Positions 1 through 51,589 of a stretch of 51,589 nucleotides of DNA are shown here, piece after piece. A program made the position numbers and the translations under genes. Every line of letters starts with the position of its first letter. Position 1 is the first letter of the stretch. Below the pieces are notes generated by a model. That model searched no databases, was not told the DNA's origin, and saw only the letters and a program-made list of their open reading frames with translations. Source of the stretch: Agrococcus casei LMG 22410 (GTDB lineage: Bacteria > Actinomycetota > Actinomycetes > Actinomycetales > Microbacteriaceae); contig NZ_FUHU01000025.1 in assembly GCF_900163565.1 (NCBI RefSeq), positions 1-51,589 of the forward strand. Reading direction: 5' to 3'.

Positions 1-10
1 CCGGAGAAAA

Positions 11-250
11 ATGCCCAAAAAAACCAGCCCCCACGACGCGCTCGCGAACGCACCGCTCGACCAACTCGCAGCCGCACATGCCGCGTCCGTCGCGGTCGAG
101 CAGAGCGCAAAAACTGCAGCGCTCGAGCGCAACCGCTTGCTGCTCGCTGTCGTCGACGCTGGTGTCCGTCCTGCAACCATTGCCCGGCATCTTGGCGTCG
201 AGCGACAGCGCATTCATACCCTTATTCAGAGAGCCAGGCGCACCGGCTAG
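11..250 (+). CDS. small HTH-type DNA-binding protein
   Basis: This encodes 79 residues. The N-terminal half is alanine-rich and probably helical. The C-terminal half reads VRPATIARHLGVERQRIHTLIQRARR, which has the layout of a helix-turn-helix (residues about 52-77) as in small sigma-region-4-like or phage regulators. The ATG is preceded by GGAGA at a suitable distance. The gene lies at the window edge, so its upstream context is missing. The family is not identified; a role as a transcriptional regulator or accessory DNA-binding protein is inferred only from the helix-turn-helix. Confidence 0.6.
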   Translation: MPKKTSPHDALANAPLDQLAAAHAASVAVEQSAKTAALERNRLLLAVVDAGVRPATIARHLGVERQRIHTLIQRARRTG

Positions 251-354
251 AATCGGTGGCGCGCTCGGAGTGCTCGGAAACATCGTTTCCTCCGGTTATC
301 GATCTGACAATCATGGCCTTGCACTCCGAGCGTCTCTCCTCCCCGCACAACGCA

Positions 355-376
355 ATGTCAGATCGATCGCGGAGGA
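355..376 (+). promoter_or_regulatory. leader element TGTCAGATCGAT, copy 1, with inverted partner at 298-309
   Basis: TGTCAGATCGAT (356-367) lies directly before the GGAGG of the next gene. Its exact reverse complement ATCGATCTGACA is at 298-309, so the two form a 12-bp inverted repeat about 46 bp apart. The same 12-mer precedes the ribosome binding sites of the genes at 37174 and 47892. It probably marks a shared operator or 5' leader; its binding protein is unknown. Confidence 0.55.
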
Positions 377-381
377 ACATC

Positions 382-822
382 GTGACCCGCTATTACCTCG
401 GGGTCGTCACGCCCAATGGGCTCGACCCAACCGCATACGCCACCGGGGCACTCGCGCAGCTCCAGCACGGAAAGAGCCCTGTGTTCGACCAAGCACAGGT
501 CGACACTTGGTGGACGCGCAACCACTTCGGAGACTCCCAGATCACTGCTACGGATCTCCGCATCCGTCTCCAGAGCCCACTGCGAAACGGCAGAATCGAC
601 CCCGTCCTACGGATGGTCGGAATCATAGACCTCGCCGGCACCTGGCACGAGAGAGTCGCCCTCATCGACGACTCCACCGCCGAAATTCGCCTCAGCAACC
701 GCGACTGGATCAACACGCTTGAGGTCGCCGCAGCACCAAACACAACACTCACCATCGTCTTCGCACGCGCACAACCCTCACCCCAAGGAGTACAGTTTGC
801 ACGCCCTACTAATATCCACTGA
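382..822 (+). CDS. hypothetical protein (146 aa)
   Basis: I chose the GTG at 382 because GGAGG (371-375) sits 6 nt upstream; the open frame itself extends further up to 256. The product begins MTRYYLGVVTPNGLDPTAY and is a soluble-looking protein with a regular alternation of hydrophobic residues and no signal peptide or membrane segment. I do not recognise the family. It overlaps the next gene by 26 nt, so the two are probably co-translated. The 12-bp element just upstream is shared with the DUF3560 and dprA genes elsewhere in the window, which suggests common regulation. Confidence 0.65.
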   Translation: MTRYYLGVVTPNGLDPTAYATGALAQLQHGKSPVFDQAQVDTWWTRNHFGDSQITATDLRIRLQSPLRNGRIDPVLRMVGIIDLAGTWHERVALIDDSTAEIRLSNRDWINTLEVAAAPNTTLTIVFARAQPSPQGVQFARPTNIH

Positions 823-1126
823 TGGCCAGGTCTGGCGGCACTGGATCGATCCCGAGCTTCCGATAGAGCCACAGATTCTGTCGCTCCTTCACCGGCGCCA
901 GGGACTCATCACCGAAGCACTCGACGACGGCAGCCATCTCTACTACGGGCGATACATGCCCACTCTCGCCAAAAACACTGCCGCAACAGAGATCGCCGCA
1001 ATCCACACGAGAGATCAGAACTCGATTCACGGACGATCCGTACTACTCACCACAGCCACTGAACTTTGGATCGAGCGCGCCACAGTGGCCCATGCCTCGG
1101 GACATCTCTCCCCTGCGCAGATCTAG
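797..1126 (+). CDS. hypothetical protein (109 aa)
   Basis: The likely start is the TTG at 797, since AAGGAG lies 6 nt before it; an ATG at 719 would place the whole N-terminus inside the preceding gene without a ribosome binding site. The product starts MHALLISTDGQVWRHWID and is a small acidic-to-neutral soluble protein. No catalytic motif or membrane segment is visible and I do not recognise the family. It overlaps the upstream gene by 26 nt, implying a two-gene unit, and ends immediately before a strong bidirectional hairpin. Confidence 0.55.
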   Translation: MHALLISTDGQVWRHWIDPELPIEPQILSLLHRRQGLITEALDDGSHLYYGRYMPTLAKNTAATEIAAIHTRDQNSIHGRSVLLTTATELWIERATVAHASGHLSPAQI

Positions 1127-1164
1127 CGGCGCGCGCACTCACTGAAGAACCCACGCGCCGCTAG
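1123..1164 (+). terminator. convergent terminator hairpin
   Basis: CTAGCGGCGCG (1123-1133) pairs perfectly with CGCGCCGCTAG (1154-1164) across a 20-nt loop. It includes the stop codon of the plus-strand gene and lies before the 3' end of the minus-strand abiEii gene, so it can stop transcription from both sides. There is no clear U-tract. Confidence 0.6.
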
Positions 1165-1186
1165 GCCCGCGATAGCTCCACCGAGC

Positions 1187-2203
1187 CTAAAGACTGTCCC
1201 CGCGCTGATATCCCCGCACAGGTCCCGAAGCCCGCATATGCGGCCGGACCCAGCCAGTGCCTTCCGGGGCGTCAGCCACAAGTCTCGGTTGCCACTCCAG
1301 ATCCGGCGCCACCCGATCCTGGCCGAGTGCCGGAGCGAGGAACTCATCGACCAGCGCACGAGCGGACTTCATTGTGGCGTACTCATTCACCGCGGCAGTG
1401 GCACCCGCTAGCCGCTCATAAGGCTGCTCCCAATGCTCAGGAATCTCAAACACTGCGTCATCTGGCAGCCGACGGCGCACACGCTCGGTGGCGATCGCGA
1501 GCTGCAGCTGGCGTTGATTTACCGTTTGCGTTGACGCTGCAATCACTAGATCAACGAGGTCCTTGACTCTCGTCGATCGAAGATTGGCTGCACCATAGGT
1601 GCTCATCGTCGCGCACACTTTGTCCGCAAGCTGGTCAACCAGAGGGTACAGCCGGTACGGCGAATCCGGCAGCGCTCGGCTAAGAGCGAGCCGCTCGCTT
1701 GGTTCGACCACTTCGACCTCACCGATGGGAGCTGGCGCCACCACGACGTCGACCTTGATATCCGCGACTTTGCGCGCCCCGACTCTCGCAACGAAATGCA
1801 CCTGCCGGGCGTCCCGATACGGCTGCTGTTCTGCCGCGCTGTTCTGACGCTGCTTAACGATCGTGAACTGAAGATGGTCACCGAACTCGCGCGCAGCTCG
1901 CTGCTCCAAGTCCCGCACCGCTTCATCGAGCTCGAGCCCCGAAACCGTAAGGTCAAGATCCTTGGTTCGTCGCGCATCAGGAACCCTAGCCAGCATCGCC
2001 ATACCTCCCTTGAGCAACCACCCGGATTCGGCTCCATCGGAAAAGACTCGCGAAAGAAATCGATCGTAAATCGCATGACTTCTGCGATCACTCACCGATG
2101 CCGATGAACTTGAGCCGGCGGCCGCGGCCGCCTGGCGCGCACCCTGCTGAATGGCTGATTCTAGGCCGCGCCAGTCCTTGTACAGATTCTCCGATTCGGT
2201 CAT
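1187..2203 (-). CDS. abiEii: AbiEii/AbiGii-type nucleotidyltransferase toxin
   Basis: This is the toxin of a type IV toxin-antitoxin pair. The family are DUF1814 nucleotidyltransferases that inhibit growth and can abort phage infection. The 338-residue product shows the family signature: LLKGGMAML (about 63-71, the GG motif), then RRTKDLDLTV (about 78-87, with the D-x-D metal-binding pair), followed by DIKVDVV further on as the third acidic strand. Its ATG overlaps the stop of the upstream antitoxin gene by 4 nt (ATGA), so translation is coupled. The substrate cannot be read from the sequence; some relatives transfer nucleotides to tRNA. Length is normal for the family and no lesion is visible. 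Confidence 0.85.
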   Translation of the reverse strand: MTESENLYKDWRGLESAIQQGARQAAAAAGSSSSASVSDRRSHAIYDRFLSRVFSDGAESGWLLKGGMAMLARVPDARRTKDLDLTVSGLELDEAVRDLEQRAAREFGDHLQFTIVKQRQNSAAEQQPYRDARQVHFVARVGARKVADIKVDVVVAPAPIGEVEVVEPSERLALSRALPDSPYRLYPLVDQLADKVCATMSTYGAANLRSTRVKDLVDLVIAASTQTVNQRQLQLAIATERVRRRLPDDAVFEIPEHWEQPYERLAGATAAVNEYATMKSARALVDEFLAPALGQDRVAPDLEWQPRLVADAPEGTGWVRPHMRASGPVRGYQRGDSL

Positions 2204-2832
2204 GCGACGAGTCGAGACAGCTCAAGCTGCTCGAGCAGCTCCCGCCCACTTTTCGCCCTCACACCAGGAGCGACACGGTCCAGGTGCTCGAGCAGTTCAT
2301 ACTCGTCGACGATGCCGAGCCGTCGACCATCCTGCAGCGTATCGCCCACGAGGGAGAGATCCCCTACTTCAAGAATGAGATCAGCGATCGTTTGCGCCGG
2401 AGTCATAGTAGGAACACCAGATTCGCCCACATAATAATCCGAGATCTTCGGCGCGCGCCGCATCCGAACGTTCGCGCGGTTGCTGCGCTTTCCACTCGCG
2501 GAAATCAGGTCAATTCTGGACAGAACAAGCTCCCCCATCCCATGAATCTGCGACGCCGCTACACCGGCAACAACAACATCCGGATCAGACTGGAGTGTCC
2601 CAAAGTCTCCCCCACTGACTGCCAGCCAAGCAGCAAGGATCTCCTCGTGCGGCTCCGGAGCGGACCCAACAATGCGATACACACCCTGGTCGACTCGCTC
2701 AAGCACACCTGCCCCCTTCAGCTGAGACATCTTGAGCCTAGACACACCAATCTCTGCAGCCTGCGCAGTAGTGACCATGCCCCATTGATACTCAGCGATC
2801 TCGCCAAGCATGCGAACATCTTTAAGTGCCAT
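2200..2832 (-). CDS. abiEi: AbiEi-type antitoxin, transcriptional autorepressor
   Basis: This 210-residue protein has an N-terminal winged-helix (GMVTTAQAAEIGVSRLKMSQLKGAGVLERVDQGVYRI, split over about residues 18-54) and the typical AbiEi body ending in a domain with PTMTPAQTIADLI. In the family the N-terminal domain binds inverted repeats at its own promoter and the C-terminal domain is needed to counter the toxin. The next gene encodes the toxin and overlaps by 4 nt. The start codon abuts a 37-bp palindrome and lacks a ribosome binding site, so the mRNA may be leaderless. Confidence 0.85.
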   Translation of the reverse strand: MALKDVRMLGEIAEYQWGMVTTAQAAEIGVSRLKMSQLKGAGVLERVDQGVYRIVGSAPEPHEEILAAWLAVSGGDFGTLQSDPDVVVAGVAASQIHGMGELVLSRIDLISASGKRSNRANVRMRRAPKISDYYVGESGVPTMTPAQTIADLILEVGDLSLVGDTLQDGRRLGIVDEYELLEHLDRVAPGVRAKSGRELLEQLELSRLVA

Positions 2833-2868
2833 AACACGATTGTATCAATTATTGATACAATCGTGTTA
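2832..2868 (-). promoter_or_regulatory. 37-bp palindromic operator/promoter of abiEi-abiEii
   Basis: TAACACGATTGTATCAAT (2832-2849) and ATTGATACAATCGTGTTA (2851-2868) are perfect 18-bp arms around one central base. Read on the minus strand, the palindrome contains a good -10 hexamer TACAAT 6 nt before the abiEi ATG, so an AbiEi dimer bound here would block its own promoter. Confidence 0.8.
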
Positions 2869-2886
2869 GCTCAATGCGGCCGGAGC

Positions 2887-3603
2887 TCATACGCACCGCT
2901 CCAGTTGCGCGCGCAGCGCGGCTCGATCCGCATTAGAAATCGATAGCTGCCAGTTGGCATTAACCTGCACATACTGCGTAGCGAAGCTGCAACGATGTGC
3001 AGCATTCTCTGGCACGAACCAGTCAGACGGCCCTAGAGCGTTCTTGCTGTTGTTTGCAGGGCCGTCGACGGCAACGAGGTTATCTAGATCGTTCGCGAAC
3101 GTTTCCCTCTCTTCTGCAGTCCAGAGGTACGCCCCACCAAACCATGCTGCGCGCAGGCTAACGACGTGGTCGATCTGTACGCCTTGGCTGCCCGGGTTTG
3201 TGTCCTCTGCCACGGCGTCATGCTGAAACTCCAGCTGCTTGCCCGTGTATGGATCATGAAGCGTGCCGCCTGCGACGACGCAGTCAGCACCGAGCCATTG
3301 CACGTCGACGAGATCTCGCTCGAGCACAAGGTTTCGGATCGAGCAACCACCGACTGTTGCCCAGCCACCCCCGAAGTAGTCGCGTCGATAGTCAGCGATC
3401 GCCGCTTCTGACTCCGCCTCCTCCAGCTGCGCGAGCTCGGCGAGCGCAATCTGCGCGGACTCGTTCTGTATCGGATCAGGCGCTGCCACGGATACCGAGA
3501 GGTCACGGTCGAGCTCACCGCCCCAAACAACAACGCCGACCGCGGCTAAAGCCACCGTCGTAAAGAATGCACCAACCGCGACTACCTTCCTCCGGCCACG
3601 CAT
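2887..3603 (-). CDS. secreted or membrane-anchored HNH nuclease (DUF1524/GmrSD C-terminal type)
   Basis: The start is the ATG at 3603, which overlaps the upstream stop codon by one base (TGATG). The product has 238 residues. An N-terminal hydrophobic segment (about residues 6-28) after MRGRRK is a signal anchor or uncleaved signal. The C-terminal half carries the DUF1524 signature: IDHVVSLRAAWFGGA, then a region equivalent to FANDLDNLVAVDGPANNSKN and GPSDWFVP, where the His and the Asn/Lys residues form the beta-beta-alpha metal site. Similar exported nucleases are common in actinomycetes. It is the last gene of the conjugation operon. A role in processing extracellular DNA or blocking competing DNA is inference. 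Confidence 0.75.
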   Translation of the reverse strand: MRGRRKVVAVGAFFTTVALAAVGVVVWGGELDRDLSVSVAAPDPIQNESAQIALAELAQLEEAESEAAIADYRRDYFGGGWATVGGCSIRNLVLERDLVDVQWLGADCVVAGGTLHDPYTGKQLEFQHDAVAEDTNPGSQGVQIDHVVSLRAAWFGGAYLWTAEERETFANDLDNLVAVDGPANNSKNALGPSDWFVPENAAHRCSFATQYVQVNANWQLSISNADRAALRAQLERCV

Positions 3604-4418
3604 CAAGCTGCCCAACGTCCGGTGAGCTGAGCGCGACTCCGCCTCAGCGCGGCCCGCTCCTTGCTTCTCAGCGGTATCGTGTGGCCTCGCGCTGCAAGCT
3701 CCACAGCGACGTCGTCGACGTCGTCGAGGTCCGCCGACGTAACCATTGGTCCTGCGTCCGCGTCGATATCGTTCCATGCCAGTGCGGGCAGATATCCGCG
3801 ACGCTGCGCCGCCCTGCTGGTGCGCCGCCTCTCGGTGTCACTCACCGGTCCAGCTTGCTCAGCCAGCATCTTGCGCGGGTGCCGGTAGATGGCATCGATC
3901 CTGTGCACTGTGCCAAGTCGTACTCGAGGTCGGTAGAGCGAGGCCCGCAATGAGCTGTATTCCATCTCTGCAGCCTTAGCGATCGCGCGAAGCGGCCACC
4001 CGTCAACCATCAACGCCTGCACTCGTCGGTGCAAGCCCAACGAAGGCACCAGTTGCGCCTCAGTCACTGCTGGAGAATCATCCGGGACCAGCGCCAAAAT
4101 GCGGGAAGCCGCAGCGAACCGGGTGCCTCGCTTGCCCCACGCCCGATTGTCACGAATGCGCTCGAGCAGCGACCGAGGCACACCCGCTGCAGCAGCAATG
4201 CCGGCGATGGTGCTGCCGGCATCCATCAGCCGGGCCACATGCAAGGCGACATCCTCCGTCGGCACGAAGGCCGGTGGAGCGGCTGGATCTGCCAATCGCA
4301 GCGCCCGCTTACGGCGATAGAGCGCAGCTGCACGCACACACTCATCACAGCCGCAACGGTGAGTGATGTAGCAGGTGAGATTCACGCCGTGAGCGTGATC
4401 CGCTGGACAGATTCTCAT
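3603..4418 (-). CDS. putative zinc-binding helix-turn-helix protein
   Basis: The start at 4418 forms an ATGA overlap with the preceding gene, giving 271 residues. The first 30 residues, MRICPADHAHG...CYITHRCGCDECVRA, contain a His/Cys cluster typical of actinobacterial and phage-encoded HTH proteins and probably bind zinc. Two regions look like helix-turn-helices: IAGIAAAAGVPRSLLERIRD (about 70-90) and LRAIAKAAEMEYSSLRASL (about 143-161). It is likely a DNA-binding regulator of the transfer operon. No membrane segment is present. The exact family is not named. Confidence 0.65.
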   Translation of the reverse strand: MRICPADHAHGVNLTCYITHRCGCDECVRAAALYRRKRALRLADPAAPPAFVPTEDVALHVARLMDAGSTIAGIAAAAGVPRSLLERIRDNRAWGKRGTRFAAASRILALVPDDSPAVTEAQLVPSLGLHRRVQALMVDGWPLRAIAKAAEMEYSSLRASLYRPRVRLGTVHRIDAIYRHPRKMLAEQAGPVSDTERRRTSRAAQRRGYLPALAWNDIDADAGPMVTSADLDDVDDVAVELAARGHTIPLRSKERAALRRSRAQLTGRWAA

Positions 4419-4705
4419 CGTCGACTCGCTTCCTGCTTCTGCTTTCGCGATCGAGCGACCGCGACACCCGCAACCAGGGCCAACAGCACGCACGCAGCGA
4501 TGAGCACCACCCGCAGAAGATCCAGACCCGCACCCCCACCGACCGGGACCAGCACTGAGTCTGTGACGAGTATCTGGTGCTCAAGCATCCAGCTACGGCC
4601 CATCTCCGAGAACAGTGCAAAGGCACCAGAGGAAGCCAGCGCCATCAGGACTACACCGCCGATGAAGAGCAGTACCAGCGTGTCGTGATCCGAGGACTTG
4701 TTCAT
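4415..4705 (-). CDS. small membrane protein (two transmembrane helices)
   Basis: This 96-residue product has hydrophobic stretches at about residues 9-32 (LVLLFIGGVVLMALASSGAF) and 61-84 (LDLLRVVLIAACVLLALVAG), ending in a basic tail RSRKQKQEASRR. It has 4-nt overlaps on both sides, so it belongs firmly to the transfer operon. I do not recognise a family; a structural or assembly role at the membrane is the most that can be said. Confidence 0.65.
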   Translation of the reverse strand: MNKSSDHDTLVLLFIGGVVLMALASSGAFALFSEMGRSWMLEHQILVTDSVLVPVGGGAGLDLLRVVLIAACVLLALVAGVAVARSRKQKQEASRR

Positions 4706-4932
4706 GCTGCCTTCCCCAGCTCAGTGATGAGGTCGGGCCGAAACCCTGACCAGTGGCCCACGTCAGACACCACGACCGGCGCCTGCATGTACCCAAGGCT
4801 TCGAACGGTGTCCAACGCAACGCTGTCAGCGGTGACGTCGAGCAGTGTGTACTCAAGACCAGCGTCATCGAGCGCTCTGCAGGTGGCTGTGCACTGCACA
4901 CACGCTGGCTTGGAATAGACGGTGATGCTCAT
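4702..4932 (-). CDS. glutaredoxin-like NrdH-type thiol redoxin
   Basis: The 76-residue product MSITVYSKPACVQCTATCR... has the complete thioredoxin fold layout of NrdH/glutaredoxin: CVQC redox pair (residues 11-14), a TAPVVV-like cis-Pro strand seen here as QAPVVV (50-55), and SGFRPDLI near the end, which is the NrdH signature. It is not next to ribonucleotide reductase genes but is overlapped by 4 nt with the translocase gene upstream and a membrane protein downstream. In this setting it may keep transfer-machinery cysteines reduced or act as a general electron donor; that part is inference. Confidence 0.85.
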   Translation of the reverse strand: MSITVYSKPACVQCTATCRALDDAGLEYTLLDVTADSVALDTVRSLGYMQAPVVVSDVGHWSGFRPDLITELGKAA

Positions 4933-7900
4933 GATTCCTCCTTCGGGACTCGGTACTGGACTCGCTCGGACAGCGCGACGGAGATCCCACCTTCTTCGCC
5001 GGTCTCAAAATCGAGGTACTCGATGAGCAGCAGTTCGGAGTCCGTCATGTCTGGTTCCGGCTCGTGCGAGACGACCCCCCACATATCCAAGTCGGGGTCG
5101 ACCAACACCAACTGGCCCGGTTGCAGCTCGCTCGGTCGCTGTTCGTCGACGGGACCATACTCGGCAAACAGATCTTCGTCGTCGACCTCTGCAGTCGCTT
5201 CATCCTGATTCTCAGCGGCCGCTCGTGACACGATGAGCTCAGCTTCCTCCTCCACCATCTGCACCGACCGCTGCGCTTGCACGGTCTCGAACGAGACCAG
5301 TCGCAACTGCGCGTAGTCGGAGTACACCGGGACGGACTCGCCGTCGTCGTCATCCAGATTTGGGTCAGGATCCGCGAAAGTCTTTCGTGGCCATGTCACT
5401 TTTGCTGGGTGCAGCGCATCGATCTGTTCCTGCTGCGAATCGCTCAGCGGCTCACCCGGGTCTGGTGTGTACAAAGCGAGGGCTTCCACTGGTTCGCCCC
5501 GCGCATCGAGCGTGATGCCTCTACCGCGGGTCTTTGTTGGCAAGGTGACACCGATGACGTAGGACTCCCACATCATGTTCGCGCCCTGAGGACTCAGACG
5601 CCCTAGCGAGAACCGCCAACCGAAATTGTCCCTCATTTCGCCGCCTAGGAACTCGACGTCCGGTCGCTGCAAGCCCACCACCATGTGGATCGCAGCTTTT
5701 CGCCCGAGCCGGGCAATGTTGGCCATGCGAGCGAACACCGCTGGCTTCGTCGGGTCAGATTTCTCTCGAACCTCGGAGTACCACTGTGTGGCGTTCTCTT
5801 TGAAGGTCGCGTATTCATCGATGATGACAAACAGCGGCTCAAAATCACTGAGTCGCGCTTTCCCTTCTTCAATCAGCGCATACCTGCGTTCCATCTCGTC
5901 ATGCGCCGCCAGCAACATCCGAACCTGGTGCTCGATCCTGGACGCGACGAGCTCAACGTTGGGCCAGTCTCTGAACCCGAGGAACTCGATGCGCTTGCCA
6001 TCGAGAATCCACACCCGGAAATCCGCGCGGCATAGCGCTGTCGTCAACGTGTGCAGCAACGCAGTGTTATGAGTGGGTATCGACCCCTCAACCAAATAGG
6101 TCGAGTCATCACTGTTCACTGTGATGCAACGAGCAGGCTCGTATGCTGCATCTTCTCGCGCGAGCTGCTCAATGTCTTTGATGTACAGCATCGTTTGCGT
6201 CGGTCGCAATGACGATGGCAGCCGTACGGACTTTCGTGCGAGACGGAACACAGGAATATCCGTGGTGAACTTGATGCGGTGTCTATTGCCCGTCACCCTG
6301 CGGCGCTTCTCGCCTGGTCGATCTGGGTCTGCTTCTGTCAGTTGAGCCGGGGAGATCTTCACGGTCGCTTTGATCCCGAGCGACCGTATTAGCTCCAGAG
6401 CATCGGCGGCGAGATCCGATTTGCACAGTGTTAGCTCACACTGCCCAGCCTCCGTGATACCCCCGTCGGCATCCATGAGCCCCTGCAACACGGCCAGTCG
6501 TTGTTCTCGAGACGATCGTAAATACTCCGGGGGAACACGCTTGTCGAGCTTCGCTCCATCTGCCTGCAAGCCTGCCTGCTTCAGGCACGCATGCAGGCTT
6601 TGACCGGTTGATGCCTCGACAAATCCCATCTCAATCGTTGTCGGAGCAGTGGGTGCAGCTCGTGAATGCTCAACGAAGCCTCCTCCTTCAAATTCCTGCA
6701 GCAAGGAAGGGAGATCTGATTCCGACGTCGTCACGATTGACTTCCTGCACGTTCCGTCACCGAGCCAGACACCCAGCACATAGGGATCGATACGGAGCTC
6801 TGCTTCTGGGAGCTGCCAGGCAGTTGGGGTCTTGATTGAGAACTCCGCTCGGCCTCCTTGGCCGCGGATGCCCACCGCAAGCATTTCCTCTGTCGACAGG
6901 ACTTCCTCGCCGATCTCCAACGTCCGAACGTTCTCATTCATCTGCTGGAGTCTCGCGGCCAAGCCCCGGAGCGCTGCGCCCGTGGGCACTACTTGGAAAC
7001 CTCCGTGAGCAGGCATTTTCCTGCCGACGATGTCCACCATCTTCAAAGCTGACCTAAGGGCGGTTTCGTCCTTCCACGCTCCGAGGGGCAGCACTAGCGA
7101 ACCGAGTTGGGCCCACGTCGAGAATTCGTCTGGCTCGTACTGGCTGGCTATGGCCAGCAGCCACTGAGAGTGTTCTTCGCGCGCAGTCGCTGTAGCTATC
7201 GAACGCTTGCGCTTCTCGTTGGCTGGGATCCTCCGATGATGGAATCGAGAGACGACCCATTGATGATTGCCGTCGGCTATTACCTGCTGCCCGTCGGAGA
7301 GCGTTACCCGATACAGAGTCGGAGATGCTACGTCAAACACAGCAGTAACAGTGCATGGGCGTCCATCGCGGCCGAGCACCTTGCTACCGACACGGAGATC
7401 TCCCATTCGTGCCGAGCCCGTAGGGGTGGGGATGTTCGTTGACAGTGCCAGCGCTTTCCCTTTTCCGGTTCCTCCGGTAACTAGTCCGTGCGCGTTGATG
7501 ATCGGTTCCCAATAGACGTGCCGGCCATCCTCGTCGACGCCGACAGCGACCGTGAAGTTTCGGTACCGACCGTAGGTGTCGACTGCGTCCGGCAGAGGCT
7601 GCGGTTCGTGCGGCACCATTGACGGCAGATCCGGACGCAGCTCGAACCGTACTCGTTCAGCCGAGAGATCCCAGTGCGCTCGCCAGCGCCCGGGCACCAT
7701 AGCGAAGATCGTTCGTTCGAGCCTCTGACGGTAGCCAGATGGGGCGACCTTCGCACCCATGGAGTGCTCTACTTCGATCGTCGCTGGCGTGCCATCCTTC
7801 ATGGTGGTTGCAACCTTCGCCGAAGCACCGAGCAACTGATGCACGAATCGCTCGGTCTTGTCTTCCCACTCGTCTCGAGTTGAGTCTTCCTGGTCGCGCT

Positions 7901-8405
7901 GCGCGAGCATGAGATGACCAGCTCTCTTCGGACGCCAAAGCGATGCGGAACGGGGAACGACTCGATAGGTCTGACCGAATCTGCGTTCAGCGTTCTCCAA
8001 CACCATCGCGGAGAACCCCGGATCCGCGTCGTCGATCGACGACGCATACCGCAGCTGCAGCTTGCTGGGGAAACCAACCCAACCGCCGGTCCAACTGGTG
8101 TGCTTCACCATGCTGCGGTGGGGGGCCTTCCACCCAAGTCGCCGCCAAGTGGACTCGATGAACGCGTCGAGGATCTCTGCACGCCGATCGGCACGCAGCC
8201 CGAACACCATGGCCCCTGCGACCATAGCCACGGTGACGACCACCAGTACCCAACTCAGCGCCTCTTGACCGGTGAGCTTCAGGAGTGCCCACATGATCGC
8301 GGCCACTGCCACGACCAAAAAACAGGAAAGCACCCAGCTGCGGCGCCGAGGCGGCAGCCTATCCAACAGCACCTGCTCTGCTTCAGTATCGCTCCGCTTC
8401 GTCAT
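4929..8405 (-). CDS. FtsK/TcpA-type DNA translocase (coupling protein) interrupted by an intein
   Basis: The 1158-residue precursor has two N-terminal membrane helices (about 24-43 and 51-70), a linker, then an FtsK/HerA-type ATPase. The Walker A motif GGTGKGK (311-317) is cut before its Thr by a 463-residue intein; splicing would join K317 to T781 and restore GGTGKGKT, leaving a 695-residue enzyme. Walker B is LFVIIDEYATF (about 858-868). The acidic C-terminal region (about 1010-1158) is specific to this protein. In Gram-positive conjugation such proteins are inner-membrane hexamers that pump DNA to the T4SS. The ATG follows the stop of the upstream gene by one base. Splicing is required for activity. 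Confidence 0.85.
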   Translation of the reverse strand: MTKRSDTEAEQVLLDRLPPRRRSWVLSCFLVVAVAAIMWALLKLTGQEALSWVLVVVTVAMVAGAMVFGLRADRRAEILDAFIESTWRRLGWKAPHRSMVKHTSWTGGWVGFPSKLQLRYASSIDDADPGFSAMVLENAERRFGQTYRVVPRSASLWRPKRAGHLMLAQRDQEDSTRDEWEDKTERFVHQLLGASAKVATTMKDGTPATIEVEHSMGAKVAPSGYRQRLERTIFAMVPGRWRAHWDLSAERVRFELRPDLPSMVPHEPQPLPDAVDTYGRYRNFTVAVGVDEDGRHVYWEPIINAHGLVTGGTGKGKALALSTNIPTPTGSARMGDLRVGSKVLGRDGRPCTVTAVFDVASPTLYRVTLSDGQQVIADGNHQWVVSRFHHRRIPANEKRKRSIATATAREEHSQWLLAIASQYEPDEFSTWAQLGSLVLPLGAWKDETALRSALKMVDIVGRKMPAHGGFQVVPTGAALRGLAARLQQMNENVRTLEIGEEVLSTEEMLAVGIRGQGGRAEFSIKTPTAWQLPEAELRIDPYVLGVWLGDGTCRKSIVTTSESDLPSLLQEFEGGGFVEHSRAAPTAPTTIEMGFVEASTGQSLHACLKQAGLQADGAKLDKRVPPEYLRSSREQRLAVLQGLMDADGGITEAGQCELTLCKSDLAADALELIRSLGIKATVKISPAQLTEADPDRPGEKRRRVTGNRHRIKFTTDIPVFRLARKSVRLPSSLRPTQTMLYIKDIEQLAREDAAYEPARCITVNSDDSTYLVEGSIPTHNTALLHTLTTALCRADFRVWILDGKRIEFLGFRDWPNVELVASRIEHQVRMLLAAHDEMERRYALIEEGKARLSDFEPLFVIIDEYATFKENATQWYSEVREKSDPTKPAVFARMANIARLGRKAAIHMVVGLQRPDVEFLGGEMRDNFGWRFSLGRLSPQGANMMWESYVIGVTLPTKTRGRGITLDARGEPVEALALYTPDPGEPLSDSQQEQIDALHPAKVTWPRKTFADPDPNLDDDDGESVPVYSDYAQLRLVSFETVQAQRSVQMVEEEAELIVSRAAAENQDEATAEVDDEDLFAEYGPVDEQRPSELQPGQLVLVDPDLDMWGVVSHEPEPDMTDSELLLIEYLDFETGEEGGISVALSERVQYRVPKEES
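6066..7454 (-). other. class 3-like intein with LAGLIDADG homing endonuclease
   Basis: Precursor residues 318-780 form the intein. It begins with Ala (ALALSTNIPTPTG), not Cys or Ser. Block B carries ADGNHQW (W383), block F carries ARCITV (C760), and the end is PTHN followed by extein Thr781. Trp, Cys and Thr at these places match the WCT set of class 3 inteins, where the block F Cys replaces the N-terminal nucleophile. LGVWLGDG (about 544-551) and GLMDADGG (642-649) are the two LAGLIDADG helices, both with their Asp, so the endonuclease could be active. Insertion in a P-loop is typical of inteins. Confidence 0.85.
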
Positions 8406-8406
8406 G

Positions 8407-8697
8407 TCAGACCCTCACAGGAGTCATCGATGCGCGGCCCCCGTAGCGGCCTCGCGAACCACAGACGTCGCACGCGGGCACCTCATCGGTCCCATTTGAC
8501 CAATCGATGACGTCTTGCTCTGCCAACTGCCACCAATGGCCGCCCTCTCCCGGAACCCAGCCTCGAACACGGCCTCGAACGAGCCGCTGTCGAGCGGTGT
8601 CATCAACGTGGCTACTGCAGCGAAGACGGCCGCTGACATGCAACCAAAGATGCTCTTGCCGGCTGTCGTGTTTCTGGGCAAGTGTTGTGCTGCTCAT
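8407..8697 (-). CDS. small gene with two competing reading frames
   Basis: The frame 8407-8697 starts at an ATG with GAGGCGG upstream and stops one base before the translocase start, as expected for a coupled gene. Its C-terminus (GGHWWQLAEQDVIDWSNGTDEVPACDVCG) looks protein-like and has a CxxC. Its N-terminus looks like a shadow. The alternative frame 8424-8681 (TTG start) reads GKSIFGCMSAAVFAAVATLMTPLDSG, with better codon use and a hydrophobic segment, but then degrades. A frameshift near 8545-8560 (run CCGGGAGAGGGCGG) would join the good halves into a small membrane protein with a cytoplasmic CxxC tail. It could be a sequencing error, a decayed gene or a programmed shift. Confidence 0.45.
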   Translation of the reverse strand: MSSTTLAQKHDSRQEHLWLHVSGRLRCSSHVDDTARQRLVRGRVRGWVPGEGGHWWQLAEQDVIDWSNGTDEVPACDVCGSRGRYGGRASMTPVRV

Positions 8698-9095
8698 TGG
8701 GAACCGCCTCGATGGGATCTACGCATGGTCATTCCTTTCCTCATACTTCTCTCAGTACGTGCGCAGACCCATTTCTGGGACAAAATTGTTGAAAGATTCT
8801 TTGGGGACCGATGCGGCTCCTGCCAACACCTTCTTCTTCCCCCAGCTGCTGCTTGCTGTTGGTGCCACCTTCTGGTGACTGCAAGTGGCTACGCCATCTG
8901 CTGACGGCTCCTGGCGAATACTTCTGCCATTACCTCTTGCTCCGTACTTGACAGCGGTGGTACGCTCGCTCTGCGTACGAAGTGAAAGCGGAAGCGAGCG
9001 AAGCACCTTGCAAAGCACGTATCATCGCTCTAGACACAACGATGCGGGCCTAGAGATCACACCCGCGATCAGCTTCTGGCCCGCACCACTTGTGG
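8698..9095. other. gene-free interval inside the transfer operon
   Basis: About 400 bases without a convincing gene separate the M23 hydrolase from the downstream part of the operon. Short open frames exist in both directions, but none has a ribosome binding site and a recognisable product. The interval holds an inverted repeat GTACGC/GCGTAC (8960-8965, 8973-8978), a plus-strand TTGACA at 8948-8953, and the hairpin listed separately. It may contain the promoter for the downstream genes. Confidence 0.4.
9043..9085 (-). terminator. possible hairpin terminator after the M23 gene
   Basis: TGCGGGCC (9043-9050) pairs with GGCCCGCA (9078-9085) across a 27-nt loop. It lies 11 bp past the end of the minus-strand hydrolase gene. 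The loop is long and there is no U-tract, so it may attenuate rather than fully stop transcription. Confidence 0.4.
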
Positions 9096-10196
9096 TTAGT
9101 TCGTGCCGAGCGTGACGCCCTGTTCTTCCATGAATGTCATAGGGTCGACTGCCGTGCCGTCAATCCTCAATCCGAAGTGCAGGTGCGGACCAGTGGAGGC
9201 GGATCCTGTTGATCCCATCAGCGCAATAGTCTGCCCAGCTGCTACTTCTTCACCTTGTGCAACAGCGAACGACCCCTCGAGTAGGTGCGCATAGAGGGTG
9301 GTCACGCCCCCGCCGTGATCAATCTCGACGATGTTGCCGCCCATAGATTCGGTATAGACGGCCGAGACCGTTCCGGCTGCTGCTGCGGCGACCGGGGTGC
9401 CGGCGGCGTTGGCGATATCTACGGCATCGTGAAAAGCGGGAGTGCAGATCCCGCCCGTGCAGATGATTCCCCGTGGACCAAACGTGCCGGTGATCTGCCC
9501 TGGGGCTGGGTTCGTCCACCCGTCAGCTGAGACTCCGGTGCTGCAGGATCCACCGAGCTCTTGCAAAAGATGCTGAGCGGTCGGCCGCCACTGGTCGTAG
9601 GCCTCAGGATGGGCAGAATCCTGAACAGCCTGGCCCGCCTCTCCCAGCTCCATCTGTTCCCACCCGGCAGTGTCCAGCAGACCAGGCGGACTTCCCTGGT
9701 TAGGACCGTCATCGCCGCCGAAGAACGCTTCAGCCGCGTACCGGGGAGTCATCAATTCTTCAACGCTGCCCCAGCCCGCAGACGGCCGTTGCTGGAACAC
9801 GTTGACACTGTCGAGATCGCTTCCCTCACCCTCATGCGGATACTCGAGCGATTCTGGCACCGTCGGGTTTGCAAGATTGCGCAGTGTCGATTCGCGCAGC
9901 GCCACCATCAACGCGATCAGCACTCCAGCCTGGGAAATCTTTGCCTCAGATCCCACGTGCACGATCACTGCAGCGTTTGCGACCTGTTCCTCCTGCAATG
10001 AAATCTCCGTCGACCCCGGCCCTGGAATTGCTGTCATCGCTGTCGACTCAATAGGAGCGCACACCCCCGATTGCTCGCTCCCTTCGCCACTGGCAAAGAG
10101 CACCACCGCTGTGCCGATTACGCCCATGGCTGCGACGGGAATCGCCAGGACCAACACCGCGGCGATCACAGCAACCACCCATACCTTCTGCCTCAC
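9096..10196 (-). CDS. conjugation-associated M23 peptidoglycan endopeptidase
   Basis: This 366-residue protein starts with a GTG preceded by TAGGGG. One membrane helix (about 5-35) anchors it so that the rest is outside. Residues about 65-210 form the transglycosylase-like or scaffold region seen in actinobacterial transfer hydrolases (VNVFQQRPSAGWG, TPRYAAEAFF). The C-terminal M23 domain has H256-x3-D260 (FHDAVDIA) and the GPHLHFGLR motif with H338 and H340, the complete zinc and catalytic set. It would cut peptide cross-links to let the transfer channel through the wall. It sits 9 bp after the VirB6-like gene. Confidence 0.85.
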   Translation of the reverse strand: MRQKVWVVAVIAAVLVLAIPVAAMGVIGTAVVLFASGEGSEQSGVCAPIESTAMTAIPGPGSTEISLQEEQVANAAVIVHVGSEAKISQAGVLIALMVALRESTLRNLANPTVPESLEYPHEGEGSDLDSVNVFQQRPSAGWGSVEELMTPRYAAEAFFGGDDGPNQGSPPGLLDTAGWEQMELGEAGQAVQDSAHPEAYDQWRPTAQHLLQELGGSCSTGVSADGWTNPAPGQITGTFGPRGIICTGGICTPAFHDAVDIANAAGTPVAAAAAGTVSAVYTESMGGNIVEIDHGGGVTTLYAHLLEGSFAVAQGEEVAAGQTIALMGSTGSASTGPHLHFGLRIDGTAVDPMTFMEEQGVTLGTN

Positions 10197-10205
10197 TGCT
10201 AGCCC

Positions 10206-12143
10206 CTACTCGGAGCCACTCGTCGACGACCGTACTGACTCGAGTTGCTTCCTGAGCTCGAGTACCTGCGGGGATGTCGCGGGGACCTGCCCCTCGCTCA
10301 GCGGCGGTGAAGATTGCGGAGAAAGCACCAGCCCCTGCCCCGTCGAGTCCACAGCGATTCGCCGCGGTGGACTCTCAGCACTAGCCGCCGCTGCCGCGCG
10401 GTCGCTCCAAGCTCCCGTAGCTCCAGCACCAAGCTCACCCGCCGCAGTAACCACAGCAGCCGTGCCGCCGGATGCTGCAGCTGACAGCGCAATCTTCGCA
10501 CCAGACTTCAACGCCGACCTCGCTCTATTTGACCGGGTGGGCGTCGACGCCGAATCTTCCGGAGTTGTCGCAGATGACCCCGGGCCAGTCGGCGCCGGTG
10601 ACGGTTTCGACGACTCTGGCATTGACTCAAATTTGGCTTCGAGTGGCGGCGGGGTCGCCCCGGTAGCTGGCTTCGGTGATCCTCCTCCAGACTCTCCCGA
10701 AGTGACCTGAGAAGCGGCCTTTTCTCCGCCGCTCAGGTCTTGCATTTTCTTTGATTGGTGAACGTTGGCCGCAGTGTTCGCCAGCTGCATGCCGGTGTGT
10801 GCCATAGCCGCGGCTCGAGCACCAACATTCGACTGCGGCACCTCCGGCATTGCCACACCGAGCCTTCCGAGCCAGCTACCCGAGGCCTTCGCTGCCATCA
10901 ACATCCGGTGGACCGCGATGATCGTGACCACAACCAGAACGCCTAGGAGTGACGTCAGCGCCAACATGATGAGCTCAAAGGAAGCGACCTCGAGAGCTTG
11001 GTTGATGAAGTCAACCACCACACGAAGTAGCGACCCCATCAGAACTAGCACGACCAGCATGCTGAGCAAGCTGACCATCATCCCCAGCCCGGCCTTCCAC
11101 GCCATCCGTCGGTTCCCCGGCAGCAGAGCCTTGAACAGTCCGACAACGAGCATGACCGAGTGCCAGAGCGCGAATACCACCAAAACAAAGAAGATCAGCG
11201 ATAGAACGCCAATCAGCACAAGTACTGCTAGTCGGCCGGTGCCGGCAACCAGCAACAACCAGAGAACTCGAGGGCTCCCGCTCTCTACATACGCCCCGGC
11301 TGCCGGATTACATTTCGCAACCTCCTGCCACACAAAGTTGTCCTCAGTCACCTTGGGAGACATCATGATGTCAGTGAAGGTATCTTCACAGGAGCCATCG
11401 ATCATCCGATCGAAGCTAACCATTTGGTACGGCATGCGAACGAGAATGTCGACAAGGGGTTGGGTGATCGCATCGCCGAACTGGGCTTCCCGGCCACCCA
11501 CGATGGCCTCCGACAGCTCCTGTCCCCAGCGTTGCATCGTGTCGAACCCGCCACCCTCACGCACCAGGAACTGCGTCGGGTCGGCCAGCGCACCCCCCAA
11601 GAGAGCGACAGCGAACGCCGCCGACAGTATCTCCAGGACGCCGCTTCCGGTGCGACCCGACCAAATTGCTATTCCCGCCACGAACGCTGTCAATGAGAGC
11701 GCAAACGGTATCCAGCCAGCGTTTCCGATGACTTCGTGCAAGGCAGCTGCAACGGCCTGCACGGGGAGTGCAACCCAATCAATCCATTCGAATGCAAGCA
11801 CAAACGCCATCATTTCGATGAACGACCGCGACGCCTCCACCGACAGCTTCCAGAATTCGGTCCACAACCACTCATTCGGGGCGAGTGTGTTCAAGATCGG
11901 CGTCCGATGCAGCTCGATCGCTAACAGTTGGTACGCATCAATCGGCACACCGTGTGAATCCGTGAGTGAGACAGCGTTAGCAGCGGCTTCGGCATAGGCC
12001 GGGGCTGCTGCAATCAGCATCAGAGCCCAAACGAAGACGACCACCAGAAAACTGCCACCAGCAACCGGATGTCGGTGACACCAGAAGTAGAACCGGCGCG
12101 CGGCGGTCCACATCTCTGTAGCGGGCGAGAGCAACACGTTCAT
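10206..12143 (-). CDS. VirB6/TrbL-like polytopic T4SS channel protein
   Basis: The 645-residue protein has a signal-like first helix (FLVVVFVWALMLIAAAPAYA, about 33-52), then several membrane helices between about residues 100 and 430 (for example LAVLVLIGVLSLIFFVLVVFALWHSVMLVVGLF). The last 200 residues are low complexity, rich in Ala, Ser, Pro and Gly, and probably cytoplasmic. Size, topology and place between the VirB4 gene and the wall hydrolase match VirB6/TrbL-type proteins of Gram-positive T4SS. It overlaps the VirB4 stop by 4 nt. Confidence 0.75.
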   Translation of the reverse strand: MNVLLSPATEMWTAARRFYFWCHRHPVAGGSFLVVVFVWALMLIAAAPAYAEAAANAVSLTDSHGVPIDAYQLLAIELHRTPILNTLAPNEWLWTEFWKLSVEASRSFIEMMAFVLAFEWIDWVALPVQAVAAALHEVIGNAGWIPFALSLTAFVAGIAIWSGRTGSGVLEILSAAFAVALLGGALADPTQFLVREGGGFDTMQRWGQELSEAIVGGREAQFGDAITQPLVDILVRMPYQMVSFDRMIDGSCEDTFTDIMMSPKVTEDNFVWQEVAKCNPAAGAYVESGSPRVLWLLLVAGTGRLAVLVLIGVLSLIFFVLVVFALWHSVMLVVGLFKALLPGNRRMAWKAGLGMMVSLLSMLVVLVLMGSLLRVVVDFINQALEVASFELIMLALTSLLGVLVVVTIIAVHRMLMAAKASGSWLGRLGVAMPEVPQSNVGARAAAMAHTGMQLANTAANVHQSKKMQDLSGGEKAASQVTSGESGGGSPKPATGATPPPLEAKFESMPESSKPSPAPTGPGSSATTPEDSASTPTRSNRARSALKSGAKIALSAAASGGTAAVVTAAGELGAGATGAWSDRAAAAASAESPPRRIAVDSTGQGLVLSPQSSPPLSEGQVPATSPQVLELRKQLESVRSSTSGSE

Positions 12144-14662
12144 GCTCGTGTCCGTTCCTGGCTCGGGCGTGTGTCCATCGCCTGCAGGATCTCCGGACTG
12201 GCCGGGGCTGCAACTTTAATCAGTCCAATCCGCGGTGGGTTCATCGCATCGCGGAAGATCGCTTCTCCTTCTCGCCCAGCGATCGGCTTCTTTGTCTTGG
12301 GATCTGTTGGCGAGAGTTGGTATTGGATCATGCTGACCACCTCGGGATCTTCAGCGTCGAGCCCGACCCACTGCGCTGCTGAACGAGCCAACTGCGCTTC
12401 CGGTTGTCTCATCACGTAACGAACTGGGAGGAAGCCTCGAATCGTTTCATTGCCAAGGTGACTGACGTCCTGCCCAGCCATCCCGATGATGGCGTTGTGC
12501 TTTCGCCCATCGAGCACGAACTCCTCAACAACTTGCACCCCCTTCGGGCTGGAAGTGAGTCGCTTCACCTCATCAGTAGCGAACAAGCTCATCCGCGACC
12601 TGTCTTCAAAACACAGCTCGCGCGCGATCTGTGCGATCTGCGCATACAGCGCGTATCCCACGGTCTTCTCGATCGACATCTGTTCGAACATGCGCTCGTT
12701 GGAAAGATCCTGGTCCGAAGGCAGTTCGAGCCCCGATGTGCAGAACACCACTGCCCGGCGCTGCAGATCGACCGCCGGCAAGGAATCATCGAACAGGACC
12801 TTGCCGATGTCCTTGTCTGCGATCATGTCCAGCAGTGCCGCAATCCGCACGGCTGCCTCGTCTCCCTCAGCACTTGCGAGTGCCTGTCGCAGCTGCTCCA
12901 GGCTCGAAATCCCCTCACGCTGCAGAAATGACTGCGACAGGTATCTGGACAATGTTGGAGCGTCCTTATGACGCAAGCCGATGCCAAGCAACGTAGCGAT
13001 GAGAGTCTGAGTCACACGGGATGCCACTTCGGCTGGGAATACCCGCAGCGGGTCCAAGCTCACTTGCGGCTCCAGCACATCAACGACGATGGGATCGTCC
13101 GTCAGAGATCGAATGAACGTCGCGTACTCGCGCTTCACTGTCGGGTCGATGACAACCAAGTTGGCGCCGCGAGCGTACATATAGCCACAGATGCTCATCA
13201 ACGTGAACGTCTTGCCACTGCCGAGCTCACCGATGATGCCAAACGACCCCGAACGGTTGCCTTCGACCGTCCGTGTTGGATCCTGCAACACCGGTGTATT
13301 GCGGCCCGTCGACCGCGCGTGGCCAATGAGGAATCCCGTTGGATCGCCCAGCTTCGAACCAACCAAAGGAAGAGCTGTTGCGAACTGCCGCCCCGTGGAG
13401 AGCTGCTCGTACTCGCGTACGATCCGAGACGCCGGCACACCTGGAATTCCTGCCCACCACAGAGACTCTTGGCCCCCGAGCGGGGTATCCAAATGGAACT
13501 CATATCGCTTCAGTTCACTCGCCAAGGTCTGAGCGCGCTTCTTCGCCATCTCGGCAGTTTGTCCAGATGTATAGAAAACGATCGTTGGCTGTACCGAGAC
13601 CTCTCGTGCTGAAACGTCCAACGCCGCCTGGTAGTCGGCAAGATCTTGGCTGATCATCGTGAGCTCATTCACAGCGCCGGTAATGCCCTGATCGCCGCCA
13701 CTGTACTGAAAGACCTGGTCACGCAACTCGTTCTCCCGCTTCGCGTTTTTTCGCTTCGCAGCAGAGGCAGCTGACACTGTGAGACGAACAACGTAATCGA
13801 CGTCAAACGGCATCGAGTCCACCCACATGAGGTATTCGTTGCCAGGAAAGGTCCACCCAGCCTTGGGCGTGCGCGAAAGCGGCTGCGCCACTTGATAGGA
13901 AGGCACCTCCTGGTCCGGGGTCATGATCTTCACGAACCTTCGGTCCAACAGTGCCGAACGCTCCCGCACAGACTTCAGTTCAGAGACGCCGCCCTCGTCG
14001 ACCACAGGCGCAGTCACGCCAGGGCCCGCAGCGATCTCGGAGGCTTCAAATCCACTGGAGACAACTTCCGGCGCAGCCAAAGTGTCATCAACCACACCTC
14101 GCAGTTGAGCGTGCCGTTGCACCCACAGTTGCTCCGCTACGGACGCTCGACGAGGGCTAAACGCTGCAGGCAGTGCTTCCTCGAGAGCGGCCGCCGCCTC
14201 GAACGCTCCCCGCATGTCCTCCTGCGACGGCCGCCAACGCGGCAGAGCCAGCTCTTCACGGAACTGGATCTGACTTGCGCGCATCGACATCCGCAGCCCC
14301 TGCCCGACGCCACCTGCCCTCAACGGTGCAGCCAACCAGAACGTGCGCTCTCCAAGATGGATACTCTCGAGCGCTCCAAGCGTGAGCTCGGCAGTGTCAA
14401 GCCACATAGGGTTCGCTTGCAGATCCACCCCCTCGATCATCCGCTGCACTACCGCAGCAGGAGACGTCGTAGCGATCGAGGAGATCAGCATGGACTCTCC
14501 CTTCAACGCTTGCAGCAGAGCTTGGTGGTGGGCTCGGCCCAATCTCTTCGTCGACGTCGTCGGGTATCCAAAGTCCAACGGCTCCAGCCGCCAGGTCGCC
14601 CACACGGATCCCGTTCGGGTCCACTGCAAGTGATCGGCATAGAACACTGCGGGAAGTCTCAT
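12140..14662 (-). CDS. VirB4-family T4SS ATPase
   Basis: The 840-residue protein has an N-terminal assembly region and a C-terminal ATPase. Walker A is GELGSGKT (478-485) in SFGIIGELGSGKTFTLM. NLVVIDPTVKREYATF (about 501-516) matches the conserved strand after the P-loop in VirB4/TraC proteins. Walker B is SLFATDEVKRL (about 692-702). GMAGQDVSHLGNETIRGFLPVRYVMR (about 727-752, broken here only by residue numbering) is the typical late motif. It powers assembly of the channel and substrate movement at the inner membrane. Both ends overlap neighbouring genes by 4 nt. Confidence 0.9.
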   Translation of the reverse strand: MRLPAVFYADHLQWTRTGSVWATWRLEPLDFGYPTTSTKRLGRAHHQALLQALKGESMLISSIATTSPAAVVQRMIEGVDLQANPMWLDTAELTLGALESIHLGERTFWLAAPLRAGGVGQGLRMSMRASQIQFREELALPRWRPSQEDMRGAFEAAAALEEALPAAFSPRRASVAEQLWVQRHAQLRGVVDDTLAAPEVVSSGFEASEIAAGPGVTAPVVDEGGVSELKSVRERSALLDRRFVKIMTPDQEVPSYQVAQPLSRTPKAGWTFPGNEYLMWVDSMPFDVDYVVRLTVSAASAAKRKNAKRENELRDQVFQYSGGDQGITGAVNELTMISQDLADYQAALDVSAREVSVQPTIVFYTSGQTAEMAKKRAQTLASELKRYEFHLDTPLGGQESLWWAGIPGVPASRIVREYEQLSTGRQFATALPLVGSKLGDPTGFLIGHARSTGRNTPVLQDPTRTVEGNRSGSFGIIGELGSGKTFTLMSICGYMYARGANLVVIDPTVKREYATFIRSLTDDPIVVDVLEPQVSLDPLRVFPAEVASRVTQTLIATLLGIGLRHKDAPTLSRYLSQSFLQREGISSLEQLRQALASAEGDEAAVRIAALLDMIADKDIGKVLFDDSLPAVDLQRRAVVFCTSGLELPSDQDLSNERMFEQMSIEKTVGYALYAQIAQIARELCFEDRSRMSLFATDEVKRLTSSPKGVQVVEEFVLDGRKHNAIIGMAGQDVSHLGNETIRGFLPVRYVMRQPEAQLARSAAQWVGLDAEDPEVVSMIQYQLSPTDPKTKKPIAGREGEAIFRDAMNPPRIGLIKVAAPASPEILQAMDTRPSQERTRA

Positions 14663-15282
14663 TCGGGTGAGCCTTTCTTCTCGTTGGCGAGCGAGCGTAG
14701 ACGCTCCAGCCCAGTCAGCACAGGAACACCCTGCTCGTCCTCCTGCGCCTGCAGAAGTGGCCGTGGGCGTTCACCTTCTGGAGGAATCACGACCTGCACA
14801 TCGACACCGGTGGCAACAGGCCTTTGAACCTCAACCGGGGGCTGCTCCACCTGCCTGCGCTCGATCACCGAAGCAGCGCTCCCCTGCCATGTTGCAGGCA
14901 CCTGCTGTCGACGCGGAGCCACCCACCGGCGACCCTTATAGCTACCCGCACCGGACTGAGTCACCGCCCGCAACGCGTCGGAGGCAACCATAAGTGGATT
15001 GCGGAACGTCGACGGCAAATACCCCGTGACGTAGGCCGCGCCCCAGCCTCCCAAGATCGTCAACACAAGCTTGAGGACCGCGGGAACATCCCCCAGCGTG
15101 ACCGCAATGAGCACTGGAGTGACGACCAAGGCAATTGCACCTGCCGCAACCTGCATCCCCGAGTACGGCCCCCCAGGGATCTTCATCCCGTCAGAGAGGC
15201 GCCCGAAGGTCAGCGGAATGCGCCGAGCCGCCGTGTAATAGCGAATCAGCTCGACATCGTCGGCGGAGGCACGGTCGGACAT
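14659..15282 (-). CDS. PrgI/VirB3-like membrane protein preceding VirB4
   Basis: This 207-residue protein has two closely spaced membrane helices (about 45-62, VAAGAIALVVTPVLIAVTL; 68-90, LKLVLTILGGWGAAYVTGYL) after a short cytoplasmic start, and a Gln/Pro-rich C-terminal tail. A small two-helix protein directly upstream of the VirB4 ATPase is the usual arrangement of PrgI or VirB3. Its start codon is an ATG and it overlaps the VirB4 start by 4 nt. The ribosome binding site is weak, which suggests coupling to upstream translation. Confidence 0.7.
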   Translation of the reverse strand: MSDRASADDVELIRYYTAARRIPLTFGRLSDGMKIPGGPYSGMQVAAGAIALVVTPVLIAVTLGDVPAVLKLVLTILGGWGAAYVTGYLPSTFRNPLMVASDALRAVTQSGAGSYKGRRWVAPRRQQVPATWQGSAASVIERRQVEQPPVEVQRPVATGVDVQVVIPPEGERPRPLLQAQEDEQGVPVLTGLERLRSLANEKKGSPE

Positions 15283-15300
15283 AGTGAGTTTCGCCGCCGC

Positions 15301-15522
15301 TTACAGCGTGTTGTTCGCAAGGTCGGCGATGAACTGGATGCCTCCGAATGAGACGAGCCAGATCACAACCCCGGCGACGATCGCAGCAATCAGTGTCGCC
15401 GCGATCGCCTTTGACTTCAGCCAAACGAACAGCACCATAATGCACGCAGCGAAAATGACTACTGCATTCAGCGCCGCCTGCGCCTGGTCGGTGAGCTGGA
15501 TGATCCAATCGAAAAATCCCAT
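15301..15522 (-). CDS. small two-helix VirB2/TrbC-like protein
   Basis: The 73-residue product has helices at about residues 19-36 (LNAVVIFAACIMVLFVW) and 41-65 (AATLIAAIVAGVVIWLVSFGGI) joined by a short basic loop KSK. This is the size and hairpin topology of VirB2-type pilins and of the equivalent small proteins in Gram-positive T4SS operons. There is no long cleavable signal peptide. The ATG follows AAAGGAA. It lies between the TcpC-like and PrgI-like genes. A function as a channel subunit is inferred from topology and place. Confidence 0.65.
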   Translation of the reverse strand: MGFFDWIIQLTDQAQAALNAVVIFAACIMVLFVWLKSKAIAATLIAAIVAGVVIWLVSFGGIQFIADLANNTL

Positions 15523-15533
15523 GATGATTCCTT

Positions 15534-16622
15534 TCAGGGACTAGGGGTGGGCGTATCGGAAGGTTCGTCAACAGGTGCTGGCGAACTGGGGGAAGATTGT
15601 GTCGGAAGCTCGTGAGTCTCGCTGCCGTCACTAATCAACGGCGCCGTGTGGATTGCGGAGATCTCCCACCGCTCGGCGCGTGACGACAACGTCAGCAAGT
15701 ACGTGGCAGGGACTGACCGCCCATCCGAGGCCGTGAATACGACGTCGACGAAGACCTCAACGGATTCAGCCTCGCCCGGCGCATCCGCAGCTACCGCAGA
15801 GGCATAGATCAACCGGATGCTGATGCTGTCGTATGGCGAAGGTGAGATCGCAACAATCTGTGTATCTGGTGCGATGAACCGGCTGATGTCACCGGTGCCA
15901 GTGACGTACGCCATCAGAAAGTCGTGTACCGCAACGCCGGCAGTGGAATCCAAGCGCAACTGTTCCGGATAGTCGAGCTCAATGGATACCTGATCAGTCA
16001 CAAGCTCCGCAGGCGCCGGGAACCCCACAGCTGTCAGAACACCGTCGACCTCCTGGATCGCGCTACGGAAGCCCCGCAACACCCAGCCACTCTCGGCCTC
16101 CTCCTCAGAGCCTTCTTCGGCCGGGATTGATTCTTCGACCCACGCCAGAACCTCCGCTGAGTAGAGGCCATCCTCGACGAGCTCAACGTGATCCACCACA
16201 GGATCTCGATACGCCCACGGTTCTGCGCTCAGACCGTTCGTCGACTGCAGCGACACAAAGGAGCTCAGCCTGCCAGCGTCGTCCTTCGACGCCGAAAGCC
16301 AGGCTGTCGTGTACGACAGCGCGTAGGCACTCACGCGCTGCTCCATCGGGTCCACACCCGACGTCGGCGAAGCCGCAACAACAACCTCATCCGAGCCCGT
16401 CGCAAGTTGAGCGATGAAGCCAACACCTCCAAGGGCCGCCAGCCCAACGACGCCCCACAATGCAGCATGCACCGCAACGGAACGCAGAGCCGTGCCCTTG
16501 GGATATGACTCCAGAGAGGTGGTGTGGCCGCCACCTGAGTGAGCACGTTCATCGGCGGCCACACCTGCTTGAGGTTCGGACCCTGAACGGCCCGAACGAG
16601 ATCGGCGAGAAAGGAACCCCAT
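15534..16622 (-). CDS. TcpC/VirB8-like conjugation protein
   Basis: The 362-residue product has a basic cytoplasmic start, one membrane helix (about 50-75, VHAALWGVVGLAALGGVGFIAQ) and a long outside region with two related domains (about 90-205 and 225-325), as in TcpC, whose domains have the NTF2-like fold of VirB8. Examples of family-like spacing are VSAYALSYTTAWL and VHDFLMAYVTGTGDISRFIAP. The tail is Pro/Ser-rich. It bridges membrane and wall in the T4SS. Its ATG overlaps the upstream stop by one base (TGATG). Confidence 0.75.
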   Translation of the reverse strand: MGFLSRRSRSGRSGSEPQAGVAADERAHSGGGHTTSLESYPKGTALRSVAVHAALWGVVGLAALGGVGFIAQLATGSDEVVVAASPTSGVDPMEQRVSAYALSYTTAWLSASKDDAGRLSSFVSLQSTNGLSAEPWAYRDPVVDHVELVEDGLYSAEVLAWVEESIPAEEGSEEEAESGWVLRGFRSAIQEVDGVLTAVGFPAPAELVTDQVSIELDYPEQLRLDSTAGVAVHDFLMAYVTGTGDISRFIAPDTQIVAISPSPYDSISIRLIYASAVAADAPGEAESVEVFVDVVFTASDGRSVPATYLLTLSSRAERWEISAIHTAPLISDGSETHELPTQSSPSSPAPVDEPSDTPTPSP

Positions 16623-16855
16623 CAGGGAACCTCGATATTTGAGGCCGTGACGGGGCGATACCGCTCAACGAACGCGGTAGCTCTACGCAACTGCTGCGAC
16701 TTCAGCAATGACTGCAGCAGATCCTGCACATGCCGATCAAATGGGTTCTCGGCAAACGCCGGCAACAGGTCCACCAAGGGACCCTCTCGGACCGCCAGCA
16801 CCGCGGCACCACCGGCATAGTCAAACTCTTCAGCAGCTTCTTCCGTCGAGCCCAT
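16622..16855 (-). CDS. small acidic protein at the head of the transfer operon
   Basis: I chose the ATG at 16855, preceded by GGGGAG, giving 77 residues (MGSTEEAAEEFDYAGGAAVL...). The frame extends further upstream but without a better start. There are no membrane segments. The helical second half, FDRHVQDLLQSLLKSQQLRRATAFVERY, could mediate protein contacts. It is the first gene of the transfer operon and overlaps the TcpC-like gene by one base. The family is not recognised. Confidence 0.55.
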   Translation of the reverse strand: MGSTEEAAEEFDYAGGAAVLAVREGPLVDLLPAFAENPFDRHVQDLLQSLLKSQQLRRATAFVERYRPVTASNIEVP

Positions 16856-17097
16856 CGTTCTCCCCTTCTCGCAACAAACCGATCTACAAGGCTCAGTACG
16901 CCACCAAAGGCCGAAATGGGACAAATCTCTTCGGAAAAGTTTTGCTCACCCCACGTTGATGCCCAGATTGCCCTCTGACCGGCCATTTTCCCTTGCGTCA
17001 TCGAGTTGCAAAGAACTTACTTCGGCTCCGATTCGCTATTGCAAGAGTTCGTGCAAGAGCTCCTGAGGATCGTGATTTCACGACTGAGGAGCACTCA
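16856..17097. promoter_or_regulatory. divergent promoter region between transfer operon and plus-strand operon
   Basis: About 240 bp separate the first transfer gene (minus) from the sigma-like gene (plus). Visible signals are GCAAGAG repeated at 17041 and 17053, a CGTGA/TCACG inverted repeat (17071-17082) and the TGAGGAG ribosome binding site for the plus gene. Promoters for both directions must lie here, but I cannot fix them. Confidence 0.5.
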
Positions 17098-17829
17098 ATG
17101 CAAAGAATCAACCACCCGACCACAAACGCACTAAATGACGAATGGGCCAACACCTGTGCAGCCCGACCACTCCGACTCCGGGGCGGCCCACTCACTGGTG
17201 CACAAGTGCTGGCGAAGATTGATGCCACGAGAGGACGGGAGAGAGACGCCCTATTCCTCGAGCTTCTACAACTCGCACAGGACGGGCAGGCCTTTGCAAC
17301 AAGGGTCCTGCTCCAAGCCATGCTTCCAAAGGCCATCGCCAACGCCCGCAGAGCAAGCGGTCTACGCGCAGAGTCCTACACGGATGCCGTCGACATCGCG
17401 ATCTCCGCCATGTACACATCCATCGCCACCTACCGAGTCGACGCATCACGCACTTCAGTGGCAGCCGTACTCGGGCTGAAAGCCCTAAGCATCATCAATG
17501 GCAAAACAAGCTCCGTTGACACCACCTCCGGCTACGAAGAGTCCGAGCTCGAATCAATGGTCAACGCAGCTACCGCCACAACCGACGACCCCCATGACGA
17601 CCCCTCGCCATTCCACTCGATCGTCAAAGTACTGTCCTGGGCACTCGACTCCCACACGCTGACTCCCGATGAAGTGCGCATCTTGGCCAACTACGAGCTT
17701 GGCGACAAATCAGAGCGCGCGGAACTCGTCGAGCAACTCGGCACCACCAGAGAAGCCCTGCGCAAGCGATCCCTCCGCCTCCGCAAGACACTCGCCATCG
17801 CGCTCGCCACAGCAGGCTTCGAGCTCTGA
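17098..17829 (+). CDS. sigma-factor-like or HTH regulatory protein
   Basis: The ATG at 17098 has TGAGGAG in good position; the frame is open further up to 16993 without a ribosome binding site. The 243-residue product has a helical centre (residues about 80-145, ATRVLLQAMLPKAIANARRA, then YTDAVDIAISAMYTSIATYR) that resembles sigma-70 region 2, and a C-terminal region LTPDEVRILANYE...RAELVEQLGTTREALRKRSLRLRKTL that looks like region 4. Similar genes sit near T4SS or Tad loci of actinobacterial plasmids. It may drive one of the two flanking operons. Without a search I cannot say whether it is a true sigma factor. Confidence 0.55.
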   Translation: MQRINHPTTNALNDEWANTCAARPLRLRGGPLTGAQVLAKIDATRGRERDALFLELLQLAQDGQAFATRVLLQAMLPKAIANARRASGLRAESYTDAVDIAISAMYTSIATYRVDASRTSVAAVLGLKALSIINGKTSSVDTTSGYEESELESMVNAATATTDDPHDDPSPFHSIVKVLSWALDSHTLTPDEVRILANYELGDKSERAELVEQLGTTREALRKRSLRLRKTLAIALATAGFEL

Positions 17830-17886
17830 TGACCATCTCGCCGTGCTTGGACCTGCTGTTCTGCCATTAGCTACAGCGGATGTATT

Positions 17887-17912
17887 TCTGCTATCTGCTA
17901 TCTGCTATCTGC
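17887..17912 (+). repeat. tandem heptamer TCTGCTA, 3.7 copies
   Basis: Three perfect tandem TCTGCTA units (17887-17907) are followed by a partial TCTGC. They lie just upstream of the putative parA promoter in an AT-rich stretch. Short direct repeats at this place could be the centromere-like site bound by the DNA-binding partner encoded by the gene after parA. Confidence 0.6.
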
Positions 17913-17923
17913 GTATGCTCTAT

Positions 17924-17952
17924 TTGACAGCTCTTGTATCTCGTGCTTTATG
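17924..17952 (+). promoter_or_regulatory. putative sigma-70 promoter of the parA/Tad operon
   Basis: A perfect -35 TTGACA (17924-17929) is followed after 17 bp by TTTATG (17947-17952) as a weak -10. It points toward parA and lies immediately after the heptamer array, so binding there could repress it. Confidence 0.5.
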
Positions 17953-18192
17953 ACTTAGCGCCGGCACATAGCTGATATGTCAAGCTTTATAGTCATGCTG
18001 ACTCTTCTTTTCTATGCGTAATGCTTATGCTTTTCTTTCTGCCTTCTTCATTGTCTATTTCTCTTATCTACTTACTTTTGCCTTTTGTCCAATTCTTTTA
18101 ACTTTTCTGTTGCGTCTTGCTCCCTTGCTTATGCCTTATAGCTTTGATATTTTCAGGATGCACGTTCACCTGCCCAACCTGAGGAGTACGAG
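17953..18192 (+). other. AT-rich, pyrimidine-biased leader upstream of parA
   Basis: The plus strand is strikingly T/C-rich from about 18000 to 18160 and far lower in GC than the rest of the window. It contains no gene I can support. It would form the 5' leader of the parA mRNA, ending in the GAGGAG ribosome binding site (18181-18186). Confidence 0.5.
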
Positions 18193-19050
18193 ATGACAGA
18201 GGTTCTGGAACGAAATAGACGCGTTATCGCCGTCGCCAACGTCAAGGGTGGAGTCGGAAAGACTTCCATCACAGCCAACCTCGCCGCTGAGCTCGCAGCC
18301 GGCGGTTACAAAGTTCTCGCCGTCGACCTGGACCCTCAGGGGAACCTGCGCAACATTCTGGGATACCGCGACAGCGACATCGACGACGCTGGCGAGGGTC
18401 TGCTGCGGTCGGTTACCAGCGGAGACGAACTGCACCCCGCCAAAAATGTCCGTGAACGGCTCGATGTCGTAGCTGGGGGAATTCGATCCAAGGATCTGCA
18501 GCGCGAATTGCAGCGGGCAGCCATGGATGGGGGAGACGTGACCACGAAGCTGGCTACATCGCTCGCCCAGATATCCCACCGCTACGACATCGTGCTGCTC
18601 GACACTCCACCCTCGCCCGGCATGCTGCAAACCTCCGCCCTCGTAGCCGCTCGCTACGTCATCATCCCCGTCGAGGCAGACGAGGACTCGCTCGACGGCG
18701 TCGAAACAATGGCGGGAGAGATCCGAGCCGTCCGGTCCAGGAACCCCCTCATCAGCCCTCTCGGCGTTGTCCGCTTTCGCATGCGACAGCAGGCAACCCG
18801 GGCACAAGCCGAGATCGCAGAAGGCATCACGGAGTTGCTCGGGGAGGGTGTCGCCTTCGACACGATTGTCCGCGACGCACACAGCGTCGCTCGCATCGGA
18901 AAGTCGCAAGGAAAGATCGCCCGAGAACTAGGCACAAATCCTCCATCAGCCGCCGGAGTCGCTGCCGACTACCACCATCTCTCACGCGAGGTGCTCACGG
19001 TCATCCAAGCGAACGAAGAGCAGCTGGCACAGAAGGAGGCACAAGCATGA
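18193..19050 (+). CDS. parA: ParA-family partition ATPase
   Basis: The 285-residue product has the deviant Walker A KGGVGKTS (residues 18-25), the switch strand VLAVDLDPQGNL (about 41-52), and Walker B IVLLDTPPSPG (about 136-146). This is the ParA/Soj type without an N-terminal HTH. ParA dimers bind DNA with ATP and move the partition complex. It stands at the head of a Tad pilus operon, so it may either partition the replicon or position the pilus. The next gene overlaps by 4 nt and encodes a candidate DNA-binding partner. Confidence 0.9.
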   Translation: MTEVLERNRRVIAVANVKGGVGKTSITANLAAELAAGGYKVLAVDLDPQGNLRNILGYRDSDIDDAGEGLLRSVTSGDELHPAKNVRERLDVVAGGIRSKDLQRELQRAAMDGGDVTTKLATSLAQISHRYDIVLLDTPPSPGMLQTSALVAARYVIIPVEADEDSLDGVETMAGEIRAVRSRNPLISPLGVVRFRMRQQATRAQAEIAEGITELLGEGVAFDTIVRDAHSVARIGKSQGKIARELGTNPPSAAGVAADYHHLSREVLTVIQANEEQLAQKEAQA

Positions 19051-19676
19051 ACGCGAAAAGCAGCCGTCGCAAGCGCAGCTCAGTGGCCGATCAGTACAAC
19101 CCGACAGATCTTTCGGAACTGCTCGCCCCGACAGCAACCGATCAGAGCGCAGAACAATTTGAGAACGCAGCTCCGGAACCGACTACCGGTCCTGTTCCGG
19201 CAGGGGAACCCAGCGACACCGCCGACGCTCCCGCCACGCAGCCCGCACCTCGTCGTCGACGTGGGCGCCCCAAAAAGACACAGTCCACAGGAGCCACAGC
19301 GCCCGTGAATCTCCGGCTGCCCGTGAGCCTTCTCGAGCGACTCGAAGACATCCGGGAAGACACCGGCAAGCCCTTCATCACGATCGTCCTGGAAGCCGTA
19401 GCAGCCCAGCACGCACACCTCGCCGATCTGATCGTCGAAGACAACCACAAGCGAGCGCAGATCCAGGCAGACAGCGCAGCAAGTGACGGGCTGTTCGTCT
19501 ATTCAGCGCAGCGAGGCCCCAGGGCCATCTACGACGAGCCAACGGAAAGTCGCCTGTGGCGCACCTACCAGCGCAACGTCGACGCACTCAACAACCTCGT
19601 AGAGACCAGCGGTGCCAGCGACCGCAACCAGTTGCTGCTCGTCGCACTCCGCGCCCACCTCGACCCCAGGAGTTAA
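19047..19676 (+). CDS. putative ParA partner with AT-hook-like and ribbon-helix-helix-like segments
   Basis: The 209-residue product has a disordered acidic/Pro-rich N-terminus, an AT-hook-like run RRRRGRPKK (about 70-78), and then VNLRLPVSLLERLEDIREDTGKPFITIVLEAV, which has the strand-helix-helix pattern of a ribbon-helix-helix domain. This is the layout expected of a small centromere-binding protein partnered with ParA. Its ATG overlaps parA by 4 nt. Candidate target sites are the heptamers at 17887. The assignment comes from context and motif shape only. Confidence 0.6.
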   Translation: MNAKSSRRKRSSVADQYNPTDLSELLAPTATDQSAEQFENAAPEPTTGPVPAGEPSDTADAPATQPAPRRRRGRPKKTQSTGATAPVNLRLPVSLLERLEDIREDTGKPFITIVLEAVAAQHAHLADLIVEDNHKRAQIQADSAASDGLFVYSAQRGPRAIYDEPTESRLWRTYQRNVDALNNLVETSGASDRNQLLLVALRAHLDPRS

Positions 19677-19680
19677 CGAC

Positions 19681-20361
19681 ATGACCACCACCAGCGCTGC
19701 AACGACCCCCGAGAAGCGTGTTCGCGGCAAGGGCCGAGCGCCGAAGCGGCAACAGCACAGCCCTGTAGCGGCAAAGATCAACCCCATGCTGATCGCAGCT
19801 GCCATCGCTTTGATCGTCGTCGGCGCGCTGGCTGGCTGGTACGTACTCAATACACAGTCGACGACCACTGCTGTTGTGACGATCACACAGGATGTCCCTC
19901 GCGGGGCAGAGATCTCGACCGACCACCTCGGCACGCTCGAGGTGAACGACGCTGACGCGGGCAACTACATCGCGGTTGCCGACGCGAACACCGTCGCTGG
20001 ACGCACCGCACTCACCGATCTGACCAGCGGCACACCTCTGACCGACAAGAACACCGGCACACTCGCCACCGACGAGGCAGCAGCGATCGTTGGACTACCG
20101 CTGACGGCAGCACAAATGCCGTCGACGAACATCGCCGCCGGTGACACCGTCTCCGTCGTATCGACTGCCAGCAACAGCGCCGAATCAGGGAGCACACCAA
20201 TCTCCATCGACGCCACCGTCTTCTCTATCCGAACGGACGAAACCACTGGCCTTACGATCGTCGACCTCACCATCGAACCTGACGAAGCGCGCACTGTCGC
20301 TTCCATGGCTGCCAGCGGCGATGTAGCACTCGTGCTCCTGGGGGCAGGGGAGACCGCATGA
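19681..20361 (+). CDS. cpaB: CpaB/RcpC-like SAF-domain protein
   Basis: The ATG at 19681 follows AGGAG, giving 226 residues. A basic start leads into one membrane helix (about 38-58, LIAAAIALIVVGALAGWYVL). The outside part contains a SAF domain: VVTITQDVPRGAEISTDHLG, then VAGRTALTDLTSGTPLT. CpaB/RcpC proteins stabilise the outer part of the Tad pilus machine and may bind peptidoglycan. The place directly before cpaE and cpaF supports the call. Confidence 0.75.
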   Translation: MTTTSAATTPEKRVRGKGRAPKRQQHSPVAAKINPMLIAAAIALIVVGALAGWYVLNTQSTTTAVVTITQDVPRGAEISTDHLGTLEVNDADAGNYIAVADANTVAGRTALTDLTSGTPLTDKNTGTLATDEAAAIVGLPLTAAQMPSTNIAAGDTVSVVSTASNSAESGSTPISIDATVFSIRTDETTGLTIVDLTIEPDEARTVASMAASGDVALVLLGAGETA

Positions 20362-21137
20362 GTGTCGTCGCCTTCGCATCCGCCACCGGCGCACCTGGCG
20401 TCACCACAACGGCACTCGCCGCAGCGCTGCACTGGCCAGAACCAGCACTGCTGATCGAAGCTGACACCTCGAAAACAACAGACGTCATGGTCGGGTACTT
20501 CCGTGGCCAGCTTCCACATTCCTCAGGCCTCGCCGGCTTGCTCGAACGCCCCGGGGATATCCACGCCTCCACACTCCTGGAGCAGTCCCTGCCACTGACC
20601 GAGGAGTCCTACCCGAAAGTCACCCCAGGATTCACTTCCCTCGCCGCAGGGCAAAGTGCCATCGCACTTTGGAAGAACCTCCCTGGCGCGTTCTACGAGC
20701 TCCAGAGAGCCGGAACCGACATCCTGATGGATCTCGGACGCCTCCGTCACAACGACCCTCGCATGCCGCTACTCGCTGCGGCCGACCAGATCATCGTCCT
20801 AGTACAGCCGCAACTACCAAGCGTGTACTCAGCCTTCATGTACATTCGTGCCCTTCGAACAGAGCTAGAACAGCTCGGGGTCCTAGACACGATCAAGATC
20901 GTGACCGTCGGCGACGGCGACGAAAGCGACCGAGCCATTGCACGCCAAATCGGCTCACCCGTACTAACGCGCCTGCCAGACGACAGATCTGGGGCGGCAA
21001 CCTACTCACTAGGAAAAACAGGCAAAGCACGATCGCTCGGGCGCGCAGCCGAAGCTCTCTCCCGCAGCATCATCGACGCCGCCGCAAACCGCCGCGCTCG
21101 GCTATCAGTGACCTCTGACGAAGGCGGTGCACAGTGA
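20358..21137 (+). CDS. cpaE: CpaE-like ATPase homologue with altered P-loop
   Basis: This 259-residue protein has the ParA/MinD fold order, but its P-loop reads SATGAPGVTTT (about 8-18) where active members have GGVGKTT. The usual catalytic Lys is absent. The second conserved strand ALLIEADTSKTTDV (about 30-43) and a Walker B-like DILMDLGRLR (about 120-129) remain. In Tad systems CpaE localises the pilus. The APGVTT form appears to recur in actinobacterial relatives, so it is probably functional but may not hydrolyse ATP. It overlaps both neighbours by 4 nt. Confidence 0.7.
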   Translation: MSVVAFASATGAPGVTTTALAAALHWPEPALLIEADTSKTTDVMVGYFRGQLPHSSGLAGLLERPGDIHASTLLEQSLPLTEESYPKVTPGFTSLAAGQSAIALWKNLPGAFYELQRAGTDILMDLGRLRHNDPRMPLLAAADQIIVLVQPQLPSVYSAFMYIRALRTELEQLGVLDTIKIVTVGDGDESDRAIARQIGSPVLTRLPDDRSGAATYSLGKTGKARSLGRAAEALSRSIIDAAANRRARLSVTSDEGGAQ

Positions 21138-22723
21138 CCAACCACGAAGACGACCTGCAATCGCTGCCAATTTTTAGCCAGCAGGCACCATCGACAGACG
21201 AGACACAAACAGGACCACGCCCTAGAAACATCGACAAGCTGCTGCGAGATGCAGGCAGCGCTCCCAGCCGGAAAACCGTTCGCGAACAGGAGCGAGAACA
21301 ACCAACATACGAAAGCGTCGCGATGCCTCCGGCCGCGGCGGCAGTGCAACCCGCACCGCTCTCAGCCGACGTGAACTGGGAGCTGGTCAAGGATCACACG
21401 AGCATCGTTTCCACTGCGATTACCGAGGAGCAGACTGCCCGGTACGACCGAGGCGAGAGCTTCGCGGACACCACCCGCCACAGCATCGCCCGTCGAGCCG
21501 CGATCGACGCGCTAGATCAACACGTCTCCCGAGAAACGCGCGTCTCCGGCGAACGCGCGTTGCTGAGTCCTGCCGAGCACGCCGCGCACGTCGAGGCCGT
21601 GCTCAGCACAATGTTTGGCCTAGGACGCCTTCAACCTCTCGTCGACAATCTCCTCATTGAGAACATCCACATCAACGGGTTCGATAACGTCCGCGTGCAG
21701 TACACCGACGGCAGCTGGGAGCAGATATCTCCTATCGCTAACAGCGATGACGAGGTGGCTGACATGGTCCGCATGTTGGCAACGAACAGAGGGGATGAGG
21801 CTAGGCCCTTTGACAAAATCAACTCCCGCATCAACCTCGATATAACCCCGCGGGATTCCTTGGCTGGCGCCGCCAGAATCATCGGCTTGCTGCCCCCTGT
21901 GGTACCTCGCATTAGCGTGGTGATTCGCCTGCACCGCGTTATCGAAACGAGCCTCAACGACATGGTCGCCAGGCAATCAATCAACCACCCAGCTGCTGCC
22001 CTTCTAACAGCCGCTGTCGCAGGAAAATGCTCGATCATGGCCGCTGGAGAGCCTGGCGCAGGAAAGACCACGATGCTTCGCGCACTCGCCTCTGCCATCG
22101 ATCCCACAGAACCTATCGCCACCATCGAGAACGAACGCGAGCTCTACCTCGACCGCATGCCCGAGCGACACCACATGGTTGTCGCCATGCAAGGCGTGCC
22201 CGGATACAAGGATCCCGATTCCATCACCGGAACACGGGGCGAAGTCACTCTTCTCGAACTCCTCGCTGACAGTCTTCGACTCAACACCCAACGGATAATC
22301 GTCGGCGAGCTGCGCGGTGGCGAAGTCCGGGCCATGTTCCAAGCAATGCAGGCTGGAGCGGGGTCATTCTCCACTGTGCACGCGAATAGTGCAGCAGACA
22401 CCATTGAGCGTCTCGTCACGCTGTTTCTCGACAACGCTGACGTGAACGAGGCCTATGCAAAGCGGCGCATCATGCAGGACGTGGACCTCATCCTGCACCT
22501 CGGGCGCATCCGCGCAGCTGACGGTAGCCAGCGCCGAGTGGTCACTGAGATCGCCCAAGTGCAGTCCGCTGAGAATCGACCCACAGTTGCCCCGATATTC
22601 CGCTACGACCCTGCCCAAGAGCAACTCGTCCCCGTGACGCTGCCAAGTGATGAGCTGCTTAGGAAACTCGAGGAGCACGGTTTCGACAGGCAGCTTCTCC
22701 ACCCCGGTGGTGAAGTCGCATGA
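21134..22723 (+). CDS. cpaF: CpaF/TadA secretion ATPase of the Tad pilus
   Basis: The 529-residue product is a complete type II/IV secretion ATPase. Walker A is GEPGAGKT (305-312), the Asp box is TIENERELYLD (about 330-340), Walker B is RIIVGELRGGE (387-397) and the His box is STVHANSA (413-420). It is the hexameric motor for Flp pilus extension and probably retraction. A stretch around residues 356-398 reappears, diverged, in the small gene at 25863. It is flanked by 4-nt overlaps. Confidence 0.9.
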   Translation: MTNHEDDLQSLPIFSQQAPSTDETQTGPRPRNIDKLLRDAGSAPSRKTVREQEREQPTYESVAMPPAAAAVQPAPLSADVNWELVKDHTSIVSTAITEEQTARYDRGESFADTTRHSIARRAAIDALDQHVSRETRVSGERALLSPAEHAAHVEAVLSTMFGLGRLQPLVDNLLIENIHINGFDNVRVQYTDGSWEQISPIANSDDEVADMVRMLATNRGDEARPFDKINSRINLDITPRDSLAGAARIIGLLPPVVPRISVVIRLHRVIETSLNDMVARQSINHPAAALLTAAVAGKCSIMAAGEPGAGKTTMLRALASAIDPTEPIATIENERELYLDRMPERHHMVVAMQGVPGYKDPDSITGTRGEVTLLELLADSLRLNTQRIIVGELRGGEVRAMFQAMQAGAGSFSTVHANSAADTIERLVTLFLDNADVNEAYAKRRIMQDVDLILHLGRIRAADGSQRRVVTEIAQVQSAENRPTVAPIFRYDPAQEQLVPVTLPSDELLRKLEEHGFDRQLLHPGGEVA

Positions 22724-23598
22724 TGCCCCTGATCGGTGCCGTCGCCATCCTGCTCGCCGGCCTCGGGTTGATCTCCCTGTACCTCGGACTCAAAGGCGTC
22801 GGCCGTGAAGCAGGACGAGCAACCCGCACCAAGAACAACCCCGGTCGCTCCTGGATACAGAATCTTGACAAAGTACAGCGGCGCAACATCATCCTCGGCC
22901 TCATCGGCGGGCTCGCGCTGTACGTCATCTCAGGCTGGCTCATCCTGCTACTTGCCGTGCCGGCTGCAGCAATCTTTCTCCCAGTACTGCTCGGCGGACA
23001 GGGCGCCAAACGTGTCATCGGCCAGCTCGAAGGACTCGAGATCTGGACACGAAGCCTTGCCGGCAGCGTTGCTGGTGACGCGAACCTCGAGCAAGCCATC
23101 ATCCACTCCGCACGAAGCGCACCCGAGAGCATCCGCGAACCCGTGCAGCTGCTCATCGCCAGGATCCAGTCACGCATCCCTACCGACGATGCGCTCCAAG
23201 CCTTTGCAGACGACATCAACGACGCCAGCGCGGATGTCATCGTCGCGCACCTCAAGCTCGCATCCCGACAGCGAGGAGCAGGCCTCTCCCGCGCACTCGG
23301 AGACGCAGCAGAAAGTATCCACGACGAGATCAAAGCGCGCCGACAAATCGAAGCCGACCGAGCCAAACCCCGCCAAGCAACCCGGATCGTAGCGCTCGTC
23401 ACCATCGGTTTCGTGCTGCTCGCCGCGCTCTCCAGCCCCATCTCCGGCACATTCTTCGACGCCTACCGAACACCTGTGGGCCAGCTCATCATCGCCGCGT
23501 TCCTCGGTGCCTTCGCAGCACTCCTCGGCTGGCAGTACCAACTCGCGAAGCCCAGGCCGCTGCCCCGATTCCTTATTCGCAGAACAGGCGAAGCATGA
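22720..23598 (+). CDS. tadB: TadB-like inner-membrane platform protein
   Basis: The 292-residue product has an N-terminal helix, then helices at about 62-95 and two at the C-terminus (about 224-245 and 255-275), around a helical cytoplasmic type II secretion F domain (about 100-215; for example QRGAGLSRALGDAAESIHDEIKARRQIEADR spans its core). With TadC it forms the platform on which CpaF acts. Starts overlap cpaF by 4 nt. Confidence 0.8.
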   Translation: MMPLIGAVAILLAGLGLISLYLGLKGVGREAGRATRTKNNPGRSWIQNLDKVQRRNIILGLIGGLALYVISGWLILLLAVPAAAIFLPVLLGGQGAKRVIGQLEGLEIWTRSLAGSVAGDANLEQAIIHSARSAPESIREPVQLLIARIQSRIPTDDALQAFADDINDASADVIVAHLKLASRQRGAGLSRALGDAAESIHDEIKARRQIEADRAKPRQATRIVALVTIGFVLLAALSSPISGTFFDAYRTPVGQLIIAAFLGAFAALLGWQYQLAKPRPLPRFLIRRTGEA

Positions 23599-24491
23599 TT
23601 CTCCACACCTTCACACAACTCCTGCCCGGGATCCTCCTCGCTGCAGGCGTCGCCCTCATCGTCATCGCACTCGTTCCCACACGCCCCAGGCTCTCGGCAG
23701 CAATCGAGCGCGTCAGCTCAGGCGACACCATCAGCTCCGCAGCCGCAACCGATGACTGGAAGGGCCGTGTCGGTCTGTGGACCATGCACCGAACTCGACG
23801 GCTGCCTGACCTCGGCATCGTCCAAGCCCGCGACCTCTCCATCATCGGCATCACCACTACGCAGCTGTACTACCAAAAGGCGCTCTGCGCGATCGGTCTT
23901 GCCCTAGCGCCCGTGCTACTTGGCGCAATCACCCAGTTCGCCGGCATGCTGCCATTCACGCTTCCAGCGCTAGCCGCCGTGCCACTGTTCATCGTCGGCT
24001 GGTTCGTGCCCGACCTCGACGCACGAACGAAAGCGAAAGAAGCCCGCGCAGAGTTCACACGAGCTGCAGCGGTCTATCTCGAGCTCGTCGCCACAGAGAT
24101 CCGCCGCAGCATCCCCCCAGCCCTGGCACTCGAAGACGCAGCTCGAATCGGCAACTCCTGGATCTTCACACGAATCCAGCAACGCCTCGCCGCATCCCGC
24201 CTAGAGGGAGTCCAACCCTGGCAATCCCTCGAAGAGTTCGCCACAGAGATCGACGTGAACGAACTAGGGGAGGTTGGCAACATCGTCCGCACCGCAGGCG
24301 AACGTGGAACCAGCGTCTACGAGCCCCTCATGGCGCGGGGCCGCGCTCTACGCCTCCAGATGCTGTCCGAGTACCAAGAAGCAGAACACAAGCGCTCAGA
24401 GAGCTTCTCAGTCCCCACAGCGCTCACCGCAGTCGTATTTGTAGGGATGCTCATCGCCCCGCTACTACTCAACATGCTCTCCAGCACATAA
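23595..24491 (+). CDS. tadC: TadC-like inner-membrane platform protein
   Basis: The 298-residue protein has the same plan as TadB: membrane helices at about 8-25, 92-140 (two) and 273-295, with a type II secretion F domain between (LVATEIRRSIPPALALEDAARIG, then GEVGNIVRTAGERGTSVYEPL). It overlaps tadB by 4 nt. The operon is then interrupted by about 90 bp and an AAA ATPase gene before the pilin genes. Confidence 0.8.
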   Translation: MILHTFTQLLPGILLAAGVALIVIALVPTRPRLSAAIERVSSGDTISSAAATDDWKGRVGLWTMHRTRRLPDLGIVQARDLSIIGITTTQLYYQKALCAIGLALAPVLLGAITQFAGMLPFTLPALAAVPLFIVGWFVPDLDARTKAKEARAEFTRAAAVYLELVATEIRRSIPPALALEDAARIGNSWIFTRIQQRLAASRLEGVQPWQSLEEFATEIDVNELGEVGNIVRTAGERGTSVYEPLMARGRALRLQMLSEYQEAEHKRSESFSVPTALTAVVFVGMLIAPLLLNMLSST

Positions 24492-24521
24492 CGACATAAG
24501 GCCGGAATCCACTTCAAAACA

Positions 24522-24578
24522 ACTCTATAAATACTATAAAAGAGTGGTACTCTATAAAGAGTATAAACCCCCTGGAGG
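24522..24578 (+). promoter_or_regulatory. AT-rich double operator and ribosome binding site before the AAA ATPase gene
   Basis: ACTCTATAAA occurs at 24522-24531 and again at 24549-24558, each part of an ACTCT...AGAGT inverted pair (24522-24526 with 24541-24545; 24549-24553 with 24558-24562). The spacing between the two copies is 27 bp. GGAGG at 24574-24578 precedes the TTG start. It looks like a promoter with two operator half-sites. Confidence 0.6.
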
Positions 24579-24583
24579 TCATC

Positions 24584-25753
24584 TTGGACAGCCCATTCCG
24601 CCCCGGGTTCGGTAAGAACCCTCCTTTCCTCGCTGGCCGCGACACGGCGCTCGCCAGCGTGGAAGACGGTTTAGAGCTCGGCCAATGGCCGCAAGAGCGG
24701 GGGATCTTGCTCACGGGACTTCGCGGCGTGGGAAAGACCGTGATGCTCAACCATGCCGAGGATCTTGCACGCGAACGAGGCTGGGTCGTCGTCTCCGAGA
24801 CTGCAACACCTGAGCTGTTCGAACGCATCACGGGGGTGCACCTCCCTCGGATACTGAGCGAACTCGACCCTGACAACCCATTCCGCGTCACCTCAATCTC
24901 AATGGCGGGCATTGGCAGCATCACCGTCGAATACCCGGACGGACGAATCGAAGACCCATCGTTTCGATCAATGTGCGAGGAGATCAGCAGCCTCTTAGGT
25001 GCTCGCAGCACTCCAGGCGGCATACTCTTCTCCGTCGACGAGGTGAACGCCGGCGCACTCCGCACTCTCGAAACCTTCGCTGCGGAGTATCAACACCTGG
25101 TGCGATCTGACTTCGAGGTCGCCTTCATCGGCGCCGGAGTGCAAGGCGAGATCCGAGATCTCCTAACCTCACGATCGGCAACGTTCCTCAGACGCTGCGC
25201 CCACGTAGACATCCCCATGCTCACACCCGACCAGACTGCCCAAGCGTTTCAAGAACCAATCACACAGCACGGACGCACGGTCAGCCCAGCAGTGCTCGAC
25301 TACATGGTGCGCGCCTCCCAGGGCTACCCATTCCTCGTGCAGCAGATCGGCGACATCGCCTGGCGGAGGAATCCCGACAGCCCAGATATCTCGCTCGAGG
25401 ATGCTCAGTTCGCATACCGCAGGGCACGACGCACAATCGGTGGCTTCATCATCGAACCGTCACTGTCAGGACTATCCCCAACTGATCGGAGCTTTCTTGC
25501 CGCAATGGCCAGCGACGACGGCCCAAGCAGAATCGAAGACGTAAGACGCCGCCTCGGCAACGTCGACTCTGGATATGCATCCATGTACCGACAACGCCTT
25601 CTCGACGCCGGCGCCATCAGAGCCGCTGGCCACGGGAAGGTCACCATCACGCTGCCGTACATGCGCGAGTACTTGCGAGAACACATCGTCGCCGAAGCCG
25701 CCAGCGACGACACCCGAAAAGACGCTGGCTTCCCACCACCCCCTGATCTATAA
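24584..25753 (+). CDS. AAA/STAND-type ATPase inserted in the Tad locus
   Basis: This 389-residue protein starts with a TTG 5 nt after GGAGG. Walker A is GLRGVGKT (45-52), Walker B is ILFSVDEVNAG (about 148-158), and LRRCAHVDIPMLTPDQ with SQGYPFLVQQIGDIAW are typical of Orc1/Cdc6- or ExeA-like ATP-binding proteins. The C-terminus (about 290-370) is a winged-helix-like region (LSPTDRSFLAAMASDDG...VDSGYASMYRQRLLDAGAI). Its own AT-rich promoter suggests it is regulated apart from the pilus. Its role is unknown; such stand-alone ATPases are often regulators or defence-linked switches. Confidence 0.75.
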   Translation: MDSPFRPGFGKNPPFLAGRDTALASVEDGLELGQWPQERGILLTGLRGVGKTVMLNHAEDLARERGWVVVSETATPELFERITGVHLPRILSELDPDNPFRVTSISMAGIGSITVEYPDGRIEDPSFRSMCEEISSLLGARSTPGGILFSVDEVNAGALRTLETFAAEYQHLVRSDFEVAFIGAGVQGEIRDLLTSRSATFLRRCAHVDIPMLTPDQTAQAFQEPITQHGRTVSPAVLDYMVRASQGYPFLVQQIGDIAWRRNPDSPDISLEDAQFAYRRARRTIGGFIIEPSLSGLSPTDRSFLAAMASDDGPSRIEDVRRRLGNVDSGYASMYRQRLLDAGAIRAAGHGKVTITLPYMREYLREHIVAEAASDDTRKDAGFPPPPDL

Positions 25754-25862
25754 GCGAACATGCAACCTCGACCACACCGACCGAAAACAATTCCACAACA
25801 CAGTGAAAAATCATGAAACTGCAGGGATACTCGATTGCAGGCACTCCCGCGAAAGGAACCCA

Positions 25863-26069
25863 ATGTCCACTTCCAACAGTGATGAACGAGGAAACACTCT
25901 CATGAGCCAGTTGCCCGGCTACAGCAATCCCGAGTTCACCGCCGGAACGCAGGGTGAAGCCACGCATCTGGAAATCCTCGGAGGCAGCCTCCGGCAGAGC
26001 GCCCAACGAGTTGTCGTTGGCGAAGTCCGCTCGCAATCACGCAATCCACACTCAGGAATCGAACAGTAG
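25863..26069 (+). pseudogene. chimeric small gene: pilin-like start joined to a cpaF fragment
   Basis: The 68-residue product starts MSTSNSDERGN, like the start of a pilin, and continues PGYSNPEFTAGTQGEATH... through QRVVVGEVR. Residues 18-60 align without gaps to CpaF 356-398 (PGYKDP..., GTRGEVTLLE, QRIIVGELR), with about half the positions identical. It keeps the Walker B part only and cannot be an ATPase. Its leader GGAACCCAATGTCCACT is nearly the same as that of the next gene, flp (GGAAACCCAATGTCTACT). It is most simply a deletion scar between an old flp copy and an old cpaF copy, though it has a ribosome binding site and could be translated. Confidence 0.65.
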
Positions 26070-26078
26070 GGAAACCCA

Positions 26079-26261
26079 ATGTCTACTCTCAGCCGCAAGT
26101 ACAAGCAACTCAAGAACCGCCTGACAAGCCTCGCCCACGACGATCGCGGCGACGTCGTCGAGAAGGTCTTCGTCATCGTCGGCATGGTCATCCTCGCCGT
26201 CGCAGTTATCGCCGCCATCACGGCATTCGTTAACGGTCAGCTCGACCAACTGCCCGGCTAG
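26079..26261 (+). CDS. flp: Flp-type major pilin
   Basis: The 60-residue product has a basic leader ending in DDRG (residue 24), followed by DVVEKVFVIVGMVILAVAVIAAITAFV, the hydrophobic helix on which pilins pack. Cleavage after Gly24 by the prepilin peptidase encoded at 32052 is expected. The conserved Glu falls at mature position 4, whereas Flp pilins usually have it at position 5 followed by Tyr. It lies between the cpaF fragment and tadE. Confidence 0.75.
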   Translation: MSTLSRKYKQLKNRLTSLAHDDRGDVVEKVFVIVGMVILAVAVIAAITAFVNGQLDQLPG

Positions 26262-26269
26262 GACTCAAT

Positions 26270-26680
26270 ATGAGCACGCGCAACACTCGTCCTTGGCGAC
26301 GCGGAACCTCCCGCCTCGCCAAGGACGAACGCGGCTCAGCAACGATTGAAACGCTGCTCATAACCCCGCTGCTGCTGCTGCTGATCCTTGCCATCGTGCA
26401 AGGCGCGACGTACTTCAACGCCCGCACCACAGCGCACTCCGTCGCCGATACCGCCTACCAGGAACAGCGACTCTATGGAGCAGAACACAATGACGGCCTC
26501 ACCGCCGCCAATGACCTACTGGACGATGTCACAGCAATCGAGAACGGCGCAGCAACCGTCACGCAAAGCCCCACAACGGTGACGGTCACCGTCACCGGGG
26601 AAGTCCCCACCATCGTCCCCGGCATCGACTGGACCATCACATCAGTCGTCACCGGACCCCGCGAACGGTGGGCCGACTAA
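26270..26680 (+). CDS. tadE: TadE-like pseudopilin
   Basis: The 136-residue product has a leader KDERG, then SATIETLLITPLLLLLILAIVQGATYF, with Glu at mature position 5, the pattern recognised by prepilin peptidases. The rest is an outside domain (AENGAATVTQSPTTVTVTVTG type beta-rich). TadE proteins are minor pseudopilins that help start the pilus. The stop codon overlaps the next start as TAATG. Confidence 0.8.
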   Translation: MSTRNTRPWRRGTSRLAKDERGSATIETLLITPLLLLLILAIVQGATYFNARTTAHSVADTAYQEQRLYGAEHNDGLTAANDLLDDVTAIENGAATVTQSPTTVTVTVTGEVPTIVPGIDWTITSVVTGPRERWAD

Positions 26681-27120
26681 TGCTGCGCACCCTCACCCGC
26701 CTCCGCCGCGACGACAACGGATCCGCCACCGTCGAGATCGTCATCCTCGCACCGGTATTCCTCATGGTGCTACTGCTCATCGTCGGCCTCGGCCGCATCC
26801 AAATGGCCGGCAACAGCACCGAATCAGCCGCCGGCAACGGAGCACGCGCTGCAACGCTGCAAGGAGACCAAGCCAGCGCCGACAACGCAGCAGAACAAGC
26901 AGTGCGCGACTCACTCACCAGCAACGGAATCAACTGCCAGCAGCTCACCATCAACCTCGATACCAGCGCAGTCGAAAACCAGCTCGGACAAGTCGGCACT
27001 GTCACAGTCGACATCACCTGCGTCGTCTCCCTCAGCGACATCTCAGTCCCAGGACTCCCCGGCAACTACACCCTCAACGCCACAGGAACCAGCCCCATCA
27101 ACCCCTACTCGGAGCGCTGA
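26680..27120 (+). CDS. second TadE/TadF-like pseudopilin
   Basis: The ATG at 26680 shares a base with the previous stop (TAATG), giving 146 residues; a GTG at 26668 is an alternative. The leader ends in DDNG and is followed by SATVEIVILAPVFLMVLLLIVGLGRI with Glu at mature position 5. The outside part contains two Cys (INCQQL and DITCVV), which may form a disulphide. It is a minor pseudopilin of the same assembly. Confidence 0.75.
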   Translation: MLRTLTRLRRDDNGSATVEIVILAPVFLMVLLLIVGLGRIQMAGNSTESAAGNGARAATLQGDQASADNAAEQAVRDSLTSNGINCQQLTINLDTSAVENQLGQVGTVTVDITCVVSLSDISVPGLPGNYTLNATGTSPINPYSER

Positions 27121-27126
27121 AACACT

Positions 27127-27558
27127 ATGCGAACACCCCGCGTTTACGACTTTCTTCGCAAACTTCGCACCGATCAAAACGGCGAAGCCAGCGTCTGGGC
27201 CGTCCTCCTCATCGTGCCGCTGATCGTCACCGCTGGCCTCGTCTTCGACGCCGCAGCACAAACCCAAGCCAAAAGTGAAGCAGCCCAAATAGCAGCAGGA
27301 GCAGCACGCGCTGGAACCTCCGCACTCGGCGGCCAGCTCACCGACCCCACCGACTACAGCTTCGCTCCCGGCCAAGCCCAAGCAGCAGCCGAAAGCTACC
27401 TCACACAATCCGGCGTCGACGGCACCGTCACCGTCGCGGGCGGAACCATCACAGTCACCGTCAACAACCCCATCGACACGACGTTCGTCAGCCTCATCGG
27501 CATCAACGAACTCCCAGCCAGCGCCACCAGTGCTGCAGAGCTCATCACCGGCGAATAA
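27127..27558 (+). CDS. TadE/TadG-like pilus-assembly protein
   Basis: The 143-residue product has a leader ending DQNG followed by EASVWAVLLIVPLIVTAGLVFDAAAQTQAKSEAAQIAAGAARAG. The hydrophobic segment and the helical heptads after it match the TadG/Rv3660c-type small proteins. The Glu at mature position 5 is replaced by Trp, so processing is uncertain. It is followed 14 bp later by the lipoprotein gene. Confidence 0.65.
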   Translation: MRTPRVYDFLRKLRTDQNGEASVWAVLLIVPLIVTAGLVFDAAAQTQAKSEAAQIAAGAARAGTSALGGQLTDPTDYSFAPGQAQAAAESYLTQSGVDGTVTVAGGTITVTVNNPIDTTFVSLIGINELPASATSAAELITGE

Positions 27559-27572
27559 GGAGCAGCCCAATC

Positions 27573-28199
27573 ATGAACCGACGCACACGCACCAGCACCC
27601 GCTGGATCACAGCCAGCGCGCTCGCACTCGCGCTGCCACTCCTCGCCGCCTGCAGCGGAGACACAGACCCCACGCAGAGCCCCTCAGAGACGACACCGCC
27701 AAGCGAAAGCGCCACGGCGACCCCCAGCGAGACCGAACGCGACCCGCTCACGCCTCCCACGTTCGAGAGCCCCGAAAGCGAAGAGCAAGCTGCCGAAGAC
27801 GCCAAAGAGGCTGCGGTCGCATTCAACGAAGCTCATGTACCGATCGAACAAGCAAGGGACTCTCAGGCGCTCAGACAGTACCTCGGCGACGAGGCGCTCA
27901 TCGAGTGGCAGGGACAACTCGACAACATCATCGAGTTTGATGTGACCATCGAGGGCAAGATCACGTTCACCCCAAACGATGCGGTCACCGTGTCCTCTAG
28001 CAAAGGGAACTCTGAGTTCGGACTCGCGACTGTCTCCGGCTGCGTTGATCTAAGCGAGTACATCTTCCAGGGACCCGACCAGGATCCCTTGGAGTGGCCC
28101 AACGATGGCAAGCGTCCGTACCTCTACGACCTTGCATATCAGGGAGACACTGGTATCTGGAAGATTCTTTCGTCCTACGAAATGGAGGGGACATGCTGA
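27573..28199 (+). CDS. lipoprotein with a probable NTF2-like domain
   Basis: AAGGAG precedes the ATG. The 208-residue product has a signal peptide with lipobox LLAAC (Cys about 27), then a Ser/Thr/Pro/Glu-rich linker (to about residue 70) and a small alpha+beta domain that starts AAVAFNEAHVPIEQA and ends DTGIWKILSSYEMEGTC, a pattern seen in NTF2-like lipoproteins. It may help anchor or assemble the pilus outside the membrane. It overlaps the next gene by 7 nt. Confidence 0.65.
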   Translation: MNRRTRTSTRWITASALALALPLLAACSGDTDPTQSPSETTPPSESATATPSETERDPLTPPTFESPESEEQAAEDAKEAAVAFNEAHVPIEQARDSQALRQYLGDEALIEWQGQLDNIIEFDVTIEGKITFTPNDAVTVSSSKGNSEFGLATVSGCVDLSEYIFQGPDQDPLEWPNDGKRPYLYDLAYQGDTGIWKILSSYEMEGTC

Positions 28200-29131
28200 C
28201 CAAGACGTTCACACGCGCGCTAGCAACATTTGCGGCAGTGCTCCTCCTCGGAACAATCGCACAAACCGCACACGCAGGATACGGAGAGTGCTCCTACGAC
28301 GGCGACGGCAAGCTGGTGTGCGAAGTGAATGACCCTGGCACTCCTGGTGACAGCGGGAACATCCCCGGCGACATCCCGTTCACGGTTGGACCGAAGACCT
28401 GTGAGAGTGATCGCGTCGAAGACAAGATCCCATGCACGAACGGTTCTGAGGACTGGTGGAACACCGAGAAGCAGTGCTATGTCAGTGTCTCTGATCCGCA
28501 GCGCCCTCGCCCAGCCGGGGCAAGCCAGTCCGGCGCTTGGTACGACTGCGACGCAACGATCATTCCCGCCGACGAGGCACCAATCTATGGCGACACGTAC
28601 CAGTTCTGGTCCGACGAGCCGCCGCCGGGGATCTCTTGGTACAGCCCCGAGCAGGCCGCCCGGCAACTGATCTCCACATTCCAGCTACGCCCAGCCAGCC
28701 CTGGTATCGCGCCGCCGGCAGGTGTCGCTGACGCGTGGACCTCCGTGGGCTTCCAAATGTGGATGTGGGCCGACGATCCCTCCGCGCTGTCCTATGGCCC
28801 GTACACGGAGACCGCAACGCTTGGTGGCGTGACCGTCACCGCTCGAGCCACAACGTCGTTGATCGAATGGGACATGGGCAACGGTGACACCGTCAACTGT
28901 GGCGCCGGCACCGAGCCCCCGTCCAACGCAACCATCAACGATGTCTCGCCGAACTGCGGATACGTCTACACGCAGACCGGCACGTTCACGATCACACCGA
29001 CGTCGTTCTGGGTCGTCGACTGGAACGGTGGGGGAGAGAGCGGCCAGATCCGCTTCGCACTCACTGGCGACGGACGCACCATCGAAGTCGGCGAACTTCA
29101 GTCCGTCAACGTCCCTGTGCCGGGATCATGA
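28193..29131 (+). CDS. secreted protein with a PKD-like domain
   Basis: The ATG at 28193 follows GGAGG, giving 312 residues. A signal peptide ends near AQTAHA (about residue 28). The mature part contains eight or so Cys and, near residues 225-275, WDMGNGDTVNC...CGYVYTQTGTFTIT, the typical PKD-type repeat with its WDFGDG-like turn. It may be a tip adhesin or surface component of the Tad pilus; that is inferred from its place. Confidence 0.6.
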   Translation: MLTKTFTRALATFAAVLLLGTIAQTAHAGYGECSYDGDGKLVCEVNDPGTPGDSGNIPGDIPFTVGPKTCESDRVEDKIPCTNGSEDWWNTEKQCYVSVSDPQRPRPAGASQSGAWYDCDATIIPADEAPIYGDTYQFWSDEPPPGISWYSPEQAARQLISTFQLRPASPGIAPPAGVADAWTSVGFQMWMWADDPSALSYGPYTETATLGGVTVTARATTSLIEWDMGNGDTVNCGAGTEPPSNATINDVSPNCGYVYTQTGTFTITPTSFWVVDWNGGGESGQIRFALTGDGRTIEVGELQSVNVPVPGS

Positions 29132-29187
29132 ACACCCACATCATCACCGACCTCGCTCCCACACTGAGCATTAGGTAAGGAACAACC

Positions 29188-32055
29188 ATGCGATTCCTCC
29201 GAGGCATCTCCGCACTTGCAGTCCTGACAGCAATCCTGGGCGGCGTCCCGTACCTGCTTGCGCTGCTGGCCGGCAACCCGATCCCATCGGTCGACCAACT
29301 GATGCAGGCCGCGACCATGCCAGATCTCGATGGGTCGTTCTTCATCGGGCATGTACTGCCCATCATCGGCTGGATCGCATGGGCCACGTTCGCGATCGCG
29401 TTCCTCGTCGAGCTACCAGCGCAGCTGCGTTCGATCGAAGCGCCTCGCATCACAATTCTGCTCCCGCAGCAGGCCGCAATCCGTCCTCTGATCGCAGCAG
29501 TGCTGATCATGTTCAGCGCAGCAGGCGGCATCGCAGGTAGCGCCACCGCAGCGGAAGCCCAGGAAACCTACCCGCAGGCAGCATCCGCCAGCATCAGCCA
29601 GACGATGCACAAGGCCGCACCAGCACCGCTACAGCAGCAGAACCTCAGCGACGAGACCCAGACACAGGAGCCTGAACACGCCGAGGTCGTCGTCGAAGCA
29701 GGAGACTCGCTCTGGGGGATCGCGGAGACGGAGCTTGGTGACGGGCAGCGATTCACGGAACTGTTCGATGCGACACAGGGCCAAGACCAGCCGGTGATGG
29801 GAGAGATCTCCGACCCCGATCTCATCCATCCCGGCCAAATCGTCTACATGCCGGGAGACAACAGCAGCAGCGAAGCTCCTACAGAAGCTCCGACGCCAGA
29901 GCACGAGGCCGTGGAACAGGAACCGTCGGAAGCGGCACAGGAGCCCGCACACGAGCAGGCAGCCCCCGCTGACGCCGTCGACGAGCAGACGACAGCGTCA
30001 GGTGTCGAGATCGCCCCCACAGCGACGGCGCCTGCACCCACACCCATCGCTGAAGCATCCGACACCGACGACTCAACAACTGCCGAGGATGAGTCCGGCA
30101 GCGACATCGACTGGGCCGGGATCGCCACCACCACCGGCGGCATCGGCCTCGTACTCGCCGGCGGCATCCTCTCCGTACTCGGCGGCCGCCGCTTGGTCCA
30201 GCGACGTCGACGACGTCAGGGAGAGCGCATCGCGCTGCCCGACGAGACGATGAGCACCATCGAACTCGAGCTGCGTGCGGTCGAAGAGCCCCTCACGATG
30301 CTGCACCTGGACCAGGCGCTGCGCCACCTAGCAGCACACGCGCAACGCACCAGCACACCCCTGCCGCAGCTCTACGCTGTCCGTCTCGCCGACGACGAGA
30401 TCAGCCTGTATCTCCACGACGCAGCAGAACTGCCCGCCCCATTCGTGTGCGCAGCCGATGACCGCACCGCATGGGTGATCTCCATCACCGACGTCCCCCA
30501 GCTCGAGCACACCCCATCCGCTCCATTCCCAGCCCTCGTCTCTCTCGGCCGCGACAGCTCAGGCGCACACATCCTGGTCGACCTCGAATACCTCGGGGCT
30601 CTACACCTGCGCGGTGACGAAGAACTCGCCAACCGTGCGATGACAGCCCTCGCTGCCGAACTCGCGACCACACGTTGGGGCGAGAACCTGCGCGTCACAC
30701 TCGTCGGCTTTGCACCCGGCCTTCCAGCAGCACTCGGCACCAACCGCATCCGACACGTCGACGACCTCGAGGTACTGCTGACCGAGCTGCAGAACCTCGC
30801 CACTGAGACCGAACGCGTCTTCAACGAAGAGGGATACACCTCCCTCGGCCACGCCCGCACAGCCGGAACAACCGCCGAAGAATGGCCACCAGAGATCATC
30901 CTGCTGGGCCAGGACCTCGAGCACGAGCAACGCGATCGCCTCAGCGACCTGGTCAGCCGCATCCCGCGCGTAGGGATCGCCGCAGTATCCCGTGACCAAG
31001 TCGCAGGGGAGTGGGCGCTGGAAATCGAATCCGCCCAATCCGCGATGCTCGCACCGCTCGAGCTACCGATCGAGCCCCAGATCGTCTCCGACGACGAATA
31101 CGAAGCGATCATGGAACTGCTCGAGCAGTCCACACACGACCCCGTCGCAGGCCCCGCCTGGGCGCAAACGAGCGAACACGAAGAACCCACGCTCACTGAT
31201 GTGGAGATCGCCTCCGTCAGCGCAGCACTCAGCAACGCCACAGACCAGAGCACCACAGAGACAGCCGATGATGACACCCGTGATGCAGTCGAGGAAACCG
31301 TCACCGCCGTCGAGCACGACGGCCCCTACATCAAACTGCTCGGCACCGTCGAGATGATCGACTGGCGCGGCGAGAAGCCCACCCCGAACATCCGCCCCTA
31401 CGTCGAAGTCGCTGCACTGCTGACGTTGAAGCCCGGCCTCGATGCCGCCGGCGTTCACGAAGCGCTCTGGCCCGGAGAAGCCCACAACGCATCCGGCGCC
31501 ACCCCACGCCGCAACTCACTCATCTCACGCACCCGACGCCTCCTCGGCACCGACGACAACGGCACGTTCTACCTGCCCAAGAACCGGTACGAAACCCACG
31601 GCGTCCGCACCGACTGGCAGGACTGGCTCGACATAGTCGGCGACCTCGAAACCGCCACGACGGGGCAGCTCAAATCAGCCCTCAAGCTCGTCACCGGACA
31701 ACCCATCAGTGGTGTCGCGAACCGCAAATGGGGATGGTCAGAACTCATGCGAGAAGAAATGCTCGCGAGCATCAGCGACGTGGCCGCAGAAGTCGCCCGA
31801 CGCGCCTTCGAAACTGGAGACACCGCCACCGCCCGCCATGCCGGCAGCATCGGACGCACCGTCGACCCCGCTCGCGAGATCCATTGGCGAGACTCGCTCC
31901 GCGCCGAACACATGGCCGGCAACCGCGAAGGCACCCAACAGATGCTCAAGCAGTTCTACAGCCACCTCGACAACATCGACGAAGCCGGCGAACCCGTCGA
32001 CCAGGAGACCATCGACCTCATCGACGAGCTCACACAACGACAGCTGACAGCATGA
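29188..32055 (+). CDS. membrane LysM protein with C-terminal SARP/BTAD-type regulatory domain
   Basis: The 955-residue protein begins with three membrane helices (about 5-27, 53-74, 98-118). A LysM domain follows (about 165-222; VVVEAGDSLWGIAE ... LIHPGQIVYMPG). After an acidic Pro-rich linker there is a fourth helix (about 311-333) and a basic stop-transfer run. The rest is cytoplasmic; it ends with a winged-helix (about 710-790, IKLLGTVEMIDWRG, WPGEAHNASGATPRRNSLISRTRRLLG) and a bacterial transcriptional activator (BTAD) TPR-like domain to 955. It could bind peptidoglycan outside and respond inside. It directly precedes the prepilin peptidase gene. Confidence 0.75.
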   Translation: MRFLRGISALAVLTAILGGVPYLLALLAGNPIPSVDQLMQAATMPDLDGSFFIGHVLPIIGWIAWATFAIAFLVELPAQLRSIEAPRITILLPQQAAIRPLIAAVLIMFSAAGGIAGSATAAEAQETYPQAASASISQTMHKAAPAPLQQQNLSDETQTQEPEHAEVVVEAGDSLWGIAETELGDGQRFTELFDATQGQDQPVMGEISDPDLIHPGQIVYMPGDNSSSEAPTEAPTPEHEAVEQEPSEAAQEPAHEQAAPADAVDEQTTASGVEIAPTATAPAPTPIAEASDTDDSTTAEDESGSDIDWAGIATTTGGIGLVLAGGILSVLGGRRLVQRRRRRQGERIALPDETMSTIELELRAVEEPLTMLHLDQALRHLAAHAQRTSTPLPQLYAVRLADDEISLYLHDAAELPAPFVCAADDRTAWVISITDVPQLEHTPSAPFPALVSLGRDSSGAHILVDLEYLGALHLRGDEELANRAMTALAAELATTRWGENLRVTLVGFAPGLPAALGTNRIRHVDDLEVLLTELQNLATETERVFNEEGYTSLGHARTAGTTAEEWPPEIILLGQDLEHEQRDRLSDLVSRIPRVGIAAVSRDQVAGEWALEIESAQSAMLAPLELPIEPQIVSDDEYEAIMELLEQSTHDPVAGPAWAQTSEHEEPTLTDVEIASVSAALSNATDQSTTETADDDTRDAVEETVTAVEHDGPYIKLLGTVEMIDWRGEKPTPNIRPYVEVAALLTLKPGLDAAGVHEALWPGEAHNASGATPRRNSLISRTRRLLGTDDNGTFYLPKNRYETHGVRTDWQDWLDIVGDLETATTGQLKSALKLVTGQPISGVANRKWGWSELMREEMLASISDVAAEVARRAFETGDTATARHAGSIGRTVDPAREIHWRDSLRAEHMAGNREGTQQMLKQFYSHLDNIDEAGEPVDQETIDLIDELTQRQLTA

Positions 32056-32663
32056 CGACGACCGCCGAACCCTCGCTGACGAACTCTGGTCGGCGGGAGC
32101 GCCCTCCAGGACGAGCCAACGACGAGGACGCCACCGCCGCGCATCGACTCCTGTTCGCCGCCGCCGCCGCATCCGCCGGCGCCGCGGCCGCACTCACCGC
32201 GATCACGCTGCAGCTGCAGCCAGCACTCCTGCTTGCCTGGCTGATTGTCCCCGTCACCATCGCCGCGGCTGTCATTGACGCCCGCACAGGACTGATCCCC
32301 AACGCGCTCACAGCGCCCTTGGCAGCAGGAACCGCCGCCTACGTCCTCGTCGTCGCTCCCTTCGACGGGAACCTGCTCACAGCCGCTCTGGCCGGTGCAG
32401 CAGTCTCCGCCATCCTCCACGGTGCCCTCTGGTTCACCGGCGGCTACGGTGGCGGAGACCTGAAACTCTCCATCATCCTCACTGCGGCCGCCGCCACACT
32501 CGGCCTTATTCCCGCAGCGATCGCCATGGCCGCGCCAGCGCTCCTGCTGCTGCCACTGCTGCTTAAACGTCGCATCCAGCGCAAGCCTGACACCAGTACA
32601 CGCCTCGGTCCCTACCTCGCAGCCGGCCTGATCCTCGCCGTCATCGCCGCGATCGCCCTGTGA
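32052..32663 (+). CDS. tadV: prepilin peptidase (TadV/CpaA type)
   Basis: The ATG at 32052 overlaps the previous stop by 4 nt, giving 203 residues. The protein is almost wholly hydrophobic with about six membrane helices. The two catalytic Asp are in VIDARTGLIPN (about 75-85) and the GxGD-type motif YGGGDLKL (about 132-139). It lacks the N-terminal methyltransferase part, as is usual for TadV. It would cut the leaders of Flp and the TadE-like proteins encoded upstream. Confidence 0.85.
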   Translation: MTTTAEPSLTNSGRRERPPGRANDEDATAAHRLLFAAAAASAGAAAALTAITLQLQPALLLAWLIVPVTIAAAVIDARTGLIPNALTAPLAAGTAAYVLVVAPFDGNLLTAALAGAAVSAILHGALWFTGGYGGGDLKLSIILTAAAATLGLIPAAIAMAAPALLLLPLLLKRRIQRKPDTSTRLGPYLAAGLILAVIAAIAL

Positions 32664-32712
32664 CCAGTCCCGCGCACAGGTTCTGCTGCTTGTGAGCACA
32701 GAGCACCACAGC

Positions 32713-32763
32713 TAGACTATTCGCAGTAAACGCAAACGTTTTGCGATTGCTGCGAATAAGGAG
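32713..32763 (+). promoter_or_regulatory. nested palindrome at the HTH/PIN promoter
   Basis: ATTCGCAG (32719-32726) pairs with CTGCGAAT (32750-32757), and inside it CGCAAA (32731-32736) pairs with TTTGCG (32740-32745). A TAGACT-like -10 begins at 32713 and AAGGAG at 32758-32763 precedes the ATG. The symmetry suits autorepression by the HTH antitoxin. Confidence 0.65.
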
Positions 32764-32769
32764 TCAGTT

Positions 32770-33297
32770 ATGTCCGTGAACGAGATCCTCGCCCCGTCGA
32801 CCCATTCCGCCGGCGACGAGCAGCAGCTCTCCCGCGTCTACGACATGCTCACCGCTGAGGACGTTCTGAACCCGCGGCCGCGGCACTACCTGGTTGGTGG
32901 AGCAGGAGACGACCCTGTCGAGCTCCCGCAGGAGGTCTATGAGGTGCTGCGGCACGTCGTGGACGCTATGCGCAAGGGCCTGTCCGTAACTGTTTCGCCG
33001 ACTACGAAGGCCCTGACCACTCAACAGGCCGCTGATCTCCTGGGCATCAGCCGACCCACGCTCATCAAGGCCCTCGACGATGGGCAGCTTCCCTACACGC
33101 GCTCGGGTACGCACCGCCGAATTGCCCTGACCGATGTGATCGACTACCGAGACAGTCGGCGACGGGCGCAGTACGCGGCCATAGCCATGCTCTCGGCAGA
33201 CGTCGACGAATCCAGCGACATCGACGAGACCCTGGCCGACCTACGCCGCGCCCGCAAAGCGGTGGGGGCCAAGCGCCGAGCATCGAAGGCCGGCTGA
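32770..33297 (+). CDS. HTH (excisionase/MerR-like) antitoxin
   Basis: The 175-residue product has a central HTH of the excisionase type: ALTTQQAADLLGISRPTLIKALDDGQLPYTRSGTHRRIALTDVIDY (about 82-126). A helical C-terminus (RRARKAVGAKRRASK) is basic. Proteins of this kind paired with PIN toxins act as antitoxins and repressors. The next gene, 11 bp downstream, encodes the PIN protein. Confidence 0.8.
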   Translation: MSVNEILAPSTHSAGDEQQLSRVYDMLTAEDVLNPRPRHYLVGGAGDDPVELPQEVYEVLRHVVDAMRKGLSVTVSPTTKALTTQQAADLLGISRPTLIKALDDGQLPYTRSGTHRRIALTDVIDYRDSRRRAQYAAIAMLSADVDESSDIDETLADLRRARKAVGAKRRASKAG

Positions 33298-33308
33298 CAT
33301 AGGCTGGC

Positions 33309-33911
33309 GTGGTGTTCTCCGCCGTCCTCGATACCAGCGTGCTCTGGCCCAGCTTGCAGCGCGACTTCCTGCTGTCGCTGGCCGCAGAGAATACGTATTC
33401 CCCGAAGTGGAGCACTGCGATCCTCGACGAGCTCGTCTTTCACGAGGCCGAGAAGCTGGTGAGGCGCGGAACTGCCACAGATGAGGCAGAACGGACCGCT
33501 AAGCGGCTCATCGGGCAGATGTCTACCGTCTTCGATGACGCTCTGGTCACGGACTGGGAGCCGCTCGACGGCACCTATGGCCTGCCAGATCCTGATGACG
33601 AGCATGTCCTGGCCGCAGCGGTCATGTGCAGCGCCGAGGTGATCGTCACCGAGAACCTCAAGCACTTTCCCGCTTCGAAGCTGCCCGCACAGATCCGGGC
33701 AGTCCCAGCCCGCGACTTCGTCTACGACACCGTGCGCGCACATCTCACGCAGTCGTGTCGGGCGGTGATGGCGATCTGCGACCGCAGCGGACGACGCGGC
33801 CCGAAGCTCTCTGCGGCCGACCTCCTGACGATCCTGGAGGATCGATACAAGATGACCAAGGCAGTGGAGCTGCTGGCCGCAGCGCCGGCGCTGCGTGAGC
33901 ACCTGGACTGA
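33309..33911 (+). CDS. PIN-domain ribonuclease toxin
   Basis: The 200-residue product begins with VVFSAVLDTSVLWP, with the first catalytic Asp of PIN nucleases, and continues with DELVFHE, DPDDEHVLAAA and VTENLKHFP, which supply the other acidic residues. The C-terminus (about 140-200) is helical. VapC-like toxins cut RNA. It begins with GTG; the adjacent GTG at 33312 is an alternative. It pairs with the upstream HTH antitoxin as a stabilisation module. Confidence 0.8.
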   Translation: MVFSAVLDTSVLWPSLQRDFLLSLAAENTYSPKWSTAILDELVFHEAEKLVRRGTATDEAERTAKRLIGQMSTVFDDALVTDWEPLDGTYGLPDPDDEHVLAAAVMCSAEVIVTENLKHFPASKLPAQIRAVPARDFVYDTVRAHLTQSCRAVMAICDRSGRRGPKLSAADLLTILEDRYKMTKAVELLAAAPALREHLD

Positions 33912-33960
33912 GCTCGCTCCGCAGGCGCTGCAAACGGCACAGAGCGATACTCTTCCAAGC

Positions 33961-35121
33961 ATGGAACGAGGAAGTTCACACTCAGAGCATCGCTTCAAAC
34001 AAGCGAAAGTGCGCGGCATCGTCACGAACCCACCAGAGGGCTCACCGTTCGAAGTCTGTGTTCACAACCAATCCGACTGGGAGTTGGTATATCGCAACCG
34101 AGCACTGCACGTGCAGTGTCTTGTGCCGTCGTGCGAAACAAGGCTAATCGCCAAGAGGATGAGTGGAAGCGGGCTACGCTTCTTCGCTGCCCACAGGGAG
34201 TCGTGCTCGCATAACCTCGTCAACATACCTGTTGGACGAGGCGAGATCGATCAGGATCCGGCGACACTTGCCAATGGCGGAGGCCCAGAAGGGCAGGAAC
34301 ACCTCTGGATCAAAGGCAGGCTACACAAGATTGCCACAAGCATCGGTCTCGAAGCAGTAATCGAGGATTCGACCACGCATGCCGACGTATTCCTCCCAGG
34401 ACCCAACCTTGCCCTGGAGTACCAGCGCTGGGACACCGACTTCTCCGGCAGAACTGCAGCACGCGCAACCACAGGAGGAGCACACACACTCTGGCTGTTT
34501 CCCTTTCCGCAACCCGAACAGCGGAAAACGCCACTCAAGCGAGTATTCGACCGCGAAGTCTATGGAAAGGGCGGTCTGTACGTGGCGGTTCGAAACATGA
34601 ACGACCTCCGAGAGTTGCAACAGCCCTGGCTGCATCCCTCCCAAGAGCGCACCGCGCGCCTATACGCAACCGGCGCCATTGCCCGGTTCGACAAGAAGAC
34701 TCGACGCCTGGTCTACACCCGCGGATCACTGGCGCGGATCCTCAACGAAATCGTGACCGGCCAACGCACCCTAACACTCACAACGATCTACTCTCACAAA
34801 TCAAAAAGCATGCAGGACAAACGAGTTTGGGCACTCAAGGCTGATCTGGCTGCAGCAGAAGACGAACGCAAGCGTCGACCGCCAACAGCGCGCCCTATCC
34901 CTGCGCCACACACTCGCCCGGTCAGCGTAGAGAACAAACGGCCGATCCCAACGCCGGCGCTCGACCCCACCACAGCCACTGCCGACACCGACACCGAGCT
35001 ATCCGAGCTATCCGAGCTCACCGCCCCCACGGAGTCTTCCAAACGACAAGCAGCCCCCGCGACACAAACACGGAATGCACACTGGTGGGAGCGACTGATG
35101 GAATGGGTCCAGGGCCGCTAG
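33961..35121 (+). CDS. CoiA-like nuclease family protein
   Basis: I give the ATG at 33961 (386 residues); a GTG at 33895 inside the PIN gene is possible. A His/Cys region (VQCLVPSCETRLIA ... FFAAHRESCSH, about 53-85) resembles the N-terminal zinc region of CoiA-like proteins. The core EHLWIKGRLHKIATSIGLEAVIE ... HADVFLPGPNLALEYQRWDTDF (about 112-165) matches the CoiA pattern, with D-x(n)-E-x-Q as a PD-(D/E)XK-type active site. The C-terminal 90 residues are Pro/Thr-rich. CoiA acts in natural transformation; here it may process incoming DNA. The stop overlaps the stop of the convergent gene. Confidence 0.6.
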   Translation: MERGSSHSEHRFKQAKVRGIVTNPPEGSPFEVCVHNQSDWELVYRNRALHVQCLVPSCETRLIAKRMSGSGLRFFAAHRESCSHNLVNIPVGRGEIDQDPATLANGGGPEGQEHLWIKGRLHKIATSIGLEAVIEDSTTHADVFLPGPNLALEYQRWDTDFSGRTAARATTGGAHTLWLFPFPQPEQRKTPLKRVFDREVYGKGGLYVAVRNMNDLRELQQPWLHPSQERTARLYATGAIARFDKKTRRLVYTRGSLARILNEIVTGQRTLTLTTIYSHKSKSMQDKRVWALKADLAAAEDERKRRPPTARPIPAPHTRPVSVENKRPIPTPALDPTTATADTDTELSELSELTAPTESSKRQAAPATQTRNAHWWERLMEWVQGR

Positions 35122-35723
35122 CCTGAAACGGTTCGTTCGGCTGCACGACCTCGCTGCCGGCGACCAACCACCGCGTACTTCACAGCGCCCCGTAGAAGCT
35201 TCTGCTCAACCTTTGTCTCGACTTCGACTTTTCCTGACGAGAGCGTGGCCGCAGCTGACGTCGAGAGTGCTTCGGCTGCCCTCTGGCGCTTCTTCGCGTC
35301 ACGTGAACCGTCATACAGGGCGATCACTCGATACTTCCCACTACCCCTGATCAGTTTCGCCATGCCAGGAGCCTTCGTCGGCCGCGACGAGATCTGCTGC
35401 ATCGTCAAACCCACCTCAGCGGAGGTACGAACCTGGTCTGGGGATTGCTGCATCTGCAGCTCGTACCCCTGCAGGACATGGCGCTTGCGAGGAGAACGCA
35501 GATCATACTTCGGCAGCTGAGGCATCATCGCCGCCGCAGCAGCCGGAGAGATCTCCGAGAACTGTGCACCGCCATCACCGAACAGGTACCCGTTCGAGAG
35601 CTCTTGCTCGAGGTGCCACAAACCAGTGGACGCGACATAGCGGAAGAACTGCTCGGCCTCGAGGTCGACCGCGACCAACGCCACGCCTACATGCCAGTCA
35701 TACGTAACCTTGAAGAACTGCAC
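35118..35723 (-). CDS. hypothetical protein (201 aa)
   Basis: A GTG start follows GGAGGTG. The N-terminus MQFFKVTYDWHVGVALVAVDLEAEQFFRY looks like an alpha+beta domain; the C-terminus is basic and Lys/Arg-rich (VGRRQRGRAAERTV). There is no membrane segment or known motif, and I do not recognise the family. Its stop codon shares the palindromic CTAG with the stop of the convergent CoiA-like gene. Upstream is a TACAAT -10 near 35760. Confidence 0.55.
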   Translation of the reverse strand: MQFFKVTYDWHVGVALVAVDLEAEQFFRYVASTGLWHLEQELSNGYLFGDGGAQFSEISPAAAAAMMPQLPKYDLRSPRKRHVLQGYELQMQQSPDQVRTSAEVGLTMQQISSRPTKAPGMAKLIRGSGKYRVIALYDGSRDAKKRQRAAEALSTSAAATLSSGKVEVETKVEQKLLRGAVKYAVVGRRQRGRAAERTVSG

Positions 35724-35797
35724 GATCCACCTCCACTCGCTCGGTCTACACTCCTATTGTAACTCCACTTTTCCTGACACGCTAGAACGTCTTAAGT

Positions 35798-36589
35798 TTA
35801 AGATTTCCTGACCGGCACTCCGCCTACTTCCTCGATTGAGTTCAGCCCTCGAGGTGCCGGGAGGTTTTCATACAAGCTCTTCGACTTGACGCTACTGGCC
35901 TGTCGTTCCATCAGTGAACGATTGACATCACGCGCGAGCTCGTAGTGCATGTGGCTCTCTTCCTTGATCAACAAGCCCGCGGACGAATGCAACTGCACCT
36001 CGGCCAAAACACCCTCGTTCGTGCGAACGCTCAGGTGCACAGCTTTATACGAATTTCCTGACGCGTACTTGTTGTCAATCTCGGTCACCTTCAGGCCCGC
36101 GGCATGCAACCGCTCCACCGTGGAACGCAGCGCGCCGGTGATCGAGTCCTGGTCCGGGGTCTCCACAGTGAAACGCAAGACATCCGAAAGGCGACCAGCC
36201 TCTGCCTCCGCGGACGGCTCCACCTGTGTGCGGTCGGCCTCGGTCAGTCGTGCCGAGATCTTCCGCACCAGCGAAGCTGGCGACTTCAAGCGAAACTCCA
36301 GTCCAGCAAGCTTGTTCCCAGTGCCTTCCACCGCCTGCTGCATGGCAGTCGTGACCTCAGGCTCGACATCGGCATGCGCCTGCAACACAGCCAGGCCAGC
36401 GGCGACGATCTCCTTCCGATCGGCATACTCGCGCCACAGCGCATCAAGATCCATATCCTGCTCAGACCACGCCACATCCGGCACGTTCGGGCACGCCTCA
36501 GGCTTCAGCGCCTCAATTGGCAGCGCTTTGAGGTGAGCGGCGTTATTGCACCGCTTTGGCCCTCGCGGATCAGTGCTCGCTCTGCACAT
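35798..36589 (-). CDS. RelA/SpoT-type (p)ppGpp synthetase-domain protein, candidate toxSAS toxin
   Basis: With the ATG at 36589 the product has 263 residues; later starts at 36484 (GTG) and 36454 (ATG) are possible. The synthetase signature is clear: RLKSPASLVRK (100-110), LSDVLRFTV (134-142), GNSYKAVHL (178-186), EVQLHSS (197-203) and EESHMHYELARD (210-221). It is stand-alone and small, without TGS or ACT domains. The ribosome binding site is weak and the start overlaps the HD gene upstream, so expression is coupled. Toxic small alarmone synthetases make (pp)pApp or pyrophosphorylate tRNA; which reaction applies here cannot be told. Confidence 0.75.
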   Translation of the reverse strand: MCRASTDPRGPKRCNNAAHLKALPIEALKPEACPNVPDVAWSEQDMDLDALWREYADRKEIVAAGLAVLQAHADVEPEVTTAMQQAVEGTGNKLAGLEFRLKSPASLVRKISARLTEADRTQVEPSAEAEAGRLSDVLRFTVETPDQDSITGALRSTVERLHAAGLKVTEIDNKYASGNSYKAVHLSVRTNEGVLAEVQLHSSAGLLIKEESHMHYELARDVNRSLMERQASSVKSKSLYENLPAPRGLNSIEEVGGVPVRKS

Positions 36590-37025
36590 CGAGCTGCGCC
36601 CGCGCATACGCGTACTTGCCCCGCAACCGCGTGGCTTCATCGACAGACAGCTGCGCCAAACGCAGCGGGTCGGTGTTATCGGCGATGTCGGCCAGCTTCA
36701 CGACGCGGGCCACTTCGTTGCTCGCCACCCGGTGGTAGTACTCCTCCGGCAGCTCACCGGCACGACGCGTCACCGCACCGACCGCTGCAGCAACACCAGC
36801 GCCGAACTGCTGCTCAATCTCCTCGAGCGTGCAACCAGTGTCCTCAACGACATCGTGCAGCCAGGCCACGGCAACCGCTGGGTCCCTCTCGCCCCGCTGC
36901 GCAGCCACAGCTGCGGCGACCCTGGCCGGATGAGCAATATACGGGCGGCCGGCCTTGTCGACCTGACCAGCATGGGCTCGTTCACTGAGCGCGCGTGCCC
37001 TCGCCACCATCGAACCTGCAACCAT
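36570..37025 (-). CDS. HD-domain (p)ppGpp hydrolase-like protein, candidate antitoxin
   Basis: The 151-residue product is a small alarmone hydrolase (MESH/SAH type): PYIAHPARVA (H32), AWLHDVVEDTG (H57, D58, E61, D62) and VKLADIADN (D113) give the full metal and catalytic set of Rel HD domains. AGGAGG lies upstream of the ATG. It is directly followed, with overlap, by a RelA/SpoT synthetase-domain gene. In known FaRel-type pairs the hydrolase neutralises the synthetase by destroying its product. Confidence 0.8.
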   Translation of the reverse strand: MVAGSMVARARALSERAHAGQVDKAGRPYIAHPARVAAAVAAQRGERDPAVAVAWLHDVVEDTGCTLEEIEQQFGAGVAAAVGAVTRRAGELPEEYYHRVASNEVARVVKLADIADNTDPLRLAQLSVDEATRLRGKYAYARAQLDVQSEH

Positions 37026-37137
37026 CAGCTTCCTTCCTCCTCTTTGAGGCTACCCAGAACCGCTGACAACTTGTCGCCGACGTGCACACCAAGACCAAGC
37101 ACCAACGCGGTGGACTTCGCCTCACCATTCCTGTATC

Positions 37138-37167
37138 TTTATACATGTCAGATCGATTCTAGTTGGA
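37138..37167 (+). promoter_or_regulatory. leader element TGTCAGATCGAT, copy 2
   Basis: TTTATACATGTCAGATCGATTC precedes TTGGAGGA and the ATG of the DUF3560 gene (core TGTCAGATCGAT at 37146-37157). The TTTATA part could be a -10 hexamer, putting the core at the start of the mRNA. It is almost the same as the leader of the dprA gene. Confidence 0.6.
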
Positions 37168-37173
37168 GGATTC

Positions 37174-38070
37174 ATGTCCACGCTCGCCATCACACACACA
37201 TCCGAAGAAGGCACGCTTATCGCCGGCACCAGCCGCGGAGACGGCACCGCCGAGATCCTGAAGAGCAACCGCTGGCGCTGGGGAAGGAGCATCAGCTCCT
37301 GGTACATCCCACGCAGTCGCGATCAGTACCCAAAAACGCACATCATCGACACCACGGTCGAGGCACTGCAACAGGCCGGCTTCACGGTGACTGTCGAGCT
37401 CGATACCACACCGCGATCGACCGCAGACGTCGAACAGGACCGACTCGAGCGGGCTGAGACGCGAGCCCAGCATCTTGCAGGCAAGAGCGAACAGCTGCAC
37501 GCGCGGGCCGAGCAGCTCCACGCACAGGCACAGGAAGCCTCCAGCCACATCCCATTCGGCCAGCCCATCCTCGTCGGACACCACAGCGAAGGCCGCGACC
37601 GCCGAACTCGCGCCCGCATCAGCGGAACCTACGACAAGGCGTTCGCCACCTTCGACGAAGCGAAAGCGGCCGACGAAGCCGCGAAGCGCGCCACCAACGA
37701 AACGACCCCCGATAGCGCCCCTGCCATCAGCCGCCGGCTCCACCGCCTCTCCGAGTCGCTGCGCGCCTGGGAGACGAACTACGCTGGCGAGCGCGCAACA
37801 CCGCGCAGCACCGCAGAGATCGCACGCCTACGCGACCGTATCCAGTACTGGACCCAGCAGCGCCAGCACCTCATCGACACCGGGCAAGCCGTCGACTACA
37901 ACCGCAAGAACATCGCCCCCGATGACCTCGTCAGCACCGGCCACCGATCCTGGTACTACGTCGTGCGCGCCAACAAGACCACCGTGACGGTAAAGAATGG
38001 ACTCGGCACACACCGCATTCGGTACGACCAGATCACCGACCACAAGCGCAAAGCCGAAACATCTAGCTAA
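37174..38070 (+). CDS. DUF3560-domain protein
   Basis: The 298-residue product shows the DUF3560 signature: a long charged coiled coil (about 85-125, RLERAETRAQHLAGKSEQLHARAEQ then AQEASSHIPFGQPILVGHHSEGRDRR), where IPFGQPILVGHHSE is the most conserved part. The C-terminus (about 240-295) has a small beta-rich domain WYYVVRANKTTVTVKNGLG. DUF3560 proteins are frequent on conjugative plasmids and elements, but their function is not established. GGAGG precedes the ATG. Confidence 0.75.
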   Translation: MSTLAITHTSEEGTLIAGTSRGDGTAEILKSNRWRWGRSISSWYIPRSRDQYPKTHIIDTTVEALQQAGFTVTVELDTTPRSTADVEQDRLERAETRAQHLAGKSEQLHARAEQLHAQAQEASSHIPFGQPILVGHHSEGRDRRTRARISGTYDKAFATFDEAKAADEAAKRATNETTPDSAPAISRRLHRLSESLRAWETNYAGERATPRSTAEIARLRDRIQYWTQQRQHLIDTGQAVDYNRKNIAPDDLVSTGHRSWYYVVRANKTTVTVKNGLGTHRIRYDQITDHKRKAETSS

Positions 38071-38122
38071 TATTTCTGCTAGACCCTTCTTGCTCATTGC
38101 AGCAACACCGAAAGGCGGCGAC

Positions 38123-38320
38123 ATGGACATCGAAGACAGCCTCAGCGACTTCCTGATCCCGCCGACGGTGTGCGGGGAGTGTGGCACCTTCATCGAAGGT
38201 GCCACCTGCCACCGCTGCGAACCCGACAAGACCCCAGCCGCCCCTGTCCGAGTCGACACCTGGCACGAACTCAACGCGATCGACATCCCCGACCTGCACA
38301 GCGGCTCAACGACCGACTGA
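38123..38320 (+). CDS. small zinc-ribbon-like protein (65 aa)
   Basis: The ATG at 38123 follows AAAGGCGG. The product MDIEDSLSDFLIPPTVCGECGTF... has CGEC and, 10 residues on, CHRC, a four-Cys set that can hold one zinc. The rest is acidic. It follows the DUF3560 gene in the same direction by about 50 bp. The function is unknown. Confidence 0.55.
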   Translation: MDIEDSLSDFLIPPTVCGECGTFIEGATCHRCEPDKTPAAPVRVDTWHELNAIDIPDLHSGSTTD

Positions 38321-38330
38321 GCCTTCCCGC

Positions 38331-38732
38331 TCAACGCTGGTTGCGGCGATGCTGCGCACGCAACCGACGTATCAACTCAGCCCGCACCACCTGATGCCGA
38401 GCAACCTGCTCGCCATCATCCCCATGCCCCCGCAGCTCGGTCTCCCACTCCTGGATCTCCGACCACGGCATCTCCGGCAACTCGTCCTCCAACACCACAG
38501 GCACTGTCTCCGACCGGACCACGAGCTCCAGCCGCGCCTGACCCGCAGCCGATAGCGTGCTCCGCTCCAACATGCCGTCGCAGAACTTCGCGACGAAGCG
38601 AGCCACCGCCAGCAGCACCGGCTCGGTCATCACCTGCTCATCCTGCAACACACCCGTCGTTGGGTTCACCCTTCCAATCACCAGGAGAGGCCGGCCCGCC
38701 ATGTCCTGCTGCTCCACAATCGCGTACTTCAT
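38331..38732 (-). CDS. hypothetical protein (133 aa)
   Basis: The ATG at 38732 is preceded by AAAGGAAAAGGG; the frame stays open far upstream but codon use and the ribosome binding site favour this start. The product MKYAIVEQQDMAGRPLLVIGRV begins as a beta-rich domain and ends in a basic helix (AELIRRLRAQHRRNQR). No membrane segment or catalytic motif is visible and the family is unknown. It is divergent to the XRE-like regulator at 38871, with 138 bp between. Confidence 0.6.
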   Translation of the reverse strand: MKYAIVEQQDMAGRPLLVIGRVNPTTGVLQDEQVMTEPVLLAVARFVAKFCDGMLERSTLSAAGQARLELVVRSETVPVVLEDELPEMPWSEIQEWETELRGHGDDGEQVARHQVVRAELIRRLRAQHRRNQR

Positions 38733-38833
38733 GACCCTTTTCCTTTCATCACGCAGCGCCTTGCCACGATTCCCTGCGCCTTGACGCGCAGGTCGAGCAA
38801 GTATCGGCCACGCCTCCACGGGATGGCAGAAAA

Positions 38834-38850
38834 CTTCCATTCGATGGAAG
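38834..38850 (+). promoter_or_regulatory. operator-like inverted repeat before the XRE-like gene
   Basis: CTTCCAT (38834-38840) and ATGGAAG (38844-38850) are perfect 7-bp arms with a 3-bp spacer, 20 bp before the ATG of the regulator and in the divergent promoter region. It is a good candidate autoregulatory site. Confidence 0.6.
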
Positions 38851-38870
38851 CGTGCGGCACACTCGGCGTC

Positions 38871-39227
38871 ATGAACAACACAGAGAACAACACCGAGGAG
38901 CTCGACGAGGCACTGATCAGATCCAAGAGAATCGCCGAAGCGATCGGCCAATGGATCTTCACTGCACGGGAAAACGACCCCACCATGAAGAGCAAGGACC
39001 TGGCCGAGCTCGCCGACATCTCCGAAACAACGCTCAGGAACCTCGAACGAGGAGTCGGCTCGACAAACCTCCTCACAGCGTTCACAGTGCTCGCCCTCCT
39101 CGACTCCGAGGAGTTCCAGGAGCTGGAAGAGATAGCGCAGCCCACCCAGGGGTTGCAACGAGGCGAGCTGCGCTACCCAAAGCATGGCGGCGGCGCCAAG
39201 CCCGCATCGGCAAAAAAAGGCGCATGA
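38871..39227 (+). CDS. XRE-like helix-turn-helix regulator
   Basis: I chose the ATG at 38871, giving 118 residues; the frame is open from 38781, but the operator-like repeat lies in between. The HTH is at about residues 38-65: KSKDLAELADISETTLRNLERG, with the spacing of Cro/C1-type domains. The C-terminus is Gly/Lys-rich and probably disordered. There is no clear ribosome binding site, so translation may be leaderless. It lies just before the iteron region and may regulate replication or its divergent neighbour. Confidence 0.65.
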   Translation: MNNTENNTEELDEALIRSKRIAEAIGQWIFTARENDPTMKSKDLAELADISETTLRNLERGVGSTNLLTAFTVLALLDSEEFQELEEIAQPTQGLQRGELRYPKHGGGAKPASAKKGA

Positions 39228-39736
39228 CCTCACATATGTAAAGATTCGATCTGCGGATTGTATAAAGATGTTGATTGCGGGTGCTCAAAAGTGGCAACAA
39301 CAGACTGTGACACCCAAGGCAGGTGTCACAGCAAAACCGAAAATCCTGCCCACCAAACCCTCACACCCCTTGCAAACACAGGGGAGTAGGCACCTGAAGG
39401 AGCATGTCGTGGCAAAAGTGCTGTGACACCCCCAGGTGTCACAGCACTTCCCTTACAAACACTGGGCAGTCGGCCCTCTGTGACACCGTGACACCTAAAT
39501 ACGCAACATCTACGCGTATGCACACGTGCGCGAGAGGTGTCACAGCTGGAGAAGTGCGCCCCAAAACTTCTTCTCGATCGATTTGTCCCAAAACCGACCC
39601 CGCAGGGGTACTGACACAGATATGAAGACCTTCGCTGCACAAACTGAGGACGAGCCGACGAACGGCGTCGGCAACGAGCTCAACTTTCTGCGTGTCGCTG
39701 CCAGATTCAGATTCAGGCCTGCTCTACCTTGGAGCT
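39228..39736. other. gene-free, repeat-rich region: candidate replication origin
   Basis: About 500 bases without a gene. The left part (39235-39300) is AT-rich (TTGTATAAAGATGTTG), as expected for an unwinding region. The right part holds the GTGACACC iterons described separately and an imperfect repeat: CCTTGCAAACACAGGGGAGT (39369-39388) resembles CCTTACAAACACTGGGCAGT (39451-39470). It lies upstream of the Rep gene. Confidence 0.6.
39305..39545. repeat. GTGACACC iteron cluster with long inverted repeats
   Basis: Seven copies of GTGACACC or its complement occur in 240 bp. They form a perfect 10-bp inverted repeat (CTGTGACACC 39305-39314, GGTGTCACAG 39322-39331), a perfect 15-bp inverted repeat with a 4-bp spacer (39416-39430, 39435-39449), two direct copies (39478-39487, 39488-39495) and a single inverted copy (39536-39545). 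Such arrays are typical Rep binding sites at plasmid origins. Confidence 0.75.
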
Positions 39737-39994
39737 ATGTCAAAGAAACCAGGGCGTCAGGCCAAGGGCGCACGTCACCCTCAGACGGTGCGATTCCCTG
39801 TGGACATGTACGACTCAATCAAGGAAGCCGCACTCGCAGAGGGCTTGGACATCGGCACCTGGGTCATCAAGAGACTCGGCGAGGTCGAAGGACTCGACCT
39901 GCCCGCCTGGGTGATGGACGACGTCGCCAAAGCAAGATCTCGACAAGCCACAGATGGACGAGGAGACGAGGAGCTCGACTTGATGGTGTCGTAG
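39737..39994 (+). CDS. small Arc/CopG-like ribbon-helix-helix protein
   Basis: The ATG at 39737 gives 85 residues; TTGGAG lies just before it. A basic N-terminus (SKKPGRQAKGARH) leads to PQTVRFPVDMYDSIKEAALAEGLDIGTWVIKRL (about 16-48), the strand-helix-helix pattern of Arc/CopG repressors. It sits between the iterons and the Rep gene, where small repressors of copy number are often found. It could bind the iterons or the rep promoter. Confidence 0.65.
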   Translation: MSKKPGRQAKGARHPQTVRFPVDMYDSIKEAALAEGLDIGTWVIKRLGEVEGLDLPAWVMDDVAKARSRQATDGRGDEELDLMVS

Positions 39995-40002
39995 AAAACG
40001 AT

Positions 40003-40036
40003 CAAAGCTCCTCGAGCGCCAACTCGAAGAGCTTTG
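40003..40036. ncRNA. strong stem-loop between the RHH gene and the rep leader
   Basis: CAAAGCTC (40003-40010) pairs with GAGCTTTG (40029-40036); inside, TCGAG (40012-40016) pairs with CTCGA (40023-40027) round a 6-nt loop. Only one position is mismatched in a 14-bp stem. A smaller CCAG/CTGG hairpin follows at 40042-40054. It could be a terminator for the RHH gene or part of a copy-control RNA; no U-tract is present. Confidence 0.45.
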
Positions 40037-40145
40037 AAGTGCCAGTAGTTCTGGCTGAAGTGTTTAGTTCATCTGCTGCCGAGCAGTTGCCAAATCGGGA
40101 TTCCGTGAAGGTCTCCCTACACGTACCTACGAAAGGACACTCCTA

Positions 40146-40226
40146 ATGCTAGCGCATAGCCTGACTCAGGCTCTCGCATTCATGCGAGTGTCGCCGTGGC
40201 GTTCGCGAAAGGCCTCGGAGAAATGA
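40146..40226 (+). CDS. leader peptide coupled to rep
   Basis: AAAGGA precedes an ATG that opens 26 codons (MLAHSLTQALAFMRVSPWRSRKASEK). The TGA overlaps the ATG at 40223 of the Rep gene as ATGA. Two adjacent inverted repeats lie inside: AGCCTGA/TCAGGCT (40158-40172) and CTCGCAT/ATGCGAG (40173-40188). Translating the leader would melt these structures and let ribosomes reach the rep start, as with tap-repA of IncFII plasmids. Confidence 0.6.
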   Translation: MLAHSLTQALAFMRVSPWRSRKASEK

Positions 40227-43200
40227 CCCTCGCCAGTTCGCTCTCTGCGCGTCCTCGATCCTTTGATGTGATCGTGGATGCGCTTGCTGCGCGCGGTCCG
40301 GTGAAGAAGCTGCGTGAGCACGATGTGATGGCGCTGTGCCCGGTCCATGACGACCGCACGCCCTCTCTGCACGTCACGTACAAGCCGCACGAAGAGAAGA
40401 CGCTCGTACACTGCCAGGCCTGCAAGAACACCATCAGCGCAGCGGATGTGATGGACGCGCTCGGTCTGACCGTGGACACCATGTTCGACAAGCCGCTGGA
40501 GCGCACCGACCGTACCGACTGGAAGACGCAACGGCCCGCAAAGACGCGGACCAAGAAGACTCCTCGAGCGAAGCTGCCCGAGCGGTTGGTATCCAAGGTC
40601 GAAGCCGAGCCCGAGATCCCTAAGAACGCTTGGCAGGAAGTCACCCGGTACGAGTACACCGACGACTCCGGCACTGTGGTGCAGCAGGTGATCCGCCTCG
40701 AGGCTGTAATCGATGGGGAGCGGCGCAAGCGGTTCGTGCAGTCGTTCGTATCCCCGGCGACAGGACGGCCCGTGCGCACCAAGCCCAAGGGATTCACGCC
40801 TGTGCTGTACAACCAGCCGGCAGTGAAGAGCGCGATCGCGGCAGGGCAGCCGGTTTGGATCGTCGAGGGCGAGAAGGACGCCGATTCGGCAGAGGCCGCC
40901 GGCCTGGTTGCGACGACGAACGCGCAGGGTGCCGGCTCCTGGCCGGAGCACCTGACCGAGGTCTTCGCCGGCGCCGACGTCCGCGTCGTCGTCGACCGCG
41001 ACGCTTCAGGCGCGAAGTGGGCACTGTCGATCCACGACCAGCTCCAGGCACTCGAGCCTGCCGCGCAGGTGGCGCTGCTGTTGCCGGCAGTCGAGGATGC
41101 CAAGGCTGACCTGACCGATCACCTCGATGCCGGCATGGGCGCCGACGACCTGGTGCCCGTGACTGCCGAGGATCTCCGAGCCGCGATCGCGGTGGGAGCG
41201 GCAGAGGTAGCGGGTGCGCAGCTTGCCGATGCTGCAGCTGAGGCGGAGGCGCAGCTCGAGCAGCAGCACGTCGAGCAGGCGAACTTGTGGGCAGGGGAGA
41301 CGCAGCGGCTGTGGGAGAAGGTGCAGGCCGCGCAGCAGGAGATCTTGCAGCTGCAACTCTCTTCGGCCGGCCAGCAGACGGCTGCTGCAGCCGTGGCGCT
41401 GGCAACGACAGCCCTGAAGGCCAGAAATGCTGCCCATGTCGCCGTGGGGCTGCCCGCGATCGAGGAGCACCTCGAGGAACCAGCCGCTGTGCCGGCAAAG
41501 GAGCTCATCGGCAGCGACGGCGGCTTCGATGGCTCCGGAGGCGATGACTTCGACGGCAGCTGGGGCGACGACGACGACGTCGAGAACACCGCCCCGGTCT
41601 ACCGAGTGCGGAAGGGCGAAACCGTCCGCGTGACGCGATCCAACGACAAGACCGTCTACCAAACCGTGATCCGCGGCTGGGCCCACGTGATCGAGGAGCG
41701 CACGATCGACGACGGCCAGGACAGCGAACTGGCGCGCCCCCGCGACTCCTACGTGATCCGCTGGTTCCGGTGGAAGCGCGACGACCGCGGCCGTCCCATC
41801 GTCAACAGCCACGGCAACCACGAGCTCGAGCAGTCGACGATGACGATCGATGCGGAAATGGTGCAGAAGAAGACCTGGACCCAGTCGCTGCCATGGTCGG
41901 GCATGCTCGTCAGCTCCAAGCCCTCCGCGATTGCCCAGGCATGGGATGCGATCTTCAACGCCAGGCCCGTCTCCTCGGACACCGCTAAGACGGTCTACGT
42001 CGCCCCAGGGTGGCGCGAGCACGATCTCGGACGATTCTTCGTGCACCGCTCCGGCGCGATCGGTCCCAACGGCCGCCTAGACGTGCCTGTGCGCTTCACA
42101 CCCTCTGGCCCGTTCTCCGTCTACGACCTGCCCGACCCCGTCGATGACGCGAAGGTGCTGCGCCAGGCGTGGCTCGCGGGGACCGTGCCGCTGCAGCAGC
42201 ACCTGCCCGCGAAGGTGCTCGCGCCGCTGCTGGGCACGGTGTGGCACTCGCCGTTCGGCAAGAGCGCCCTCGCCACGCACCTCATGGGTGCGCGAGCTGC
42301 TGCGAAGACTGGAACCGCCGGCCTCGTCTGCCAGTACTTCGCACCCCTGGCGCACTTCCACGGACGCCGCAAAGCCATGCTCTCCGGCTCCGACTCAGGA
42401 TCCACCTTCCACGGCCTCATGCAGGTCAGCAGCATGTTCGGCAACGTGCCCGCAATCATCGACGACTTCGCCCCCGACGGCGTCCCCGAGAAGATCCGCA
42501 AGAAGCTCGGCGACTTCGCCCGCGCCTTCGAAGCCGGCGAGGCCGGCGGCCGCCTGCGCATGAAGCGCGAAGGCGGATTCTCACAGAACGAGAACGGCAG
42601 CATCGAGTTCTCACCCATCACCACCGGCGAGCTCTCCGCAGACGGATCGAACCTCTCACGCCTGCTGGTCATCCCACTCAACCCCGGAGACATCGACAAC
42701 ATCGGAGATCTCTACCCGAAGCTGGAAACCAAGCAGGCACGTGACGCACGAGCCCAGCTCGGCGCCAACCTGATCATGTACCTCGCCCGCCACTGGGACG
42801 CGCTGCAGGAAGAAGCAGACCCCGAGAACCCAGCACAGCAGGCCATGCGCACCGAGTGGCTGCAGCGCCTCGAGCTGCTGAACACCGACAGCGGCGCCAT
42901 CGGCCGCTATATGAACGACGCAGTGAAGCGGCACTTCGGCATCCGACTCATGCTGCGCATGCTCGTCGGTGCCGGCGCCATCAGCCGTGACGAAGCAACC
43001 AAGTTCGAGGCCTGGTTTATCGAGGGCCTCACCGAGGCATACGGGCAGCAGGAATCCACCGGCGGCGACCCGGCCGCGAACTTCCTGCAGTACCTGCGTG
43101 AAGCGCTCCTCAATGGCCGCGCCTACATCTCCGACCGTGACGGCCAAGCACCAGAGTTCGCACAAGGAGCCCTCGGCTGGCGACTGCGCGGCACGTTCGA

Positions 43201-45190
43201 AGGGCACGACAACTGGGAGCAGCAGGCCCGCACCCGTATCGGTGTCATCGAGGGAGAGCGCCTGTATCTGTTCCCGACCACAGCGTTCGACGTTGCCAGC
43301 GAAGCCGCCAACCGTGCCGGCGAGACGCTGTCGGAGACGACGACCAGCGTCGGGTCCAGCCTGGTCGCCCACGGCTGGACCGAGCGCGATGGCGGCAAGT
43401 CCACCAGCCGTCGCCGCATCGGCGGCGTCCAGCAGCGCGTGTGGGACCTCCACATCGACGTGCTCATCGGCGACGAGCCCGGCCAGCCCAAGGACACAGG
43501 CACCATCGAACCGACACCCACACCTCCCACACCGCCGGCAGCCCCGGTCGACGAGGATCCATTCACCACACCCGACAGCCCCGACACAGACACCCCGGCG
43601 CAGCTCGAGTTCGAAGAGCGCATCCAGCGCGCCCCCGACGTCGACGAGCAGCCAGCCGCCCGAACCAACACAGCTGCGGCTCCGGCGCCCGCTGCCACGG
43701 TCGCTGGTGCCAGCCAAGCGCCTGCCGAGCCGCCGGCCAGGCCGCGACGCGACCACGAATACCGGGCAGCAGTCGCCGTCCTCGATACTCGCGGTCTGTG
43801 GCTGCCCAACGGCACCTGCGTCGACGTTCCCGCCATGGAACACTTCGGCACCATCGCCAAGCTCGCCCAGGATCTCAACCTCGGCGCCCGCAGCGGCTCC
43901 TGGAAGTCGGAAACCCCGACGATCTTCATCACCGACGACGCAGCCCTACGCCTCAACATTCCTGTCGACCAGCTCCCCAAGCTCGCCCGGAAGCAAGACG
44001 AGTTCCTGAAGGCCGAAACCGAGAACCACTGGACGCTGAAGAATGCACTGCGCGACGGATGGGAGTTCCGCACCGACGAGCCATGGATCCACGCCACGAC
44101 CCGCATCTGGGCCAAGGGAGCCAAGCACTACGGCGTGAAACTCGCCCTCATCGCGCTGCGCCGCGACGACACCGACGGAATCTTCGCTGACAACCCTTCC
44201 CCGGCGACCGTCGCAGCCAGGTTCCAAAAGCTCGCCGACCGAAACGTGCCCTTCGCGGTCTCCGCGAAAACGACCGGCTTCCAGCTGATGGAAGCGACCG
44301 TGCACGTCAAGGACCGAGATCTGCGCGAATCGTTCATGACCGCCACGACCGATCCCGTGCTGCCCGCCACCGTGCCGGCCCTCGAGGACGACTTCAACTG
44401 GACCCGCAAGCCCACCGACGATGAAACCCGCCACGAGCTCGTCCACGCCTACGATCGCAACGGCTCCTACCTTGCCGGCGTCTCCGGCACATACTTCGGA
44501 CTGGGGGAGCCGACCCACTTCGCGAGTGGCCACGAGTTCGTCAAGAACAAGCAGGGCTACTACCGCGTGCAGCTGCCCCAGCGCGAGGACCTCGACCCAC
44601 GCATGCCCAGTCCATTCGGACACCACAACGACGAACGCCTCGGCCGCGACGCCTGGGTCAGCGCACCCACACTCGAGATCGCCAACGAGATCGGCCTCGA
44701 CCTCATCGTCCACGAGGCCTACATCTGGGAAACCTCACACCGCAGCCTCGACTCCTGGGCCAAGTACATCGATACCGCCCGCACCGAGCTCGACACCCCC
44801 GACGTCGACGACCAGGCCGCGCGCAGCATCATCAAGTCCATCTACGTTCGCGCCATCGGGTCGATCGGCTCCGTCGACTACCACTCCGGTCGACGAGGAT
44901 TCGCCCCCGAGAGACGCCACGCCATCCAGGCCAGAGCACGAGCAAACATGATCCGCCGCATCGTCAAGATCGGCAACGCCACCAACACCTGGCCCATCGC
45001 CGTGCACAAAGACACGCTGCTGTACACCAGCAACAACAGCGATGCCCTGGCCGCATGGCCCGGCACCATCGACGACCTCGGCAAAGGACTCGGCAAGTAC
45101 AAGCACGAAGGCGTCGCCCCGATGGCAGAGCAGCTGCCCTACTTCCACGGCGGCACCTACGACGGCAAGTTCGGAATCGAGAAGGACTAA
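40223..45190 (+). CDS. giant replication protein: primase, SF3-like helicase and polymerase-like C-terminus
   Basis: The ATG at 40223 overlaps the leader peptide stop (ATGA) and gives 1655 residues; a GTG at 40196 is possible. In order: a CHC2-type zinc finger (ALCPVHDD, C39, H42; VHCQACK, C64, C67); TOPRIM (WIVEGEKDAD, E215; VVVDRDASG, D258, D260); a coiled and acidic linker; a DUF927/D5-like helicase with GARAAAKT (689-696, the usual Gly before Lys is Ala), SDSGST (723-728), AIIDDF and a late Arg region SNLSRLLVIPL; a Pro/Ala linker (about 1090-1175); and a C-terminal region with polymerase-like motifs: YDRNGSYL (D1411), KSIYVRAIG (K1538) and HKDTLLY (D1597), then LGKGLGKYKHEG. It would start and perhaps complete replication. 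Confidence 0.75.
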   Translation: MTLASSLSARPRSFDVIVDALAARGPVKKLREHDVMALCPVHDDRTPSLHVTYKPHEEKTLVHCQACKNTISAADVMDALGLTVDTMFDKPLERTDRTDWKTQRPAKTRTKKTPRAKLPERLVSKVEAEPEIPKNAWQEVTRYEYTDDSGTVVQQVIRLEAVIDGERRKRFVQSFVSPATGRPVRTKPKGFTPVLYNQPAVKSAIAAGQPVWIVEGEKDADSAEAAGLVATTNAQGAGSWPEHLTEVFAGADVRVVVDRDASGAKWALSIHDQLQALEPAAQVALLLPAVEDAKADLTDHLDAGMGADDLVPVTAEDLRAAIAVGAAEVAGAQLADAAAEAEAQLEQQHVEQANLWAGETQRLWEKVQAAQQEILQLQLSSAGQQTAAAAVALATTALKARNAAHVAVGLPAIEEHLEEPAAVPAKELIGSDGGFDGSGGDDFDGSWGDDDDVENTAPVYRVRKGETVRVTRSNDKTVYQTVIRGWAHVIEERTIDDGQDSELARPRDSYVIRWFRWKRDDRGRPIVNSHGNHELEQSTMTIDAEMVQKKTWTQSLPWSGMLVSSKPSAIAQAWDAIFNARPVSSDTAKTVYVAPGWREHDLGRFFVHRSGAIGPNGRLDVPVRFTPSGPFSVYDLPDPVDDAKVLRQAWLAGTVPLQQHLPAKVLAPLLGTVWHSPFGKSALATHLMGARAAAKTGTAGLVCQYFAPLAHFHGRRKAMLSGSDSGSTFHGLMQVSSMFGNVPAIIDDFAPDGVPEKIRKKLGDFARAFEAGEAGGRLRMKREGGFSQNENGSIEFSPITTGELSADGSNLSRLLVIPLNPGDIDNIGDLYPKLETKQARDARAQLGANLIMYLARHWDALQEEADPENPAQQAMRTEWLQRLELLNTDSGAIGRYMNDAVKRHFGIRLMLRMLVGAGAISRDEATKFEAWFIEGLTEAYGQQESTGGDPAANFLQYLREALLNGRAYISDRDGQAPEFAQGALGWRLRGTFEGHDNWEQQARTRIGVIEGERLYLFPTTAFDVASEAANRAGETLSETTTSVGSSLVAHGWTERDGGKSTSRRRIGGVQQRVWDLHIDVLIGDEPGQPKDTGTIEPTPTPPTPPAAPVDEDPFTTPDSPDTDTPAQLEFEERIQRAPDVDEQPAARTNTAAAPAPAATVAGASQAPAEPPARPRRDHEYRAAVAVLDTRGLWLPNGTCVDVPAMEHFGTIAKLAQDLNLGARSGSWKSETPTIFITDDAALRLNIPVDQLPKLARKQDEFLKAETENHWTLKNALRDGWEFRTDEPWIHATTRIWAKGAKHYGVKLALIALRRDDTDGIFADNPSPATVAARFQKLADRNVPFAVSAKTTGFQLMEATVHVKDRDLRESFMTATTDPVLPATVPALEDDFNWTRKPTDDETRHELVHAYDRNGSYLAGVSGTYFGLGEPTHFASGHEFVKNKQGYYRVQLPQREDLDPRMPSPFGHHNDERLGRDAWVSAPTLEIANEIGLDLIVHEAYIWETSHRSLDSWAKYIDTARTELDTPDVDDQAARSIIKSIYVRAIGSIGSVDYHSGRRGFAPERRHAIQARARANMIRRIVKIGNATNTWPIAVHKDTLLYTSNNSDALAAWPGTIDDLGKGLGKYKHEGVAPMAEQLPYFHGGTYDGKFGIEKD

Positions 45191-45193
45191 CCC

Positions 45194-45811
45194 GTGAGCA
45201 TCTACGACGATGACGACGACATCCAACAGGAGTCGAGCGAACGCAACAGGATACTGTTCGAACAATTCACCGATCGAGCAGCCCCACATCCCGACCGAAC
45301 TGGCACAGACAACGTGCGCGACATGCTCTCCTACAAGTTCAGCCACACCTACCGAGGCAAAGAAGCCGTCGATACCCGAAAGGCCGCGCAATGGTTCGGA
45401 GTGTCGCAGCGAACCGTACAGCGATGGGTCAAGAACGGTCGCATGCCCGAAGGCACGAACCACAAACGCCTTCGCCGATCTGTAAAACGCACCCTCACCA
45501 AAGAGGGCCGCAAAGCCGCTGTGAAGCGCTCTCCCAAGCGCAACGCCCCCTACGCGAACACCGGCGCAACAATCAAGGTGCACGGCTACCAAGGACCCCC
45601 TGAGGGCCCTGGCGGCAGCTACAAGCGCTCACGCACCACATCGGTGCCGCTCAGCGGCGAGGAATACCAGCAGCTCTTCGACGCCTTCGCAGAAAATGGC
45701 GAATCGGGTGTCCAAGCGTTCCTCCGACCGCACTTCGCCCGCCGCTACACCAACGGCTGGAACTTCGACACGATCGACGATCTCTCCTTCGGGGATCCGT
45801 CACCGTACTAA
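45194..45811 (+). CDS. Tpg-like (telomere terminal protein-like) HTH protein
   Basis: The GTG follows AAGGA and lies 3 bp after the Rep stop. The 205-residue product has an HTH at about residues 61-81 (TRKAAQWFGVSQRTVQRWVKNG), a basic region RRSVKRTLTKEGRKAAVKRSPKR, TGATIKVHGYQGP, then TTSVPLSGEEYQQLFDAF and a final part with WNFDTIDDLSFGD. This order (GVSQRTVERY-type HTH, basic region, Thr-Gly strand, LPPEYAARLFDA-like helix, late FTDID-like end) is what I recall of Streptomyces Tpg proteins, which cap chromosome ends. The match is from memory. A plain DNA-binding regulator is the alternative. Confidence 0.55.
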   Translation: MSIYDDDDDIQQESSERNRILFEQFTDRAAPHPDRTGTDNVRDMLSYKFSHTYRGKEAVDTRKAAQWFGVSQRTVQRWVKNGRMPEGTNHKRLRRSVKRTLTKEGRKAAVKRSPKRNAPYANTGATIKVHGYQGPPEGPGGSYKRSRTTSVPLSGEEYQQLFDAFAENGESGVQAFLRPHFARRYTNGWNFDTIDDLSFGDPSPY

Positions 45812-45854
45812 CCAGGCGCCTCGAGTGTCACTGGTCGCAGAGAGGATACCGACC

Positions 45855-46397
45855 ATGAGCAACACACCCACAGCAAGGGAACGGCAGCTGCACGTTGCCC
45901 ACCAGGTCCGCCTCTACCAACGGCAGCCAAGCGCTGCCGAACACGAGCGCCTGCTGCCACTCATCGGTGAAGTGTACGGTCCTCTCGCGGCCGAGTTCTT
46001 CGACGAGGAGGACTGCCTGCCACTCCACGACCGCACAGGCCCAGGTAGCTACCCCTGGCCCATGCGCCAGGAAGAAACAGTCACATACGGTGTCAGCGTG
46101 CTGATGTGCGCACTCCTTTCGGTGCTCATCGTCAGCTTGGGACTGGCCATCATCATTCCCTTCATTCCCGCTCTGCTCATCGGTATCGCGGCAGGCTTCG
46201 CCGTATGGTTTGCTGCTTCACCCATCATCGGCCGGTTCTTTCCACCGAAGGATCTGCCCGAACGTCAGCGACTCGTGCGAGCATTCGCACAGGCTCAGGA
46301 ACGGCATCAGCGCGCAGCCGAAGCGGAGGCCGCACGTGCCCGCCAGACTCGTCAGTTTCGGCGCATCGTCGAAGACCGTGACCTAGAGCACGAGTAA
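45855..46397 (+). CDS. membrane protein with two helices and a charged coiled C-terminus
   Basis: The ATG at 45855 has GAGAGGA upstream. The 180-residue product has a cytoplasmic N-terminus, a pair of helices (about 80-100, VSVLMCALLSVLIVSLGLAIII; 103-120, IPALLIGIAAGFAVWFAA) and an Arg/Glu/Ala-rich helical tail (about 130-180). It follows the Tpg-like gene in the same direction. The family is unknown. Confidence 0.6.
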   Translation: MSNTPTARERQLHVAHQVRLYQRQPSAAEHERLLPLIGEVYGPLAAEFFDEEDCLPLHDRTGPGSYPWPMRQEETVTYGVSVLMCALLSVLIVSLGLAIIIPFIPALLIGIAAGFAVWFAASPIIGRFFPPKDLPERQRLVRAFAQAQERHQRAAEAEAARARQTRQFRRIVEDRDLEHE

Positions 46398-46421
46398 CGC
46401 TGCTGGACTACTAGCCACCGC

Positions 46422-47210
46422 TTAGCGGCCCACCATCACCACAGCTGGGTCCAGCTCGAGCTGTCTCGCCCGAGCAGCTCGCCGGTCATGGTTGCGCAGC
46501 ACCCGCTTCTCCGCAGCCGTCAACGACGACGACGATCTGGCAAGTTCGCCGATCGTTCCACGACCAGCTCGAGGGACGCGATAGAACCGCATCCATGGCA
46601 GCCTCGGCGTACGAGCCTCGCTCAGCCACGCCTGCGTTGCTCCTCGATCGAGGATCCCCTCGCGCAACTGCACACGATAGGGCAGCAACTCCTCGAGCAG
46701 CTGCAACCTCGCAACCTGAGCATGGTACTTCGACGGGAACACCCACTCAGCTCGCACCACCCGCGCATAGTTCGCCGATCTCGCCAGCCCCTGCAGCTGG
46801 TGCTTCCTGGCCTTCGCCGACGACTCTGCAACAGACACCCTCGGCACAATCACCCCATACGCATCGTGCCGAAACAGCACCAAGCGATGAGGAACGAGCC
46901 ACGACCGTGCCGCCCACATCGGCACACCAGCGCCAGCGTCCAGCGCATCCAGGCTCTTCGCAACACGCTGCGCATCCTCGAGCTCCTTGCGCTCCTGCGC
47001 CAGCAGCTCCGTCGACGGCCGCACCAATACGGCAACATCCGACTCACGCTTCTTCGGGATCCCGTCCCGGATCCAGCGCCGCACCGTGCCGGCACTCACG
47101 CCCAGCTCACGCGCGATCGCCGAGGTACGCGGATTCCCCAATTGCTCACCCATGCTCAGCATGAACAGCCGTCGCAAACGATCGCCGCGAAGAACGTGAC
47201 CAGCAGCCAT
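46422..47210 (-). CDS. HTH DNA-binding protein (262 aa)
   Basis: The N-terminal third has a clear HTH: NPRTSAIARELGVSAGTVRRWIRDGIPKKRESDVAVLVRP (about 26-65). The rest is Arg-rich, with SKYHAQVARLQLLEELLPYRVQL and a late segment SSSSLTAAEKRVLRNHDRRAARARQ that may also bind DNA or RNA. No enzyme motif is visible. It is the second gene of a minus-strand pair; the first, 8 bp upstream, also encodes HTH domains. A regulatory role is inferred. Confidence 0.6.
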   Translation of the reverse strand: MAAGHVLRGDRLRRLFMLSMGEQLGNPRTSAIARELGVSAGTVRRWIRDGIPKKRESDVAVLVRPSTELLAQERKELEDAQRVAKSLDALDAGAGVPMWAARSWLVPHRLVLFRHDAYGVIVPRVSVAESSAKARKHQLQGLARSANYARVVRAEWVFPSKYHAQVARLQLLEELLPYRVQLREGILDRGATQAWLSEARTPRLPWMRFYRVPRAGRGTIGELARSSSSLTAAEKRVLRNHDRRAARARQLELDPAVVMVGR

Positions 47211-47218
47211 GATCAGTC

Positions 47219-47734
47219 CTACTGATTCACAAAGCGGGTCAACAACTCATTCGGAATCCTGCCACGCCCCTCCAGACGCTCAAGCTGAAACCGCGCATAC
47301 TGCAGCACATCTTCTCGATCGAACTGCTGCGGACTGTAGGGGCGCCCGGTATCAGCGTTCACTGCCGGCTTCGGGAACACATCCCGGTCGTAGTCGTACT
47401 TGTACGTTCGCAGCGACGACGCAGACACACCAATCAACTGCGCGAGATCATCGAAGGTAAAGAGCTCCTTGCCTGGCACCAGCAACTCCTCCTCGCTCGA
47501 GCTGTACTGCGGCCGGCCCCGGCTTCGATCCTTCAACCAGGTTCGAACATCCTCCCCGTCGAAGATTCCAGAACGAACCTCCGCGATCTTCTTCGGGAAC
47601 GAAGAGTCCTTGTACCGGTACTGATGCAGCGTCTGCACCTTCACACCCAATAGCTCTGCGATGTCTCGATACGTCATCCGCTCCGGCAGATCCCCAGGCT
47701 GCAGATCGCCGAGATCCTTGCTCCACTGAACCAC
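47219..47734 (-). CDS. protein with two AlpA/MerR-like HTH domains
   Basis: A GTG start follows AAGGAGG. The 171-residue product contains two similar HTH units: MTYRDIAELLGVKVQTLHQYRYKDSSFPKKI (about 20-50) and FTFDDLAQLIGVSASSLRTYKYDYDRDVFPKPA (about 92-124), each followed by FDGEDVRTWL or FDREDVLQYA. This duplicated AlpA/excisionase-like arrangement suggests binding to a repeated site. It is divergent from dprA and may control that promoter region. Confidence 0.7.
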   Translation of the reverse strand: MVQWSKDLGDLQPGDLPERMTYRDIAELLGVKVQTLHQYRYKDSSFPKKIAEVRSGIFDGEDVRTWLKDRSRGRPQYSSSEEELLVPGKELFTFDDLAQLIGVSASSLRTYKYDYDRDVFPKPAVNADTGRPYSPQQFDREDVLQYARFQLERLEGRGRIPNELLTRFVNQ

Positions 47735-47850
47735 GATCCAGCCTCCTTAAAACACTCTGACAAGTTCCAAACAGCCTATTCCTTTATAGAGGCCAGATCA
47801 ATACACAACAGGAAGGCAATGCTTGAAACTACCGGCCCAACTATGCTAGT

Positions 47851-47885
47851 TTATAGATGTCAGATCGATTCGTTTCTATTGGAGG
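47851..47885 (+). promoter_or_regulatory. leader element TGTCAGATCGAT, copy 3, before dprA
   Basis: TTTATAGATGTCAGATCGAT (47851-47870) is followed by TTGGAGGA and the ATG of dprA. It matches the leader at 37138-37167 in 19 of 20 core positions from TTTATA onward. A TTGAAA (47824-47829) upstream could be the -35. Confidence 0.6.
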
Positions 47886-47891
47886 AACACC

Positions 47892-48836
47892 ATGACACTT
47901 GCAGCAACCAGCACAACACAGTGCCACTCCGCCCATGCCCGCGCCCTCACCACTTGGCTGAGCATCACCGAACCCGGAGACATGCTCGCCGGGCACCTGC
48001 GCGAAGAGCTCGGCGCCGAACGCACGATCGACATGATCGCCGAGCACGTCCCAGTCTCCGCATGGGAAACAGCACTCGGCTACCAGCCCGAACAGCTACA
48101 GAACAGCCTCGAGTACTGGCAACACAAGTACGACTACGACCACGTATCCAGGATCATCGACCAGTCGCAATCCCTGGGCTTCGAGTTGATCTTCCCCGGA
48201 CATCCTCACTGGCCGTCAAGCCTCAATGACCTCGGCCCAGCAACACCCGCAGGACTCTGGGCACGAGGAGACGCCTCGATACTGGAATCGCTCCAGCACT
48301 CGGCCACTATCGCCGGAGCACGCGCTGCGTCCAGCTACGGCACCGAGACCACAGCAGAGATCGTGAAGGCTCTCGCCAACGACTCCGCCGCGATCGTCAC
48401 CGGCGGATCCTTCGGCATCGAGGCACAAGCAATCCGTACAGCCATCTGCACTCGAGCAAACACCGTAACGATCAGCGCAGGCGGCCTCGATCGCTCGTAC
48501 CCCGCAGCGCACGAAGGCCTCTACGAGAATGCCGCTGAACATGGCGTAATCCTCTCCGAAAGCCCAGTCGGAACCACTCCCCACCGCTGGCGCTTCCTGC
48601 AGCGCAATCGGCTCCTGGCAGCACTCAGCACCGGAACAATCATCCCCGAGGCCGGCCAACGCAGCGGAGCGATCAATACAGCTGCCCATGCCAGCATCCT
48701 CGGGCGTGCCCTCGGCGCAGTTCCCGGCCCCATCACCTCCGCCACCTCGAGCGGCTGCCATCGCATCATCACCGAGTATTCGGCAACACTTATCGCCGAA
48801 CCTAAGGAAGCGGTCGCTCTCATCCAGAAGAACTGA
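47892..48836 (+). CDS. dprA: DprA/Smf-like Rossmann-fold protein
   Basis: The 314-residue product has the DprA core: IAGARAASSYGTETTAEIVKAL (about 137-158), IVTGGSFGIEAQAIRTAI (about 168-185), SAGGLDRSYPAAHEGLYENA (about 196-215), HGVILSESPVG, RWRFLQRNRLLAALS and PEAGQRSGAINTAAHA. It lacks the long C-terminal winged helix of chromosomal DprA. DprA loads RecA onto incoming single-stranded DNA. On a conjugative replicon it may help establish entering DNA, or serve a defence-type role as in LOG/DprA relatives. Confidence 0.8.
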   Translation: MTLAATSTTQCHSAHARALTTWLSITEPGDMLAGHLREELGAERTIDMIAEHVPVSAWETALGYQPEQLQNSLEYWQHKYDYDHVSRIIDQSQSLGFELIFPGHPHWPSSLNDLGPATPAGLWARGDASILESLQHSATIAGARAASSYGTETTAEIVKALANDSAAIVTGGSFGIEAQAIRTAICTRANTVTISAGGLDRSYPAAHEGLYENAAEHGVILSESPVGTTPHRWRFLQRNRLLAALSTGTIIPEAGQRSGAINTAAHASILGRALGAVPGPITSATSSGCHRIITEYSATLIAEPKEAVALIQKN

Positions 48837-48841
48837 TCGAG

Positions 48842-48872
48842 GTCGCATCAGTCCCCCTGGGACTGATGCGAC
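48842..48872 (+). terminator. perfect 14-bp hairpin terminator after dprA
   Basis: GTCGCATCAGTCCC (48842-48855) pairs perfectly with GGGACTGATGCGAC (48859-48872) round a 3-nt loop, 5 bp after the dprA stop. There is no U-tract, as is common in high-GC bacteria. Confidence 0.75.
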
Positions 48873-49068
48873 TCCTGCAGACGCTTCACACGTGACCCAG
48901 ACTGGACGATGAATGGACCATTGGATCCTTGGCTGCTGCAGTGATGCACCTCATTCGATCACCGTGGTTCGTCTAAGCAGGAACGACCAGAGTCCTTCCA
49001 GCCCGCCCCGGCTAGCCTGTAGCAATCAAATGTCCAACCAGTTGCCACACAAATGCACAGGAGGCCCC

Positions 49069-49665
49069 ATGCGCCGTTCCGCCCTCAAATCGTTCACCAT
49101 CCTCGCGGCAGCCTCGATGCTCGTGGCTCTCTCCGCATGCTCCGGAGGAGGTGACCCGGACGCATCAACACCAGCCGACGACTCCGCACCGCAGGAGATC
49201 TCCCCCGAACAGTGGATGACGGACAACTGCACACAGGTAGTTGCAGAGGTAGACGCCTCCTCTACGTCCAGTGAGAACGCGCCTGCATTCGCGCTCCTCG
49301 CTGGTCCCGCATCGGCTCCGCAGATGACTAGCCACGACGAACAGATTCGTGTCTACACCTACGATGAGACCGCTGACGAGATGACGCCTGTTCGAGTTGC
49401 CGAGCCCGGCGAACAGTTCTGCTTTGACTCAACCCTGGAGACAATGGATGCCGAGTACGCGCAAGTGTTCTCCTCAGAGTTCCCCGAAGGTGCTTGGGTT
49501 GATTCCGTTCCTAAGGCAATAGCGCTTGACGAGTCAGGTCAGCAGATCGACAGCCAAGACGGAGTTAAGGAAGAGTACCGCTGGACAACTGAGGCAGTAG
49601 ATCCCGATGCCCTCTCAGAAGCAACTGAGACGGTGGAGTATTGCGAAGTCATGGTGTGCGTCTGA
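49069..49665 (+). CDS. lipoprotein of unknown function (198 aa)
   Basis: AGGAGG precedes the ATG at 49069. The signal peptide MRRSALKSFTILAAASMLVA ends in the lipobox LSAC (Cys about 24), followed by an acidic Gly/Ser/Asp linker. The mature protein is strongly acidic and has a pair of late Cys (YCEVMVCV). No known domain is visible. It has its own terminator and a 200-bp leader region, so it is probably a single-gene unit. Confidence 0.7.
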   Translation: MRRSALKSFTILAAASMLVALSACSGGGDPDASTPADDSAPQEISPEQWMTDNCTQVVAEVDASSTSSENAPAFALLAGPASAPQMTSHDEQIRVYTYDETADEMTPVRVAEPGEQFCFDSTLETMDAEYAQVFSSEFPEGAWVDSVPKAIALDESGQQIDSQDGVKEEYRWTTEAVDPDALSEATETVEYCEVMVCV

Positions 49666-49688
49666 CCACCATCTAGAACACAGCGAGA

Positions 49689-49715
49689 GCCGGAACCAAC
49701 TCTAAAGGTTCCGGC
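49689..49715 (+). terminator. hairpin terminator after the lipoprotein gene
   Basis: GCCGGAACC (49689-49697) and GGTTCCGGC (49707-49715) form a perfect 9-bp stem with a 9-nt loop, about 24 bp after the stop codon, followed by CCTTCGTC. Confidence 0.7.
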
Positions 49716-49810
49716 CCTTCGTCACATCAGGCCGAAGAGCAGAGGGGCCGCGACTAATTCACTACCCGCCACGAGCACCGCTGAAACCAAGCGGGTAGGC
49801 ACTCGGACCG

Positions 49811-51457
49811 TCAGAATAGGGCCGCTCCAGGCTCGCCCAGTTCCTCTTCTCCAACAAGCTCCCGAACCCGTGCAAGCACCGCAGACCCGTGCATTGCTCC
49901 CACATCACCCAGCACGAGCGCGTGCATAACTGCGATGGCACGCGATTGATCATCCAGTCCAGCCATACTGAGGCGTCGATCCAAACTTGCCGCAATCGAC
50001 GCAGTCCTCGCCACCTCTGCAGTGTCTGCGGACTCAGCGACCGTGTAAAGCGCGGACAGCACTTCTAAGGGCTGCCACAGCTCGCGATTCTCATCAAACC
50101 AAGCAAAGTCACGACCCCAAGTCGGTGTCGGCACCTGCTCGAGCTGGATGTTTAGGAGCTCAAGCATCTCGTCAATCGACGTCGACGCAGGGTCGACTCC
50201 GAGAACCTTGCGTAGCAACAGGCTCGACACCTGCCCCAACGGCACACGGAGATCCAGCTGGAACGGTTCGAGGTAGCGATCGTGCTCTAAAGCCGCATCG
50301 ATACCTCGAGTAATCGCATTGATCACTGTCTGTGTGCTTGTCGCAGGTCGCTGCCGATACTGCTGCTTGGCATGCGTGCCAGCGCGAACTGACGACCACA
50401 CCACCGAATACAACCTCCCCAGGCTGAGCGGCCCGATCCTCGAGGAAACCGACGTCGAGAAGTACGACCACTGCTCCTGCGTCGGCGAAGGCAGGGACAC
50501 TTCACTCAGTTTGAACTCCAAGTACCGATGCACCTCACCCAAGATCACTCGCACAATCAGCTCAGGCAGCTGCTCGATGTATCGCCGAGGCAAGCTCTGC
50601 AGCTCCACAGACGGCAACTCATCGAGCCACACGTCGACCCGCTCGTGAATTTGCCCGCGCCCGGGGACCTGAAACGCCGCCCGAAGCGGACTGAACGTTG
50701 CAGGGAAGTCACTGCTCCCATCAGCCCAATCCAGCGATTCAAGAGGAGTGTCGGGGGAGATCCTCAACAGGTCCGCTGCAAGAAGAGCCTGCAATACCCC
50801 GAGTGAACCTTCAACGCCCGCAGCTAACGGCGTACTCACCGCATCGAACGGACCTACACCAAGCTCTGATCTCTGCCGGAGCACCACACTTAACTGCAAC
50901 AGCTCCTCAGCGGAAGAGGGGTACTTCGTCCATTCGTCCAACCCACAGCGTTCCCGAACTACCGCACGTCGCCGCAGTTCCAGCTCTGCTCGAGCAGATT
51001 CCTCCTCCTGGTGCCGGCTGAGCGCTTGGGCCTTTGCTCGCGCCCTCCACGAATGCGGATACCGTGCCCGCTCAAGCTGACCAGCTAGCAAGTCAGAGCA
51101 GCGCAAGCACTTATCAAACCGGAACGAGTGCGCCGGGGGATTCTCGAGATACGAAGGGGCTGTCCGGAGAAAACTATCAAGCCCTGATCTGCTCACTGGC
51201 CTGTATGGAACAGCCCCGCAGGCAAAGCACGCAAAGCCATGCACCTCGAGGGATCCTCCCGCAGCAGCCACTACTGATGCGTGAGCTCCCCCGAACTCAG
51301 GCACGAGAAGCTCCGAAACCTTCCATCTCCACTCGGGAAGCTCAGAAGCATTGACAGAATCGAATGCCCAATACAAAGCCGCAAACGCCGCAAATTCAGC
51401 CGGCGCAGCATCATCCTTCTCAAAACGAAATTCAACCTGTCGATCGCGCTGCCTCAT
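49811..51457 (-). CDS. large protein of unknown function with a four-Cys motif
   Basis: The 548-residue product starts at 51457 and reads leftward from the palindromic edge of the window. Near the N-terminus it has CFACG (about 76-80) and CLRCSD (about 116-121), likely one zinc site, followed by a charged helical region (RARAKAQALSRHQEEESARAELELRRR). The rest is helical and leucine-rich, with no enzyme motif that I can see. There is no ribosome binding site at the ATG. Its coding segment 50974-51014 is repeated in inverted form at the window end. The family is not recognised. Confidence 0.6.
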   Translation of the reverse strand: MRQRDRQVEFRFEKDDAAPAEFAAFAALYWAFDSVNASELPEWRWKVSELLVPEFGGAHASVVAAAGGSLEVHGFACFACGAVPYRPVSRSGLDSFLRTAPSYLENPPAHSFRFDKCLRCSDLLAGQLERARYPHSWRARAKAQALSRHQEEESARAELELRRRAVVRERCGLDEWTKYPSSAEELLQLSVVLRQRSELGVGPFDAVSTPLAAGVEGSLGVLQALLAADLLRISPDTPLESLDWADGSSDFPATFSPLRAAFQVPGRGQIHERVDVWLDELPSVELQSLPRRYIEQLPELIVRVILGEVHRYLEFKLSEVSLPSPTQEQWSYFSTSVSSRIGPLSLGRLYSVVWSSVRAGTHAKQQYRQRPATSTQTVINAITRGIDAALEHDRYLEPFQLDLRVPLGQVSSLLLRKVLGVDPASTSIDEMLELLNIQLEQVPTPTWGRDFAWFDENRELWQPLEVLSALYTVAESADTAEVARTASIAASLDRRLSMAGLDDQSRAIAVMHALVLGDVGAMHGSAVLARVRELVGEEELGEPGAALF

Positions 51458-51477
51458 AGATTCAACGTATCCCTACA

Positions 51478-51545
51478 GCGGCCGCGCAGCGGTCCGCCGA
51501 GGCAGCGGCTTGCCGCTGCGCGACGCTAGGCGCAGCGCGCCTAGC
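51478..51545. repeat. cluster of GC-rich palindromes, telomere-like
   Basis: Within 68 bp there are GCGGCCGC (51478-51485); GCAGCGGC and GCCGCTGC (51502-51509, 51512-51519); an alternative pairing CGCGCAGCGG with CCGCTGCGCG (51483-51492, 51513-51522); and GCTAGGCGC with GCGCCTAGC around the loop AGC (51525-51533, 51537-51545). Adjacent palindromes closed by GCA-type loops resemble actinomycete telomeres. Transcription hairpins are the simpler alternative. Confidence 0.55.
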
Positions 51546-51548
51546 CCT

Positions 51549-51589
51549 GCACCAGGAGGAGGAATCTGCTCGAGCAGAGCTGGAACTGC
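51549..51589 (-). repeat. 41-bp inverted copy of 50974-51014 at the window end
   Basis: The last 41 bases are the exact reverse complement of 50974-51014, which lies within the unknown gene. The match runs to the end of the window and may continue beyond it. It may be a real inverted duplication, a fold-back at a linear end, or an assembly or amplification artefact. Confidence 0.9.

Follow-up and report, generated by a model that had tools for sequence, protein, structure and literature searches.

The window, by which we mean the whole stretch of DNA analysed, comprises 51,589 nt of Agrococcus casei LMG 22410 (forward strand of contig NZ_FUHU01000025.1, assembly GCF_900163565.1). It contains an open frame on the forward strand (40196-45190) that encodes 1664 aa when counted from a GTG at 40196, or 1655 aa from an in-frame ATG at 40223 (residue 10), and the start positions of relatives agree with the ATG in a comparison of 10 proteins. 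The single-frame fusion protein of 1655 residues described in the first-pass annotation is thus borne out, and the C-terminal motifs quoted there (YDRNGSYL, KSIYVRAIG and HKDTLLY) are all found in the protein. Residues are given here in the 1664-aa numbering, in which D1411, K1538 and D1597 of that annotation become D1420, K1547 and D1606. The protein consists of a CHC2 zinc finger, a TOPRIM domain, an AAA+ helicase, a linker and a 480-residue C-terminal domain (Table 1).

Table 1. Features of the replicase locus and of the contig end in the window
Feature	Residues	Position	Strand	Details and basis
Predicted pAL1.101-type replicase		40223..45190	+	1655 aa from ATG; homology and domain order
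CHC2-type zinc finger	40-81 (C48, H51, C73, C76)	40313..40438	+	Pfam, PHROGs, alignment
TOPRIM domain	EGEKD 224-228, DRD 267-269, DLTDH 305-309	40856..41134	+	PHROGs, alignment
AAA+ helicase region, Cch/SaPI-Rep-like	465-1130	41588..43585	+	AlphaFold2 (AF2) model, Foldseek
Walker A variant GARAAAKT	698-705	42287..42310	+	G698 and K704 invariant in 10/10
Walker B Asp pair	D756-D757	42461..42466	+	Invariant in 10/10
Pro/Ala-rich linker		43544..43747	+	pLDDT ~30 where the helicase model enters the linker
Protein-primed family B polymerase-like domain	1185-1664	43748..45187	+	AF2, Foldseek, hhalign
Motif A, YDRNGSYL	D1420	44450..44473	+	Aligned with phi29 D249
Motif B, KSIYVRAIG	K1547	44834..44860	+	Aligned with phi29 K383
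Motif C, AVHKDTLLY	H1604, D1606	44999..45025	+	D1606 on phi29 D458 (catalytic); H1604 on D456
LExE-type motif, LGKYKHEG	G1633, Y1635, E1638	45089..45112	+	Alignment
Terminal protein gene		45194..45811	+	205 aa, HTH; homologue of pAL1 terminal protein, distant Tpg relative
Telomere-like hairpins		51483..51549	-	9-bp stem with GCT loop, 7-bp stem with CAAG loop, larger nested repeat
Inverted copy		51546..51589	.	44 nt, 98%; probably assembly fold-back beyond telomere

Judged by its sequence, the N-terminal part has the signature of a DnaG-type primase, that is, a CHC2 zinc finger, marginal in Pfam (PF01807 at residues 40-81, E 2.7e-5, 24.3 bits, slightly below the cut-off of 24.9), and a TOPRIM domain. 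Primase families of PHROGs match residues 37-366 (best E 5.7e-21), and C73, C76, E224-K227, D267 and D269 are invariant in all ten aligned proteins, in agreement with the zinc finger and TOPRIM residues noted there in the first pass. The central region had been described as a DUF927/D5-like helicase. A helicase is supported by the fold search, which places Cch and SaPI Rep closer than D5, the latter matching more weakly. A Pfam search of the protein names no helicase, whereas Foldseek with the AF2 model of this region (pLDDT 80.2, pTM 0.65) finds 5dgk (E 1.3e-12) and 8tch (E 3.8e-11). The region shares its predicted fold with the SCCmec Cch and SaPIBov1 Rep helicases at 11-13% identity and has the Walker B motif expected of that type, together with an atypical Walker A; unlike those helicases, it is attached to TOPRIM and polymerase-like parts. 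GARAAAKT is in itself an unusual form of Walker A.

For the C-terminal domain, the first-pass annotation suspected a polymerase palm and proposed structure prediction and profile-profile comparison as checks, and both supported the suspicion. The AF2 model of residues 1185-1664 is confident (pLDDT 90.9, pTM 0.89), and phi29 DNA polymerase accounts for its top nine Foldseek matches in the PDB (best E 2.4e-11). The other 15 of the 24 PDB matches at E<=0.001 are KOD/Tgo-type and engineered family B enzymes, and DNA polymerases likewise top the matches in BFVD. Over the whole domain the phi29 match has a TM score of 0.48, an rmsd of 8.3 and 12% identity, values which suggest that the domains are placed differently. 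Comparison by hhalign of a profile of 38 relatives with nine phage protein-primed polymerases gave P 1.3e-6 (0.21-0.74 in ten column-shuffle controls), and a profile of 73 relatives gave P 2.2e-8 (0.29-0.93 in 20 shuffles); control profiles of the helicase and the terminal protein gave P 0.77 and 0.37, respectively, against the polymerase profile. Pfam DNA_pol_B_2 matches three of the 38 members (best E 2.7e-5), the one match located falling below the Pfam cut-off. The window's own C-terminal domain has no Pfam match, a profile search of PDB sequences with it found no polymerase (best E 0.11), and a PHROGs search returned nothing usable. A scan of viral contigs confirmed none of 58 candidate stretches as a relative.

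The catalytic carboxylates of phi29 DNA polymerase are Asp249 and Asp458 (PMC4974454), and the residues aligned with them, D1420 and D1606, never change among 73 non-redundant relatives, 19 of them Tap-like; the same is true of W1402, R1404, G1555 and P1600, and K1547 is retained in 71 of the 73. Diverged copies that lack the motif A Asp (the first half of the tandem locus L062) lie outside this set. The earlier remark that motif C has no obvious second Asp was right in that one Asp is missing, but the lost residue is the first: since D1606 aligns with phi29 D458, motif C retains the catalytic Asp and has lost the other. The place of the first Asp, H1604 in the window, is acidic in 4/73 relatives, position 1605, aligned with T457, carries T or S in 43/73, and position 1608 is acidic in 0/73; in a diverged short class (six rows), the D of GTDEL falls on D458. 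Motif B keeps its Lys and Gly and has lost NSxY. The spacing of the motifs is 127 residues from A to B and 59 from B to C, compared with 134 and 75 in phi29. The domain resembles phi29 DNA polymerase in its predicted fold and in motif A, the motif B Lys, the second Asp of motif C and an LExE-type motif, all in the same order, and differs from it in lacking the first motif C Asp and NSxY and in being fused to primase and helicase parts. The ExoI and ExoII residues of phi29 fall outside the aligned part, and by conservation only, no acidic column among the first 215 is retained in all 73 relatives; two columns are acidic in 65 and 67 of the 73, where the window protein has R and Q.

As far as homology can tell, the window protein is of a known kind, a relative of the already studied pAL1.101-type protein. 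It shares 42.2% identity over 85% with the telomere-associated protein WP_011928078.1 of the linear plasmid pAL1 from Arthrobacter sp. Rue61a, which we take to be pAL1.101. The pAL1 protein (1707 aa) has the same domain order, an adjoining terminal-protein gene, a position near the telomere and a similar telomere; it differs in having GGRASAKT in place of GARAAAKT, and the plasmids differ. Reportedly, pAL1.101 adds dCMP to its terminal protein and has partial family B motifs. The terminal protein encoded in the window is 36% identical to that of pAL1, matches a profile of five Tpg-like proteins (P 2.1e-11) and scores 31.9 bits against NCBIfam telomere_Tpg (E 1.2e-7; cut-off 90). Its gene lies directly downstream of the replicase gene both here and in nine plasmids chosen for comparison. 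The telomere-like structure is present at one contig end only, the left end showing none. When the last 120 nt were shuffled by mononucleotide, 12 of 500 shuffles had a stem of at least 8.

The first-pass annotation had offered a polymerase and a Tap-like telomere protein as two options. The fold and profile matches to polymerases, taken with those to Tap, suggest that the options are one and the same: 18 Tap-like C-termini match the window-type C-terminal domain with P 3.3e-51, and NCBIfam telomere_Tap (NF047542) matches the window protein with E 1.5e-29, its 103.3 bits lying below the cut-off of 600. A profile of Tap-like sequences alone has no match to the polymerase profile (P 0.33), so the link from Tap to the polymerases passes through the pAL1-type relatives. 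Streptomyces Tap, with Tpg, has a homologous polymerase-like C-terminal domain with identical conserved residues and an adjacent terminal-protein gene. The four Tap proteins examined (705-780 aa) differ in carrying an N-terminal HTH where the window protein has a zinc finger, TOPRIM and helicase; no HTH was found in the latter at E<=1 (Pfam) or E<=0.1 (NCBIfam). In other relatives the C-terminal domain is joined to an HTH, a DnaB-type helicase (L064) or DUF927 (L063), stands alone (L061) or occurs in tandem (L062), and a diverged class of 550 residues adjoins a Tpg-like gene.

We therefore consider it very probable that a linear plasmid capped by terminal proteins has this protein as its replicase, with a phi29-like protein-primed family B polymerase domain, and that Tap has the same domain. 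The analysis directly shows the order of the domains, the homology and the match in fold, how the catalytic residues align and are conserved, the gene pair and one telomere-like end; the enzymatic steps, the terminal-protein binding and the metal geometry are inferred. Most likely, the replicase unwinds the plasmid and initiates telomere DNA on its terminal protein. The AAA+ ring of Cch/SaPI-Rep type would unwind the plasmid, and the zinc finger and TOPRIM part may prime or nick. The C-terminal domain would act as a protein-primed family B polymerase, diverged but of phi29 type. It would bind the small terminal protein encoded downstream and, at the telomere's palindromic 3' overhang, use two metal ions bound by D1420 and D1606 to link the starting nucleotide to that protein before extending the chain. 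The same polymerase domain with other N-terminal parts would be the Streptomyces end-patching enzyme Tap. It is likely that the pAL1.101-type proteins, Tap and the 550-residue class form one family of phi29-like protein-primed family B polymerases in which the two metal-binding Asp have been retained, with the window protein perhaps a complete one-polypeptide replisome; judged from its domains, one protein may carry all replisome activities, as the first-pass annotation proposed.

An unrelated fold with look-alike motifs would fit the missing Pfam match and the PDB sequence search without a polymerase, but is very improbable given a fold match whose top nine entries are all one enzyme, profile matches with controls and correctly ordered motifs. 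It is also unlikely that the domain is a polymerase fold turned into a catalytically dead scaffold for the folded 3' overhang and terminal protein, with a host polymerase performing the synthesis. The lost motif C Asp and NSxY are consistent with such a scaffold, as are two statements in the literature, namely that a structure of the telomere is bound by Tap, with Tpg presumably recruited by it (PMC3572947), and that DinB1 or DinB2 was earlier proposed as the enzyme (PMC4513846). Both Asp in every one of the 73 relatives and the near-universal motif B Lys argue against it, as does protein-primed DNA of up to 13 nt produced in vitro by Tap and Tpg alone (PMC4513846). Yang et al. 2015 favour a polymerase formed jointly by Tap and Tpg, with part of the site contributed by the terminal protein: they report that Tpg has a reverse-transcriptase thumb-like motif, whereas Tap has none (PMC4513846). 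We give little credence to a site made only by the two proteins together, as the alignment puts both catalytic Asp and the Lys in the Tap/replicase domain and the terminal-protein profile has no match to the polymerase profile.

The odds seem about even that the first half of the protein serves internal initiation and the C-terminal domain telomeres only, with host Pol III carrying out bulk synthesis, so that there would be no whole replisome; this possibility limits our main reading and is not its opposite. DNA-primed polymerase activity, which is also reported for pAL1.101, speaks against such a division of labour. The occurrence of the C-terminal domain with other partners, alone and in tandem speaks for it, as does the limit of 13 nt for Tap in vitro noted above (PMC4513846).

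Streptomyces Tap is reported without a polymerase motif, and a new class of DNA polymerases is proposed (PMC4513846). The window protein and its relatives, read as replicases with a phi29-like domain, bridge the gap between the protein-primed synthesis by Tap and its missing motif, and the comparison suggests where the polymerase acting at Streptomyces chromosome ends is located. Two aspartates and one lysine are pointed to as the active site of telomere finishing in linear bacterial chromosomes, a question that is thereby reducible to three mutants. The relatives further suggest that, in linear plasmids, a single polymerase domain has moved between helicase, primase and DNA-binding partners. 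If the telomere-associated proteins do form one phi29-like family, the 'new class of DNA polymerases' would be an old class that had gone unrecognised, and the ends of linear bacterial chromosomes would go back to the capture of a phage-type protein-primed replicon.

The replicase lies on contig C35, the complete window of 51589 bases; the genome totals 2.79 Mb in 48 contigs. Its open frame encodes 1664 residues, and the start at 40223 chosen in the first-pass annotation is indeed an in-frame ATG, giving 1655; residues are counted here from 40196, so that the earlier numbers are lower by 9. Whole-protein tblastn against 72,556 plasmid records found matches in 496, with a single place spanning 80% or more of the query in 11 of these, and among the matches listed the best was Curtobacterium sp. 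C1 plasmid pC1c (42.4%), followed by Arthrobacter sp. Rue61a pAL1 (42.2%), annotated as a telomere-associated protein. The pAL1 relative, presumably pAL1.101, is 1707 residues long, and its gene is followed after 3 bases by one encoding an HTH protein of 210 residues; the window has the same gene pair, its 205-residue HTH protein being 36% identical to the pAL1 counterpart. A 2010 report is said to describe pAL1.101 as nucleotidylating its terminal protein and as having family B motifs in partial form. The Tap and terminal protein of pAL1 have been characterised, according to PMC7276702. The window protein belongs to these already known pAL1.101 replicases.

Coordinates of features in the window, and loci with other arrangements of the polymerase-like domain
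Feature	Coordinates	Strand	Remarks
AbiEii-type nucleotidyl transferase	1187-2203	-	
FtsK/SpoIIIE-type protein	4929-8405	-	LAGLIDADG match at residues 634-717
Conjugation-type genes	9096-16622; 21134-22723	-; +	M23 peptidase, AAA_10 ATPase, TcpC, T2SSE ATPase
RelA/SpoT match	35798-36640	-	weak, below its cut-off
Replicase	40196-45190	+	open frame
HTH protein	45194-45811		follows replicase
Folded single-stranded DNA	51440-51549		z -2.39; 5/200 shuffles as good
Inverted copy of 50974-51017	51546-51589		last 44 nt
Tandem protein, first domain diverged (L062)	3276-6542		
Tandem proteins, first domain diverged (L032-L041, L044, L046-L048, L051, L052)			
Diverged ~550-residue class (L110)	764-2985		
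Diverged ~550-residue class (L109, L111-L113, L115)			

The plasmid may be self-transmissible, and the LAGLIDADG match is perhaps an intein inside a transfer ATPase. Two hairpins lie at the right contig end, one with a 9-bp stem and a GCT loop, the other with a 7-bp stem and a CAAG loop. In pAL1, pC1c and pGnB68 the ends start CCTGC-NNN-GCAGG and carry a CAAG-loop hairpin with stems of 4, 6 and 8, respectively; of these features, the window shows the GCAGG arm and the hairpin with loop CAAG. The final inverted copy, directly past the telomere palindrome, is probably an assembly fold-back, or else the trace of a genuine fold-back at the terminus. No telomere was seen in the first 600 bases of the left end, where the contig stops.

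Within the replicase, the CHC2-type zinc finger and TOPRIM recognised in the first pass are backed by Pfam (just below cut-off), PHROGs, NCBIfam and conservation in 10 proteins. Pfam names nothing in the centre of the window protein, and weak AAA-type matches occur in the centres of 7 of 21 relatives (best E 0.0026). A model of this region built from 21 sequences (pLDDT 80.2, pTM 0.65) has as its first matches SCCmec Cch (5dgk, E 1.3e-12) and SaPIBov1 Rep (8tch, E 3.8e-11), ahead of an MCM (E 3.3e-4) and poxvirus E5/D5 (E 5.6e-3 and weaker); D5, to which the helicase was likened in the first pass, is thus the weaker match. Walker B is kept in all 10 proteins, and Walker A reads GARAAAKT in the window and GxxxSxKT/S in most others. 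Judging from these domains and from what has been published on related proteins, the protein would carry out unwinding, priming and synthesis.

The C-terminal domain had been proposed to resemble a protein-primed or family B palm, and both structure prediction and profile comparison agree. Its AlphaFold2 model (pLDDT 90.9, pTM 0.89) gave 24 Foldseek matches in the PDB at E<=0.001, the top nine being phi29 DNA polymerase (E 2.4e-11 to 2.4e-9) and the remaining 15 being family B enzymes (KOD/Tgo-type and engineered); among 48 BFVD matches at the same threshold, DNA polymerases stood at the top, and some proteins bearing another name or none were included. One scan of the genome collection yielded 46 loci, of which the partial L049 and L056 were left out, 44 were checked and seven duplicates removed, so that alignment A4 holds 37 loci plus the window (38 rows). 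Against nine phage protein-primed polymerases, hhalign gave A4 a P of 1.3e-6 (probability 90.6, 389 columns; ten column shuffles 0.21 to 0.74), and a set of 73 relatives 2.2e-8 (probability 95.3; twenty shuffles 0.29 to 0.93), with control helicase and terminal-protein profiles at 0.77 and 0.37. DNA_pol_B_2 is present in 3 of the 38 members of A4 and, when members were scanned singly, in one of 20 (L025, 23.7 bits against a cut-off of 25.8); a PDB sequence search with the A4 profile found no polymerase.

The 73 relatives were obtained from 90 open frames (E<1e-60) by removing duplicates and short matches; they include neither the short diverged class nor the first, diverged halves of tandem proteins. 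Aligned to phi29, whose residues in the deposited record are numbered 3 below the usual count, D1420 falls on D249, K1547 on K383, H1604 on D456 and D1606 on D458; G1633, Y1635 and E1638 fall on G481, W483 and E486 of the LExE motif. PMC4974454 describes this motif and names Asp249 and Asp458 as catalytic carboxylates. D1420, D1606, W1402, R1404, G1555 and P1600 are invariant (73/73), and K1547 (71/73), Y1610 (70/73) and E1638 (65/73) are largely kept. Because D1606 is invariant and column 1604 is acidic in only 4/73, motif C is read from the alignment as retaining its catalytic Asp and having lost the other; position 1608 is acidic in 0/73, and 1605 is T or S in 43/73. The earlier doubt about motif C was right that one Asp is absent, but not that it is the second. 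Conservation alone gives no sign of a retained exonuclease site among the 73 relatives. Columns 1199 and 1363 are acidic in 65/73 and 67/73, and R1199 and Q1363 of the window are possibly a vestige of that site.

Elsewhere the domain has as its partner a DnaB-type helicase (L064, DnaB_C 7e-18) or a DUF927-like part (L063, 3e-4, below cut-off), or lacks a recognised one (L061). In 17 of the 108 open frames that gave a hit, which are mycobacterial, from Nocardia or, in a few cases, unassigned, it stands in tandem with a copy of itself that has diverged. In L062 the first half shares 38% identity with the stand-alone L061 protein (E 2e-93) and has T in place of the motif A Asp of L061. In the window's order, 11 of 297 genomes match A4 at E<=1e-5, four of these matches being weak and partial; A5, a profile that also includes HTH and other N-terminal columns, has matches in 31 of 296 genomes of its class. 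Another class, diverged and about 550 aa long, combines an HTH with a palm-like domain (ALDINGAYL, YVKAMYSKF, GTDELHV; GTDEL at motif C). Six rows gave P 2.8e-16 against A4 and 5.5e-4 against phage polymerases (shuffles 0.11-0.55), and in L110 the protein adjoins an HTH protein of 190 residues that is similar to a terminal protein; the class is possibly a partner for unusual telomeres.

The domain alone matched 465 plasmid records, 343 from Streptomyces. Four Streptomyces loci look like tap-tpg, each encoding an HTH protein of 705-780 aa and a second protein of 185 residues, in one case with a small frame in between; the one HTH protein compared with NCBIfam telomere_Tap scored 1092.6 bits (cut-off 600). 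The terminal-protein family is related to Tpg (P 2.1e-11 against five Tpg-like proteins), the window's own matching telomere_Tpg at E 1.2e-7, below cut-off. In the Tap comparison suggested in the first pass, a profile of 18 Tap-like C-termini matched A4 at P 3.3e-51, and against phage polymerases gave P 0.33, no better than shuffles (0.17-0.89). Both Asp are retained in all 14 aligned proteins of one alignment and in all 19 Tap-like proteins (4 from Streptomyces plasmids, 15 from one genus).

A rival to a polymerase within the domain itself is a polymerase formed by the Tap-Tpg heterodimer. PMC4513846 reports that the pair synthesises up to 13 nt, states that Tap has no polymerase motif, and proposes a new polymerase class possibly formed by the two together; that no motif was noted there may be because a Tap-like profile alone misses phage polymerases. 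With the fold and profile matches to phi29-type enzymes, we consider it quite probable that the C-terminal domain of the window replicase is a polymerase; the heterodimer model and the exonuclease result lower that probability slightly. A 2017 paper by Yang bears the title 'Telomere associated primase Tap'. The titles and abstract openings covered contained no description of Tap as family B, most subscription papers being outside this coverage, and the terms Streptomyces, pAL1 and linear plasmid are absent from the body of the PolB survey PMC7544198 (main text). The value of the present analysis lies in the polymerase assignment and the bridge it makes to Tap, with precise residues that can be tested.
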